Of a stretch of 64,000 nucleotides of DNA, positions 1-64,000 are shown piece after piece. The notes below the pieces were generated by a model. It did no database searches and was not told the DNA's origin. It saw only the letters and a list, made by a program, of their open reading frames with translations. The stretch comes from Owenia fusiformis (taxonomy: Eukaryota > Annelida > Polychaeta > Sabellida > Oweniidae): assembly GCA_903813345.2 (NCBI GenBank), contig CAIIXF020000008.1, forward strand, positions 2,615,341 through 2,679,340, in the 5' to 3' direction. Position numbers and translations under genes: made by a program. Position 1 is the stretch's first letter. Every line of letters begins with the position of its first letter.

Positions 1-1
1 G

Positions 2-3000
2 CTTTGTAACAGTTGTCCAAAAGTTGGTTCTAAGTCATTTCTGTATGTTGTGAATATGAAGTTGACAAATCCAATATCTGAGGACCAGAACACCAGAGGG
101 CGCCAGCTGTATCTTCCTGAGGAAGCAGCATGTAACATTGGTATCCTAACCTCTAAGGAGATAACAAAGGTATTTATTAATATTGATCATATTTGATATG
201 GTTTTGAGTGAGTGAGCTTAGTAAAATTTAATGAGTGAATTCCAATTTGAAATTAACTGTATAAAACTTGTGAATAACCCAGATGCGAGTAGAAATAATA
301 TTGATTAACGTCATTAAAAATTAAAAATTCAGTCAAAGTAATATCATATTTGAAATCTACTTGTAAAATTACACGTAGAAATGTGGTTTTAAAAAGTGTT
401 TATCAACTTTGAAAAATTAATTTTCTTTGAAAATGTGACTTCTAGCTCGGGGAGATTCCCCATAGACCCCATGCTATAAAATCCCGAAAAATGAAATATC
501 TTTTCTTTTAGTGGACAGATAATATTTTGCTTTACTGGACATATTTTCATTAGTATAAGTATTAGACACATAAGGGTTATTTGAAAATCGAGCCACTTAA
601 ATTGATAATATTCAAGTTTAAGGGAACTTTCTTATATACCTGCCATGTTAATTGACCCGAATCAGCCACCTGGTGGTGAAACCGGTAACTACCTACTCGC
701 ATTTGGGTAATTGTGAGTGTTCATTTGCAGTGAATTTGAATAGAACGATAAGATGCTTGCTGAATATCGTCATAATATATTCACATTTTCTAGATCCCGC
801 AGATCCCAGTGTTCACAAGATCAGGTGAAGTCTCTGTGGTGATAGATCTCTATACATCACAATTCACGCTGACTGACTCTGAATTCACACGGCTAGAGAA
901 CATACATCGCTACTTCTTCAAGAGTGTTCTGAGGTTGGAGAAACAGCCCATGGTGTTTGGACCCTCTGAAGCTAAATGTGGCTTCCTAGTTGTACCACTT
1001 ACAACAGGTAGGTTTGATGAAGGGATGTGATGGATATGGTTCAATACTAGAACTGTAGAATATATGTTTAATTAATTCCACTTTATTTCCGAGTGTTATT
1101 TTCATCAATCTTGACCATTGATATCAATGGGAATTTGACGGATTTTAGCAAACTTTGACCTCATTTTGCAAATATGAACCTAAATTTTCAATGTTCATGT
1201 TTTAACTGCATTGATTGTAGTTGCGTCTAAAGTGGATATTGACTGGAATTTTGTCAGCAGAATCGAGGCAAACCAAGCAAGTCCCCGTCGAGTCAACATC
1301 TACGACAAAGACAGAGAGACATTTGTCTTCAATAAAGAAGACTTCAACGATGCTGTTGTCATGCCAGCCTATCGCAACTTTGACCAACCACAATATTTTT
1401 ACGTGGCGGAAATCCGACATGATCTCACTCCTGCAAGTCCATTCCCTTCCCCTGATCTCTATGATACGTTTGCCCATTACTATTGCAACAAGTACCACCT
1501 GACAATAACCAGTTTCGATCAGCCATTACTTGACGTGGATCACACGTCTGCTCGATTAAATCTCCTCACACCACGCTATATTAACCAGAAAGGTGTTGCC
1601 TTGCCAACCAGTAGCGCAGAGACACGTCGTGCAAAGCGTGAGAATCTCCAGCAGAAACAGATTCTGGTGCCAGAGTTGTGTGATATTCACCCCGTTCCTG
1701 CATCCATGTGGAGGAAAGTTGTGTGCCTTCCAGCAATATTATATCGTCTCAACTACCTCCTGATTGCTGAAGAACTTCGCTATTTGATTGCTACTGAGGT
1801 AGGAATGGGAGTAGCACATGTCCCCGATTCCCACAACTTCACTCCATTAGACTTTGGCTTCAGCGAAACCACAGAACATAAGGAAAATGAATCAAGTGAA
1901 CCAATAAGTCTGTCTACTGGAAACAATGATAAAAGCAGAATCGATGAGGGCAAGACTACTAATGACAAGGCTGTGAATGGAGGAGTGGGTACTGATGTTA
2001 ATGAGAAAGTGAGTAGGGAAGAAAGCAGCAAGAAAGATGTTGACAGTAGTGCTACTGGTAATGTAGTAAATGGGAAACTTGATGCAGTTCCTGAACAATG
2101 CTACAACAACAAAGATTCTACCTCTACAATAGAGCCACCAGAACATTCCATTGAAAACACTGTTGAAGATAAACAGAAACGAGATGAGAAAATGTCTAAG
2201 CCAGAGGACTTTAAAATAACTGGACAAAATGATGTGCCTAATATTAAACATGTTGTTAATAACAGTGAAGATTTACATGAAGATGAGCTAGATAATGTTG
2301 ACCAAAATATGCAATGTGATAAGTTTGTTACACCTAATGCTACCTCAAATGATGGTGTTGAACGATCAGAAGAAAAAGCTAACTGTGATATGATAATTAG
2401 AGAGAATGGGATGCCGGCAATCTCAGTTGATAATATACATACTAACGGTGCAGATTACGAGAAGTCTACTAAGACTAAAGCAAGAGATGCAATGCAGAAA
2501 CCAAGTGAACCACCAATGAAGATCCTCCCAAGCACTCGGTTTGATTTCGAAGTTGATCTCGATAATTTCATTGGACCAAATCCATGCACCATATTACAAA
2601 CTCTTACAATGTCAAATGCCAATGATTTCTTCAACCTTGAAAGACTGGAGACAATTGGTGATTCTTTCCTGAAGTTTGCTATCACTGTGTACCTTTACTG
2701 TACTTACCCAGGCATTCATGAAGGTAAACTCAGCTACCTGCGAAGCAAACAAGTCAGCAACTTCAACCTGTATCGCTTAGGGAAAAGGACCCTATTCCCG
2801 GAAATAATGGTCGCATCAAAATTCGAACCCTCTGAGAATTGGTTGCCACCTGGCTATTACGTTAAAACTGACACTCGGCTTCTGTTCCACGAAGATAATG
2901 ATCTCAAGCCTGAACCCAGTGATTTCCCTAGTAACCTACTAAGTGAATTCACTCCCAAAGTGAACACAATTGATAGCCTAACAGCAGATAGATCTGATAG

Positions 3001-6000
3001 TGATAACACAGCGCAACAATTGCGCTACGACCGAGAGCTGGCAGCGCTCACTTTTGCTACCTCTGAGGATAAATCCGAACGTGTTTTGGAGCAAGATATC
3101 ACGCCCCATACCAAAAAGTGCCTTATACCATATAACCTGCAGACACAGCATAGTCTACCTGATAAAAGTATAGCCGATTGTACAGAGGCCCTGATTGGCT
3201 GTTATTTGACGACGATGGGCCAGCATGCTGCACTATTGTTCATGTCCTGGTTGGGACTTTATGTTCTACCCGAGGTGCAACCTGCCAAAGCTACAGATAC
3301 TGCGCAAGGTACATGTACATTACTTTTTTATAATACCTAGAATAGGTAAGATATTGGTTTGATATTGACATTTTTGTATTGTTTTTTATGATGTGAATTG
3401 TAAAACTAAGTAAGGTGTCTAAATGCTGATTCACCATTAACTTGAATATCACTTCATAAAATAAAGATTGTTTATTTCCTTAATTTAAAGAAATTAACTT
3501 CTTTTTCAATTGACAACTGAAAATTGTACACCATTTCCTGATTACCACTGACATATTTCAGCTTCTAAGCCCAGAACCATCCGTGAGAGATATGGCAAGC
3601 TTGCCCAACCAGCTTCTCCTGTCCTCCTCCATGTACAGGACCATGAGAGCATTCTACAGCACCAGTTCAGGAGCTGCCAGGGCTTTGAAGAGAAGATTGG
3701 CTATACATTCAAAGACAAGTCCTACCTCCTACAGGCATTTACACATGCCTCTTACCATTATAACAGGATTACTGATTGCTATCAAAGGTATGGATCTGTA
3801 TTTTGTAAATAATATAGATTATAATGGAAAGTTGGCATACATGGGTGTCTACACTTAGCAATACTCACGATTTGAGTCAAATACAGAAAATATTGTACCC
3901 GAGAAGTCTGTATTATATGAGGTACATTTTTTAAAAGGAAATGATGTTTAAGATGTTAAGGGGGAAAGTTCTATATCCCATGGTATAAAAATGGACATAT
4001 ATTTATGTCTAGTGGGCCAATCAGATTGGATTGGATTAAAGTGATATTGCAATAATCAATGACCTAAATTTTCTGATTATTTCCTTTGTGCTTTCTCTTA
4101 AAGACTAGAGTTCCTCGGCGATGCAGTTTTAGATTACGTCATCACTCGCCATCTATATGAAGACCCTAGAAAACACAATCCTGGAATTCTGACAGATCTA
4201 CGCTCTGCTCTTGTAAACAACAACATATTTGCGGCATTGGCTGTCAAGTGGGACTATTACAAATACTTCAAGGCTGTCTCTCCAGAGCTGTTCAATGTCA
4301 TCAATAGATTTGTTGAGTCCCAGAAAGAGAAGAATGATGAGATATGTTTTGATGAGGTAAGACATGATTTTTTCTTCAGAGTGAAATTGACTGGATTTAA
4401 TTTCATTTGGTTTTATATTTGAAGTATATTGGTCAATTTTAACACAATGTTGGATGAAATTATCCCATTAAACATATAAAGCCCAATATACGCAAATGAG
4501 TGGTGACAAATTGTTATAGTCTTCAACTTTTTTGTTGACAATGTTTGGCAGGTGGTGGTTGGCATTTGGAATGTAACAAATGGCATGTACAGTCGAAATG
4601 TTGACACATGCGCAGACCTCTATTTAGTGATATTTACATTTTAAATATGGCGGCCAATCCGATGTCTGACGACCCTTACAAAGAATCTAGGCAGTGTGCA
4701 ATTTTACCTCCTGTGAAATAACAATTGGAATTTAGTAGTTGTTTTGTGTTTTATTATCATTCTGCATCGTAATTCTATGTGATGTGGTGTTGAAATGTCA
4801 GTAGAAATACATATCCATACGATAATCGAGTGAATCAGATAACAGATTTTTCGAAAACACGTCTCGTGCTAAGCGTGTAAAAACTTGTATTAACATGCTC
4901 AAAAGTGCCAATGTGAACATCAATGTCAAGCTAAATCAATGTTGTGTCTAAAACAGGTACCTGATCTACTCAAAACAGCTTGTCATTCACGTATACACGC
5001 TTAGCAAACACGGCGAAATGATCTGAATCTTGGAATTTCGTTTGAGAGCTAGTAATGTTTGCTCCGGTCTTCGTCATAAGTGTTCATCAGACTTCACGCA
5101 TGCTCAGGAGAAAAACCATCAACCAATCACGTTTATAAATCAATTTTGCGCATGCGCCTTACAACGGTAAAGAAATTTGTATTTATAAACGAACCAATTT
5201 GAGATAACCCGATATCAGTCGGAGAAATCTGACGATCTACGAAACTCACTTCAAAAAATCAAATGCGGACTGACGGCGTATTCTACTATGTTTGGATCTA
5301 AGATTTTCAGCATAGATAAAGTCTTTTATGATCTTTCGAATGAGGTAAGTCTCTAGTTCGAAAGACAATCGTATCAACTTGAACAAAAGTTGAGTTTTGA
5401 CGAAAAATTTTAACATGCGCAGAAGTCCCATTTTCGTTGTACCATATTGACTGTGTAGTGATATTTTGCATGTTAATGCCTTGTACGATAAATGAGACAT
5501 TTTATTTTGTAGTATTTCAACGAGAATGATGATACAGAGGAGGAAGAAAACTCTGAGGACCTTGAAATTCCCAAAGCTCTAGGTGATATATTTGAATCTG
5601 TAGCTGGTGCCATATTCCTTGATAGTGGCATGTCTCTAGACAAGGTGTGGAGTGTTTACTACAGGATCATGAAGCCACACATAGGTACGGGAATATTAAT
5701 GATTTTTTGCCTCAAATAGTCCACTCATCTAACTGTCCATTGATCTGTCCATCTGTCTGTATTGGAATAATAATGGTTTTTGGCCCACATGGGAGCCTGA
5801 GGAATCACCCACTTATTATCTGTGTCCATCAATCTGTCCATTCATCAACAATTTTCCAACAAACAAAAAATGTCTATTGTCATAACTAAAGCTCATATCC
5901 ATTTTATGGGCTCCATAGTGGTAATCTACATCATTGACTCCGACCTTTTCACAATATACAGACTCACCACATGAGCTCAAGAAATTATGCTAATTTTGCA

Positions 6001-6614
6001 AGGTTAATTTCTTAAATCAATTGTACTAAGATGTAAATGTCTTTGTGAAACTCAAGAACGTGTCATAATTTATTTAAGACTGATCTTTTGTATTTGTAGA
6101 TCAGTATACAGAGAAAATACCAAAGTCACCAGTAAGAGAGCTGCTTGAGTTGGAACCTGAAACAACCAAGTTTGAGTAAGCAATCTTCAATAACAGAACT
6201 CCTGATTGGTTTTCTAAAGTACTTTTCTAAAGTTGAGAAAAATTGTAAGATCAAAATTTTCCTGAAAAAAGACAAGAATTATTTTGTTTTCCAGATATTT
6301 CCCTTACTTATCCACTTTACCAGCAGCCATCCTATTAATGTATCAGTAACCATAACAACGCACTGTATCCTAGTGATTTTATCCTCAGATTTATTTGTTA
6401 CAGGAAGCCTGATCGAACTATTGAGGGTAAGATTCGAGTGACAGTTAATGTGGTAGGAAAGGGCAAGTTCACTGGGGTGGGACGCAGTTATCGTATAGCG
6501 AAGGCCTCCGCAGCCAAACGAGCACTGAAAGGAATCAGACAAGCAGAGTTAGAGATGAGAAAGCAAATGTTGAAGCAACAAGCAATGTTTGAACTGACAT
6601 TTGGTGAACAGTAG
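2..6614 (+). CDS. dicer1: Dicer, 3' part of gene (eight exons, 5' end outside window)
   Basis: Dicer cuts double-stranded RNA into miRNA/siRNA duplexes. My exons are 2-169, 794-1007, 1221-3308, 3562-3787, 4104-4356, 5513-5684, 6100-6175 and 6404-6614. All have GT..AG borders and the phases join into one frame of 1135 residues ending in TAG. Seen in order: the linker/platform region before PAZ; a PAZ domain ([22 protein letters not shown]) early in the 2.1-kb exon; a ~250-residue polar, acidic linker; RNase IIIa with [13 protein letters not shown] and DCTEALIG (E604, D608, D780, E783 of this partial chain); RNase IIIb with [13 protein letters not shown] and [12 protein letters not shown] (E901, D905, D1008, E1011); and a C-terminal dsRBD in the last exon. 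All four metal ligands are present in both RNase III domains, so the enzyme should be active. The helicase and earlier exons lie to the left. The largest intron, 4357-5512, shows no gene. The animal Dicer assignment is firm. Dicer-1 versus Dicer-2 cannot be settled without the helicase, though the miRNA type fits best. Confidence 0.96.
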
Positions 6615-7146
6615 TACAATAGAATGTTCAGATGAATCAAAAAGTGTGGAAAAACAATGAAATAACATGCAGTGAAATAATATACTAGTATGTATTGTAA
6701 TATATGCCCTAATGACATCTGGGGAAATGGTCTCTTGGAAACTAACATGCTGAGATTAAACCTGTGATGAACCATAGCCTTGGAATAGAGATAAGAAACC
6801 AGAAATAGAAATGTAGAAAAATTAATGAATGCAACACAGATGTATACTGGAGATAAAAGGGAGGATGTATACCCAGGGGGCTTTGTGCACAATTCATTTT
6901 GCATTCAATCCCTAATATATTTAATGGAATCAATTTTTGTTTTATGAGTTTTATGATATCAATGCCACAACTGGTTATAGGTTCCATTGTATATCATAGT
7001 ATTTGTGTATGTGTAATATACTGCAATGATTGAGGACAATGAACTGAGGGGGTATGTCAAAGAATGTGTTCTATAACTGTGATAGAAAGGGGTCTCCCTA
7101 GAATTGAAGAAACTTAGGACTGCACCTAACATCCGCTGAAGACTTG
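6615..7146. other. Dicer 3' UTR / flank
   Basis: AT-rich DNA after the Dicer stop codon. No second gene is seen. The first clear AATAAA on the plus strand that I noticed downstream is at 7534-7539, so the 3' UTR may run through the minisatellite that follows. The cleavage site cannot be fixed from sequence. Confidence 0.4.
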
Positions 7147-7540
7147 CACTCAGCTTAAAACCCATTTGCGCTCAATTGAAATTTACACCCAATTGAAAAC
7201 CTATTTGTCCATTTGAAATGTACACCCAACTGAAAACCCCATTTGCACACACTTGAAATTTACACCCAATTGAAAACCCATGTGTGGCCAATTGGAATTT
7301 ACACCCAATGGAAAACCCATTTACACCCAATTGATATATATACCCACTTGAAAACCCATTTGCAAATCCAAATTCACACCCACTTGAAAACCCATTTCCA
7401 CTCAACTGAAAACCCATTTGCAGCCAATGGATATTAACTCCCAATTGAAAACCCATTTGGACTCAACTTAAAACCCATTTGCAGTCAATTGGTATTTACA
7501 CCCAATTGAAAACCCATTTGCAGCTAATTGAAAAATAAAA
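7147..7540. repeat. Minisatellite, ~19/38-bp unit, just 3' of Dicer
   Basis: About ten imperfect copies of a unit close to ACCCAATTGAAAACCCATTT, alternating with AATTGAAATTTACACCCA. The basic period is near 19 bp, often doubled. Both strands have open frames through it (HTHLKTHL-like on plus, GFQLGVN-like on minus) only because the period contains no stop codon. The unit contains the palindrome CAATTG. Confidence 0.85.
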
Positions 7541-8235
7541 TCCTCATAAACTTGTAATATTTTAAGCAACTTTGGTCAGAATCTATAGATATTACAATTA
7601 ATTGGCTGCATAGAAACAAATTGTAAACAATAAGAGTCACTAGTTGCAGTTTGCACACCTGATCAGTACATGATCAGTTTCCTGGTTTTATATCATTTTG
7701 TTCTACTTTTCTGCTATATTCATGTGATCATGAATGCAAAATAGCAGTATTAGGAAATAGAAACGCCATAGTGTAGTTAGTTGTGCATTCACATTATCAT
7801 AGTACAGTTTAAACATATAAACAGACTCTTTCTTGAGTAGATACATGTATAGTATATTTCCCACAGGATATTTCCTATATCCAATGTCTATACAGTATAT
7901 GCACTATACTTAGAAAATTATGTATGGAATCTCCTAGATATTTATTTGACAGTGGTAGCTAACCAGTAACCATACACATGACTAGCAAGCATTCATTAAT
8001 TTTTTATAGCTTGATTCAAAGTGCTCGTATAATGTGAGGAAGTTTGATTAAGTTAGTGATTGTATGGTTTGGTTGTGTATGTCATAGATATCTTGCCTTG
8101 TATAGTATGCATGTCATCATTCATTGTTTCCATACTATGATCATACTTTGCTTATAGCCAGTATGGAAACAGATATGCTGACATCATGACAGGCAGGCAT
8201 AAAATGGGCTTACCACATTATTAAGGGCATAGCAA
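7541..8235. other. Intergenic, no feature seen
   Basis: AT-rich single-copy-looking DNA with short ORFs only. I see no splice-supported exon or terminal inverted repeat. Confidence 0.5.
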
Positions 8236-8560
8236 TGACCCTAAAATAGGCAATGCAAACTTTAGTAGATGAGGTAAATCTTAAATAGGTGAGGCAAAAC
8301 TTGAATTGATAATGCAAAACTTATATAGGCGAAGCAAAAAGGATATTATACTACTAGAGGGAAAATTTTTTCACAGTTTCAATTGTAAAAGAAATGTTGT
8401 TTTGTAATCTTTTTTTTATTTTACCATCTTGAGATGTTTTTTCTATGAAATGTTGGTGAGGCATGCGCAATTGCCTAACCGGGGCTCATAGTTAGGCAAT
8501 TGCATCACCAGGCTCAAAGTTAGGCAATTGCCTCACCAGGCTCATAGTTAGCTACACTCA
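8236..8560. repeat. Dispersed repeat with tandem GGCAATTGCC palindromes
   Basis: The left half (8236-8350) carries repeats of GAGGCAAAACTT / TATAGGCGAAGCAAAA. The right half (8455-8550) has three tandem ~35-bp units centred on the palindrome GGCAATTGCC, followed by TCACCAGGCTCATAGTTAG. A second, degraded member is at about 27085-27260 (same GAGGCAAAACTTAATAGGCGAGGC block and GACAATTGCCTCGCC), so it is a dispersed family, probably a non-autonomous element. Confidence 0.6.
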
Positions 8561-9630
8561 TGACATGCATGACTTAATGTATTAATGCCAGAAGCGTTTT
8601 ATGGCTTGCCAACCCGATAATGATCATTTTGATGTCTCTTCTACTTGTTGTAAATACATTTTATTCATATGATTACTCCTTTTCAGTGTGTCATATGAAT
8701 TGTACATGTAAAGATATCATATTGTAATTCTATACTGGCTGAGTTTATATACTTTTTATATATCTTTGTACCAAATATCTGAATTAGCCAACATCAACTG
8801 AACGATTTTTTGCAGTTTTGACTTTTATAGAGATTTTTTGGTCTGTTGAATAGTTTTTAAAAAGTTCTCACAAGTTGATTTGGGATTGTGTTTTATTCAA
8901 GAATTTTCAATCGATCATATCAAAAACTGTGTAACAGATCAACTTGAAATATTGATATACTTAGAAACTTGGTCATACATTGTATTTGTTTGATTAATGA
9001 TGATGTTGTAGGTCGTAGGTTCCTGACTTTATAGACTGAATAAGAAGAAATGTCCCAAATGGAAATGACTGTTTACTTTTTGATGATCTTGAATTTTGTT
9101 TGTCAAGATACTTACATGTACGAATAACATCTTTCTTGTTGTAAAAGATGGCAGGGTAGTTGCAAAGCTCTATTACTATTGTAATAATCTTGATGAAATC
9201 AAGTGTTATTGTAAAATTAATCAATGCAGTGGATTGTAGATTAAATTAAACATTCATTCCAGATCAAATTCATGGCTGAAATTAAATTACGATTATAGCC
9301 CTCGCATGGTTAAAACCCCCATATAATTTCCTATCGCTCATATGATTCATATGTGTAAGTGTTAAAGGCCCCATGCAAAGTTTGATCAAAACTCCAGTAT
9401 GGACTAAAACAATTTAAACTTTACACAAGGCCTTTAAGTGGAATCAAGTTAAATGTAACATTCTACAAAAATCGGATTGCTTCCAACATTTTACACTTTA
9501 TGTCCCTTGCTGCCACTTTGGCAATGAAGGTCATATTTTGATATTGCTTGTCTCTATGAATACATTTTCACTGGACTTAATCGATTATTGCAACCAGTTA
9601 GACTGATCCAGGTGATGATATGTCAAAGCA
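8561..9630. other. Intergenic, no feature seen
   Basis: AT-rich DNA with no recognisable exon, RNA gene or terminal repeat. Confidence 0.5.
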
Positions 9631-9735
9631 TGATCCCTGGTGCACATGGAAGGCTCTATGGAGCACATCGTAGGCTCCATGGAGCACTTTCTAGGCTCCC
9701 TAGAGCACATTGTTTGGCTCCCTGGAGTACAATGT
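9631..9735. repeat. Short minisatellite, ~26-bp unit
   Basis: Four to five imperfect units of the form GGCTCCATGGAGCACATYGT. Each unit has the palindromic core CTCCATGGAG or CTCCCTAGAG, so the array can form small hairpins. Confidence 0.75.
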
Positions 9736-10280
9736 TTACCATAATTGGCTTATGTTGCTAACATGGGCCAATTAGCCATGTTTTCTTAGGGCTTTGTGTC
9801 TGATTGCAGTAAAAGTAAAAAATAAATGTATATGTATTAGTCAGTCAGTTCAAATGATTTTAAATAAGTAATGAATTATTATTATTTTGTAAAAATTCTG
9901 AATTCAGTATACATTCGAGAAGAGTATGCAAACCAACATCCACATTTAAAGTCTAATTTAAAAGTAGTGCTCAAAATTGTGATTGGAACACATACTTTAA
10001 TCTTAACTGAAGCATTTAAAATATCATGGAATAAGCATAATTACCTCAATAAAGTATATTTATGTGGACTTGCATTATATTATTTATAGTTTTATTTTGT
10101 TTTTATCTTGTAAGGGCTAACGATTGTAATTCTCATCCTCATAATCCTACATCTCACTCAAAATTCACTTTCTGAGAATACATTAAAGCTTGAAAAAATC
10201 CGCACTTATTAGCAGTATGACAAGTCCCAAATGGAATAAACTAATTAATTTTTGGGAATATTTAGGATGAGAATACTTGC
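9736..10280. other. Intergenic, no feature seen
   Basis: AT-rich DNA before the left edge of the segmental duplication. The 72-codon ORF at 9871-10089 has no family features. Confidence 0.45.
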
Positions 10281-10467
10281 TATTAGCCCTGTAACCATGT
10301 GTATGGTAACCTTAACCAGGATTGTCAAGCAGTGATCTAAGTGACAAGGGCAATATATCCCTGGGCATATTACAATAGAGATGGATCATGGTATACCCAT
10401 GAATGATGGGGAGGCTTAACATTTTGAAAATTCCATATTTAAATGAATTTTATATATTTCTTCTTGA

Positions 10468-10790
10468 ACAGAGCTTCTTTGTCCCTATACTAGGTACTTA
10501 GTATCATCAGCATATAAAATTTGATAGAAAAATCCGTCCGGTATTTGAGTTATTAAAGATTTTGTTTTTAACGAAAATGGAGACCATTTTGAAATTCAGC
10601 TGTCGTCTTGAAAATTTCTTCTTGCATGAGCAGAGCTCCAAATCCATCCACTGATATTTGAGTTATCAATGATTACATTTTTAACTACAACTGGTGGGTA
10701 TTTTGATAAATGGTGGCCATCTTGGAAATTTCCTCTTGAGCAGAGCTCCCTTTTCTCTATGGATCAGCATATAAAAGGACCAGGTGTAGT
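10468..10790 (+). repeat. Satellite family 'CCATTTTGAAATTC', two units
   Basis: Two ~145-bp units with the core ATGGAGACCATTTTGAAATT, then GAGCAGAGCTCC and ATCAGCATATAAA. Other arrays of the same family lie at 18530-18850, 31800-32430, 43190-43340 and, reversed, 60890-61950. This copy sits at the left edge of duplication unit A and recurs at the matching place in unit B. Confidence 0.75.
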
Positions 10791-11332
10791 ATGGCAAGTG
10801 ATTTTAGACGGTCATATCTTTCACCATGACTACTTTCTCATTAACACAATATGTTATCTTTTAAGTAAATGCTCAAGGATAATAAAAATATCAATAAAGC
10901 AATTCGAAAAATTATGAATAGGGAGTCAGGGACTCTATGTCAACATTTTTTTCAAAATGTTGAACCTATTTACTCAAAAGGGGATCTTCTTTTTCCGATT
11001 TTTATTGCATGAAAAAATTATTCAACAAGGGGTCCTACACGTCTTCAAAAGTTTTCGAAAGCTTGCCAAGTGTCCCAAATCAACTGCATACAGACTGGTT
11101 ATTTATGTATTACTACTTTGAGAGAGCATTTTAACCCATCTTGCGAGGTACGATAAGCGTTTCCTTGGAGAACCTTTTCGGAACTTTTTCAGAGGTCATA
11201 TCTTTCAATCTATAGTTTTGTATGTATATTTTCACAAATAGTGGTGCATTTTAAACTATATTTCATTTCGATTGGATGATTCAAATAACATTTAATATTC
11301 ATCTCTTCGTAAAATGGCGCCGCTTTACCATC

Positions 11333-12868
11333 CTATTGAGAGGCGTTGTTTGTTGGTGGTGGTCCTTGAAATGGGTTGGGTCCATCGCAGAACATGTATT
11401 CCACAACCTGCATGGGCATATTGTTGTCCTCGAACAACCCCAAAATGCCCTCCACGACCCCCACAGGGCAGCCTGTTTCCTTCCTAAACTCGTTGATCAT
11501 ACAAGACATACCCATACCAACAGAGTTCTTAGCGCTGAAGAAAGTCATAATAGAATAAATGATGTGCTGTGAATCCACTAGTACCAAGTGGATTTTCATT
11601 ATGTCTTAATTTGAGCGATTATGTAAAAGATGGATAGTAAGTTAATTTATAGATTCAATGACTCTTGTCTTCTATTTGTCTTCTAATTAAATTATATTGT
11701 AACTAGACAATAATAATAAAACGATTAAATTATAACAGGCACTTACAACTGGCAAACATCCAGGTCCAAATAACTTCTAAATTCATCATTCTTTATTATT
11801 AAACCAACACAGGTCTTTAGCATTCGGGGCAATCCGGTCATGGCTGTAAAGGAATTGCCTCTCAGACAAGCCGGAAGGGGTCGCCGCCCTTGTCCTTGTT
11901 CTCTTGGAGCTTAAAAGTAAAAATGATTATAACGATCTGTTAGGACATTGACACTGATTGTACATCGTTTATATACGTCCAGGAAGCCTGCATTACCTCA
12001 TTCTTTTTCCCGATCTAAGTATATATAAAATGTATGACAATACTTATAACTGATATAAAAACTATGTACTTTAGCTGTAAATGCTTCAGCGTAATGCTTT
12101 TGGAAAACAAACATGTAGTGCGATTAGCACCAAGAGTGCATTTTTAGAAACTTCATTTAAATAGCATTTCAGACACCCCAGGCCCATAACAGAATTATGC
12201 AAACATTATATGATACAGAAAATAACATTTTTATAGGTATTGATACTCACAGTTGTTATTCGGTTGTTCTGTTGTATAACCACTAACAAGGACACATCCC
12301 AACATAGCACTAAATGTAAATGAATAATTAAAAAATCAGAGAAACTTTTAGAAGACTAGATAATATTTTGCCAAATCCACATGTTAATATCTCAATACCA
12401 TTGCTCATCCTCAAATAATCATAACCTCATAACATATAGGTTCATATGTTTTAAAATTTATATGCCCTTCAACATTAGACTATAGAATAATTTTCTTAAA
12501 GGAAATTTCATCTAAATTCTCATTCTCAAGCCCTGAACGCAAAACGAATTGGGTTTGGGAGATAGGGTGAGTGACTCATGGGGCAAAGAACAAGGTATTT
12601 TATTTGATCAATGCGCAAAGCGTTTTTTAGTAAAGATATATAATGAAATCAAAATAAGATGTATGATTGATGCTTTTAAAATTTATTGTTTTATAATTTG
12701 AATGTTATACTATGTAATCTTGATATGTAATATGCCGCACTGGGACCTAAGGACCCATTTGCCACTGTTGTAAAAGTGTGTGCAAATAAATAAATAAATA
12801 AAAAAAAGTATCAAAGTAAAATGTCAAAACTGTCACTCCTCTTACCTGAGTATCAGAATCAACTTCAT
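11333..12868 (-). CDS. Secreted six-cysteine protein A (four exons), family not recognised
   Basis: Minus-strand gene built from four exons: 12868-12846 (ATG), 12309-12251, 11909-11747 and 11534-11333 (TAG). All introns are GT..AG and the phases join into 148 codons without a stop. The product starts with a signal peptide (MKLILILSAMLGCVLVSG), then a Pro/Gln/Arg-rich stretch (TTEQPNNNSPREQGQGRR), then a compact domain with six cysteines (PACLRG, LKTCVG, LDVCQF, MSCMIN, TGCPVG, MFCDGP) and a Pro-rich tail (NPFQGPPP). It is probably secreted and disulfide-bonded. I do not know the family. The paralogue in unit B keeps every exon boundary, all six cysteines and the TATA box. That conservation, with indels in whole codons, is the main evidence that the gene is real. 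Alternatives: it could have further 5' non-coding exons. Confidence 0.8.
12475..12812 (+). mobile_element. LINE 3' tail fragment ending in (TAAA)n
   Basis: Sequence absent from duplication unit B. It ends with GGGACCTAAGGACCCATTTG, a short 3' UTR and then AAATAAATAAATAAATAAA, the usual tail of a truncated non-LTR retrotransposon. No ORF with reverse transcriptase motifs remains. It lies inside intron 1 of six-cysteine gene A. Confidence 0.6.
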
Positions 12869-12930
12869 ATTTGCATTCTTTGAATCGTCTAGTTCGATCC
12901 AAGTTTTTATGATTTGAGTTGTTTTGAGGT

Positions 12931-12943
12931 TGATATTTATATT
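12931..12943 (-). promoter_or_regulatory. TATA box of six-cysteine gene A
   Basis: The minus strand reads CAATATAAATATCA about 65-75 bases upstream of the ATG. The same box, at nearly the same distance, is found at 27406-27417 in front of gene B. Transcription would start about 30 bases downstream, giving a short 5' UTR. Confidence 0.55.
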
Positions 12944-13472
12944 GACGATAGGGAAATCAAGGAAAATTAGCATTTTACAAATGTAACAAATTGCCAATTC
13001 ATAAAATCATATTTAATTGCTTTATTTCCTTTTTCTAAGTAAATGAGAAATATTGGTCTGTCGTCTGGTTCAATTTTGGCATTAGTTTGTCATTAAATAG
13101 ACACAATTTTAAAATGTAAATTATAGAACAATTTTAACATTGATAAAGCTATTTACTGTAGAAATTTTTGACAGTATATCCGAATCGTTTATTTTATTTA
13201 TCATTGAATCTGTCTATTTAGCTATTTTACAAAGTAATACATCATTACCAATCACTATATTTTCAATATTCTGATGAAAACATTTTGCAGGATAGCCTAA
13301 TTATCAGAAGCCTTCGTTAAAATATGTAATAAGTCATAATGGAATGACAATCATAATGTAGGAAGTTCGCACGTTTTGTAATAACTTCGTATTGGATCAA
13401 GGGCGTTACAATACCCGGGAATTTATCGGTTCGTCCAGTACTTGTTTGTGATAGCGCCCTCTGTAGGTCACT

Positions 13473-16400
13473 GTGCTTATAGCCTACAGTAATATAAGAA
13501 ATACATATATAGCGGGAACGACAATAATCAAAACGAAGACACCAGATATCCTGTGGGTTAAACTTTCAAAAAAGTTCTTTAATACAAGTAATGACATTTA
13601 CTTATGTATAACGTATTTTTCACCCGCAAACTATAACCCAAAAGGTAAATTCAATTCAGGGGATGACCCATACGAGATTTTGACAAAAGAAATAAATAAA
13701 TATTCTAATATAGGTGATGTTATGATTATGGGAGATCTTAATTCAAGAACAGGTGAAATACGCGATTTTGAAAATAATCACGGTTATGATGATCATATCC
13801 CAAACATTTTACTTTGTCCCAACGATGTCACCATCAATGAACGTTCCAGCATGGATTCAGTTGTTGATGCTTCGGGTAAGAAGCTACTAGACCTATGCAG
13901 GTCATCTAATTTACGAATTATAAATGGCAGAGTACTTGGGGACTCGCCCGGTAGATTCACCTGCCATAAATGGAACGGAAGCAGTGTAGTTGACTATTGT
14001 ATTATTCATGAAAATATGCTTCCAGATATTATGTACTTCAGGGTTCATGATAACCTTTGTGTGCTCTCTGATCATTGCAAGATTTCTCTATTAATGCAAG
14101 TACGAATACCAAACGACCACGGTAACAATCGGACTAAAAACAATGGGCATACTATCAAAATGAAACCAATCAAATATAAATGGGACACCCGTCGCGAGGT
14201 ACAATTTAAAACGGACCTCTCCAATAATTTAAAAACACGGAATGATATAAATGAACTCAATTACGAGCTAAACGACACCTATAATATTGATGATTGTATT
14301 GACAAGCTCGAAAAAATTATAATTAACACAGCAAAAAGAACACTACGAAAAAAGTTACCCTGTAAAAAGAAAGGGGGCTCGATATCTCAAAAATGGTTTG
14401 ACAATGATTGCAGTATACTGAAAAGAAAGGTTAAGTCAATTGGAGCAAAACTAATAAAGTCACCAAATGATAATATGATTAGAGGTAATTACTTCAAGTT
14501 ACTAAAGGAATACAGGAAATGCTGTAAGATAAAACAAAGGAAATTTAAAACTAATATGATAAATAAATTAGAAGAACTTTATGACAATGACCCTAAAGAA
14601 TATTGGTCCCTACTTGAGCAACTAAGGCACAAAGACGAAAACAATAAGTCCGCGTATATAACACCAGAGAAATGGCATGAACATTTTTCCAAATTATTTG
14701 AAAAGGATAAAAATACCGAAATCAACAAAAAAGTCAACGAAATTGTTACATCAATAGAAAATGACAATCATTTTGACGAACTTAGCTTCAGAATAACAGA
14801 AAACGAGGTTTACAAGGCAGTTAAGCAATTAAAGAACAACAAGAGTTCGGGTTTTAACGGCATTAGCTATGAAATGATTAAAGCGTCATACTCAGTTTTA
14901 AATAATGTAATCTGTAAAATATTTAACATATTACTAAGCAAAACGGTTTTCCCTGAGAAATGGAATATTTCATCAATCGTTACGTTATTTAAGAAAGGAA
15001 CGACGAAAGACCCTGGAAATTACAGAGGTATTTTTATTTCTGATTGCTTTGGCAAATTATTTTCAATAATTTTGTATAATAGACTTTACGCCTTTGTACA
15101 TGACCGAAAAATAATATCGGAAAATCAAGCCGGTTTCACTAAGAAAGCACGAACAACTGACCACATGTTCATAATACGAACCCTCGTGGATAAATATGTA
15201 CTAAGTGAAAAAGGGAATATATATATGTGTTTTGTTGACTTGAGGAAAGCTTTCGATACGGTATGGCATGATGGATTATTTTTGAAACTTTTGCAATCGG
15301 GGGTAAACGGTTTATTCTATAAAATGATAAAAAATATATATTCACAATCAAAAGCAAGAGTCAGACTAGATAATGAGGGTTTATTTACCAATGAATTTGA
15401 CTGTAACAAGGGAATAAAACAGGGGGACCCCCTAAGTCCTCTCCTATTTAATATATATATTAATGACATTATTAAAACATTAGATCTCAAAACAGACCCT
15501 CTATTAAATAAGAAGCGAATTGGAAGCCTCCTTTTTGCTGATGACTTAGTAATTATCGCATCCTCAAAAGATGAAATGCAAACCAAATTGGACAAATTAG
15601 AAAAATACTGCGAAGAATGGCACTTAAATATCAACACTGATAAAACCAAAATTATGGTAATGAATAAAAATGGTAGAATTATTGATAATCACTTCTTTAT
15701 AGGAAATTACAAAATAGAATCTGTTTCACGATACATTTACCTGGGGATGGAATTAAGCATAAGTGGGTCAATGAGACCTGCAGCCCAGCATGTCAAAGAC
15801 AAAGCTGAAAAGGCAAAATTTAAATTATTAAGTTTAATTTCTAATGGTAATATGAAACCATCATTATGCCTAAAACTATTTGATCAACTCATAAAGCCCA
15901 TATGCCTCTATGGATCTGATATATGGGGTACGGGTATCTTAAACTCGAGTAAAATTAAAAAAGACCCACAATGGGCATTAGAAAAGGGATATGATGGAAT
16001 AACATTTGAATCTCTTCATATATCATTTATGAAATCGATACTCGGTGTTAACAGAAAGGCCAGTAATGACGCTACACGAGGCGATTTAGGTAGGTTTCCA
16101 CTATTTATTTCTTTGTTTTATCAACAAATGAAATATCTTAATCATATTAATAATAAAGGAACCGACTCGCTTCTACGTGAAGCCCTTGAGGTAAATAAAC
16201 AACTGACAGATATGAATAAACAATCATGGCTCACGCACATCAATGATGTACTTAAATATATTTACAATGGTACTTCACCAAACTATTTAAACTTAAAACC
16301 AAGAGAAATTAAGAAATTACTGGAAAATAGATACATACAATTTTGGGAAACTAAAATAAATTCAAATAATGGTAAATTGAGGTTTTATAAGATAATAAAA

Positions 16401-16811
16401 GCAAAATGGAACAAGGAACCCTACTTGGATTTAATCAAAAATGGAATAGACAGAAATAACTTGACAAAGCTAAGAATTAGCGCACATAAATTAGAAATCG
16501 AAACAGGTCGTTACACAAAACCAATTACCCCTATTGAAGAAAGAAAATGTTCAATGTGTAACAAGAAAACCGGTTCAGAATGCCATTTCCTATTAGAATG
16601 CAATGAGTTAAAAGATGCTCGGTCAAGTTACATGGATAAAATAAAAAAACACTGTCAAAATTTAGAAAACATGAATAACGTGGAACATAAATTAATGTTT
16701 CTATTTAATTCAGAGGGAATAATATTAAATATACTAGCAAAATATATATCTAATATCTTTATCGAGAGAGAAAAAAAAACACGAAATGCATCCAATAAAA
16801 TCTTGCAATGA
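13473..16811 (+). CDS. LINE endonuclease / reverse transcriptase ORF, N-terminus missing
   Basis: A 1112-codon frame. The first ~220 residues are the C-terminal part of an APE endonuclease (MIMGDLNSRTG, then LSDHCKISLLM). Next is a linker, then a reverse transcriptase with KSSGFNGISYEMIK, QAGFTKKARTTDHMFIIR, CFVDLRKAFDTVWHDGLFLK, GIKQGDPLSPLLFNIYINDI and the active site FADDLVIIAS. The C-terminus has a CCHC knuckle (CSMCN...ECHFLLEC, spacing C-x2-C-x8-H-x4-C). Family knowledge: such ORFs nick target DNA and copy their RNA in place. The endonuclease N-terminus is lost through 5' truncation, so this copy is probably dead for retrotransposition although the RT part is intact. The start ATG is only the first in the truncated frame. 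Clade (jockey, CR1 or Rex-like) is not decided. Confidence 0.9.
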   Translation: MLIAYSNIRNTYIAGTTIIKTKTPDILWVKLSKKFFNTSNDIYLCITYFSPANYNPKGKFNSGDDPYEILTKEINKYSNIGDVMIMGDLNSRTGEIRDFENNHGYDDHIPNILLCPNDVTINERSSMDSVVDASGKKLLDLCRSSNLRIINGRVLGDSPGRFTCHKWNGSSVVDYCIIHENMLPDIMYFRVHDNLCVLSDHCKISLLMQVRIPNDHGNNRTKNNGHTIKMKPIKYKWDTRREVQFKTDLSNNLKTRNDINELNYELNDTYNIDDCIDKLEKIIINTAKRTLRKKLPCKKKGGSISQKWFDNDCSILKRKVKSIGAKLIKSPNDNMIRGNYFKLLKEYRKCCKIKQRKFKTNMINKLEELYDNDPKEYWSLLEQLRHKDENNKSAYITPEKWHEHFSKLFEKDKNTEINKKVNEIVTSIENDNHFDELSFRITENEVYKAVKQLKNNKSSGFNGISYEMIKASYSVLNNVICKIFNILLSKTVFPEKWNISSIVTLFKKGTTKDPGNYRGIFISDCFGKLFSIILYNRLYAFVHDRKIISENQAGFTKKARTTDHMFIIRTLVDKYVLSEKGNIYMCFVDLRKAFDTVWHDGLFLKLLQSGVNGLFYKMIKNIYSQSKARVRLDNEGLFTNEFDCNKGIKQGDPLSPLLFNIYINDIIKTLDLKTDPLLNKKRIGSLLFADDLVIIASSKDEMQTKLDKLEKYCEEWHLNINTDKTKIMVMNKNGRIIDNHFFIGNYKIESVSRYIYLGMELSISGSMRPAAQHVKDKAEKAKFKLLSLISNGNMKPSLCLKLFDQLIKPICLYGSDIWGTGILNSSKIKKDPQWALEKGYDGITFESLHISFMKSILGVNRKASNDATRGDLGRFPLFISLFYQQMKYLNHINNKGTDSLLREALEVNKQLTDMNKQSWLTHINDVLKYIYNGTSPNYLNLKPREIKKLLENRYIQFWETKINSNNGKLRFYKIIKAKWNKEPYLDLIKNGIDRNNLTKLRISAHKLEIETGRYTKPITPIEERKCSMCNKKTGSECHFLLECNELKDARSSYMDKIKKHCQNLENMNNVEHKLMFLFNSEGIILNILAKYISNIFIEREKKTRNASNKILQ

Positions 16812-16946
16812 TCAAGCACCCTTTGATTAGTTAATATAATATATAGATAATTAGTTAGGCTTTTTCATTTTTTTTTCTTTTTAAGCTGTACACTTTGCCC
16901 AAATGTGGGATACAAGTATAATAAAGCTCATAATAATAATAATAAT
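13477..16946 (+). mobile_element. 5'-truncated LINE with intact ORF2 remainder
   Basis: APE-type non-LTR retrotransposon inserted into the hAT-like element at 13398-17627. The 5' break falls inside the endonuclease domain near 13477. The 3' end is a short UTR and an (ATA)n run at about 16928-16946. It is the longest coding block in the window apart from the Dicer gene. The ORF has no frameshift or stop, so the insertion is young. Confidence 0.85.
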
Positions 16947-19409
16947 ACGGGGTAGGATATCGGGAATTCGGTCAGTTTCTATCCGTCGATTTCGCTATGA
17001 ATTGAAGCAAGTGTGACCACTTTATCCACTTAAACAATTTGATAATTGATTAAATCTTTAAACAAAATCGATAAACACGTTATACACTTCCTATCTCCTT
17101 AGAAATTAGCATGCATTTATGGATTGTGTTTTCGAACAAGGCTCGACCCACACCAATAGGGAAATCCTTATGCTAATTAGTATGACGTCATATTTTCCTG
17201 GGGAATCCTAGATTTCAAAGCCTCAGTCTGTTATTGTGTCAAATGTAAACGCTCTTGGGACGCTCTTTTGCAGACAGAAAATTGACAGATTAGCTTTTAA
17301 CTTTCAGCTTTGATGTTTAAATATTCTGTATTTCTACCGGACTTCTTGCTGAATATCATATAATGTTATAACTTGATTTGGACCATTGCCTGATTGATCA
17401 TTCTGAAATTTTGATTGTGATTCATGATTGATTGGCAAGAAAAATAATTCCTATTGTTTTCCAGCGAAGTCAAAATGTTACAGCATGAGTTATAATGTCG
17501 AGTTTGCATCATGTTAAATTCTGCTAGTGATATATTGGATAATCACATTTATGCGTGCGCGCGCAGCTCATCCAATGAACGAAACGCCACTTCCCGCTGA
17601 AATCACCGGGTATTGATCTTTCCCTTGATTGATCATAATAGGCTTCCGACGAATTAAATGTGCCGATTCATTCTGAGTTAAAAATTAATTGTGTGAACCC
17701 CCCCCCCTTCTCCCATTCTATGCTAAAAAAAACATTCAACTAAAAGATATGAAAGATATATGGACAGCAGCAGACAGACAGCAGCTTTGGAGATTGGTGA
17801 CTTTTAAAAAATTTCTTTTGTGCAATTTGAAAAATTGCTGATGCGAATGCTAGAAAACCATTGATTACTTACTGCTCAAGTCATCACGAAATCAAAAAAC
17901 CTTCTATAAACCAATCTAAATATTGGACACAGATTTATCAACTTCTCATTTTTATTATCAGGATACTGTGACAGTATAATTACTGTTCTCAGCATATTTC
18001 CGATATCATCAAAGAAAATATAACTTTTTAATGTCAAAAACGTTATTTTGTAAAAATGACCATGGGTAACAGGCTTCTCGCACACAGAGGCCACTGTGGT
18101 CCATTCATTGTTTAAGTATTTAAGTCAGTGCATATGGACTGATTATCATTGATTCTTTAGAAGTGTTCCTTCAAACTTTGCACAAGATGCGTAGCAACAT
18201 GTGCTAAGTTGAGGAAACAACGATCGAGTGGAATGAATCAGTCACAATGCATTGAGTATCGGCAGTGATTGGGCCTAAATTCTTTTCACACACTGCAAAA
18301 TATTTTATACAATATCACTTAAAAGATACGAATTGAGTTACTTCTGTTAGCCTTTCAACCATGTGTATGTTAACCTTAACCAGGATTGTCAAGCAGTGAT
18401 CTAAGTGACAAGGGCAATATATCCATGGACCTATTACAATAGAGATGGATCATGGTATACCCATGAATGATGGGGAGGTTTAACATTTTGACAATTCCAT
18501 ATTTAAATGTATTTTATATATTTCTTCTTGAACAGAATTTCTTTGTCCCTATACTAGGTACTAGGTATCACCAGCATATAAAATTTGATAGAAAATCCGT
18601 CCACTGGTATTTGACTTATTAACGATTTTGTTTTTTACGAAAATGGAGACCATTTTGAAATTCAGGTGTCGTCTAGCAAATTTCTTTTTGCATGAGCAGA
18701 GCTCCAAATCCATCCAGTGATATCTGAGTTATCAATGATTACATTTTTAACTACAACTGGTGGGTATTTTGATAAATTGCAGCCATCTTGGCAATTTCAT
18801 CTTGAGCAGAGCTCCTTTTTCTTTAAGGATCAGCATATAAAGGGACCAGGTGTAGTATGGCAAGTGATTTTAGTCGGTCATATCTTTCACCATGAGTACT
18901 TTCTCAAAAATACAATATGTTATCTTTCAAGTAAATGCTCAAGGATAATAAAAATATCAATAAAACAATTCGAAAAATGATGAATAGGGAGTTAGGGACC
19001 CCATGTCAACATTTTTTCAAAATGTTGAACCTATTTACTCAAAAGGGGATCTGCTTTTTCTGAAATTTATTGCATGAAAAAATTATTCAACTCCTAAACG
19101 TCTTCAAAAGTTTTCGATAGTTTGCCAAGTGTCTATTCTTTAAAAACAATAGAACAATAGATTTGTCCCAGATCAACTGCATACATACTGTGGTTATTTA
19201 TTTATTACTGCTTTGAGAGAAGCATTTTAACTCATCTTGCGAGGTACGATAAGTGTTTTCCTTGAGAACTTTTTCGGAGGTCATATCTTTCAATCTATAG
19301 TTTTGTATGTATAGTTTCACAAATAGTGGTACATTTTAAATTTCGATTGGATGATTCAAATAACATTTTTGATATTCATCTCTTCGTAAAATGGGGCCGC
19401 TTTTCCACT

Positions 19410-22400
19410 TTATTGCGAGGCATTGTTTCTCGGTGGTGGTCCTTGAAATGGGTTGGGTCCATCGCAGAACATGTATTCCACAACCTGCATGGCCATATTG
19501 TTGTTCTCATACAACCCCATAAGTTCCTCCACGACCTTCACAGGGCAGCCCGTTTCCTTCCTAAACTCTTTGATTATACAAGACATACCCATACCAACAG
19601 AGTTCTTAACGCTGAAGAAAATCGATCGTTGATATAATAAATAATGTCCTGTGAATCCACTAAATATAGCAGTTATAATATCTTTCCAAAAGATTTGGAA
19701 CCATTTTGTATACTTGACTTAATTCGAGCGATTATGTAAAAGATGTATGGTAAGTTTTATAGATTCAATGACTATTTGGCTTCTGATTAAATTATATTAA
19801 ATTGACAATAAAACGTATGGATTATAGTAGACACTTACAACTGGCAAACATCCAGATCCAAGTAACTTCTAAATTCATCATTCTTTATTATTAAACCAAC
19901 ACAGGTCTTTAGCATTCGGGGCAATCCGGACATGGGTGTAAAGGCATTGCCTCTCAGACAAGGCGGAAGGGGCTGTCGTCCTTGTTGGCCTCGTCCTCTT
20001 GTAGCTTAAACAAGGTGTCCCACCCAAACGCTCTTACATGCACGACGGAGCGTTTCATTCACGCGGAAATGCTCCGGAGCAAAATAAAATGGCAGCTAAT
20101 GAAGATTCCACTATGACCGTAAGTATTGTTTCTCTCGTTTCTCTTACATATCGTAAGTTATGGTGAAATATTATGTACCATTCGATGAACAATACCGTGA
20201 GCAAAGATCTTATTTATTCAACTTCTGGTGGTAAACTGTTATTTGCTCGATCAAAGCTCCGTAGTGTAGATCGAACGAATCTGAAGATGACGAATTGACC
20301 ACAAATTACGAACTAAACTAGTATTTCTATGAAAACGTTAATCTTTCTGTTAAAGTAGTAGATCACAAACTAGTATATTTTCATTTCCTAAAATCCCAGT
20401 CCAAATCCATTACTTGTTCTCGAGAAATCGCTTGTTTTCCTCGAAACGCTCCGTCGATTTAGGACACAATTTTAGAAACGCTCTTACCATTTTGTTTTGA
20501 TATCATTTTCAGATTATTAGAGAAGGAGTTCCGAATCGAATCAATGTGTCGTGCCGTGTGCTAAATCATAAAACTATTGAAAAAAATTATATGTGAATTA
20601 TTCTTTCTTCTTTTGATGCCACGGGGTATAATAGATCTTTTCTTTCTCTTCCTGAAAAGGAAAGGCAAGCTATATATTTCCTAAACAGATCTAGACTACC
20701 GGAGCGTTTCCAGTTCACTGTGTTAACCAGATCGGAGCGTTTCTTGAATATGAGAATGTCATCATTTTTAAGACTGGATTTTCGGTCATCAAATCACTAT
20801 TACGATAATGTATGGTATTGTATGGTGCGTTGAAGCATTGAAATTTGACTAAAATATACGTTGGTGCTCTAATCTTGGCTCATACCTCATACTCATATAC
20901 CTCTTATTCCCATTATTGGGAGAAATCGTCAGACGGCTCATTCCCGCCAGCCAGTTTTTCTACTCCGGAGCGTTTCTTTGTTTAATTTCAGTAATGAAAC
21001 GCTCCGTCATGCATGTAAGAGCGTTTGGGTTATACACCGTGTTAAAAGCAAAAATGATTATAACGATCTGTGAGGACACTGACACAGATTGTACACACCA
21101 TTTAGATACGTCCAGGAAGCATGCATTACCTCATTCTTTTTCCCGATGTAAATACAAACAAACAAATAAAATGTATGACAATACTTTTAACTGATATAAA
21201 AACTATGTACTTTAGCTGTAAATGCTTCAACGGCTTTTGAAAAACAAACATGTAGTAGACTGTAACCCAGTCTGTAGAAGTGCTCTAGAAATGCAACCTT
21301 CCTTACATGAAAGGTTACACATTCCAACCTATTTCAAACCATCTGTATGATTATACTGGACACTTTCTGGGTAGTTGGACTTTCTATAGGGGTGGCAGAC
21401 GGCCCTCAGACCAATTTATACCCCTACCCCCAAAAAACCATGGGGGTACTTTAATACCATCCAATAAAAAGAATACTAATGCATGTCAGATATTCATTGT
21501 TTTATATTGGGTAGGGCATGTTATGATTAATAAGTGCCAGAAATTTCCAATCTCTAACTTATATGGTTACCATAGAAACAGTATTTATATCTCCAGATAT
21601 TCTCAATTTGACCCCCTCCCAAATGTGTCCCTTTGTTCACAAAGTGAAATATTTCAAAATCTGTTTGGATTTTATGGCTGCTACTTTGTCAAAGTTTGTA
21701 ATATTATGTCTATATTAACACTAAAACACTTAAAAGTTGATATAATGATCCTATAAATCAATTATATTTATCAAATATAGTCACACATAGCTGCTTTCAG
21801 GGAAAAGTGGGCGTGGCACTTTTTGGTACTTGTGCGCTTGTTGCAGCATTAAATGAAAAATGCAGATTACACTAACAATAATTGACATTTAATTAGCATC
21901 TACTAATGTTTTGTAACATTGTAATATGTTCATTATCATTATTAGACACTTTAAATATTTTATATAAGTGTTATCCTGACCCTTCCCTATCATAGGTCAT
22001 CAATGGTCAAATGAACTTTTAGTGTAAGTCTTATAGGGTCCTCGGTCTTTTAAGTCTGTCAAGAGTCAAGTCTTACTTATTCATTGACTTGTTCCTAGAA
22101 TATGAATGGATAAGTTAAAGTCATCTAGAGCTATGAGTTACAATTAATTAATATGCTTGTTCAACAGTATTTAGAACCATTTTACCATGTTTACTGCAAT
22201 TGAAAAGTAATGAACAGTTCAATCCTTTTGGTATGATATTTGATGCTAGTGTGAATTGCATAACATTTATGATTAAACTTAAATGAACTAATATAACTCT
22301 GGCTACTAACCCTTCCCTAGTATCCTTCACATAACCTCTAAATCATCTTCATATCCATGGCCTAAATGGGGAAGGAGGGAGGGGTTACAAATAGTGACTG

Positions 22401-25400
22401 AGGATAATTTGAATCAAAGCAAGAAGACGTAATACTCAAAACTAGAAAGATTGGAGACCATTTATACCCTTCCTAATATTTTGCCTAATACATAACACTT
22501 AAATCTATTTTGTCAGACACTTGCTGATTCTTTTATCAATACCTCAACAACATCAGGCAATGTATGATCTGTCCAATGGATTAAAGATTATACTTGATTC
22601 TAATATGGCAAAATTAATTTTTCCTATGAATTGCATAGAGCATTATTTTGCAGTTATAATAAAATGCATCCATTCATTTATTGGCTCATTGTTAACAAAA
22701 AAGCTATTCTCTGGAAGGTACAGTATAATTTCTATTTGTATTTAGCAAAAATAATTGCAAGATAAACAATTTACACATGTTTCTGATATACTGTATTTTC
22801 AATGATTTCTTCAATAGTGGTTCGGTATACGTTTTTGAAATACTTCAAATAATTCCTAGACAAATCTGTTTAGTGTATGAAATCAAAAAAAGTAGATACA
22901 TTTGTCCCATACTTGGACATGTTTCAGATACATATAGCAGGTTTATAAATACTTATATTTTCATCAGTGGGCAGATATAGCTAATGTCCCGGCCTGAGAG
23001 GGCAGATATATTACACCTGCCCACTAAGTCATAATCATCATTTGTGTATGATTAGCAATGAGGGAAGTAGCATACTTAATACATATGTTAATAATCAATG
23101 ATTCGAGAATATGTGGATGAATACTTAAAAAACAGGAGAATCCTCCTAAGGCCAAGAAAACAAAATTAGACATGAATACATTCATATGGTTGAATTCTTT
23201 CTAACTCTGGCCAATTGAACAATGTGAACCAGATAAGAAAGATTGATATGGGATAAACAGATCATCCTATAGCCAGTTCATGCTATTAGGATTATCCCTT
23301 GGCGAATATAATATATCTTCCCTCAGGACCTAAGGCCTTTGGCCAATAGAAAATATCTTCCCTCGGGACCTACGACCCTCGGCCAGATATATTATATTGG
23401 CCTCGGGATAATTCCAATACCCTGAACCTCATAGAGGATAATCTCTATTTGTCTTCATCAATCATTATTATACATATAAATCGGGATATAAATATAACCT
23501 AAAGTAAGAAATCACATTCTCTAACCAGTAATATTTAATTTTAAAATTGGTAAATGATGATTATGTCACAATAGAATTGATGACCATGATTTATTTTAGA
23601 ATAAAACAGACAAAACAAAGGTTAACAAAAATCTTTAAAAATTTTGGTAAAACATAAATATTTTAAAATTGCTTGTTTTTCATCATTATTACTTCGATCT
23701 CCAAACCCCAAAAATTGAGTGTTACAAATTGTTTCAAGTTAAAGTATGCCTAATTGCATGAGCAAACTAGTAATCTTGTTGGATATTTTTCCTCGACAAT
23801 GCCTTATCTAATTCATCTATATACAAACTACTAGATTCCAAATGCTATTTTACAGGATGGGTGTTCATGAAAGTAACACTAAACATCAATTTTGTCATAA
23901 ACTGAACAATGCAGCTAATTGATTCTCCCATCTAAGCAACAGAGCCTGTTTTAATATATTGTAATTTCAAAATTGCCTCTAATTCAAGTTCTTCAATCAA
24001 ATCTAAAATGTACACAACTAGTAATATCTTTATACCACATGAGTAGAATGTTTGTTTCTTTCAAATTCATGCTTTCGTTAGAAACATGGATATCACTAAT
24101 TCATAGTTTTGATTCATATTCAAAATGGTGTGCATTATATATGAGGTTTAATTAATGGGAAGTTTTTAATACAGGGAAATACAATATATATGAGGGAAAT
24201 ACAATATACCTCCCCGAGTGGTTGAGGGTAGAATATTGTATTTCCCAAGAATTATACCTTGTACCCAAAATTATTGATCATATACTAAAATACGAAAATA
24301 TGAGAAATTGCAAAGAATGAAATTCCTGCAGGGGATTACTGAGCGGGTGATAAACCTGGCGATACATAGAGATTATCCTATATGAGGTTCAGGATATTGG
24401 GACTATCCCGAGGCAAATATAATATATCTGCCCGAGGGCGATTATGACGGAGTGGGCGGATATACTATATCTGCCCGCTCGCAACGGGACATAAAGCTAT
24501 ATCTGCCCGCTGATGAAAATATAAGTTTTTACAAACCTGCTTCATGTACCTGAAACACGACCAAGTATGGGATAAAGCGGGATATGCAGTACATGTATAT
24601 CCCCACTCACCTAAGGTATCAATTATATTCATGCATTTTATTTACCTAAAACACTAAGTATAGGATAAATAACTTTTACTGACAAATTGTATAAGTACAT
24701 GATTACATTAGTCACAACTACTCACTAAAAGGTTAACTTATTCATGGGCTTCCTCTAGTTGAAAGCCCATGACTTATTGCATGAAGAAATGTAATTCTAC
24801 ATGAAGATTTCAAATATGATATCACTTATTTGACTGAATTTTGAATTTTTAATGATGTAAAGCAAGATTATTTCTACTTGCATCTAAGTCTATTTCATTG
24901 TGTAAGTCAACAATTAATAAGGCAAATACATATCACTGGCTTCCCTGATTCATTTAGATTCCTTGCACTTTTAAAATCATCAATAATTCATATAGGGTTG
25001 AACTATCGAATAATGAAAACGTTGCAAATGATGTGATAGAAGTTTTTTTTACTATTTAGCTTGGAAATATTGCTGATATAGTTTTAATGTGATTTTAGGA
25101 AATTAAATGTTCTACTGAGGAACTTTGATTATGTCCAATTTTCTATGATCTTTAACTTTCTGAACAAGGTCGGGCTAAATTCTCATTGAGACGATGTTAA
25201 AAATCTTAATGTTGACTTCCTAAATGTTGAATTCTTTTGATTGTCATGAATTTAAGGTTCACACAAAATCTGAAGATCATCTAGTTTCAAACACAATCTG
25301 AATCTCATTAGGTTTGATGCGGAAGCAGTTTTACTTTAATCCAAAATAACAAATATGGTAAATCAATATATGTCTATGGTAGATGCTAGCGTGTAGTCCA

Positions 25401-27344
25401 ACCAGCACAAGTGCTGCCATCTACCTATCCATTCATCAGTTTAGCACCTAATAAGGTCAGTACTCATGGTAAAGCTTTTGTACCTTGTCTATGGTAAAAA
25501 TAAACCAAACAGAAATGTTAACTTGACACGATTGGTAATGCCCACCTTGAAGGGTGTAGGGATAAAGGGAAGGGTCTGGATAACACTTATATAAAATATT
25601 TAAAGTGTCTAATAATGATAATGAACATATTACAATGTTACACAACATAAGTAGATGCTAATTAAATGTCAATTGTTGTTAGTATAATATGTATTTTTCA
25701 TTTCATGCTGCAACAAGTACACACGTACTAAAAAGTGCCACACCCACTTTTCCCTAAAAGCAGCTATGTGTGACTATATTTGATAAATATTATTGATTTA
25801 TAGGATCATTATGAACACTTTTCGGTGTTTTAATGTTAAAATAAACATATTGATACAATTTTTGACAAAGTAGCAGCCATAAAATCCAAACAGATTTTGA
25901 AATATTTCACTTTGAGAACAAAGGGACACATTTGGGAGGGGGTCAAATTGAGAATATCTGGAGATATAAATACTGTTTCTATGGTAACCATATAAGTTAG
26001 AGATTGGAAATTTCTGGCACTTATTAATCATAACATGCCCTACCCAATATAAAACAATGGATATTTGACATGCATTAGTATTCTTTTTATTGGGTGGTAT
26101 TAAAGTACCCCCATGGTTTTTTGGGGGTAGGGGTATAAATTGGTCTGAGGGCCGTCTGCCACCCCTATAGAAAGTCCAACTACCCAGAAAGTGTCTAGTA
26201 TCATTATACAGATGGTTTGAAATAGGTTGGAATGTGTAACCTTTCATGTAAGGAAGGAGTTACAATTATCAGAGTGGGCCGTAGTCTATAGTACAATTAG
26301 CACCAAGAATACATTTTTAGAAACTTCATTTGAATAGCATTTCAGACACGCTAGTCCCACAACAGAATTATGCAAACATAATAACATTTTTTGTAGGTAT
26401 TATTTACTCACGGTTGTTGTTTGGTTGTTCTGTTGTATAACCGCTAACAAGGACACATCCCAATATAGCACTAAATGTAAATGAATAATTTTAAAAATCA
26501 GAGAAACTTTTAGAAGACAATGATATTTTGCCAAATCCACATGTTAATATCTCAATACCAGTGCTCATCCTCAAATATCATAACCTCATAACATATATAA
26601 GGGTTATGTACTGGGAGGTTTTGGATATGGGGTTTATACAGAGGGAGATATGCATATCTACCTGAGGGCATATCTCCCTGAGGGACCGTAGGGACCGAAG
26701 GTGGATGTGCATATCTCACGAGGGATGAACCCAATATCCAAACCGACCGTACATAACTGCTTTATCCTATACCAAGTAGAGTTTTCTAATTTTCTTTCAA
26801 TTTTTTCACTTTTTTATTTTTTCAATTTTTTCACATTTTTTTCAATTTTTTCAATTTTTTTTAATTTTTATTTCATTTTTTATTTTTTTCATATTTTTTC
26901 ATTTTTTCAATTTTTCCTATTTTTCATTTTTTACGAAGCGGGAAGATATGCCCTGGAGCGGGAGATATGGAGGTTCAGGATATGGAAACCTCAAAATCAG
27001 GATACGGGATATATCGTACCAACTTATCTCCCTAAAACTCTACTTGGCATAGGATAAAGGTTCATATGTTTTAAAATATACAAAATGCAGAGGCGCGGAT
27101 GAGGCAAAACTTAATAGGCGAGGCTAATTTACGCTACTAAAATAAAGGATATATATCACTACCTTTGGACCTCATTTTAACAGTTTTGGATGAAAAAGTC
27201 TGAAAATACATTACTTTTGAATTTCAAAAGACAATTGCCTCGCCTTATATTATAATGTCTTTTGACGTGTCATGGATTGTTTCAAAATGAAATATATAAA
27301 AACTGTCACTCCTCTTACCTGAGTACCAGAATCAACTTCATCAT
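19410..27344 (-). CDS. Secreted six-cysteine protein B (four exons), paralogue of A
   Basis: Exons on the minus strand: 27344-27319 (ATGATG start), 26470-26412, 20004-19839 and 19611-19410 (TAA). Lengths are 26 (23 from the second ATG), 59, 166 and 202 nt, against 23, 59, 163 and 202 in gene A, with the same phases. The product begins MMKLILVLSAILGCVLVSG, then an Arg/Gln-rich stretch and the same six-cysteine domain (PPCLRG, LKTCVG, LDVCQF, MSCIIK, TGCPVK, MFCDGP). Differences from A are mostly single substitutions plus one extra codon in the Gln/Arg stretch. Intron 2 has grown to about 6.4 kb through two transposons, one of which ends six bases from the exon-3 acceptor. The reading frame is intact, but correct splicing is in doubt. 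Function is unknown. Confidence 0.75.
20011..21041. mobile_element. TTAA-target DNA element with repeated GGAGCGTTTC motifs
   Basis: Flanked by an exact TTAAA duplication (20006-20010, 21042-21046). Unit A has the empty site (GCTTAAAAGT). Inverted ends start CAAGGTGT and CACGGTGT and continue CCCAAACGCTCTTACATGCA for about 50 bp. Some seven copies of GGAGCGTTTC or its complement are spread over both ends and the middle. TTAA targets point to piggyBac or Kolobok-like enzymes. A possible small exon pair (ATG at 20089, donor after 20118, acceptor before 20513) is weak. Confidence 0.8.
21290..21990 (+). repeat. Left arm of the 5-kb inverted element
   Basis: Begins AACCTTCCTTACATGAAAGG and ends near GTTATCCTGACCCTTCCCT. 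It contains a 149-codon open frame (21307-21756) that is matched in the right arm. The near-identity of the arms suggests recent insertion or gene conversion between them. Confidence 0.8.
22900..24590. mobile_element. Nested foldback element with GGGCAGATATA motifs
   Basis: The left end (22901-23020) reads TTTGTCCCATACTTGGACAT ... TTTTCATCAGTGGGCAGATA. The right end (24450-24580) is its reverse complement with ~80% match by eye. Further in, TAGAGATTATCCTATATGAG (about 24367) pairs with its inverse near 23445. Multiple GAGGGCAGATATA / TATCTGCCCGC hairpins occur. There is no coding content. It sits in the centre of the 5-kb element. Confidence 0.65.
25560..26260 (-). repeat. Right arm of the 5-kb inverted element
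   Basis: Reverse complement of the left arm with scattered substitutions. The frame at 26247-25798 (minus) matches the left-arm frame at most positions. Confidence 0.8.
26598..27058. mobile_element. Double palindromic insertion with polypyrimidine core
   Basis: Absent from unit A (empty site ACATATAGGTTCATATG near 12433). Two side-by-side palindromes: 26603-26758, whose ends GGGTTATGTACTGGGAGG and GTTATGTACGGTCGG pair, and 26761-27058, whose ends TTTATCCTATACCAAGTAG and CTACTTGGCATAGGATAAA pair. The second encloses ~160 bases of TTTTTCAATTTTTTC-like polypyrimidine (26775-26935). GAGGGAGATATGCATATCT hairpins resemble those in 22900-24590, so the two are probably related. Confidence 0.7.
27075..27290. 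repeat. Degraded copy of the 8236-8560 dispersed repeat
   Basis: Shares GATGAGGCAAAACTT, TAGGCGAGGC and AATTGCCTCGCC with the repeat near Dicer. It lies in intron 1 of six-cysteine gene B and is missing from unit A. Confidence 0.5.
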
Positions 27345-27405
27345 ATCTGCAGTCTTTGAATCGTCTAGTTTGATCCAACTTTTTATGATTTGAGTTGTTT
27401 GCGGG

Positions 27406-27417
27406 TGATATTTATAT
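27406..27417 (-). promoter_or_regulatory. TATA box of six-cysteine gene B
   Basis: The minus strand reads CCAATATAAATATCA, identical in its core to the box in front of gene A and at a similar distance from the start codon. Confidence 0.55.
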
Positions 27418-28552
27418 TGGCATTAGGAAATCAAGAAAGATTAGCATTTTACAAGTGTAACAAATTGCCAATTTATAAAATCATATTTAATTGCTTTATT
27501 TCCTTTTCTCTAAGTAAATGAGAAATATTGGTCTGTCGTCTGGTTCATTTTGGGCATTAGTTTGTCATTTAATAGACACAATTGTAAAATTTTTTAGGTT
27601 AAAACCTGGCACACTGAAAAACTTCGAGGGTACAATAAACAATATACAATCATAAAGCTATTTACTGTAAACATTTTTGACAGTATATCCGAATCGTTTA
27701 TTTATTTATCATTGAATCTGTCTAATAGCTATTTTACAAAGTAATACATCATTACCAATTACTATATTTTCAGTATTCTGATGAAAACATTTTGCAGGAT
27801 AGCCCAATTATTAGAAGCCTTCGTTAAAATATGTAATAAGCCATAATGGAATGACAATCATTAATGTAGGAAGTTCGCACTTTTTGTAATAACTTCGTAT
27901 TGGATCATAATAGGCTTCCGACGAATTAAATGTGCCGATTCATTCTGAGTTAAAAATTAATTTTGTGAAATCCCCCCCCCCCTTCTCCCATTCTATGCTA
28001 AAAAATCAGGGATGAATAAAAAACACATTCAACTAAAAGATATGAAAGATATATGGACAGCAGCAGACAGACAGCAGCTTTGGAGATTGGTGACTTTTAA
28101 AAAATTTCTTTTGTGCTGATGCGAATGCTAGAAAACCATTGATTACTTACTGCTCAAGTCATCACGAAATCAAAAAACCTTCTATAAAACCAATCTAAAT
28201 ATTGGACACAGATTTATCAACTTCTCATTTTTATTATCAGGATACTGTGACAGTATAATTACTGTTCTCAGCATATTTCCGATATCATCAAAGAAAATAT
28301 AACTTTTCAATGTCAAAAATGTTATTTTGTAAAAATGACCACAGGTAACAGGCTTCTCGCACATAGAGGCCACTGTGGTCCATTCATTGTTTAAGTATTT
28401 AAGTATTTAAGTGCATATGGACTGATTATCATTCTTCAAAGGTGTTCCTTCAAACTTTGCACAAGATGCGTAGCAACATGTGCTAAGTTGAGGAAACAAC
28501 GATCGAGTGGAATGAATCAGTCACAATGCATTGAGTATCGGCAGTGATTGGG

Positions 28553-29919
28553 GGGGGTTTACGAAAAAGACCGACCCCACTGACCACCGACCGGTCGGTG
28601 TTTTCCACTGGTAGCCTCAAAACAGGGTTTGAAGAAAATGTGTAAAAGACCGACCATATCATGTAAAAGACCGAACATATTTGTAGCCTTAAAATATTAA
28701 TAATTTGATTTTGAATGTCAATCGTTGGACTAGGCAACGTTTTACCGATTTTGTACCTTGCAACGAATGGCAAGCAAACAAATTGGGCATGACCGTCTCC
28801 TCTCGATTAATTGTCCTGCCTTAGGTCCTAACCTATCATTAACCAACCTATCGTTTCTTTTTATGAAATTTAAACCTGCACATCGCTCCAAAACGCAATC
28901 TTGGGTTGTTTCGGGGTGAACTATTATAGAATGATGAACAAATGGTGCAAATCGTGTGTATAAATACTTACGATGAATGTGTCATTTCAAAGATTGTTCA
29001 TCGAATTACTTCGATTGGTGACGACGATATGATTTTGGAAAGGTTTCTAAATTAAGAACGTGACGTCACTTCCGAATTATAGCATAAAACCTAAGTCTCG
29101 TTTAATTACTCCGAAAAATCATAATACATCGGTTGCATTGCGGTAGAATGCTCGCTCAGTACGCAGGAGGCCTGGGAATCCCGCACAAACCTTTTTTTTA
29201 ATTTTTTTAACTAAATGATTGTTCTTTGATATTATGCAGGAAAAAACAATTTTTATTTACATAAACTTTATATTAGAGCTTGAAAATGTAAAAACAATAT
29301 ATGTCAACATATTGCATTTTGGAGCGATGTGCAGGTTTAACAATTTCGAAACAAAAATGATTTGTTATCGTCATAGCCTACTGAATACTGAACAAGATAT
29401 AATGCTACATGCGTTCTCTTATCGGGATTAAAAGTGACTTACCATTTCAGGACACCATTAGAAAGCTTTTTTTGTCATATCAAATGTAGTTTTTACCAGT
29501 TTACGTTTAACAACTGAGAAATCAAACATAACGTTACGACGTCAACATCGACGATGTTTGTGTGTTTTTGTTATTGCGTTTCATATGAATGAACTTAATG
29601 CAATGTTACGTGCGTTTTTTTCCAAAGTGACTAACCAGGATGAAATTGGTCTTCTAACAACTGAAACATCACTTAAAAATATGACATTACACACCACGAC
29701 GATGTAACGTTTTCATCGTGATTTAATTATACGTTTTTAAATCACGACCTAGTAAAGGTACTATAGTCATTGGATTCCCAGTTTTAGTTTTACTTCTAAT
29801 TTTGCATTTTTTCATCTTTATGTAAAAGACCGTCAGCCGACCACCGACCACATGTACCCAACTGTGGAGAGTGACTGGTCGGTGGTCGGTGGTCGGCGGT
29901 CGGTGTTTTTCGTAAACCC
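28553..29919. mobile_element. GGGTTTACG element with 9-bp target duplication (Mutator-like?)
   Basis: Ends GGGTTTACGAAAAAGACCG and, reversed, GGGTTTACGAAAAACACCG. Flanks are GTGATTGGG and GTGATTCGG (9 bp, one mismatch), and the matching unit A site GTGATTGGGCC is empty near 18268. GGTCGGTGGTCGGTGG repeats lie inside both ends. The middle has its own inverted pair around CACATCGCTCCAAAA (28873, 29316). No transposase is seen. A shorter relative is at 47055-47990. The 9-bp duplication suggests Mutator-like elements. Confidence 0.75.
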
Positions 29920-30433
29920 GTGATTCGGCCTAAGTTCTTTTCACACAAGTTGCAAAATATTTTATACAATATCACTTAAAAGATACGAATTGAGTTAAAA
30001 ACATAATTATTTTCAAGACCTGCATAAGCACTTGGCTTGCTGTTCCCCATGATACTTTACTCAATTGTGAAACTGATCAGTTTATCGGTTTCATTAGTTT
30101 CACTAGAATCTAAAAATGACCTTGTGTGCATTAGACGATTAGTAAATTGTATATATGACATGTTCTGTGTTAGGATTGGACACATATTGCCTAGATATGT
30201 GTGAAATATTTTTTTAGCTTTGAGTTTATTGCCTCGCACTTCATGAATATATTTATTTTATCTGTCACGACTGTTTGACTTCATATTATCTATGATGTTA
30301 CGAAGAACATTAAAATGAGGGTACCGATCACAGTGCTGGTTATTATAGGCAATGTAAACCACACCGACCTTCTTTAGATATACATATAACAAAGCAGTTG
30401 TAACAACTAGAGAGACAAATTGGATTTATAAAA

Positions 30434-33400
30434 ATGGCACGAATACCTATACTGTTCTTGCGAGGAAGCTACTATGAATGTGGTTTCCAAAAGGTGAGCT
30501 GATAAATCATATATAATGGGTGTTTAATATATCCCATGACACATGGGACACTATTTCAGCAGAAAACACATTTCACACTTTCATTGACGATTTTGAAGCA
30601 GTTTTATCCATTCAACAGTTAAGGGGCATGTTACCTACACAAACGGTTAGAGGGGGGCAAAGTTGGCCATTGTGACCCGGAATCTGGGACACAACCCATC
30701 ACAACATCATTGTCACTTATTTATCAAAATATGTGATTTTATGGTTCTACACTCACACCCGGTGATCGTGAAAATGGGACGGAGGGGGGGGGGAGCAAGC
30801 AATTTCTGGTAGAAAAATGAACAAATCTGCAAAAATTATTTTTTTAAGAAAAGGTTTATGATTTAATTGCTAAATGAATAGGCGCACGGTATGGTAAAAT
30901 ATGTCGCGTATTCTACGAATTTTTTTTAGCCGATTCTCTTCTTAGGTATAAGATCTATTAAAAAGGCGCAACGCCACCAACGTGCAAAAGTCAACGTTTT
31001 TGCTTTAAATCAAGCATCAACGGTCTACACAACCTGCAATAAATATTTGTAAGTGACATTATCATCATAAAATTTGGGTTGTGTTGCGTTGTATTGCGCT
31101 ACCGTGACTGACCAATCTCACAATTAAGACCATTCTTGTATGTTTTATTCAGTGTATGTTTAAATGCAAATCGATTGCTAACTACAGGGTGGTCCAAAAT
31201 TTATCGTTTAGCAATTAAATCATAAACCTTTTATTGAAAAAATAATTTTTGCAGATTTGTTCATTTTTCTACCAGAAATTGCTTGCTCCCCCCCTCCGTC
31301 CCATTTTCACGATCACCGGGTGTGACACTGCATCAAAACTGCCTAGACACCACAACCTGGTAACCAGACTTTAGAATTTTCAAATAATTATATTTGTAAT
31401 TCGATCGATGTAAATTGTACAAAATATGAACAACAACCTGCAAGGCAGAACAGATAGACAATTTCTTACTTACAGGGCGAATTCTTCAAGAGTGAAATTC
31501 AAACTTACTATGAAGAGCAAGAGCCGAAAATGTCTGCTATGTTAGAATTCTATCATTCCGACAAGGGACGAGATTTCTGCGAGAGTATGATGAAAGCTGC
31601 GCGTGAAAAATACCCGCAATATGTTGATGAAAATAAAGGTATTGCCGATGGAGCAGGTATCCCTGAAGAAAAGGTAAATATTTGAATCACTGATACTCAT
31701 AATGTGTATCTTGGTCGCTCCAAAACAGCAACTCCACGGAGTAGCAAATCCCACTGAACAAAACAGATTTTGATAATTAGTGGCATTCTTCTTGATCAGA
31801 GCATACCAGCATTTAGAATTTGAACCAAAACCATCCACTGGTATTTGAGTCATTAAAGATTATGTTTTTCTGAAAATGGTGGCTATTTTGAAATTCCACT
31901 AGTGTTCAGGTGCCATCTTAAAAGTTTCTTCTTGAGCAGAGGACCTTTGTTCCCTGGCATCAACATATCCAATTTGAACCAAATCTGTAAATTGGCATTT
32001 CAGTTATCAAAGATTAAATGGCGGCCATTTTGAAATTCAACCGCCATCTTGAAAATTCTCTCTCTCGGGGCATCAGGTATAGAATTTGAACCAAATCTGT
32101 TCACTGGTATTTTAATTCTCAAAGATTACGTTAATTTACGAAAAATGGCGACCATTTTGAAATTCAACTGCCATCTTTAAAATTCCACCTCGAACAAAGC
32201 TACTGTGTCCCTCATTCAGCATATACAATTTGGACCAAATGCGTTCACTTGTATTCTAGTTATCAATTATTATTTGAGATATCAAATATTACATTTGAAA
32301 CTCTCTTCTTGAGCAAAACTCCTTCCAAGGCATGTACAATTTGAACCAAATCCGTTTACATATATGAAAGATGACATTTATTTATCATCCTATTTTTGAA
32401 CTCAATCCGTCAATCAGTATTTGAGTTAATCGCCCGGACACATGGACGGACGGAGAGAAGGACGGCTTTTCTATATCCCTCTCGAACTTCGTTTAAGAAT
32501 GCTTTTTTCAGCTGTAATATAACTCGTGCTAAAAAGTTACATTGAGAAAATTATTCAACGAAACTTTCAAGAAAAGTACATGGTCTTAGCCTCAAAGACG
32601 AGTATAATATCAAAGCATAAAAAACGGAAGATCTGAACAAGGCAAATCGTCTAGGCAATAATGTGTAAATAAAAATTGAAAGGGTTTGTGTAAAAAACCG
32701 GGTGACTGGGTACTTAACGTTCCTAGCAGGGTTAGGAATTTTTTTTATTTATAACCTTGGATCTGGACGATACATGTACGTTATTTTCGACGTCACGTTT
32801 TGAGGTTATTTCACATCGTAAGAACGTTTTGACAACGTTAACTTTTAACGTTATAATAACGTCGGCAATGAACCGATTTAGTGAGAACATATTGATGTCT
32901 TTGTAACGTTTCCTTGACTCACAAATATTTTGAAGCCATTTCCACAATGTTGAAATTTCAACCATCCATCGACGTTTTGCTGAATATTTAAATAACGTCA
33001 GATCAATACGGTCCATGGACGTCATTATTGACGTCACGTTTTGAGGTTATTTCAAATCGAAAAAACGTTTCGACAACGTTAAATTTAAAAATGAACCGAC
33101 TTAGTGAGAACACAAAGTTTTTGTCATGTTTTTTTCCACCAACAAATATTTGGATATTAAAGCCTGTTTTGACAACGTTGAATTTTAACGTTTGAGTTAC
33201 GTCACATATGGACCAAATTAGTAAAAAATCAAACGTTCCTGTTTGTTATGTTTTCCACACTAAGAACTTTACGGACTCGTTACACCAACGTTCTTTTTAT
33301 ACCATCAACAGATGTCTCATGTTTACCTTGCCTCGATGTGTAAAGAACGAAAATGTGCAACGTCTTCTAGGAACTTATATGCTACTTATGAGCAACGTGA

Positions 33401-36400
33401 CATGGACGTCACTGTTTGCTGGATCGATTATTTTAAAAAGTAATCTGTCACGTATAGGGTAAAAATATCGAACAGCAGTGCACTCGGTAGGCTAAGTCTG
33501 TCAAGTCAATTCGCTCCTATATATCGGGGGAAATGTGGAAATTTGAAAGTTGGTAACCCTGCTAGGAACGTTAGGTACCTGGTCGATACCCGGTCACCCG
33601 GTTTTTTACACAAACCCAAACTAATATACGCATACTCGTATCACGGACTTCACAGGTCCGTGCTCGTATGCAGTATATATAAAAATTACAGGCCATTATG
33701 ACACTTCTGTGGAGCCAAATTGATGATGCACTTGGCTTCGCGGAGAAAGAGATTTTTGCGGCATATGGGAAAAGCATAGCTGCTCAGGGATGTTCAGATA
33801 TATTCGTCAATAACGACAAAGAGGTAATTAGTTATATCATATGTTGCAGTAATGCTTCAGAGGATGTTAATTTTGTATCAACTTCGATCCCTTTGTAACC
33901 AATTCAATTCAGAAGTTGTTAATGTAAGGTGCGCATAGTGTGGACAAATGTACGAATTAGAATGTATTACATATGTAAGTAGTACGCGAACATTTGCGAA
34001 CAAGATAGTTTAGATATTCAGCCCACATTAATACACTGTAGAAAATCATTGGCCACAACAACGACTGGGTTTCCAGTATGAAATCATGCATCCAATTAGC
34101 CTACTATGCAGAGTACACTCTGCCAAATGGAGATGTAGTGCCGCCACAAAAATTATTAACAATAGGAGACCATCCAGGTAACCATTTATGATTTATAGCG
34201 TAATAGTCCCCGATCTGATTTCCAAAAGGGCTCTAGAAAAGGGGTTTTGTTGTCCGGTACTTTCCCACATAAAATGATTGCACCGTTTGAAAGAACAGAC
34301 TTCCCTCTTAAAGAAAACACCTCTTCTATTGATGTAAACAGGGGCAAAAGGCATCAAAACGGGGTTAGACAAGGTGGCATTCTGAAGTCTCACTTTCTTG
34401 TCATCACGATTCCAGGTAAACCATTAGACGGATTTACTTCAAATTTTCACACATGTTACATGGTAAGAAGTTCTAGAGCTGATGAACTTTGCGGCGGCCA
34501 TCTTGCATTCTGGCGGCCATCTTTGAATTTTTTTCAGATAAATATTGTCATCGCGATTCCACAAAAAACACATAACAGATGTACTTCAAATGTTCACACA
34601 TGTAACATGGTAAAAAGTCCTAGACCTCATTATTTTTTCGGTAACCATCTTGCATTCTGGCAGCCATCTTGGAAGTTTAAAGATAAATCTTGTCATCACG
34701 ATTTCAGGAAAACCAAACGGATTTACTTCAAATTTTCACACATATTACATGGTAAGAATTTCTAGAGCTAATTAACCTTTCGGTGGCCATCTTGCATTCT
34801 GGCGGCCATCTTGGAAGTTTTTTGGATAAATCTCGTCATAGTGATTCCAGGAAATCCACTTTACTGATTTTCTTGAAACTTTTACACATGTTACAAGGAA
34901 GGTTACATGCTACCTTTTATATTGATATAAACAGGGGCAAAAGGCAGTAAAGTGGGGTTACACAAGTTGGTATTCTAAGGAGAATGTTATCTATTTTTCT
35001 GTATTTTAAACTACATAATTTGACATAAATGCATATTTGGTGTATGATATCATGTTTTATATTGATAGAAACATGGGCAAGAGGCGCTACAATGGGGTAA
35101 ACATGGTGATATTCTAAAATACATATTTTTACTCTGCTTCTGTACTTTATACCACTTAAATGCATTTTGTGTATGACATCGATCGATTGATTGAAGAATA
35201 AATAACTACATTTCATCAAAAAGAAAAAAGATTATTGAAAATGTCATTATTGCACAGTGATTTTTGAGAGCGAAATGTATGCTAAATTGGCCTTGATCTG
35301 AGTATATAACGGAATTAAAGCTCTTTTAAACATAAATGTAAATGTGTGGAAAACCTTTCACTGTGCATCATGTCAACGAAATGTTCTTCATGCAGTTGAA
35401 TTATCTTCTGGACAGGTGATCACACAGAAGGAGAGACCTGCGTATCATATCCTTACTAAATATAAACAAAAATGACAAATGAGAAAGGAAAAAAGTGTAA
35501 AGCAACCTAGTGGGAAAAGCAAAAATCAAACCTGAATATCCCAAGACAATAATCTAATATGGGAATAAACAGCATCCACACCGTTCAATGACCAATTCCT
35601 CATCAACGACCACAACTCCGAGGGACATTCCATTCATACTGAAGTCATTAAAATACATGTTGAAGAAAAATTGAAAATAATGATATCCAATACTCATAAG
35701 ATCAAAATCTTGTCATCGTGATTCCAAGAAAACCACTTTACAGATTGTCCTCAAATTTTTACACTTTACATGGTAAGATGTTCTTTAACTGATTAACTTT
35801 TCGGCCATCTTGCTTTCTGGGACATCAAGTCCATACTGCTACGTTTTAGGCAGATCTTGTTCACCATGTGCTTTGTTTACTTTGTTTTTGTAACAATTCT
35901 AGAACTTCTTAGCATGCAACATGTGTAAAAATGTCAAGAAAATCAGTTAAGTGGTTTTCCTGGAATCGCAATTACAAGATTTATTTAAAATCGTTCAAGA
36001 TGGCTGCAAGAATGCAAAATGGCTACTTAAAAGTTGATCAGCTGTAGAACTTCATACCATGTTACATGTGTGAAAATTTGTAGCAAATTATTAATTAATC
36101 TGTTAAGTGGTTTTCCTGGAATCGCGATGACACGATTTATCTAGAAACTTCCAAGATGGTCGCCAGAATGCGAGATGGCCACCAGAAAGTTAACAAGCTC
36201 TATAACTTCTTACCATGTAACATGTGTAAAAATTTGAAGTAAAACTGTTGAGTGGTTTTCCTGGAATCGCCATTACAAGATTTATCTAAAAACTTCCAAG
36301 ATGGCCACCAGAATGCAAGATGGCCACTGAAAAGTTGATCAGCTGTAGTATTGTATTGTATTTTGTTTACCACCAATGAAGGTGAGCAATACCTCTTGGG

Positions 36401-39400
36401 TATGTCCCGTATATATACGGTCGTAATTTACGTAATTAACATGGAAGATAGACCCAGAAACCCCTCCTAGAAGGAGCCCTGTGTTATTTTATGTGTACTT
36501 ATACATAGACATACAAGTACACACCACAGCCTTTCGTACGAGTTGCGGACCACTCAGTCAAACACCCTGAAGTACTTCACGCAAACAACCGGGGATCGAA
36601 TCCAGGACCTATTGCATAAAAAGTACCTGCGCTACCGCTGGGTGGACACTTCTTACCATATAACATGTGTGAAAATTTGAAGCAAATCTGTAAAGTGGTT
36701 TTTCTGGAATCGTGATGACAAGATTTATCTACAAACTTCCAAGATGGCCGCCAGAATGCAAGATGGCTATCGGAAAGTTAATCAACTCTATAACTTCTTA
36801 CCATGTAACATGTGTGAAAATTTGAAGTAAAACTGTTACGTGGTTTTCATGGAATCGTGATGACAAGATTTATCTAAAAACTTCCAAGATGGCCGACGGA
36901 ATGCAACATGGCCACCGAAAAGTAAGTCAGCTCTAGAACTTCATACCATGTAACATGTGTGAAAATTCGAAGTAAAATTGTGAAGTGGTTTTTCTGGAAT
37001 CGTGATTACAAGATTTATCAGACCCATTAATCAGTACAAATAAGATACAACGTGATTTGGCACGCCTGGAAGCATGGTCAAAAACATGGAAAGTTACTTT
37101 TAACGCAAATAAGACAAAACTTTTGACCATAACTCTGAAAAAGAACAAATTTCTTTACCCTGATTTAACTTTAAACAATACCATTTTGAGGAATGTCGAA
37201 GAGCATTGTCACTTAGGGCTAACTCGTCAGTCCAAAATGAACTGGAACTCTCATATAAATAAACTTGCCTCAAAAGCAAATAAGCGCCTATCCCTAATAA
37301 AAAGATCTGCTTTTAGATACAATCTTGATAAAAAACACTTGGAAACTCTCTACTTTTCAATGGTAAGATCTGTCTTAGAATACTGTGATGTCATATACAA
37401 TAACTGTACTGACAACCAAAGCAAAATCTTAGAAGAAGTTCAGAGGGATGCAGCAATTATATGTACCAGAGCTTATAGACACACTAACTACAATAATATT
37501 TTGAAAGAGCTTGACTGGGATACTTTAAAGAAAAGAAGAGAAATGCATGCTCTATTCCTGTTTCATAAAATTTCTAATAAAAATGCACCCCAATACCTAA
37601 GTGACCTGATTCAACCATTCATCCAAAACCCCCAACAGAGATATTCACTCAGAAACATCCATGATTTTAGGTTACCCCACTGCCGATTAAAAATGACCTC
37701 CTCCTCTTTCCTACCTTATATTTTAAATAAATGGAACAATCTAAGCAAAGAACTCAAAAGCATCAGCTACCTTCCTCTTTTTAAACACAAATACAAACTA
37801 TCCCATTGCAACCCCAAAAATCCACTATATTCCTTAAAGGCAAGCAGATCATCAATCAATCATTCTCGAATTCGTATGGGTCTTAGTGCTTTGAATGCTC
37901 AGCGTTTTTCTTATCATCTTATTGACTTTCAAAACTGTCCTTGTGGCTATTTTAAAGAAGATATCTCTCATTTTCTCTTTGACTGTCCCCTTTACGCTGC
38001 CCCACGTGCCACCCTAGTGAGAGATATTGGGAACACTGGGAACTACCGGAACTTAGCAAAACATTCAAAAATCCAATTACTTATACATGGCAGTGATGCC
38101 ATATCCGTCAACGATAATTCAACTATTTTTACTCACATACAGAAGTTCATTGAACACACCCAGAGATTCATCTGACATATTTATTTAAGTTTTATTTAAG
38201 TTTACATGCTATTTGTAATATATATATTGTAGAACCCTAGAGGGTTATAATGGTACTTGTACACTGTTACCTTCTAGGTTAAATAAAATGATTAAAAAAA
38301 AAGATTTATCTATAAACCTTCCAAAATGGCCGCCAGAATGCAAGATGGCCACTGAAAAATTAATCAGCTCTAGAACTTCATACCGTGTAACATGTGTGAA
38401 AATTTGAAGTTAATCTGTTAGGTTGTTTTCCTGGAATCACGATGACAAGATTTATCCCAAGATTTCCAAGATGGCCGCCAGAATGCAAGATGGCTGCCGA
38501 AAAGTTATTCACATCCGTTTGGATTTCCTGAAATCGTGATGACAAGATTTATCTTAAAACTTCCAAGATGGCTGTCAGAATGCAAGATGGCCACCGAAAA
38601 AATAATGAGGTCTAGGACTTTTTACCATGTAACATGTGTGAACATTTGAAGTACATCTGTTATGTGGTTTTTGTGGAATCGTGATGACAATATTTATCTG
38701 AAAAAAATTCCAAGATGGCCACCAGAATGCAAGATGGCCGCCGCAAAGTTAATCAGCTCTACAACTTCTTACCATGTAACATGTGTGAAAATTTGAAGTA
38801 AATCCGTCTGATGGTTTACCTGGAATTGTGATGACAAGAAAGTGAGACTTTACAATGCCACCTTGTCTAACCCCGTTTTGGTGCCTTTTGCCCCTGTTTA
38901 CATCAATAGAAGAGGTGTTTTCTTTAAGAGGGAAGTCTGTTCTTTCAAACGGTACAATCATTTTATGTGGGAAAGTACCGGACAACAAAACTTTTTTTCA
39001 GAGGGTCCAGATCAGGGACTATAAGAATATGACCGAAGTTTTTATTCTGTTCATTGTTAAAAGACATTTCCGGTCATATATTTGACATAAATCATAAAAT
39101 CGAGGTTTTTGTTACGATTCTAATATGCACGGTTAATATGCAAGTTTGAAGAAAACAGTGCAGTGTGAGACTCATAATCCTTGATTTTCAAACACGTGGT
39201 ATATTTAAAATTCAAGTGTAACGGTTTTGCGGGACGTATTGGTTTCGATACGTAATTACCACATTGATTTGGTAATTAGTACTCGCCTATGGAGAAATCC
39301 CATTAAATATATTTAATTATGTCGTTTTAGATGCTTTTTACCAGTGTCTTTTGTAATATACTTACCAATTTATTAGTTAAAGTACTCCCCTCCAATGACA

Positions 39401-42087
39401 GACTATGTATCATGACCACTAGTGTAGGAGCTGACATTTGAATCTATTTATATCCATTGATCAAAAGCGCACAACTTCACGCATGGTTTTAAAATGTGTA
39501 GTATTTTCAGGCTCTTTCAGTCTTTTATTTATTTATTTATTTCATTTATTTTTTATTTATTTTTTTATTATGTTTATTTTATCCATCAATTTCTGATGAG
39601 TACATTTACATACATTTTATATGATGAACATTTGTACACGTGTGTTAAGTATAAAGTATAAAAATAAATACACGTTATTTACATATTGCAATGCCTATGA
39701 TACGAATAGACTTATGTAGAATGACAAGTTATAAATAAGTGATGTATTCAGTAGTATACAAATAGTGACTACCATTGAGGGCAATAGTGTAAATTATTTC
39801 CCCGAGGGAATATCTTAGGAGATATTTCTCTTGTGATACATAATAAAAATTGACCTTGCGACAGCAATGGCAGTGATACATCGTCTAGGATTTGACACTC
39901 ATCGAATATAAACCTCAGTTTATTTTCGTCGTTCATTGTATTGCATCCATATTCCTCTACGATATCAACAATTGCTTCCTCTCCTCATTCAACTTTTCAC
40001 ATTTAAGTACCATGTGTATTAAGGTTTCTTCATCAATATTGCATAATTTACACGTTCTGTCATTCTCGTTTGACCATTGTGCCTTATTCACTGGCAAGTT
40101 TCCTTCTCCCATTAATAGTGTCATCACAATACGAACATATTTTTTCTATTTTCGGATACCTCTTACTCACACACCACCATGATATCGGTTTGATAAACAT
40201 GACAACGTCTACATATAAATTCAACTTTCTAAATGTTAACATTTCCAAATGCCAGGAATTTACCTGGTGATCCCATAAAGCATCTTTGACGATCTTTTCC
40301 CATGACGATTTGCAGAAAGCTGTCTTTACCATGGACATTACATCTGGCAATAATCCATATTTGTTACACGTGTAAACAATGTCCCGTATCGGTGCATGAA
40401 GTTTTTTAGAGATGATTTCAAAATGTTACCTTATTCTCATTTTAGCAAATATTGTTAATGCAGCTTATGTTAACCATTACGGGATGTGTGGCGATATAAA
40501 CATCTTGGTGTTCCCAAATGATGAACTGGCACCTAAGAAGTCAAGTAATGTAATATAATATTATAATAATCAAACTGGCACTAATTATGGCCAATGCTTA
40601 AGAGTAAATAGTAACTAAATTAATTGGGCAGAGTATTAAATCTTGGGGAACCTCATCCTTATCCTTTATCATTATTTAACTCCATTATTGATAATTGATT
40701 TGCAGCATCGCTTATACTGAATCGTGCCATGCAGCATGCCAAGGACAAGGACGATCTGGTGAGGATCTTAACAGACGAGGGCCATGGTATTGGGTGGGGC
40801 TGGACGTTCTGGTAAGATCAACCAAACACGTACTTGTACTTCATACTGGTACAAGAGCTTGTCGCATTATTTGATAGATGTTTCTAATGTATCCAGAAAG
40901 AGATGACATTGCCGTCATTCAATTGAATATGCATACACATTAGAAAAATTAACATGCAAAACGAGAAATATTCAAAAGGAAAGGAAACCGCCATATAATC
41001 AATAAAATTAGTTATTGAGTGAAAATTGGAAAAAGAAGGCGATGAATATCAAAATGTACACTAGTGTGCACTAACTAGAAATCGGCCACTCCATAGCAGA
41101 GTCAATGTCATGATTGAGTAATTTCCGATATCTGACAAAACTATGTTGTTCTTTATAGTGTTAATGCAGGGTTCATTGATGACCCTAATTTATACAATGT
41201 TGAGGTTGGCCCAAGCACTGAAGCGAAGTCATCTGTTAGCGTGGTCACTATCTCACAAGATAAAACCATAGAGAAGGAAACACCAGGTGTATATTCGCAC
41301 TTCAACCAGTAAGTTAACACGTAAAGGATTGGACTCGTCTCTGGAGGGTTTAATTTATAGTTTTCCAGCGTACAAGCAAAGAAGATTGGCAACTACGATT
41401 CTTAACCAATCCTTAACTCATTCAGTGCGTTCAAAAACGAAAATGTGGGTGTAAAAGCGAATAGGTAATTCAGAGTATGATTATAGTTAGACATCATAAA
41501 TGAAATAATTTTTGATGAAAGGGCATGTGTATCTATATTCCAGTGTAAAACACTTACCTGACAAAGGTATACGGGTTCAACTCTGTGATATTCGTCAAGC
41601 AAGATTTGATGAGTTACCAACTCCACATGATTTGGAAAGTGTTTTGAATATAATGGGAGATGAAAATCATGATGATTTCCCGATATATAAAGCAAGGGAA
41701 GAGGGACTTCTTTGGAACACCAACTGGTCTTGTAAGTATGTAAAAAAGTTATCCTGTTACAATTTAAAGGCAAGTACACGGGCATGAACTGGTCAGCTAT
41801 TTGAAAAAAACGTCTTAACCTCACGTTCTCAATAGTTTTAGACCAAAAGATCAGGCCTTGGTAACGGAGTAAATATTAAAAAAATTAGTGAAGCTGAAGC
41901 AAGCCGCAAATAGCATAAACTATGGTAAACATTACCAAAAAACAATACAAATGAATAATTGCAATTTTGATATGTTTCAGCTGTAATGGACTTCACAAGG
42001 AAAAGGGTACTGGTTTACAAAGACAATCCCAAAACATCGGAACCAATCGCCATCCTGCCATTTTCTTTAGTTATGGATGATAAATAA
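30434..42087 (+). CDS. C45-family amidohydrolase (Tan / penicillin acyltransferase-like), copy 1
   Basis: Nine exons: 30434-30493, 31476-31673, 33692-33823, 34042-34177, 40446-40544, 40706-40811, 41159-41308, 41544-41731, 41981-42087; 391 residues, no stop. Family knowledge: C45 enzymes are Ntn hydrolases that cut themselves before a cysteine, which then attacks an amide bond; insect Tan splits beta-alanyl-dopamine and carcinine this way. Seen here: N-terminal RGSYYECGFQKGE (family G-x2-YE-x-G-x2-x-G pattern); GCSDIFVNN with the putative nucleophile Cys120 after Gly119, close to its known position in this ~390-residue family; then IIGHNNDW, GMCGDIN and GIGWGWTFCVNAG. Introns hold unrelated mobile elements (30753-31325, 32682-33617, 34203-39022, 39523-40430). 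The substrate is unknown; an N-acyl-amine conjugate is likely. The second copy follows 3 kb downstream in the same orientation. Confidence 0.9.
30753..31325. mobile_element. MITE with ~125-bp inverted ends
   Basis: Ends TCACACCCGGTGATCGTGAA in both directions, flanked by CAC on each side (30750-30752, 31326-31328), a possible 3-bp target duplication. The arms include a G-run and AGCAAGCAATTTCTGGTAGA. It is in intron 1 of C45 copy 1 and is absent from copy 2. Confidence 0.8.
31800..32430 (+). repeat. Satellite array, ~145-bp unit, four to five copies
   Basis: Units run CACTGGTATTTGAGT-CATTAAAGATTA-ATGGCGACCATTTTGAAAT-CTTGAGCAGAG-CAATTTGAACCAAAT. This is the family seen at 10468 and 60890. It lies in intron 2 of C45 copy 1 and ends in CGGACGGAGAGAAGGACGG-type sequence. 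Confidence 0.75.
32682..33617. mobile_element. GGGTTTGTG MITE with internal ~240-bp repeats rich in AACGTT
   Basis: Inverted ends start GGGTTTGTGTAAAAAACCGG and share GTTCCTAGCAGGGTTA further in. Between them, two to three ~240-bp direct repeats begin GACGTCACGTTTTGAGG (32791, 33030) and are crowded with AACGTT palindromes. The flank AAA on each side may be chance. The ends resemble those of the 28553 and 47055 elements (GGGTTT, A-run, ACCG). It is in intron 2 of C45 copy 1. Confidence 0.75.
36347..36647 (-). mobile_element. tRNA-derived SINE
   Basis: Read on the minus strand, it starts GTCCACCCAGCGG, then a tRNA-like A box TAGCGCAGGTA (36634-36624) and B box GGATTCGATCCCCGG (36603-36589). 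A ~170-base body follows, and it ends in an (ATACA)n-type tail (AAAATACAATACAATAC). Spacing of the two boxes fits a Pol III promoter. It is inserted in a unit of the foldback satellite. Confidence 0.8.
37020..38300 (+). mobile_element. 5'-truncated CR1/jockey-like LINE fragment
   Basis: A 1281-bp insertion bounded by an exact 10-bp duplication AAGATTTATC (37010-37019, 38301-38310), ending in AATAAAATGATTAAAAAAA. The open frame runs from the insertion edge and has an ATG at 37057-37059. It stops at 38175 and covers the RT thumb and C-terminus: LARLEAWSKTWKVTFNANKT, HCHLGLTRQ, RSVLEYCDVIYNN and CPCGYFKEDISHFLFDCPLY. The catalytic FADD part is missing, so the copy is dead, yet the remaining 372 codons are open, which indicates a young insertion. 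Confidence 0.9.
39523..40430 (-). mobile_element. LINE 3' fragment, frameshifted, in C45 intron 4
   Basis: The minus strand ends in (AAAT)n (39523-39580 on plus shows TTTATTTATTTATT). The coding remnant reads LLPDVMSMVKTAFCKSSWEK to RRKLASE and stop (to 40084). One frame over it continues NKAQWSNENDRTCKLCN with HMVLKC, giving a C-x2-C-x8-H-x4-C knuckle. It is therefore a pseudogene with a one-base shift near 40095. The paralogous intron in C45 copy 2 lacks it. Confidence 0.75.
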
Positions 42088-42420
42088 TATGGTGAAATAG
42101 TATGGCAGTGAACAGCATAATGACTTTACATTCTAGAACAGCCACAAAAATGGCTGCCATATTTGAAAATGGCCCATATTTGCCAAATTGTCATTCGACA
42201 GTGCGATTTGCTTTTAAAAATTGACAAATCAAATATTATCTAAATCGCTCCATAAATTTTCCAGTTATTGCAAAAAACATAAACTAAACACATTTTTTTT
42301 ATGTCACCACCAAAAAGTGGTGACTTATTGTGGTGGTCTCCGTTTTTTGACGGCGGTCGGCGGTTGGTGGTTGGCGATCGGCAGTCGGCATCTGTAACAA
42401 ATTCTTATAACTTCCAATAA
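42088..42420. other. 3' flank of C45 copy 1
   Basis: The first ~60 bases after the stop resemble the 3' flank of copy 2 (GTGAACA...TGACTTTACATT), so the duplication included part of the 3' UTR. From 42295 a GTCACCACCAAAAAGTGGTG palindrome and a GGCGGTCGGCGGTTGG block follow. No gene is seen. Confidence 0.5.
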
Positions 42421-43996
42421 CAGGGTTCGTACACCTTTTTCAAAATGAATTTCCCTGACAATTCCCTGACATTTCCAGGCAAAAAAGGAAATTTCCAGAT
42501 CTAATGTTCCTCGCACGGCCTCTAAAAAGTCTCAAACAAACAATTGTATTATTCAAGACAAAAGACTTATTATGAGACATTTTGGGTTTCTCCTTCAGTA
42601 CCATTTCTCATGACTTAACTTTACTTGTACAGACCATCTTATTCACCAATTTATTCCTGATACATTATATTTTTAATATTACATATAATACATTGCATAA
42701 GGCCAAAGGTAAACATACATGTATAGGGGCGAAGCCAGCAAGTGTCAAGAGGGTGTAATTTTTTGGGTTTGCATCACTGCGAGCAAAAGTAACCCAAAAG
42801 GGGGGGGGGGGGGTGTAAAGAGGTTCATCCCCGGAAATTTTTTAAACTTGACATTGTATATGGTGCATTCTAAGCATTTCAAACTAATTTGTTAATGTTT
42901 TGTAATGAATCCAAATGACAACTGAAACTTTAAAATTTTTATCTCAATCCTACAAGAACAAAAAAAAGCAACTCACTTGAGGGGCAATTCCCACCTAATG
43001 AAACATATTTTATTGAATACTATTATTGTGAACATTATATAATAGCAATAACCTGGCATTACTATTGTCTTTTCCCTTTAGGGAAAATTACACCAAAACA
43101 ATTGACACCATATTAGAATTTCCTTTTCAAGTAGCATCGCGATAAGGCTCAGGCCTATGATACTAAATCAAATAATCTGTATTTGTGTTATCAGGAATCA
43201 GATTTCTTAAAATTATCAAAAATTTCATAAAAAATGGTGGCAATTTTTAATTCAGAGACCATCTTGAATATTTCTTCTTGAGCAGGTCCTTTGTCCCAAA
43301 GGCTACATCATATAAAATTTGAGCCAAAGTAAAATGCTGGGTTCATCTTTACACAAAGAAAAAATTTGGACCAAATTAAGAAACTGTTAATAGTACCCCA
43401 CACACATTTTTGTTGCCTACTTCCATGTGCTGAGGTTTTCAAAATTGGCAAAGCCTTCTTACATGTAATATACAAAAAATACAATTTTACACTGTCAAGA
43501 GCTCCCAGAATTTTTTTGTTTTTCCCCCCCCCCCATCAGATTAACCCCTCAACAAACCATGAAACATATACCAGTAATTAACTTTGAATGGCCTATGACT
43601 AAGCTTACAACATGGAAAAGCATAATTGTATTAAATTATCTATACATTATTTTTACATCAGTTTCAGTATAATGTTCACACTGTTCTTACAAATAGACAA
43701 TACCAGATCTAATGTCATTCAATTAACCCTAATGAAAAGATTTGCAATTTGTGGAAACAACTAAATGATTTTGGATTTCACTGATATCCTGTCATAGCCC
43801 TAAAATGTATTTTGCTGGAACATTATTTTTTCAACAATGATACAAAATTCCCTGACATTTCCCTGACACATCTACTGTTTCAAAATTCCCTGACATTTTT
43901 GTCCCTTTTTGACCCAATTTTAAAATTCCCTGACATTTCCAGCACCTGGAAAAATAAATCAATTTCCCTGACATTTCCAGGTGTGTACGAACCCTG
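42421..43996. mobile_element. CAGGGTTCGTACAC element (hAT-like ends)
   Basis: Ends CAGGGTTCGTACACCT and, reversed, CAGGGTTCGTACACACCT. AATAA flanks both sides. Subterminal copies of TTCCCTGACATTTCCAGG occur at both ends in multiple copies. The interior has a poly-G run (42799-42812), one satellite unit (43190-43340) and no transposase. CAGGG ends are typical of hAT elements, but the shared flank is only 5 bp, so the superfamily is tentative. Confidence 0.75.
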
Positions 43997-45167
43997 AATA
44001 ATTTAACGAATACTTTACAGACTGACTTTTTTTCATCTACACGTTTTCAGAAGTTCAAATCTGACTTTATATTTAAGATTTGGCCTTCAATGACCTTTTC
44101 AAGGTCAGAAATAAGTCAAAAAGGTTTTTTTCAACTTGCTTCAAATTAACGGATTTTGAATTGAGTAAAAAAAGGTTAAAAAGGTCTTGAAATTGACCAA
44201 TTCTTTTTCAAAATCATCGACAAGTTCTCAACATTTCAAATCTGACTATAGATTTGATCCTTAAATGACATTCTCAAGGTCAAAATAGATTTGACCTTTA
44301 ATGACCTCCTCAATGTCAATAAGGTCTTTTTTATCTTGCTTTAACTAGGTGGTGACATTTTGTCATGTTAATGCCTTGTTTAAGATGGTCACGCACTAGC
44401 CAATTAAATTGACATAAGAATGTGTAATATGCCAAATTTTCATAAGTTAGACAAAGTTATCTGCACATATAAAATACAAAATCTCCACTACCTTTCCAGT
44501 TATAGCAAAAAGGTAATATAACACACATAAAAATGGTCGCCAGTGACCATATCTTTCAGACGGACTGACAGACGTACAGACGGACAGACACATATTCTCA
44601 TAAAATAATCGACACGCTTAAAGGCGACAGGGGAAAAAATTATCAAAGGAAATGTGAAAAACCAACATTTTCCAACTGATAAATTTTGTGATAAATTTCT
44701 TTCCAGCGTGTGTATTCCTCAGATTAAATTTTTAAAATGTACATCAAATCAGTTAATAGTGACACCGTACATCTAAAGTGTACGACTGTATATTTTGTCA
44801 CTGTACGTTGTCGGTGGTTAGGCGTGTTTCGGAGATTATTCTGAAGGCATGTAAATACTTCATATTAGCTTAGCGAGTATCAATGAATGGCATGAAATCG
44901 CCTTACAGACAGTGAGACAGCTGCTCCACCCTGCCTTATTTGGTGGTGCATGTAAATTCTGTGAAAATTTCAATGTAAAATCATAAGAAACAAAAATGAG
45001 AGAATTTGAAAATAAACTTATTATTTGATCAGGCCTCGTAAATGTTAAACATTAACATAAAGGTACCGATCGCGATGACTGGGCCATGTAGAACACATTG
45101 ACCTTCTATAAATTTTCTTGTCGTACAAAGTAGTTGTAACAAGCAGAGACAAAAATAATTAATTAAG
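43997..45167. other. Intergenic between the two C45 genes; promoter of copy 2
   Basis: Repetitive AT-rich DNA with repeats of AAATCTGACTATAGATTTGA-like and AGACGGACTGACAGACGTAC-like sequence. The last ~110 bases (45060-45167) resemble the upstream region of copy 1 (30315-30433): GGTACCGATC, GACCTTCT, then ACAAAG-AGTTGTAACAA before the ATG. This conserved block is probably the core promoter and 5' UTR. Confidence 0.5.
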
Positions 45168-48100
45168 ATGGCACGAATGCCTTTGCTGTTCTTGCGAGGG
45201 AGCTACTATGAATGTGGTTTTCAAAAGGTGAGCTCATGAATTCGCATATATATGTTTAATAGTATCCACTCATTATGTAGCTTATTTTAACGGGGGATGT
45301 ACTACTTACGCCTAGCCGCCGAATGCTTGGGGTATGGTACAACGAAAGCGGTAAGGTGCTAGACGAGTACATGGCCGTATTGTGGGATTTGTAATCCCCT
45401 GAGTAGGTTGAAAGATCAAACGGTTGTTTTGATTGATTTTATGTTATATCATGTTTATTGATTTGTTCTCACTAGTTTCTTTAGTGAAAGTGTGTACAGT
45501 ACATGCAGAATGGCATGTAGGCACATGGATTAGCATACTGGGTTGAATAATTAGGCATCCAGTAACCGGTGATCGGATGCCTTCATTTGCTTTTTCCTGC
45601 TGAATAAAGGAAGATTGTCTTTAGACAACCCTAAGGCTACCTAACCTAGCTTTTTGAAATGCAATATCATTAATGTAGATACAATGGTAGAATACAATGT
45701 AGATAAATGGGTATAAGGTGTGTTCAATATTAATGAAATATGCATATTTTGGTTTATCTAAACATTGAACTTTCATGTGGCAATTATTAACATGAAATGA
45801 AATGTTCATATTGAAAATATCAGATTTTAAAAAACTATGTACAGATAAAAGAAAAACTATATAGAAATTAAACAATGCAACTAGGCCTTTGTATAATTGT
45901 ATAACATATGTTTTATTCTTGAAATAAAGTATCAAAAAAATCTTGAAATTCCTAAAACTAATTATGCAAATTGTGTCTTATCTTATCAAGTATATTTTTA
46001 GAATTAATATGATATTATATATATTTTTCAAATATTATAAACACAACACGACATCATCATCATTGTTAGTGATTTAACAACGTTGTAAATTAGCCCAGAC
46101 ACCACGCTTACATACTGGTAATCAGACTTGGCAATCTTCAACAGCGGAGTTAAAGAACACTATATTGTGCATATGTTTGAAATATTTTCTTCAAAAAGAT
46201 ATTTTGTCAAGATATAAATTGGAATTCATTCAATCAATGTACATTTGTGTAAAAACAACCTGTAAGGCAGAACAGACGACTTGACATATCATATTAGGCC
46301 AAAATACAATGTTCTAATTACTGGGCAGAGCCGACTAGGCATAAATAAGGTACAATGGCTTACTTGTAGGGCGAATTCTTCAAGAGTGAAATTCAAACTT
46401 ACTATGAAGAGCAAGAGCCGAAGATGTCTGCCATGTTAGAATTCTATCATTCCGAAAAGGGACGAGATTTCTGCGAGAGTATGATGAAAGCTGCGCATGA
46501 AAAATACCCGCAATATGTTGATGAAAGTAAAGGTATTGCTGATGGAGCAGGTATCCCTAAAGAAAAGGTGATATTTGAGTCACTGTAATACATATGTATA
46601 CCTTTTCACTACAAAACAATTACTATTTTCTTTCAACTGCAATACAGGTCGTAATGAAAATTTACAGAGAACATACTGATTCAGATAGACTTATTCTTAG
46701 AGAGCATAATATTTTCCCAAAAGAAACAACTCAAGGGAATGATCGGTGGATTGAACCCAGCTGGGACTGGAAGATGAAACATTTTTTAGTTGAAATTAAG
46801 TTAGTGTTAAGATTCATGATCCTCACAAGTCTACGAATCAAGATCTGAACAAGGCGCAAATAAAGTAAAACTAATATATAAAAATTACAGGCCATTATGT
46901 CTCGTCTATGGAACCAACTTGATGATGCACTTGGCTTCGCGGAGAAAGAGGTCCTAACGGCGTATGGAAAAGGCGTAGCTGCTCAGGGATGTTCAAACAT
47001 ATTCGTTAACAACGGCAAGGAGGTAACGAGTTTTATCATATGTGGCGCTTTTTAGGGTTTTCGTAAAACACCGACCGCCGACCACCGACCACCGACCAGT
47101 CACTCTCCACAGTTGGGTACATGTGGTCGGTGGTCGGCTGACGGTCTTTTACATAAAGATGAAAAAATGCAAAATTAGAAGTAAAACTAAAACTGGGAAT
47201 CCAATGACTATAGTACCTTTACTAGGTCGTGATTTAAAAACGTATAATTATCATTTCAAATCACGATGAAAACGTTACATCGTCGTGGTGTGTAATGTCA
47301 TATTTTAAAGTGATGTTTCAGTTGTTAGAAGACCAATTTCATCCTGGTTAGTCACTTTGGAAAAAACGCACGTAACATTGTATTAAGTTCATTCTTCATT
47401 CATATGAAACGCAATAACAAAAACACACAAACATCGTCGATGTTGACGTCGTAACGTTATGTTTGATTTCTCAGTTGTTAAACGTCAACTGGTAAAAACT
47501 ACATTTGATATGACAAAAAAAAGCTTTCTAATGGTGTACTGAAATGGTAAGTCACTTTTAATCCCGATAAGAGAACGCATGTAACATTATATCGTGTTCA
47601 GTATTCAGTAGGCTATGACGATAACAAATCATTTTTGTTTCGAAATTGTTAAATTTCAGTAAAAAATTAGGATAGATTCCCGTAGAAACGATAGGTTGGT
47701 TAATGATAGGTTAGGACCTAAGGCAGGGCAATTAATCGAGAGGAGACGGTCATGACCAATTTGTTTGCTTGCGATTCATTGCAAGGTACAAAATCGGTAA
47801 AAAAACGTTGCCTAGTCCAACGATTGACATTCAAAATCAAATTATTAATATTCTAAGGCTACAAATATGTTCGGTCTTTCACATGATATGGTCGGTCTTT
47901 TACACATTTTCTTCAAACCCTGTTTTGAGGCTACCAGTGGAAAACACCGACCGGTCGGTGGTCGGTGGGGTCGGTCTTTTCCGAAAACTCCGCTTTTTAC
48001 CTGATATATTTGATATAATTAAAAAACATAAAATTGATGAAATCACAGCTGTCCATCTGCAAGTAAATGAACATGCAACAGAAACGGAGGAATTCAATTT

Positions 48101-51100
48101 CTTTCTCTCGAAATAAAATTCATCTCCAGGTTGTTAATGCTCAGATATACTAAATAGACCAGTGTACGAATGTATTCAATAAGTAAGCATTGTTACGCGG
48201 TAAACAAGATACAAATATATGTCATATTCAGCAACGAATATGGCATATTCACTTGCGGTGTATGACAGATTCACCTGCGGTTTATGGTATACAGCCATAC
48301 ACACTTACCAATGAGAACGTGATACGGAAGTATACAGTTGTAAATTGCATCGATTGAACGAACGAGTAAAAGTTTATTAATTATTATAATGATTACTGAA
48401 ACAGCAGTACAGTGTATCGAATATATCAACTTATGCAGAGGTATCATTCACCAATCTCACGTAATAAACTTACTCAATCAATCCAGGATTCATATATAAA
48501 TACTCTACGCACTAACGTTATTCGTAATCCAGCATAGTTTTACATTTAGAGTAGATTCTCGAAACCAATCAAATCAAGGCTTTCTGTATCACGTTTTCAC
48601 CTGCGGTATATGTCATACTCACCTGCGGTATATGGCATATTCCGCAAGTGAGTATGTTTTATTCCGCATGTGAGTATCGGGTATTCACTGAAATCAATGT
48701 ATCGCATATTCACTGCGGAATATGGCATACTCACCTGCGGAATATTTCATATACCGCAGGTGAGTATGGCATATTCAACCGTATCGCAAATACCGCACAA
48801 CCATGAATGTATGCCATATTCCGCGTAACAAGCATGGCACAACACGTTCCGTTTTGCTTGATAGTTAAGATATTCAGCCCGCATTAATACATTGTAGAAA
48901 ATCATTGGCCACAACAACGACTGGGCTTCCAATATGAAACCATTTATCCAACTAGCCTACTATGCAGAGTACACTCTGCCAAATGGAGATGTAGTGCCAC
49001 CACAGAAATTATTAGCAATAGGGGGCCATCCAGGTAACCATAGATACATATTTAAATGTCTATGGATATAGCTACGTGTATTAGTATGCTTGTATTCAAT
49101 TATTAATAATGGAATGATTATGAAGCAAGAGGGATATTTTTTAGTTTTCAATTGTATTATATCTGGTGGTGATGTTGTGTCTATTCTATCATTATACATA
49201 TATATCACCATAAACCATTTTGGAGCACAAGTACAGTATGAAGTTGACATTTGAATCTGTAATACGTCTATTGATCAAAAGCGCTTGGCATGTGTGGTAT
49301 AAAAAATGTTTTCAGATCTTGTGGAGGGATTAAGATTATTCTCATAATTCACCTTATTCTCATTTTAGCAGATATTGTTTATCCAGCTCATGTTAACCAA
49401 TACGGGATGTGTGGCGATATAAACGCGTTGGTGTACACAAATGATGAGTTGCTACAAAATAAATCAAGTAGGCTAATATAACATAATAATCCTCAGAAAT
49501 GATTTAACCGACCAATGCTTAAGAATAAAGAGCGCAAGATGTGATGACATAGTACACAGAATCTATACGTATAAGTATAAGGAATCTTACAAGGGAGCCA
49601 TTTACGTATAGCGAAAGTCCTCTTTTTCATAAAATACACAAACTACAGGGTGGGCCAAAAAACACCCCCTAGCCCTTATTGTTTAACAAACACACCAACA
49701 ATGGTCTTATCATTTTAAAGATAATTTAATCTGCAACAAAATGAATAGAACAATTTTCAACAACCCTGGCTTGAGAATTGAGATATAACCATTTATGTGA
49801 CATGGGGGTAAAAAAACCTTCTCAATTTTCATCGATTTTGCAAACATTTGCCTTTTTCTACCCAATTTACCATTCAGTCAAAACTTGCATCATTGTCACG
49901 AGACTCTCGTAACTGGATAGTATACACTGTTTTCATTCAGTTTTTGAACCGTAGATGCTTAGAATACATGTGTATTCTTCTAAAACAAATTCATTTCTTC
50001 AGCCTGTCCATTATATGGCTCAATAGGCCCACCTTCTGATCGGATTATTTGCTTAAGACGCGAAAGCCATTGGCATAATTGATGGATCCCTGCGGAAGTA
50101 CCATCCAACTCCTAATTATTCGTTCTTTCAGTTTGTCTACATCCCTGATAGGCTGGGGATCTTCATAGACCAACTTTTCTAAATGCCCCCAAGTACCATA
50201 CATGTAATCAACAGGATTGACTCTATATATCAATAAGCAAGAAGAGTGACATTTGAGATAAAAGGCTTCTCAAATCGAGATGACATTTTCTGAAAAGGTA
50301 TTGGTGTCACTCGGTGTTTCCAAAAAGGAAAGATGTGTAGCATAAGCCTTTTTGACATTAAAGATTTCTTCAGGTTCGTTTTACAAGATCCCACGAGTCT
50401 TGCGGAATATACTTGAATATACCTTCATCCTAAACAATGTAAATGGAACATCTCAAGAACATGCTTCTGTAAATATGTTGAATCTCTTTTTCAATTTTAA
50501 CCGTTGTAAATTATGCAATTTACTTTGATGTTCTTTTTTATGCTCTCTTAACACGGAAGAAGAAATATAACTGACTATAACTTAAACTGATCAGTTGATT
50601 CATTAATCATTATAATAATTTTAGCCCGTCCGTTGAATCGATGTAATTGACAATTGCGTACTTCCGTATCGCGTTCTCATTGATTAATGTGTATGCCATA
50701 TACCGCAGGTGAATCTGTTATACAGCACAAGTGAATATGCCATATTCGTTGCGGAATATGACATATATTTGTATCGTGTTTACCGCGTAACACCAGGAGC
50801 AAAAATATGCTCTGAATATAACTGAAACGAGGTGTTAAAAAAGGACTCCTCGTGGATATAAAAAACATATGAAAGAAATTTCATATTCTGAAAGGACAGT
50901 GCTCCATCACACAGGTCCAGTGCTACCCTGGAGTTTTTGGAGATTCGAAATATCACCATCTCTAGCCCAGACAAATGGCTGACTGGCAGTCCAGATGCCA
51001 ATAATCTTGATAACCATACTTGTTGAAAATTGTTCTCTTATATATTATTTTGTTGCAAATGAAATTACCGAGTGACAAAAAATGACACCCACCAACATGA

Positions 51101-54100
51101 CTTTTTCGTCTGAAGAAGTTCTGACTTGTTTTTTGCACAATTCCTCAAGAAGTTTCTGTGTCGTCTAATCCTTTGCTGGCACAACTGGATCTTAAACAAA
51201 AATGACACCCACTTTTTGAAACATAATTTTGGAAATAAGTTATACTGATTCTATCAATGACAACTACATTGTTTTGTGTTTAATTGAATGGGCCTCATTT
51301 CCTTAAAGTACAAGCCAAAATCATTAGTATTTACAAAGTTATGTTACAAAAGCTGGGTGGCATTTTTTGTGTAGAATCCATGTGTATGTGTGTATGTATG
51401 TATGTATGTATGTATTTTCTTTATTTCCTTCATAAATGAAGATTACAAACATTTTGATTTACAAACTCACGATCACATAAGTTGAACATATAAAATACAT
51501 AAAACTATAAAACCTCATGAACACTAATTATGTACAACCTTAAATTATTTATAAGTGCACTTTTGCGATTTACTTTAATATAAACGTTTTCCAACTTGAG
51601 TTACACATCTGATATTTCTTGAGGTGCTTTCGCATTATGTCTACTTTAAATGTGCCAAAGGACAAGTCTACTGGGTGTCCTTTTTTGTGTCACCCTGTTT
51701 CTTTAAATGATATATCATTGTTGGCTGTTATATCATTGTTTGTTAAAAAATAAATATTTATTAGGAATATTGGCTGGGGGACTTTTATTTGAGACGTTTA
51801 GAATTTCCAATGTATTGATAAGACGCTTATGTTTCATTTGACACCAACTACAGCTCAAACGGACCACATCAAAGTTTACAATAATTAATCAAAAAATATT
51901 TTCTATCTGTCAAGTTTTATATATCAAGTTTTTATTGATGTTATTGAAAGATGACGAAGTTGTTTGTATTACATGATACATACATTTATATTGAAGTGTC
52001 GCCATCTTTTAAATCAAAAGTAATTTAAAACATGCACTTTGTTTAGCATGTGCATGCACTACTAATGATCTGTGAACTTCAAATGCTTTTTTCTATGTGA
52101 GTTATTTTTTTCTTGGTTCAGTATTAAAGCAAATCAAACTTCGTTCCATATTTGAGCGAGTGTGTGAGTAACATGTTTCAGTGATTATTTTTTCTTTTTC
52201 TTCTAAATTAAGTATAGTGGGCCTTTAATATACATGATTGTATTATCTTAAAAACATGGCAAAATTGCGAATATTTCAAAACTGAATGAACATAGAACTA
52301 CACTCCATATTTCCAGCATCATTTATACTGAATCGTGCCATGCAGCATGCCAAGGACAAGGATGATCTGGTGAGAATCTTAACAGACGAGGGCCATGGTA
52401 TTGGATGGGGCTGGACGTTCTGGTAAGATAAGCATGCACGTTCCTCATACTGGTACAAGGACTTGTCTCATTACTTTACTGTATAGTTTTTTCTAATGCT
52501 ACCTAGCATTGACTAGAAATGGATGATTTGCTTTCATTCAATTTAATATGCAAGGGAAAATATCAAAAGGTATTACAAATCACTTTAAAAATGTAAGTTT
52601 AAAAGGAAAAAATTGCCGAAGACGCCCTCGGGAGCCATGGTCGAAATCAACAAACATAATAATTAAAGGCACGGCCACAAGATCTTTTCTTTTTACAGTT
52701 TTCATTTCAAAAATACTTGTAGATAGAACTGATTGTACCGTCACAAAATCAACGTCAAAATCAACATAAGTCACAAAATCACCACATATATAATCAATTA
52801 TATACAATGTTTTATTGATATCAGATATTGCGTGAATATTGCAAGAAAGACGCGATGAGTATCCAGAAGTATGCTGTACAATAACACATTAATGTCATAA
52901 ACGAGTTCATCAATGCCATGATTTGAATAAATAATTTTTCCATATCTGACAAAACTATGTTGTTCTTACAGTGTTAATGCAGGGTTCATTGATGACCCTA
53001 ATTTATACAATGTTGAGGTTGGCCCAAGCACTGAAGCGAAGTCATCTGTTAGCGTGGTCACTATCTCACAAGATAAAATCATAGAGAAGGAAACAGCAGG
53101 TGTATATTCGCACTTCAACCAGTAAGTTACCATGCAACGAATTTGACTCGTTTCTGTGGGATTTAATTTCTGCCACGGTACTATTCCAAAACTTATTAGG
53201 ATTCCTCAAATGCGTTCAAAAAACAGAAATTTGACTCAGCGAATAATTTGGATGTATGGTTATCGTTTTTTTAAAGTTAGACGATAATGAATATGGAATA
53301 TTTTTTTGATGGGCATATATGTCATGTTACCCTCTATATTCCAGTGCAAAACACTTACCTGATAAATGCATACGTACTCAACTCTGTGATATCCGCCAAG
53401 CAAGATTTGATGAATTGCCAACTCCACATGATTTGGAAAGTGTTTTGAATATAATGGGAGATGAAAATCATGATGATTTCCCGATATATAGAGCAAATGG
53501 AGAAGGTCATCTGTGGTTCACTAACTGGTCTTGTAAGTGTTTATCCCATCAAACGAAGTTCGGGGGATAAGAGAACGTCTCCGTCCGTACGTCCGTCCGG
53601 GCAATAACTCAAATACCGTTGATACAATATCGTTCATAATTGATAAGAATATGCCCCAGGGGAGTACAAGTGTTGCTCGAAAGTCTGTCCGGCGGTTTCA
53701 AAATGGCCGCCATTTTAGTGTAAATTTTCAGTACTTTGGGTACAGCATATAAAACTGTAATATTTTTCAAAATCGAGCCAATGTTGCTGGTGTGTGTGCT
53801 ATAACTTTAAAAGTAACTCAGCGATTTTTTCATATTAGTGTGTTCGTACCCTGCGTGCAGAGTCTAGTTAAACTACAAGAAGACGAAGCTTACTTTTAAG
53901 AAGTGAAGTCAAACGAATGGAAAGGGTAGTGTGTTCGTGAGCGGCCATTTTGAAAATTGCCATGCATTTTGCATGTTATTTTATAAGCATAACGCGTTGG
54001 CTAGCGTACAAAGCCATTTTAAAAATTGATTTCGTTGAATTATTAGGTAAACATAAATACACTTTGGCTTATGAGAAGCCATTTTAAAAAATGGTACCCA

Positions 54101-54592
54101 TTCCTATGTTTGTTATTTTACGATTTTTGCTATAACTGAAAAGTAGTTGAGGGATTTTGTAAAATGGCAGCCATTGATGTTCGATAGGATTTGCTACGCC
54201 ATGGCGTTGCTGTTATCTAGTTAAAAATTGATTCTGTCACAATGCAAGTACACGGACAGGAACTGATCAGTCATTCAAAAAAAACGACTAAGTTACTTTA
54301 CTTTTACCGACACGATTTTCTGACCCTCCATGACCAAAATGACCAGGCTTAGTTAAGCGAGCAAAATTATTCAAAATAAATGAAGCAAGACGTGTTTAGC
54401 ATAAAGTAGGATAAGATTGACAACGAAAACAATACAAATAAATTATTATAATTCTAATATGTTTCAGCTGTAATGGACTTCACGAGGAAAAGGGTATTGG
54501 TTTACAAGGACAATCCCAAAACATCGGAACCAATCGCTATTCTGCCATTTTCTTTAGTAATGGATGATAACCATAATATGGCGAAACAGTGA
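45168..54592 (+). CDS. C45-family amidohydrolase (Tan / penicillin acyltransferase-like), copy 2
   Basis: Exons 45168-45227, 46370-46567, 46891-47022, 48898-49033, 49369-49467, 52317-52422, 52972-53121, 53345-53532 and 54468-54592. The first eight have exactly the lengths of copy 1, the last is 18 nt longer (397 residues). The frame is open throughout. Conserved: RGSYYECGFQKG, the putative autocleavage site with Cys120 (GCSNIFVNN), GHNNDW, GMCGDIN and GIGWGWTFCVNAG. Notable change: the residue two after the catalytic cysteine is Asn here but Asp in copy 1. Exon 5 is the most diverged (VYPAHVNQYGMCG against VNAAYVNHYGMCG). Exons 7-9 are nearly identical between copies, which suggests recent duplication or gene conversion at the 3' end. 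Introns carry different transposons from copy 1. Likely an active Ntn hydrolase; substrate unknown. Confidence 0.9.
47055..47990. mobile_element. GGGTTTTCG element with exact 9-bp target duplication
   Basis: Flanked by CGCTTTTTA on both sides (47046-47054, 47991-47999). Ends GGGTTTTCGTAAAACACCGA and, reversed, GAGTTTTCGGAAAAGACCGA. The body is the inverse of the 28553-29919 element with the central part deleted. It contains GGTCGGTGGTCGG repeats. Exact 9-bp duplications suggest Mutator-like transposition. It is in intron 3 of C45 copy 2. Confidence 0.85.
48192..48829. mobile_element. GTTACGCGG element with CACCTGCGGTATATGGCATA minisatellite
   Basis: Ends GTTACGCGG and CCGCGTAAC, flanked by AAGCAT on both sides (48185-48190, 48830-48835). 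The right half is a cluster of ~25-bp repeats of CACCTGCGGTATATGGCATA in both orientations, forming many small hairpins. The left ~220 bases recur, inverted, at 50570-50792. It is in intron 3 of C45 copy 2. Confidence 0.7.
50045..50233 (-). pseudogene. Mariner-type transposase, C-terminal fragment
   Basis: The minus frame reads NPVDYMYGTWGHLEKLVYED, then KLKERIIRSWMVLPQ. This is the NPxDY...WGHL...LVY block that carries the last catalytic Asp of mariner/Tc1-like DDE transposases, followed by the usual helix. Upstream catalytic parts are not recognisable in the neighbouring sequence. Confidence 0.7.
50570..50792 (-). repeat. Truncated inverted copy of the GTTACGCGG element
   Basis: Ends TATCGTGTTTACCGCGTAAC. 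It reads as the reverse complement of 48192-48410 with moderate divergence. The opposite terminus is not found. Confidence 0.65.
51385..51650 (-). mobile_element. Possible LINE 3' tail, minus strand
   Basis: TGTATGTATGTATGTATGTA is followed by TTTTCTTTATTTCCTTCATA. On the minus strand this reads as an AATAAAG-containing 3' UTR ending in (ATAC)n, as in truncated LINEs. No coding remnant is seen, so the call is weak. Confidence 0.35.
53540..54240. repeat. Dispersed repeat in C45 copy 2 intron 8
   Basis: Starts CATCAAACGAAGTTCGGGGG, then CGTCCGTACGTCCGTCCGGG, and has several AAAATGGCCGCCATTTTA-type palindromes. Copy 1 has no such block in the same intron. It resembles the end of the satellite array at 32430-32490 in reverse (CGGACGG..., CGAACTTCGTTT). 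Confidence 0.5.
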
Positions 54593-54717
54593 ACATGTTA
54601 TGATGACTTTACATTGTGTATTTTGAAATAATAATCTACTAAGTACCTAATGGAGGCACGAAACAACATTATCTACAAGTTGAATTAATATACATGTAAT
54701 GTGTCACTTATAACGTA

Positions 54718-55573
54718 CACTCCCCTCCATAAGTTTGGCAACCTTATAAGTAGCTCCCCCATTGAACTTCGTGTTGAATTTTTTATTTACTTAACCTGCG
54801 ATGAAATAACTTACAATATTAATGCAAACGTAACTTGACCTTATTTCCAATACGTCCAAATTTTCCCATTTTTTCCTCAATTGCAATAGGTGGAAAATTG
54901 ATGATAAAGATGAATTTTTGAAAATCGTCATCCCCATGTAAACCAATGGGAAATGGTGGGTTCGGGGCAAATCAGAAATCAGGATATCTAATCAGTAAAG
55001 AGATTCAGCAAAAAATATGTTTAAATAGAAAATTGAATTGTCTAACTTTTTTGTACACTAAGTGTTTAGTTTACTTGATGAATACTAAAGTTACAGAGCT
55101 TCAAAGTCATTTTTGAAAATCATTTTTCGCCTCCTGTGTTATTTCAACGGGAGAGTTTTTTTGAAAAACAATTTTGACTTCAAAGCCCTGTAACTTAGTA
55201 AATCCTGAAGAAACGTATCAATTTTCTGTTTAATAAAGTTAGCAAATTCAATGGCCTACCTAACTCGTATTGTTGCTAGGACTCTGATGGATATTCTGTC
55301 ATATGACTTGCGGCAAACCTACCATTTCCCATTGGTTTACATCGGAATGTCGATTTTCAAAAATTCATCAGATTTATCATCAATTTTCGACCTATTATAA
55401 TTGAGGAAAAAATGAGAAAATTTGGAGGTATTGGAAAGAAAGTGAAATTACGTTTCCATTAATAGTATAAGTATTTTCATCGCAGGTTAAGTAAATAAAA
55501 ATTCAAAGGTAAATAGGCTTTAACACGTAGTTCAATGGAGGAGTTAAGGTTGCCAAACTTATGGAGGGGAGTG
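54718..55573. mobile_element. Tc1/mariner-type palindromic MITE
   Basis: Perfect-looking ends CACTCCCCTCCATAAGTTTG in both directions, flanked by TA on each side (54716-54717, 55574-55575). The arms stay complementary for ~300-400 bases, so nearly the whole element folds into one hairpin. It has no ORF. The TA target is diagnostic of Tc1/mariner. It lies 125 bases after the C45 copy 2 stop codon, perhaps inside its 3' UTR. Confidence 0.85.
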
Positions 55574-57517
55574 TAACTTGGCAGAGGTGCTTATTGTGAT
55601 ATCGGATGAGATTCAAATATTTAGGACGGGTGTATATTTTAAATATTATAATATATATTTTAATAAAATAATTTACACTTTTGCTGTCAACGACAGTCAC
55701 TATTTGTATAATATTCAATAGGCACGACTTAGTCCAGCGTGATTTTAATTTTATATATCCCCCGTGAATACATTATTATGATTAATTTAAATAGTTTATA
55801 TTTGTGATAGTTTGTTATTCAATGAATGTGAGTGAGTGAGTGAGTGAGTGAATAATATTACAATATTTATTTCGGTGAATACCTGTGACTCTTTCATAAG
55901 GTGATATTCAACCAAGTTTGTAAAAAATCAAAGGGGGCCCATTTGACCATTTCGGCCAAAAAGCACTTGAAAAGTGTCCAGATGTGGAAAACTGCATGTT
56001 TTGAAAGAAGTTTTGGCTAGGGGGAGAGGGGGGGGGGGTCGCTTGCACACCATGCGCCCCGGGCCCTGTGCCCGCCTTGGCTACTGGACTTTGTCATGAT
56101 ATCATAGAGCGGCCTACATGTATTTCATGTGTTGTGTCTGAAGGACTTAAACCACAGTAAATTTGATTTGGGCAAGGGAACTTATTAAAACAGCATTGAT
56201 ATTACGATATATTAAAACATGCCCAAAATCAAACGCTAAGGGGGGGGGGGGGATAATGCAATAAAGTTTGACAAATCTTAGTTGTGATAATCATCTCTAA
56301 CCTAGGATGAAAAAAAGAAGTCCATGTGATATGAGAGTCACTCATCTCTGTTTTATTATATGTCTCTAATTATGTACTCTCCAATATATTATGGAGGCAT
56401 AAAGATACATAACAAACATAGACATGGCAATATTTAGCTAATTACCATCTGATTTGGCTTGTGAAAATCCAGGGGGGGGGTACTACAATTGAAATTGATT
56501 GTGAAGAGGTTTAGGATCCAGGTAAGATTGATTTCGGATTGATCTGTGATTTGTGTTACCGTTAATTATATAGATGTCGCTAGTGTCGATTAAATTTGTT
56601 TTAACCTCTCAGTTTATAGATATCGCTAGTATCGTTACATTCGTTTCATCTATTTCAAGTTGGCATTTAGATTTTGTGGCGGAAAAAATAATTTGCAAAA
56701 AATTAGGATTTTGTAAGTATAATTGGATTTAGAGATGATTATGTGATCAACAATTTATATAAAGTGCCTAAAGTTGAAATGGCAGTTTTCAAAACTGGAG
56801 CTAGTCTGAAAACTAGTGTCATTTTCATTTTTTTCGATTTCATTCATCAAATTGATCAATTAGATCTAGTCTATTCTAGAATCTAATTTTTATTTCCAAC
56901 TCCAGTCCAGTTGAAATTCATTGAAACCCATTCATTGAAATAGGCCTATTCAATTTCAAGGTAGCTTATCTGATTCTGATCTTGATTGATGTTGATCTTT
57001 ATTTTATGACAAGAGCCCAGGCTTGTTGGTTGTTTGGTCGGTTAGTTCCAATTTAGTGGCGCTGTCATGTCACCAAATAATGCCAATGTTTTGTCTCAGG
57101 GTGCGTCAGGAATGAATCCATAGGCCCCAGGTTCATGTATTAAAAAATTGAGATGTTTTTTATTCATGTTCGTTCCTTTGCCTATGAATGAAGGGCATTC
57201 AACTTCAGACAAATAAACCATTGATCTAGGCGAGTTGCACGGATTATGGGATGTCCTACTATTAGCTGATTATATATTCACCAGGTTATGCAGTTAAAAT
57301 TCCCCTTTCATATCTTCATGGTTTCTGCACATGCGTCCCATATGCATCGCACGATCTGATTGGTCCAACTGCGAAAAAAAAGCGTTCTCGATCTAGTAAA
57401 CAAATTTTACGATGGTCTTATATGTATAGTATTATCTGGCTAGAATATAAAGATTGAGGTATGCATTTTTTTTCTATATCATATAGGGTGTTAACTCGGG
57501 CTTGTATGACTGCCAAC
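55574..57517. other. Intergenic, with a GTGA microsatellite and G-runs
   Basis: GAGTGAGTGAGTGAGTGAGT at about 55830-55850; poly-G runs at 56030-56038, 56240-56251 and 56473-56480. No splice-supported exon is seen. Sequence near 55920-56100 is the 'GGGGCTTGCACACC'-type low-copy repeat style. Confidence 0.4.
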
Positions 57518-57723
57518 CAGTGATCTCCCCAGCATTAAAGCAAGTGGGCGCAGCACCCACCTGAGATTTTGAAAATAGACTTGCACCCACCTGAAAATCT
57601 AATTGCACCCACTTGAAAATGAGAAAAATTATGGAAAAAGGACATATTTTGACCAATTTTGGTCTGAATTGTGAAAATAAGAATTTTGCACCCACCTGAG
57701 AAAAAATCCTGGGGAGATCACTG
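57518..57723. mobile_element. 206-bp MITE, CAGTGATCTCCCCAG ends
   Basis: Inverted ends CAGTGATCTCCCCAG match perfectly (57518-57532, 57709-57723). Inside are three to four copies of TTGCACCCACCTGAAAAT. CCAAC flanks both sides in part. CA..TG ends are hAT-like. Confidence 0.75.
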
Positions 57724-58380
57724 CCAACACTGGACAATCATGATAAATATTTTTTTCTGAAATTTGCTTCATGACCTCTTGATCCTTGGCTAGTTGATAG
57801 ATGAACTTGTAATTACCTAGAATGTTGTTCAAATCCTTAGTGCCCGGGTGTAAACTGTATACAAAATTCGACGGGGATCCTAGGCTGAACTTAACCCTCA
57901 AATCAGTAAGTTCCCATACCAATCTACCAAATTCCAATGTGGTCCCATACCAACCAAATTAACGCCCAAAAGCCATACTGTACCAAATGTCTAAATACAA
58001 GGTTCGATTCATATATTCTGGTAAAAATGCATATACAATACAGGCCCGAAGCCAGGATTTTCCAAGGGGTTCACTTTTTAAGATTCCAGGGAGGGGGCTC
58101 ACTTTGGTAAATTTGGTCCAAAATCACATGAAAAATACTCAGAATGGTGAAAAACTCCACAGTGATAATGATTTAGCCATAAAGTATAGTAAAATTGTTG
58201 AGCTCTCATGTTGCAGAACAATTGGCAGAGCAATGTAAAATATATAAGTAGGAAGTCAGTTAAGAACGTTTTTTGGACTGAGTCTGGTGTTTTACGTAAT
58301 TTGAAAATTGAATTAATGTTTGAAAGAACTTGAATGCTTCATAGACATATGTATTGACAAAACAAATTTAGTTGTTGTTT
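57724..58380. other. Intergenic, no gene seen
   Basis: Contains a GGCCCGAAGCCAGGATTTTC block (58043-58100), a style of repeat also present at 42720. No exon is recognised. Confidence 0.4.
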
Positions 58381-58400
58381 TATATAAAATAGTATACAAT

Positions 58401-58406
58401 TTTATT
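58401..58406 (-). other. Poly(A) signal AATAAA
   Basis: Minus-strand AATAAA 82 bases after the stop codon of the gene at 58488-59174. It is conserved at 63059-63064 in the duplicate. Confidence 0.6.
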
Positions 58407-58487
58407 TATATTTAATAACTATTTACAATTTATAGTGTAACATGTATTTACAATTTGGCAATTCATTGGGAACTTTTTATCCAGTGT

Positions 58488-59174
58488 TTAAAATGCTGTA
58501 TGTTTAACTCCATTTATAATCTTGGTTTTACCGAGACTTTGAGACTTTCCAGATTGTTGAGTGTTCATTCCACAGGAACAGTTTTCTTGAGAGTATTGGT
58601 TCAGAATACAGAAAACCTTTGATGTTTCAAACTCACAGTAATCATTGTCTGTATTGTCCTCAAAATGTAGCTTCAAATCATCATCATCATACTGTGAAGA
58701 AACAGTGTGAAGTTTATTTGGGTGAGATTCCTCTCTGATGATGTCATCATAGTTCGTGGTTGAAGCCCCGATAGGTGCGATGTATCCATTTTCACCTGGA
58801 ACAATAAACTCATCTGCGAAGTCGAGGAGATCATTCAGTGTTCCATTGCTGACCTTGTTCTTTTTCGCAGGGTGTGCACATTTGCCATTGTTTGTGATGT
58901 CATCATTGTCAGCATCTAAACTCTCCATTGATGATGAGATTCCACGTTGAACTATTTCCTCAATATTCTCACTTAGTTTCCTTATACCATCAGCTTGCAT
59001 TTTATTTTGAAGTCTGACTGCTGCATGTTTCATTACGTTAAACAGTTTCCCAATAGATGAACGGCGACTTTTAGCCCTTTTATTAACTTGTGGTGTTGGA
59101 TATTTTCCCTGGATTTGCATCCTCTTATCAGTTGTGTTTCCATCAAACATCTCCCAGGATACTTGTTTTGCCAT
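58488..59174 (-). CDS. Single-exon gene, basic conserved protein of unknown family, copy 1
   Basis: 228 residues from MAKQVSWEMFDGN to the stop. I chose this ATG because the in-frame ATG at 59303 lies upstream of a TATA-like box and has become ATA in the paralogue. Seen: a basic N-terminal third with NKRAKSRRSSIGKLFNVMKH, where RAKSRRSS looks like a nuclear signal or kinase site and GKLFNVMKHAAVRLQNKM like a basic amphipathic helix; an acidic/Ser middle (SSMESLDADNDDI); and a conserved C-terminal tail with SKVFCILNQYSQENCS and GVKHTAF. No enzyme motif and no membrane segment. The product is probably a small nuclear or regulatory protein; I do not recognise the family. The compact intronless form with TATA box and nearby AATAAA recalls early-response or Notch-target genes, but that is a guess. 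Confidence 0.75.
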   Translation of the reverse strand: MAKQVSWEMFDGNTTDKRMQIQGKYPTPQVNKRAKSRRSSIGKLFNVMKHAAVRLQNKMQADGIRKLSENIEEIVQRGISSSMESLDADNDDITNNGKCAHPAKKNKVSNGTLNDLLDFADEFIVPGENGYIAPIGASTTNYDDIIREESHPNKLHTVSSQYDDDDLKLHFEDNTDNDYCEFETSKVFCILNQYSQENCSCGMNTQQSGKSQSLGKTKIINGVKHTAF

Positions 59175-59280
59175 GATATCTGTTGTTGTTAACTTGGAGA
59201 TACTGATGGTTGTTTTGTAAATAGACTGTTGACTGATGAGAGCTATCAGAAACTGATACTGATTTTGGACAGCACACAGC

Positions 59281-59290
59281 CTTTTATTTG
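59281..59290 (-). promoter_or_regulatory. TATA-like box AAATAAAAGG with initiator
   Basis: Minus strand AAATAAAAGG, with ATCAGTAT (initiator-like, A at 59261) about 29 bases downstream. Both are conserved in the duplicate (63951-63960). An E-box CAGGTG lies ~40 bases further upstream (about 59323-59328). This places the transcript start inside the upstream open frame and supports the start at 59174. Confidence 0.55.
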
Positions 59291-59303
59291 AAACAGTTGA
59301 CAT

Positions 59304-60889
59304 GTTTGTTTAGAAATGCCATTTGCACCTGATTCTCATTGTTTAAAACTTTGTCATGTTTAAGCTGCAAGGAAACAATTTTGACACCTGTTTGTTTGTT
59401 GTCATAATCTTCATGTTTAAAACTGGTTAAGTGATTTTAACTGATTTGACTATCAAAGGAATTTGTATATCTCACTGAACTTGTTTTAAGAATTCGAACA
59501 TTAACTGGTATTAAACTTTAATTTTTTTTAGAATTAAAAGTTGAATTGTAGAAACTATAATATATCAGGCATCAGACACTTTTAACTAAAGAACTAATAA
59601 GAGAATGGAAGTTACAAATTTCAAGGCTCAGTCAGTTAAATTCTTCTATATAATCTTAATATTAATAAACAATTTTAACCTTCTGCATGCTAACTTAATT
59701 CAGCAAATATATCCCACGCGACTGACTTATTTTTCAAAGAGTGCAAAAAATGATATGCCTGGACTAAATAATTAATATCTCAATAACTACTGAATGAATC
59801 TGGATAAAATTTTCACAAAGAGAAGATACATTGGCCTGGCTCATGAAAAAAATGTTCTCATGAATTTTTTACATAAATAAACAGGACTGGGCATAAATAT
59901 ACCATGAATACTCCTCCGGAATCCGCCGCTTCACCCCTGTGGAGATTCAACGTCTGGTCAGAATCCAAAACTGAATTTGCAGCGATCGAATGTTCATTTT
60001 TCAGTTCAGAAAATATTCTAGTTTCTATTTTCGATGACCATTATCGGCTTCCAAGAGCCTAAAGAGCTCGAAATCGCAATCCATTTCCTCCACATGTTCG
60101 TTGTGATTGTATTTGGCCGCCATTTTGTACGATTTGTTCACTAAAAACGACTTAAACACTGTTTAAATCTGCTTTCTAGGTCAACAGGAAGTCCCCACGT
60201 AAGGACTAAATAAATCGGGCAATCTGATTGGATCATAAGACCGGCGGGAAAAAGTTAAGTTTTTGAAAGTTTAAATTCGACTGGAGTCGCGGGCAGTTGC
60301 CGGGGATTGTTAAGCACGGGCGACTACGCTTGCTGGTAGCATGCTAAAGGTTAACATTTCAGAATATGTTTCACAGATACAATGTTTATAAACAATCTGT
60401 TTTTAATCACTGTGTCATTAAAAATTATTGAGTAATCCCAAGATAAAATGTTTGTTGGCACCTGTCTACCTGTTATTGTTTGTAAACAATGTCACCTGTG
60501 CAGTACCTTCAATAACAGGTGAAAAACATTTCAAACAAGATGACCTGCAAAAACTTTGGCTTCAGTTATTGTACAATTCAATATTATAAACTAAGTTATC
60601 CAAAAAAAGAATGATATATCAATAGTCTTTTCAATTTTATTACCTAGAAAACATCCAGGAATGATATTAATAAAATAAACTGAACAAGATTTGTAGGGAT
60701 ATAGAGAAGTCATCCATCAGTAATATCAAAAGAAGCACGAATAAGATCAGAATCAACAAGGAAATTTATAAGTTTTAATAATGAAGATGAAATGAACAGC
60801 ATTTAAAGAGATTTCTGTCTGTCTTTTCTTTTGTCTTGGTGACAACTAGAATACAAGTATTTAAGTAGAAAGATTTGATTCCAATTTTA
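59304..60889. other. Upstream/intergenic region, no gene seen
   Basis: AT-rich, with a more GC-rich patch at 59920-60350 (CGGAATCCGCCGCTTCACCC, GGCCGCCATTTTGTA). Three CACCTGT/ACAGGTG E-boxes occur at about 59388, 60463 and 60493. The GC patch could be a repeat or a distal promoter; I cannot tell. Confidence 0.35.
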
Positions 60890-61950
60890 TGGCCTTGTGC
60901 CTTATGGGCATATAATCTCTACTTGAGGAGGAAATTTTAATATGGCTGCTGAATTCAAAATGGCCACCATTTTTTGTAGAACTGTAATACCAGTTGATGA
61001 ATTTGGTTCAGAATCAGATGTTATATATGCCCAGAGACATAGGAGTTCTGCCAAAGAAATAATTTTTAAACTAGCCACTGAATTTCAAAATGACCACCAT
61101 TTTCCATAAAAATGTGTAATTTTTGACAGCTTAGATATCATTTTTGGACAAAATTATGCAATTTAGTAAAAATTTTATAGGCTAGGACCTCTGCTCAAGG
61201 AAGCATTTACAATATGGCTGCTCGCTTACATCTAAACAACTGCATTTTTCATAAAGAAATGTTTTATAACTCAAATACCAGTTGACAGTTTGATACCAGT
61301 TTGGTTCATATTTTATATGCTGATGCTTTAAGGACATAAGGCTCTGCTTAAGAAGGAATTTTCTAGATGGCTGCTGAGTTAAAAATAGCTGCCATTTTCA
61401 TAAAAAATGTAATTTTAAATAATCTACACTGTAAGTACCATTTACAGGATTTAGTGCACATTTTGTAGTTAAAGGACCACCTCTCAAGAAGGAATTTGCA
61501 ATATGACCACATTGTTTTTTAAATGGCTACCATTTTTGTTAAAAAATATAATCTTTGATAACACAAACACCATAATTATAATTTGACAGATTTGGTTGAA
61601 ATTTTAGATGTTGACGCAATATGCACTAAAATCTGCTCAAGAAAGGAATTTTCAAATTTACACACAAATTCAAAATGGCCACCTTATTAAATAAAATTTA
61701 CCTTTTTTGATAACTCAAATTACATTTGCCAGATTTGGGTCAGATTAAATGTGCCTTTTAGTCTATATTGTGCCTATATCTTATTTGAATAGGATCAAGA
61801 AGAAAAGCTGTTCAATTCAAAATGGCTGCCATTTTTCAGGAAACTTATGATTTCTTCTGATAACACAAATACCTGTCCCCAGTTTTGATCCAAATTTTAT
61901 ATGTTAATGGTCATTAGACCTTTGCTTAAGAAAGAATTGAATACAATAAA
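60890..61950 (-). repeat. Satellite array, ~145-bp unit, about seven copies
   Basis: Reverse orientation of the 31800-32430 family: AATATGGCTGCTGAATTCAA, AATGGCCACCATTTTT, AATACCAGTTGAC, TTTTATATGCTGATG, CTCAAGAAGGAA. Units start near 60940, 61070, 61215, 61360, 61500, 61650 and 61815 and are well diverged, so the array is old. Confidence 0.75.
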
Positions 61951-62040
61951 ACCTGTATGTTGAACTTTCTTTTCCAAGGAAAACATTCAGTCTTTGTAGG
62001 TGTTAACTACAGAGAGGGTAATTTATACAGAAGTCAATAG

Positions 62041-62528
62041 CACTGGTGATCCACTTGATTACGCTGGAACCGTTTCGGTAACAAAATGTGGGAATGTCCG
62101 AGGTACAATTTTTCTTTTTTCCTTATTTCACACGTTGTAGGCAGAATTCCCATTACATTTTTATCACAAACGTGTATCAGTATCATATGTTTAAGAAAAT
62201 GTACACATTTGCGAACAAATAGTTCAGAAGACAACGGAATCATAGATTCAGTTCCTCACGTAAGTTACATAAACGGTATTTTGAAAAACAGTTAAGATCT
62301 GCACTTTTAACCCCTACCGTTACATAACTTAAGTGAGGAATTCAAGCGACGATTCTGTTGTCTTCTGAGCTATTTTTTTCACAAACATGTACATGTCTAA
62401 AACATATGATACTGATACACGTTTGTGAGAAAAAATGTTGTGGGGATTCTACCTACGACGTGTGAAATAAGGAAAAAAGAAAAATCGTACCTTTTCGGTA
62501 ACCAGCGTAATCGAGCGGATCACCGGTG
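62041..62528. mobile_element. 488-bp palindromic MITE
   Basis: Ends CACTGGTGATCCACTTGATT and, reversed, CACCGGTGATCCGCTCGATT, flanked by AATAG on both sides (62036-62040, 62529-62533). Complementarity continues almost to the centre near 62285 (GTATCAGTATCATATGTTTA pairs with TAAAACATATGATACTGATA). It has interrupted a tandem repeat of GTGTTCACTAGAGAGAGG type. Confidence 0.85.
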
Positions 62529-63009
62529 AATAGAGTATATTTGGAGAAAGGTGTCAACTAGAGACAAATGTTCAGTAGATAAGGTTTTCACTAGAGAGAG
62601 GTGTTTATAAGACAGATTTTACTGTATATGACATCATCATGTCACATCATGGGTGTAGATTTTGCCAAATGGAGAGAATATATATATATATATTGAACAT
62701 TTCTTTACCAAGAAAAAACGTTCAGTGTTGGTAGGTGTTCACTTTAGAGAGGGTAATTTATATGTAGAAGTCAAGGGGGTCTACTAGAGACAGGTGTTCA
62801 CTATATAGACTTAGAAAGGGTAATTTACACAGAATTCAAAAGGGTATGTGTGGAGAAGTGTGTCTACTAGAGACAGCGTTCACTAGATAAGCTTTTCACA
62901 AGAGGGAGAGGTGTTTATAAGACAGGTTTTACCGTATATGACATCATGTCATATCATGGGTGTATATTTTGTTAAAAGGAGAGAAAACACTTCATAAATG
63001 TACTTCTTA
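62529..63009. repeat. Tandem repeat of TACTAGAGACAGGTGTTCAC type
   Basis: Repeated phrases TACTAGAGACAGGTGTTCAC, AGAGAGGGTAATTTATA and GTTTATAAGACAGGTTTTAC recur from 61950 to 62960 in irregular ~60-130-base units. No coding content. Confidence 0.55.
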
Positions 63010-63058
63010 GACATTTGTAGAAACAAAACAAGTTGTTTTATATAAAATAGTATAAGAT

Positions 63059-63064
63059 TTTATT
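63059..63064 (-). other. Poly(A) signal AATAAA
   Basis: Minus-strand AATAAA 82 bases after the stop codon of the gene at 63146-63847, conserved with copy 1. Confidence 0.6.
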
Positions 63065-63145
63065 TATATTTAATGACTATTTACAATTTATAGTGAAACA
63101 TGTATTTACAATTTGGCAATTCATTAGCAACTTTTAATCCAGTGT

Positions 63146-63847
63146 TTAAAATGCTGTATGTTTAACTCCATTCATAATCTTGGTTCTACCGAGACTTTGA
63201 GACTTTACTCTTCCAGATTGTTGAGTGTTCATTCCAAAGGAACAGTTTTCTTGAGAGTATTGATTCAGAATACAGAAAACCTTTGATGTTTCAAACTTGC
63301 AAAAATCGATGTCTGTATTGTTCTCAAAATGAAGCTTCAAATCATCATACTGCGAATAAACAGCATGAAGCTTATTTGGGTGAGATTCCGCTCTGATGAT
63401 GTCATCATATGCACAGTTCGTGTTTGAAGCCCTGATAGGTGCGATGTATCCATTTTCACCTGGTACAATAAACTCATCTGCGAAGTCGAGGAGATCATTC
63501 AGTGTTCCATTGCTGACCTTGTTCTTTTTCGCAGGTTGTGCACATTTACCATTGTTTGTGATGTCATCATTGTCAGCATCTAAACTCTCCATTGATGATG
63601 AGATTCCACGTTGAACTATATCCTCAATATTCTCACTTAGTTTCCTTATACCATCAGCTTGCATTTTATTTTGAAGTCTGACTGCTGCATGTTTCATTAC
63701 GTTAAACAGTTTCCCAATAGATGAACGGCGATTTTTAGCTCTTTTATTAACTCGTGGTGTCGGATATTTTTCCTTGATTTGCATCCTCTTGTCGATTGTG
63801 TTGTCATCAAACATCTTCCAAGAGACGAGTGATACTTGTGTTGCCAT
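63146..63847 (-). CDS. Single-exon gene, basic conserved protein of unknown family, copy 2
   Basis: 233 residues from MATQVSLVSWKMFDDN. It keeps the basic block (NKRAKNRRSSIGKLFNVMKH), the SSMESLDADNDDI segment and the VFCILNQYSQENCS...GVKHTAF tail. Differences from copy 1 are mostly substitutions in the acidic linker and whole-codon indels (LVS after residue 6, CA in the middle, RV near the end). No frame is broken, which indicates selection on protein sequence in both copies. Unlike copy 1, the CCG at the C-terminal NCSCGMN reads NCSFGMN, so that cysteine is not conserved. Same strand as copy 1, 4.7 kb apart. Family and function unknown. Confidence 0.75.
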   Translation of the reverse strand: MATQVSLVSWKMFDDNTIDKRMQIKEKYPTPRVNKRAKNRRSSIGKLFNVMKHAAVRLQNKMQADGIRKLSENIEDIVQRGISSSMESLDADNDDITNNGKCAQPAKKNKVSNGTLNDLLDFADEFIVPGENGYIAPIRASNTNCAYDDIIRAESHPNKLHAVYSQYDDLKLHFENNTDIDFCKFETSKVFCILNQYSQENCSFGMNTQQSGRVKSQSLGRTKIMNGVKHTAF

Positions 63848-63950
63848 AGCTGCAGTAGTTGTCTTAGAGATATTGATAGTTGTTTTGTAAATAGACTGTT
63901 GACTGATGAGAGCTATCAGAAACTGATACTGATTTTGGACAGGACACAGC

Positions 63951-63960
63951 CTTTTATTTG
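63951..63960 (-). promoter_or_regulatory. TATA-like box of copy 2
   Basis: Minus strand AAATAAAAGG followed by the same ATCAGTAT initiator-like sequence as in copy 1. The window ends 40 bases further upstream. Confidence 0.5.
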
Positions 63961-64000
63961 AAACAGTTGATATGTTTGTTTAGAAATGCCATTTGCACCT

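What the first reader, a model, noticed from the sequence alone, without database searches (positions are those of the whole stretch)
11333..27344. Tandem pair of four-exon genes for an unrecognised secreted six-cysteine protein
Seen: two minus-strand genes in duplicated units, exons of 23-26/59/163-166/202 nt with identical phases, a signal peptide made by joining exons 1 and 2, six cysteines and a Pro-rich tail, all conserved, with indels only in whole codons. Only the last exon shows up as an ORF; the rest are too short. I do not know this family, which may be lineage-specific.
Basis: partly seen in the sequence, partly recalled or inferred. Interest (0 to 1): 0.75.

Follow-up and report, generated by a model that had tools for sequence, protein, structure and literature searches.

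The report
Secreted six-cysteine gene family, annelid
In what looks like the genome of a marine tube worm, two neighbouring genes and three relatives elsewhere each appear to encode a small secreted protein with six fixed cysteines; it matches no family I could search, but it is the ordinary kind of unnamed gene family found in many animal genomes.

Summary
The genome holds five such genes on three chromosomes, all open, with the same exons and phases and invariant cysteines, C-x(13-18)-C-x18-C-x12-C-x10-C-x(25-27)-C. dN/dS is 0.32-0.55 in ten of ten pairs, so these are constrained protein-coding genes. No Pfam, NCBIfam or PDB match. Twelve chromosomes, 498 Mb and annelid haemoglobin-linker matches fit Owenia fusiformis. 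Against full function of B: an abundant DNA transposon sits exactly at its exon 3 splice acceptor and displaced the polypyrimidine tract. Expression and presence in other animals could not be tested. Best reading: a small secreted, disulphide-braced, probably helical effector or binding protein, perhaps lineage-restricted. Real and unnamed, but of a familiar kind.

The parts
12846..12868 (-). gene A exon 1 (23 nt): start codon and first part of the signal peptide
   Evidence: ATG, donor GTAAGAGG, phase out 2
12251..12309 (-). gene A exon 2 (59 nt): rest of the signal peptide, likely cleavage after an invariant Gly, start of the mature chain
11747..11909 (-). gene A exon 3 (163 nt): linker, Cys1-Cys3, motif EFRSYLDLDVC
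11333..11534 (-). gene A exon 4 (202 nt): Cys4-Cys6, Pro-rich tail, stop
12934..12941 (-). TATAAATA box of gene A, 73 nt before the ATG; also 72, 69 and 67 nt before the ATG in B, C and D, absent in E
27319..27344 (-). gene B exon 1 (26 nt)
26412..26470 (-). gene B exon 2 (59 nt)
19839..20004 (-). gene B exon 3 (166 nt); its 3' splice site abuts a transposon
19410..19611 (-). gene B exon 4 (202 nt)
27409..27416 (-). TATAAATA box of gene B, 72 nt before the ATG
20011..21041 (.). 1031-nt non-autonomous-looking DNA transposon (ends CACGGTG/CAAGGTG, 5-bp target duplication TTTAA) inserted at the exon 3 acceptor of B
21297..26257 (.). about 5-kb stretch bounded by 692-nt inverted repeats (95% complementary) in intron 2 of B
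10274..18273 (.). duplication unit A (10274-13399 and 17631-18273), split by an insertion that carries a reverse-transcriptase ORF at 13467-16811
18339..28552 (.). duplication unit B (18339-20010, 21042-21256, 26289-26597, 27279-28552), split by insertions

Best explanation
SHOWN: A and B are the tandem pair of a five-gene family in this genome. Each gene can encode one open chain of 137-150 residues from four exons with the same phases: a 16-19 residue signal-like N-terminus ending at an invariant Gly, a variable linker, and a region with six invariant cysteines. Selection has kept the protein. INFERRED: the chain enters the secretory pathway, is cut after the invariant Gly, folds as a compact, mainly helical domain of 13-15 kDa braced by three disulphide bonds, and is released from the cell. 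The nearly unchanging Cys2-Cys3 segment (TCVG..IK..EFRSYLDLDVC) would carry the shared structural or binding surface, while linker, exon 4 and tail diverge between copies and tune specificity. The most likely role is an extracellular effector or binding protein made by particular epithelial or gland cells (TATA box in four of five copies), multiplied by duplication. About 0.9 that it is a real secreted protein family; about 0.65 for a helical three-disulphide fold; about 0.35 for the effector/binding role.
For: Five intact genes, identical exon order and phases. Six cysteines and the core of the motif before Cys3 invariant; internal spacings 18, 12 and 10 invariant in 5 of 5. dN/dS 0.32-0.55 in 10 of 10 pairs, at most 1.2% of codon bootstraps reaching 1. 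Coding gaps in whole codons, 23 of 23 in A-D. N-terminal hydropathy peaks of 2.47-2.90 in A-D; 22 of 672 ATG frames in the window that stay open for 25 codons reach 2.4. TATAAATA at -67 to -73 in 4 of 5 genes against 0.13 per kb in the window. Exon-only AlphaFold models give helices (one of four residues or more in exon 3, three in exon 4), at low confidence. Constraint on the mature chain is strongest between Cys1 and Cys3.
Against: No transcript evidence at all. No trained signal-peptide predictor; E's hydropathy peak is only 1.85, and 97 of 672 control frames reach 1.8; E has no TATA box. AlphaFold confidence is poor (mean pLDDT 49.7 and 53.7, pTM 0.20 and 0.37), so the helical fold is weakly supported. 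B's exon 3 acceptor has 8 of 16 pyrimidines and 6 G, the weakest of 15 acceptors (E's exons 3 and 4 follow with 9), so B may be mis-spliced. Exon 4 to Cys6 between A and B shows dN about equal to dS on few sites. Net charge runs from -5.3 to +2.8, which fits no single charge-based role. Nothing in the sequence names a partner, tissue or activity.
Confidence: 0.6

Rival explanations
1. A structural or matrix protein of the worm's secretions (tube, mucus or adhesive), with disulphides for cross-linking, rather than a soluble binding effector.
For: Signal-like N-terminus, fixed cysteines, Pro/Asn-rich ends in A and B; the likely species lives in a tube (general knowledge; tube-dwelling polychaete papers seen only as listings).
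Against: Short chain, no repeats or long low-complexity core, five gene copies; an even number of cysteines with fixed spacing suggests internal bonds.
Confidence: 0.2
2. A host-defence (antimicrobial) protein.
For: Small, signal-like N-terminus, six cysteines, tandem duplicates, moderate dN/dS.
Against: Mature chain of 118-131 residues with net charge -5.3 to +2.8, so no consistent cationic character; no Pfam match.
Confidence: 0.15
3. A protein hormone, cytokine or pheromone-like ligand with a helical disulphide fold.
For: Size, signal-like N-terminus, six fixed cysteines, one strongly conserved segment.
Against: No sequence match to a solved ligand; no dibasic processing site kept across the five copies (by eye).
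Confidence: 0.2
4. A decaying or non-expressed duplicate family; in particular B is a pseudogene because of the transposon at its exon 3 acceptor. For B alone I put this at about 0.4; the score is for the family.
For: Transposon exactly at the 3' splice site and the poorest pyrimidine tract of 15 acceptors.
Against: Five of five frames intact; dN/dS below 1 in 10 of 10 pairs, though selection on B may predate the insertion. The target duplication kept the AG, and in-frame downstream AGs exist in exon 3 (sequence).
Confidence: 0.05

Closest known systems
Lineage-restricted families of small secreted cysteine-rich proteins in animals (a general kind, recalled)
   Same: Signal-like N-terminus, fixed even cysteine number, small gene family with a tandem pair, variable linker and tail.
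   Different: This cysteine spacing and the EFRSYLDLDVC motif match no Pfam, NCBIfam or PDB sequence. Lineage restriction is untested.
Insect odorant-binding proteins (six cysteines, all-helical; spacing recalled)
   Same: Similar size, six cysteines, possibly helical, signal-like N-terminus.
   Different: Cys2 and Cys3 are 18 residues apart, not 3, and there is no Pfam match.
Saposin-B-like domains (six cysteines, helical; pattern recalled)
   Same: Six cysteines, possibly helical, signal-like N-terminus.
   Different: No C-x2-C pairs near the ends; no Pfam match.

Membership tests
Any Pfam-A or NCBIfam family | Profile match | tested here: not met
   0 families at E up to 10 (HMMER's filters drop most matches above about 0.1): 5 of 5 members in Pfam-A, A only in NCBIfam
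Any family with a solved structure | Sequence or profile match in the PDB | tested here: not met
   Best E 3.9 (B alone) and 0.36 (five-member profile), to unrelated intracellular proteins; similarity of folds not tested
Insect odorant-binding protein | Three residues between Cys2 and Cys3 (recalled) | tested here: not met
   18 in 5 of 5
Saposin B | C-x2-C at both ends (recalled) | tested here: not met
   Spacings 13-18, 18, 12, 10, 25-27
Cationic antimicrobial peptide | Clearly positive net charge (recalled) | tested here: not met
   Mature charge at pH 7 -2.3, +1.7, +2.8, -5.3, -3.3 in A-E
Secreted small cysteine-rich protein (general kind) | Signal peptide | tested here: met
   By hydropathy and the -3/-1 residues in A-D; E is not clear; no trained predictor was available
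Secreted small cysteine-rich protein (general kind) | Even number of fixed cysteines in the mature chain | tested here: met
   Six in 5 of 5
Secreted small cysteine-rich protein (general kind) | Disulphide bonds and secretion in fact | not testable with these tools
   Needs protein chemistry

The most novel reading that the evidence does not exclude
A protein family that arose within oweniid annelids (or in annelids), with no homologue elsewhere and a new three-disulphide helical fold, in which one copy (B) is being reshaped because a transposon landed exactly on its splice acceptor and the target-site duplication rebuilt the AG.
Probability: 0.25. Interest if true: 0.5.

Novelty: new member of a known kind. 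Interest (0 to 1): 0.34.

Why it matters
It gives complete gene models for a family whose first two exons (23-92 nt) could easily be missed by gene finders, with paralogues spanning dS from about 0.17 to over 1. If confined to oweniids, which branch early among annelids (abstract starts), it would be a candidate taxon-restricted secreted protein for gland or larval biology. The splice-site insertion in B is a natural test of whether a transposon end can serve as an acceptor region. Whether these genes are already in a published annotation was not checked.

Tried and rejected
Sixth member: the pattern for Y-x-DLDVC hit 6 places, and the reversed control pattern also hit 6. Five are the family; the sixth (L022) is not followed by the expected donor, and another frame stays open across it and looks by eye like a membrane-bound enzyme, so I rejected it as chance. 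The two weak extra hits of the E query (E 1.6 and 2.7) run across the expected exon 3/4 junction without an intron; I took them as chance and did not read them. The D query found no further gene. These searches score only the best candidates, and withheld stretches read N, so more distant members are not excluded.

Relatives outside the genome: profile scans of viral contigs and of prokaryotic genomes found 15 and 25 pattern matches and no relative; neither collection is one of animal genomes. Papers: five listings showed nothing on such a family in titles and abstract starts; one search looked for the assembly size and found nothing useful. I read only passages of PMC9977687.

Species: COX1 was not found in the assembly and an 18S search gave no answer, so the species rests on chromosome number, size and one annelid family.

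Structure: only contiguous exon pieces of A and B were folded. I did not search folds with these models because their confidence is too low.

dN/dS: Biopython's YN00 failed for 6 of 10 pairs; the 4 that ran gave 0.47-0.60. In one search, bootstrap replicates with undefined dS were counted as 0, which lowers the interval ends of the saturated pairs with E. The hydropathy control used fewer windows than the genes; one search repeats it alike and replaces it.

Full report
1. The observation. Gene A (minus strand) is 12868-12846, 12309-12251, 11909-11747, 11534-11333; gene B is 27344-27319, 26470-26412, 20004-19839, 19611-19410. Each intron begins GT and ends AG, cumulative phases are 2, 1, 2 in both, and the products are 148 and 150 residues, 85% identical. 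The two genes lie in a tandem duplication of about 3.8 kb of shared sequence, now split by insertions.

2. More than chance. Exon queries against the window's own genome (498,259,871 bases, 525 contigs) found five places for exon 3 and five for exon 4: A, B, a third copy C about 250 kb away on the same chromosome (C8), D on C6 and E on C1. Queries with the divergent copies E and D gave the same five genes, plus two weak hits (E 1.6 and 2.7) that I consider chance. I located exons 1 and 2 of C, D and E in the flanking DNA by similarity, GT/AG and phase; the five genes then have four exons, phases 2/1/2 and an open frame of 414-453 nt including the stop. Because phase guided the choice, equal phases are partly built in for the exon starts of C, D and E; exons 1 and 2 of E and the start of exon 3 in C, D and E are the least certain parts.

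3. Selection. dN/dS (Nei-Gojobori, own script) is 0.42 for A-B and 0.32-0.55 over ten pairs; codon bootstraps reach 1 in at most 1.2% of replicates (A-B). Biopython gave 0.35-0.58 by the same method, and 0.47-0.60 by YN00 in the 4 of 10 pairs where that ran. dS in pairs with E is above 1.2 and near saturation. Constraint on the mature chain is uneven: strongest between Cys1 and Cys3, weakest in linker and tail; in A-B the stretch from exon 4 to Cys6 has dN about equal to dS (0.10 each) on few sites. In A-D, 23 of 23 coding gaps in the six pairwise comparisons are whole codons (not independent; E was not in that comparison), against 4 of 26 non-coding gaps in A-B. The 300 nt upstream are also 67-74% identical between C or D and the other copies, as alike as the weaker exons, which may reflect a conserved promoter.

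4. The protein. The N-terminus has a hydrophobic core and an invariant Gly followed by [YF]TT, a plausible signal peptidase site. Hydropathy peaks are 2.47-2.90 in A-D and 1.85 in E; of 672 ATG frames in the window open for 25 codons, 22 reach 2.4 and 97 reach 1.8, so the case for E is weak taken alone. The mature chain is 118-131 residues, 13.4-14.7 kDa, with six cysteines in 5 of 5 and spacing C-x(13-18)-C-x18-C-x12-C-x10-C-x(25-27)-C; net charge varies from -5.3 to +2.8. The Pro-rich tail is well conserved only in A and B. AlphaFold on single exons (window sequences only, two rows each) gave helices at low confidence: exon 3 mean pLDDT 49.7, exon 4 53.7. I treat 'helical' as an inference.

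5. Promoter. A TATAAATA box lies 67-73 nt before the ATG in A, B, C and D, and not in E; the motif occurs 17 times on the two strands of the 64-kb window, 0.13 per kb.

6. Against full function of B. A 1031-nt transposon (20011-21041) lies directly before the exon 3 acceptor of B, with inverted arms of 54 nt, the target duplication included. Its ends in two other copies (CACGGTG, 5-bp target duplications GACTA and AAATA) show that the duplication in B is TTTAA, so the A of the acceptor AG comes from the duplicated target and the G is original. The former pyrimidine tract now lies about 1 kb upstream. The new one has 8 pyrimidines of 16, the lowest of 15 acceptors; E's exons 3 and 4 have 9. B may be spliced poorly or differently. 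The element is abundant: 838 first-look candidates, of which 40 were scored and all 40 matched.

7. Families. None of the five proteins matches Pfam-A at E up to 10, A matches no NCBIfam model, and a search of the PDB with B and with the five-member profile gives only chance-level matches (best E 3.9 and 0.36). Known six-cysteine kinds that I recall (odorant-binding proteins, saposin B) differ in spacing.

8. Organism. Contigs C1-C12 are 31.9-62.2 Mb, C13 is 0.66 Mb and C14 0.19 Mb, so about 12 chromosomes. The annelid erythrocruorin linker family PF16915 has three matches over its cut-off on C6; that this family marks annelids is recalled. The passages I read of PMC9977687 give 505.8 Mb and 12 chromosome-scale scaffolds for Owenia fusiformis. 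I therefore think the genome is Owenia fusiformis or a close relative (about 0.8). COX1 was not found.

9. What it is. A small family of genuine genes for a probably secreted, six-cysteine protein that is not in the libraries searched here. How it acts is inference: a disulphide-braced extracellular effector or binding protein with one conserved segment and divergent ends. Matrix protein, hormone-like ligand and defence protein are rivals that only expression and protein data can separate. Whether it is lineage-specific was not testable: no animal proteomes could be searched, and the scans of viral and prokaryotic contigs without a relative do not bear on it.

10. Verdict. Observation confirmed and extended from two to five genes; interpretation supported. 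Such unnamed secreted families are common in animal genomes (general knowledge), so interest is moderate to low.

Noticed in passing
window 20011-21041: Abundant DNA transposon without an obvious coding region (838 first-look candidates, 40 scored), ends CACGGTG, 5-bp target duplications; ends and 5-bp duplication recall Transib-type elements (recalled, not tested).
   Followed up: partly
window 21297-26257: Stretch of about 5 kb bounded by 692-nt inverted repeats, 95% complementary, in intron 2 of gene B; each arm carries an open frame of 153-155 codons.
   Followed up: no
window 13467-16811: Open frame of 1114 codons with a reverse transcriptase domain (PF00078), a LINE-like element inserted in duplication unit A upstream of gene A.
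   Followed up: partly
window 1184-4422: Dicer gene (PAZ and two RNase III domains), best PDB matches fly Dcr-1 and then mammalian Dicer for 1184-3337; a further ORF at 6339-6614 was not searched.
   Followed up: partly
window 58488-59309 and 63146-63979: Two duplicated minus-strand ORFs of 273 and 277 codons, alike to each other, no Pfam match.
   Followed up: partly
L013 3100-4900: Repeat array seen by eye in intron 2 of copy E.
   Followed up: no
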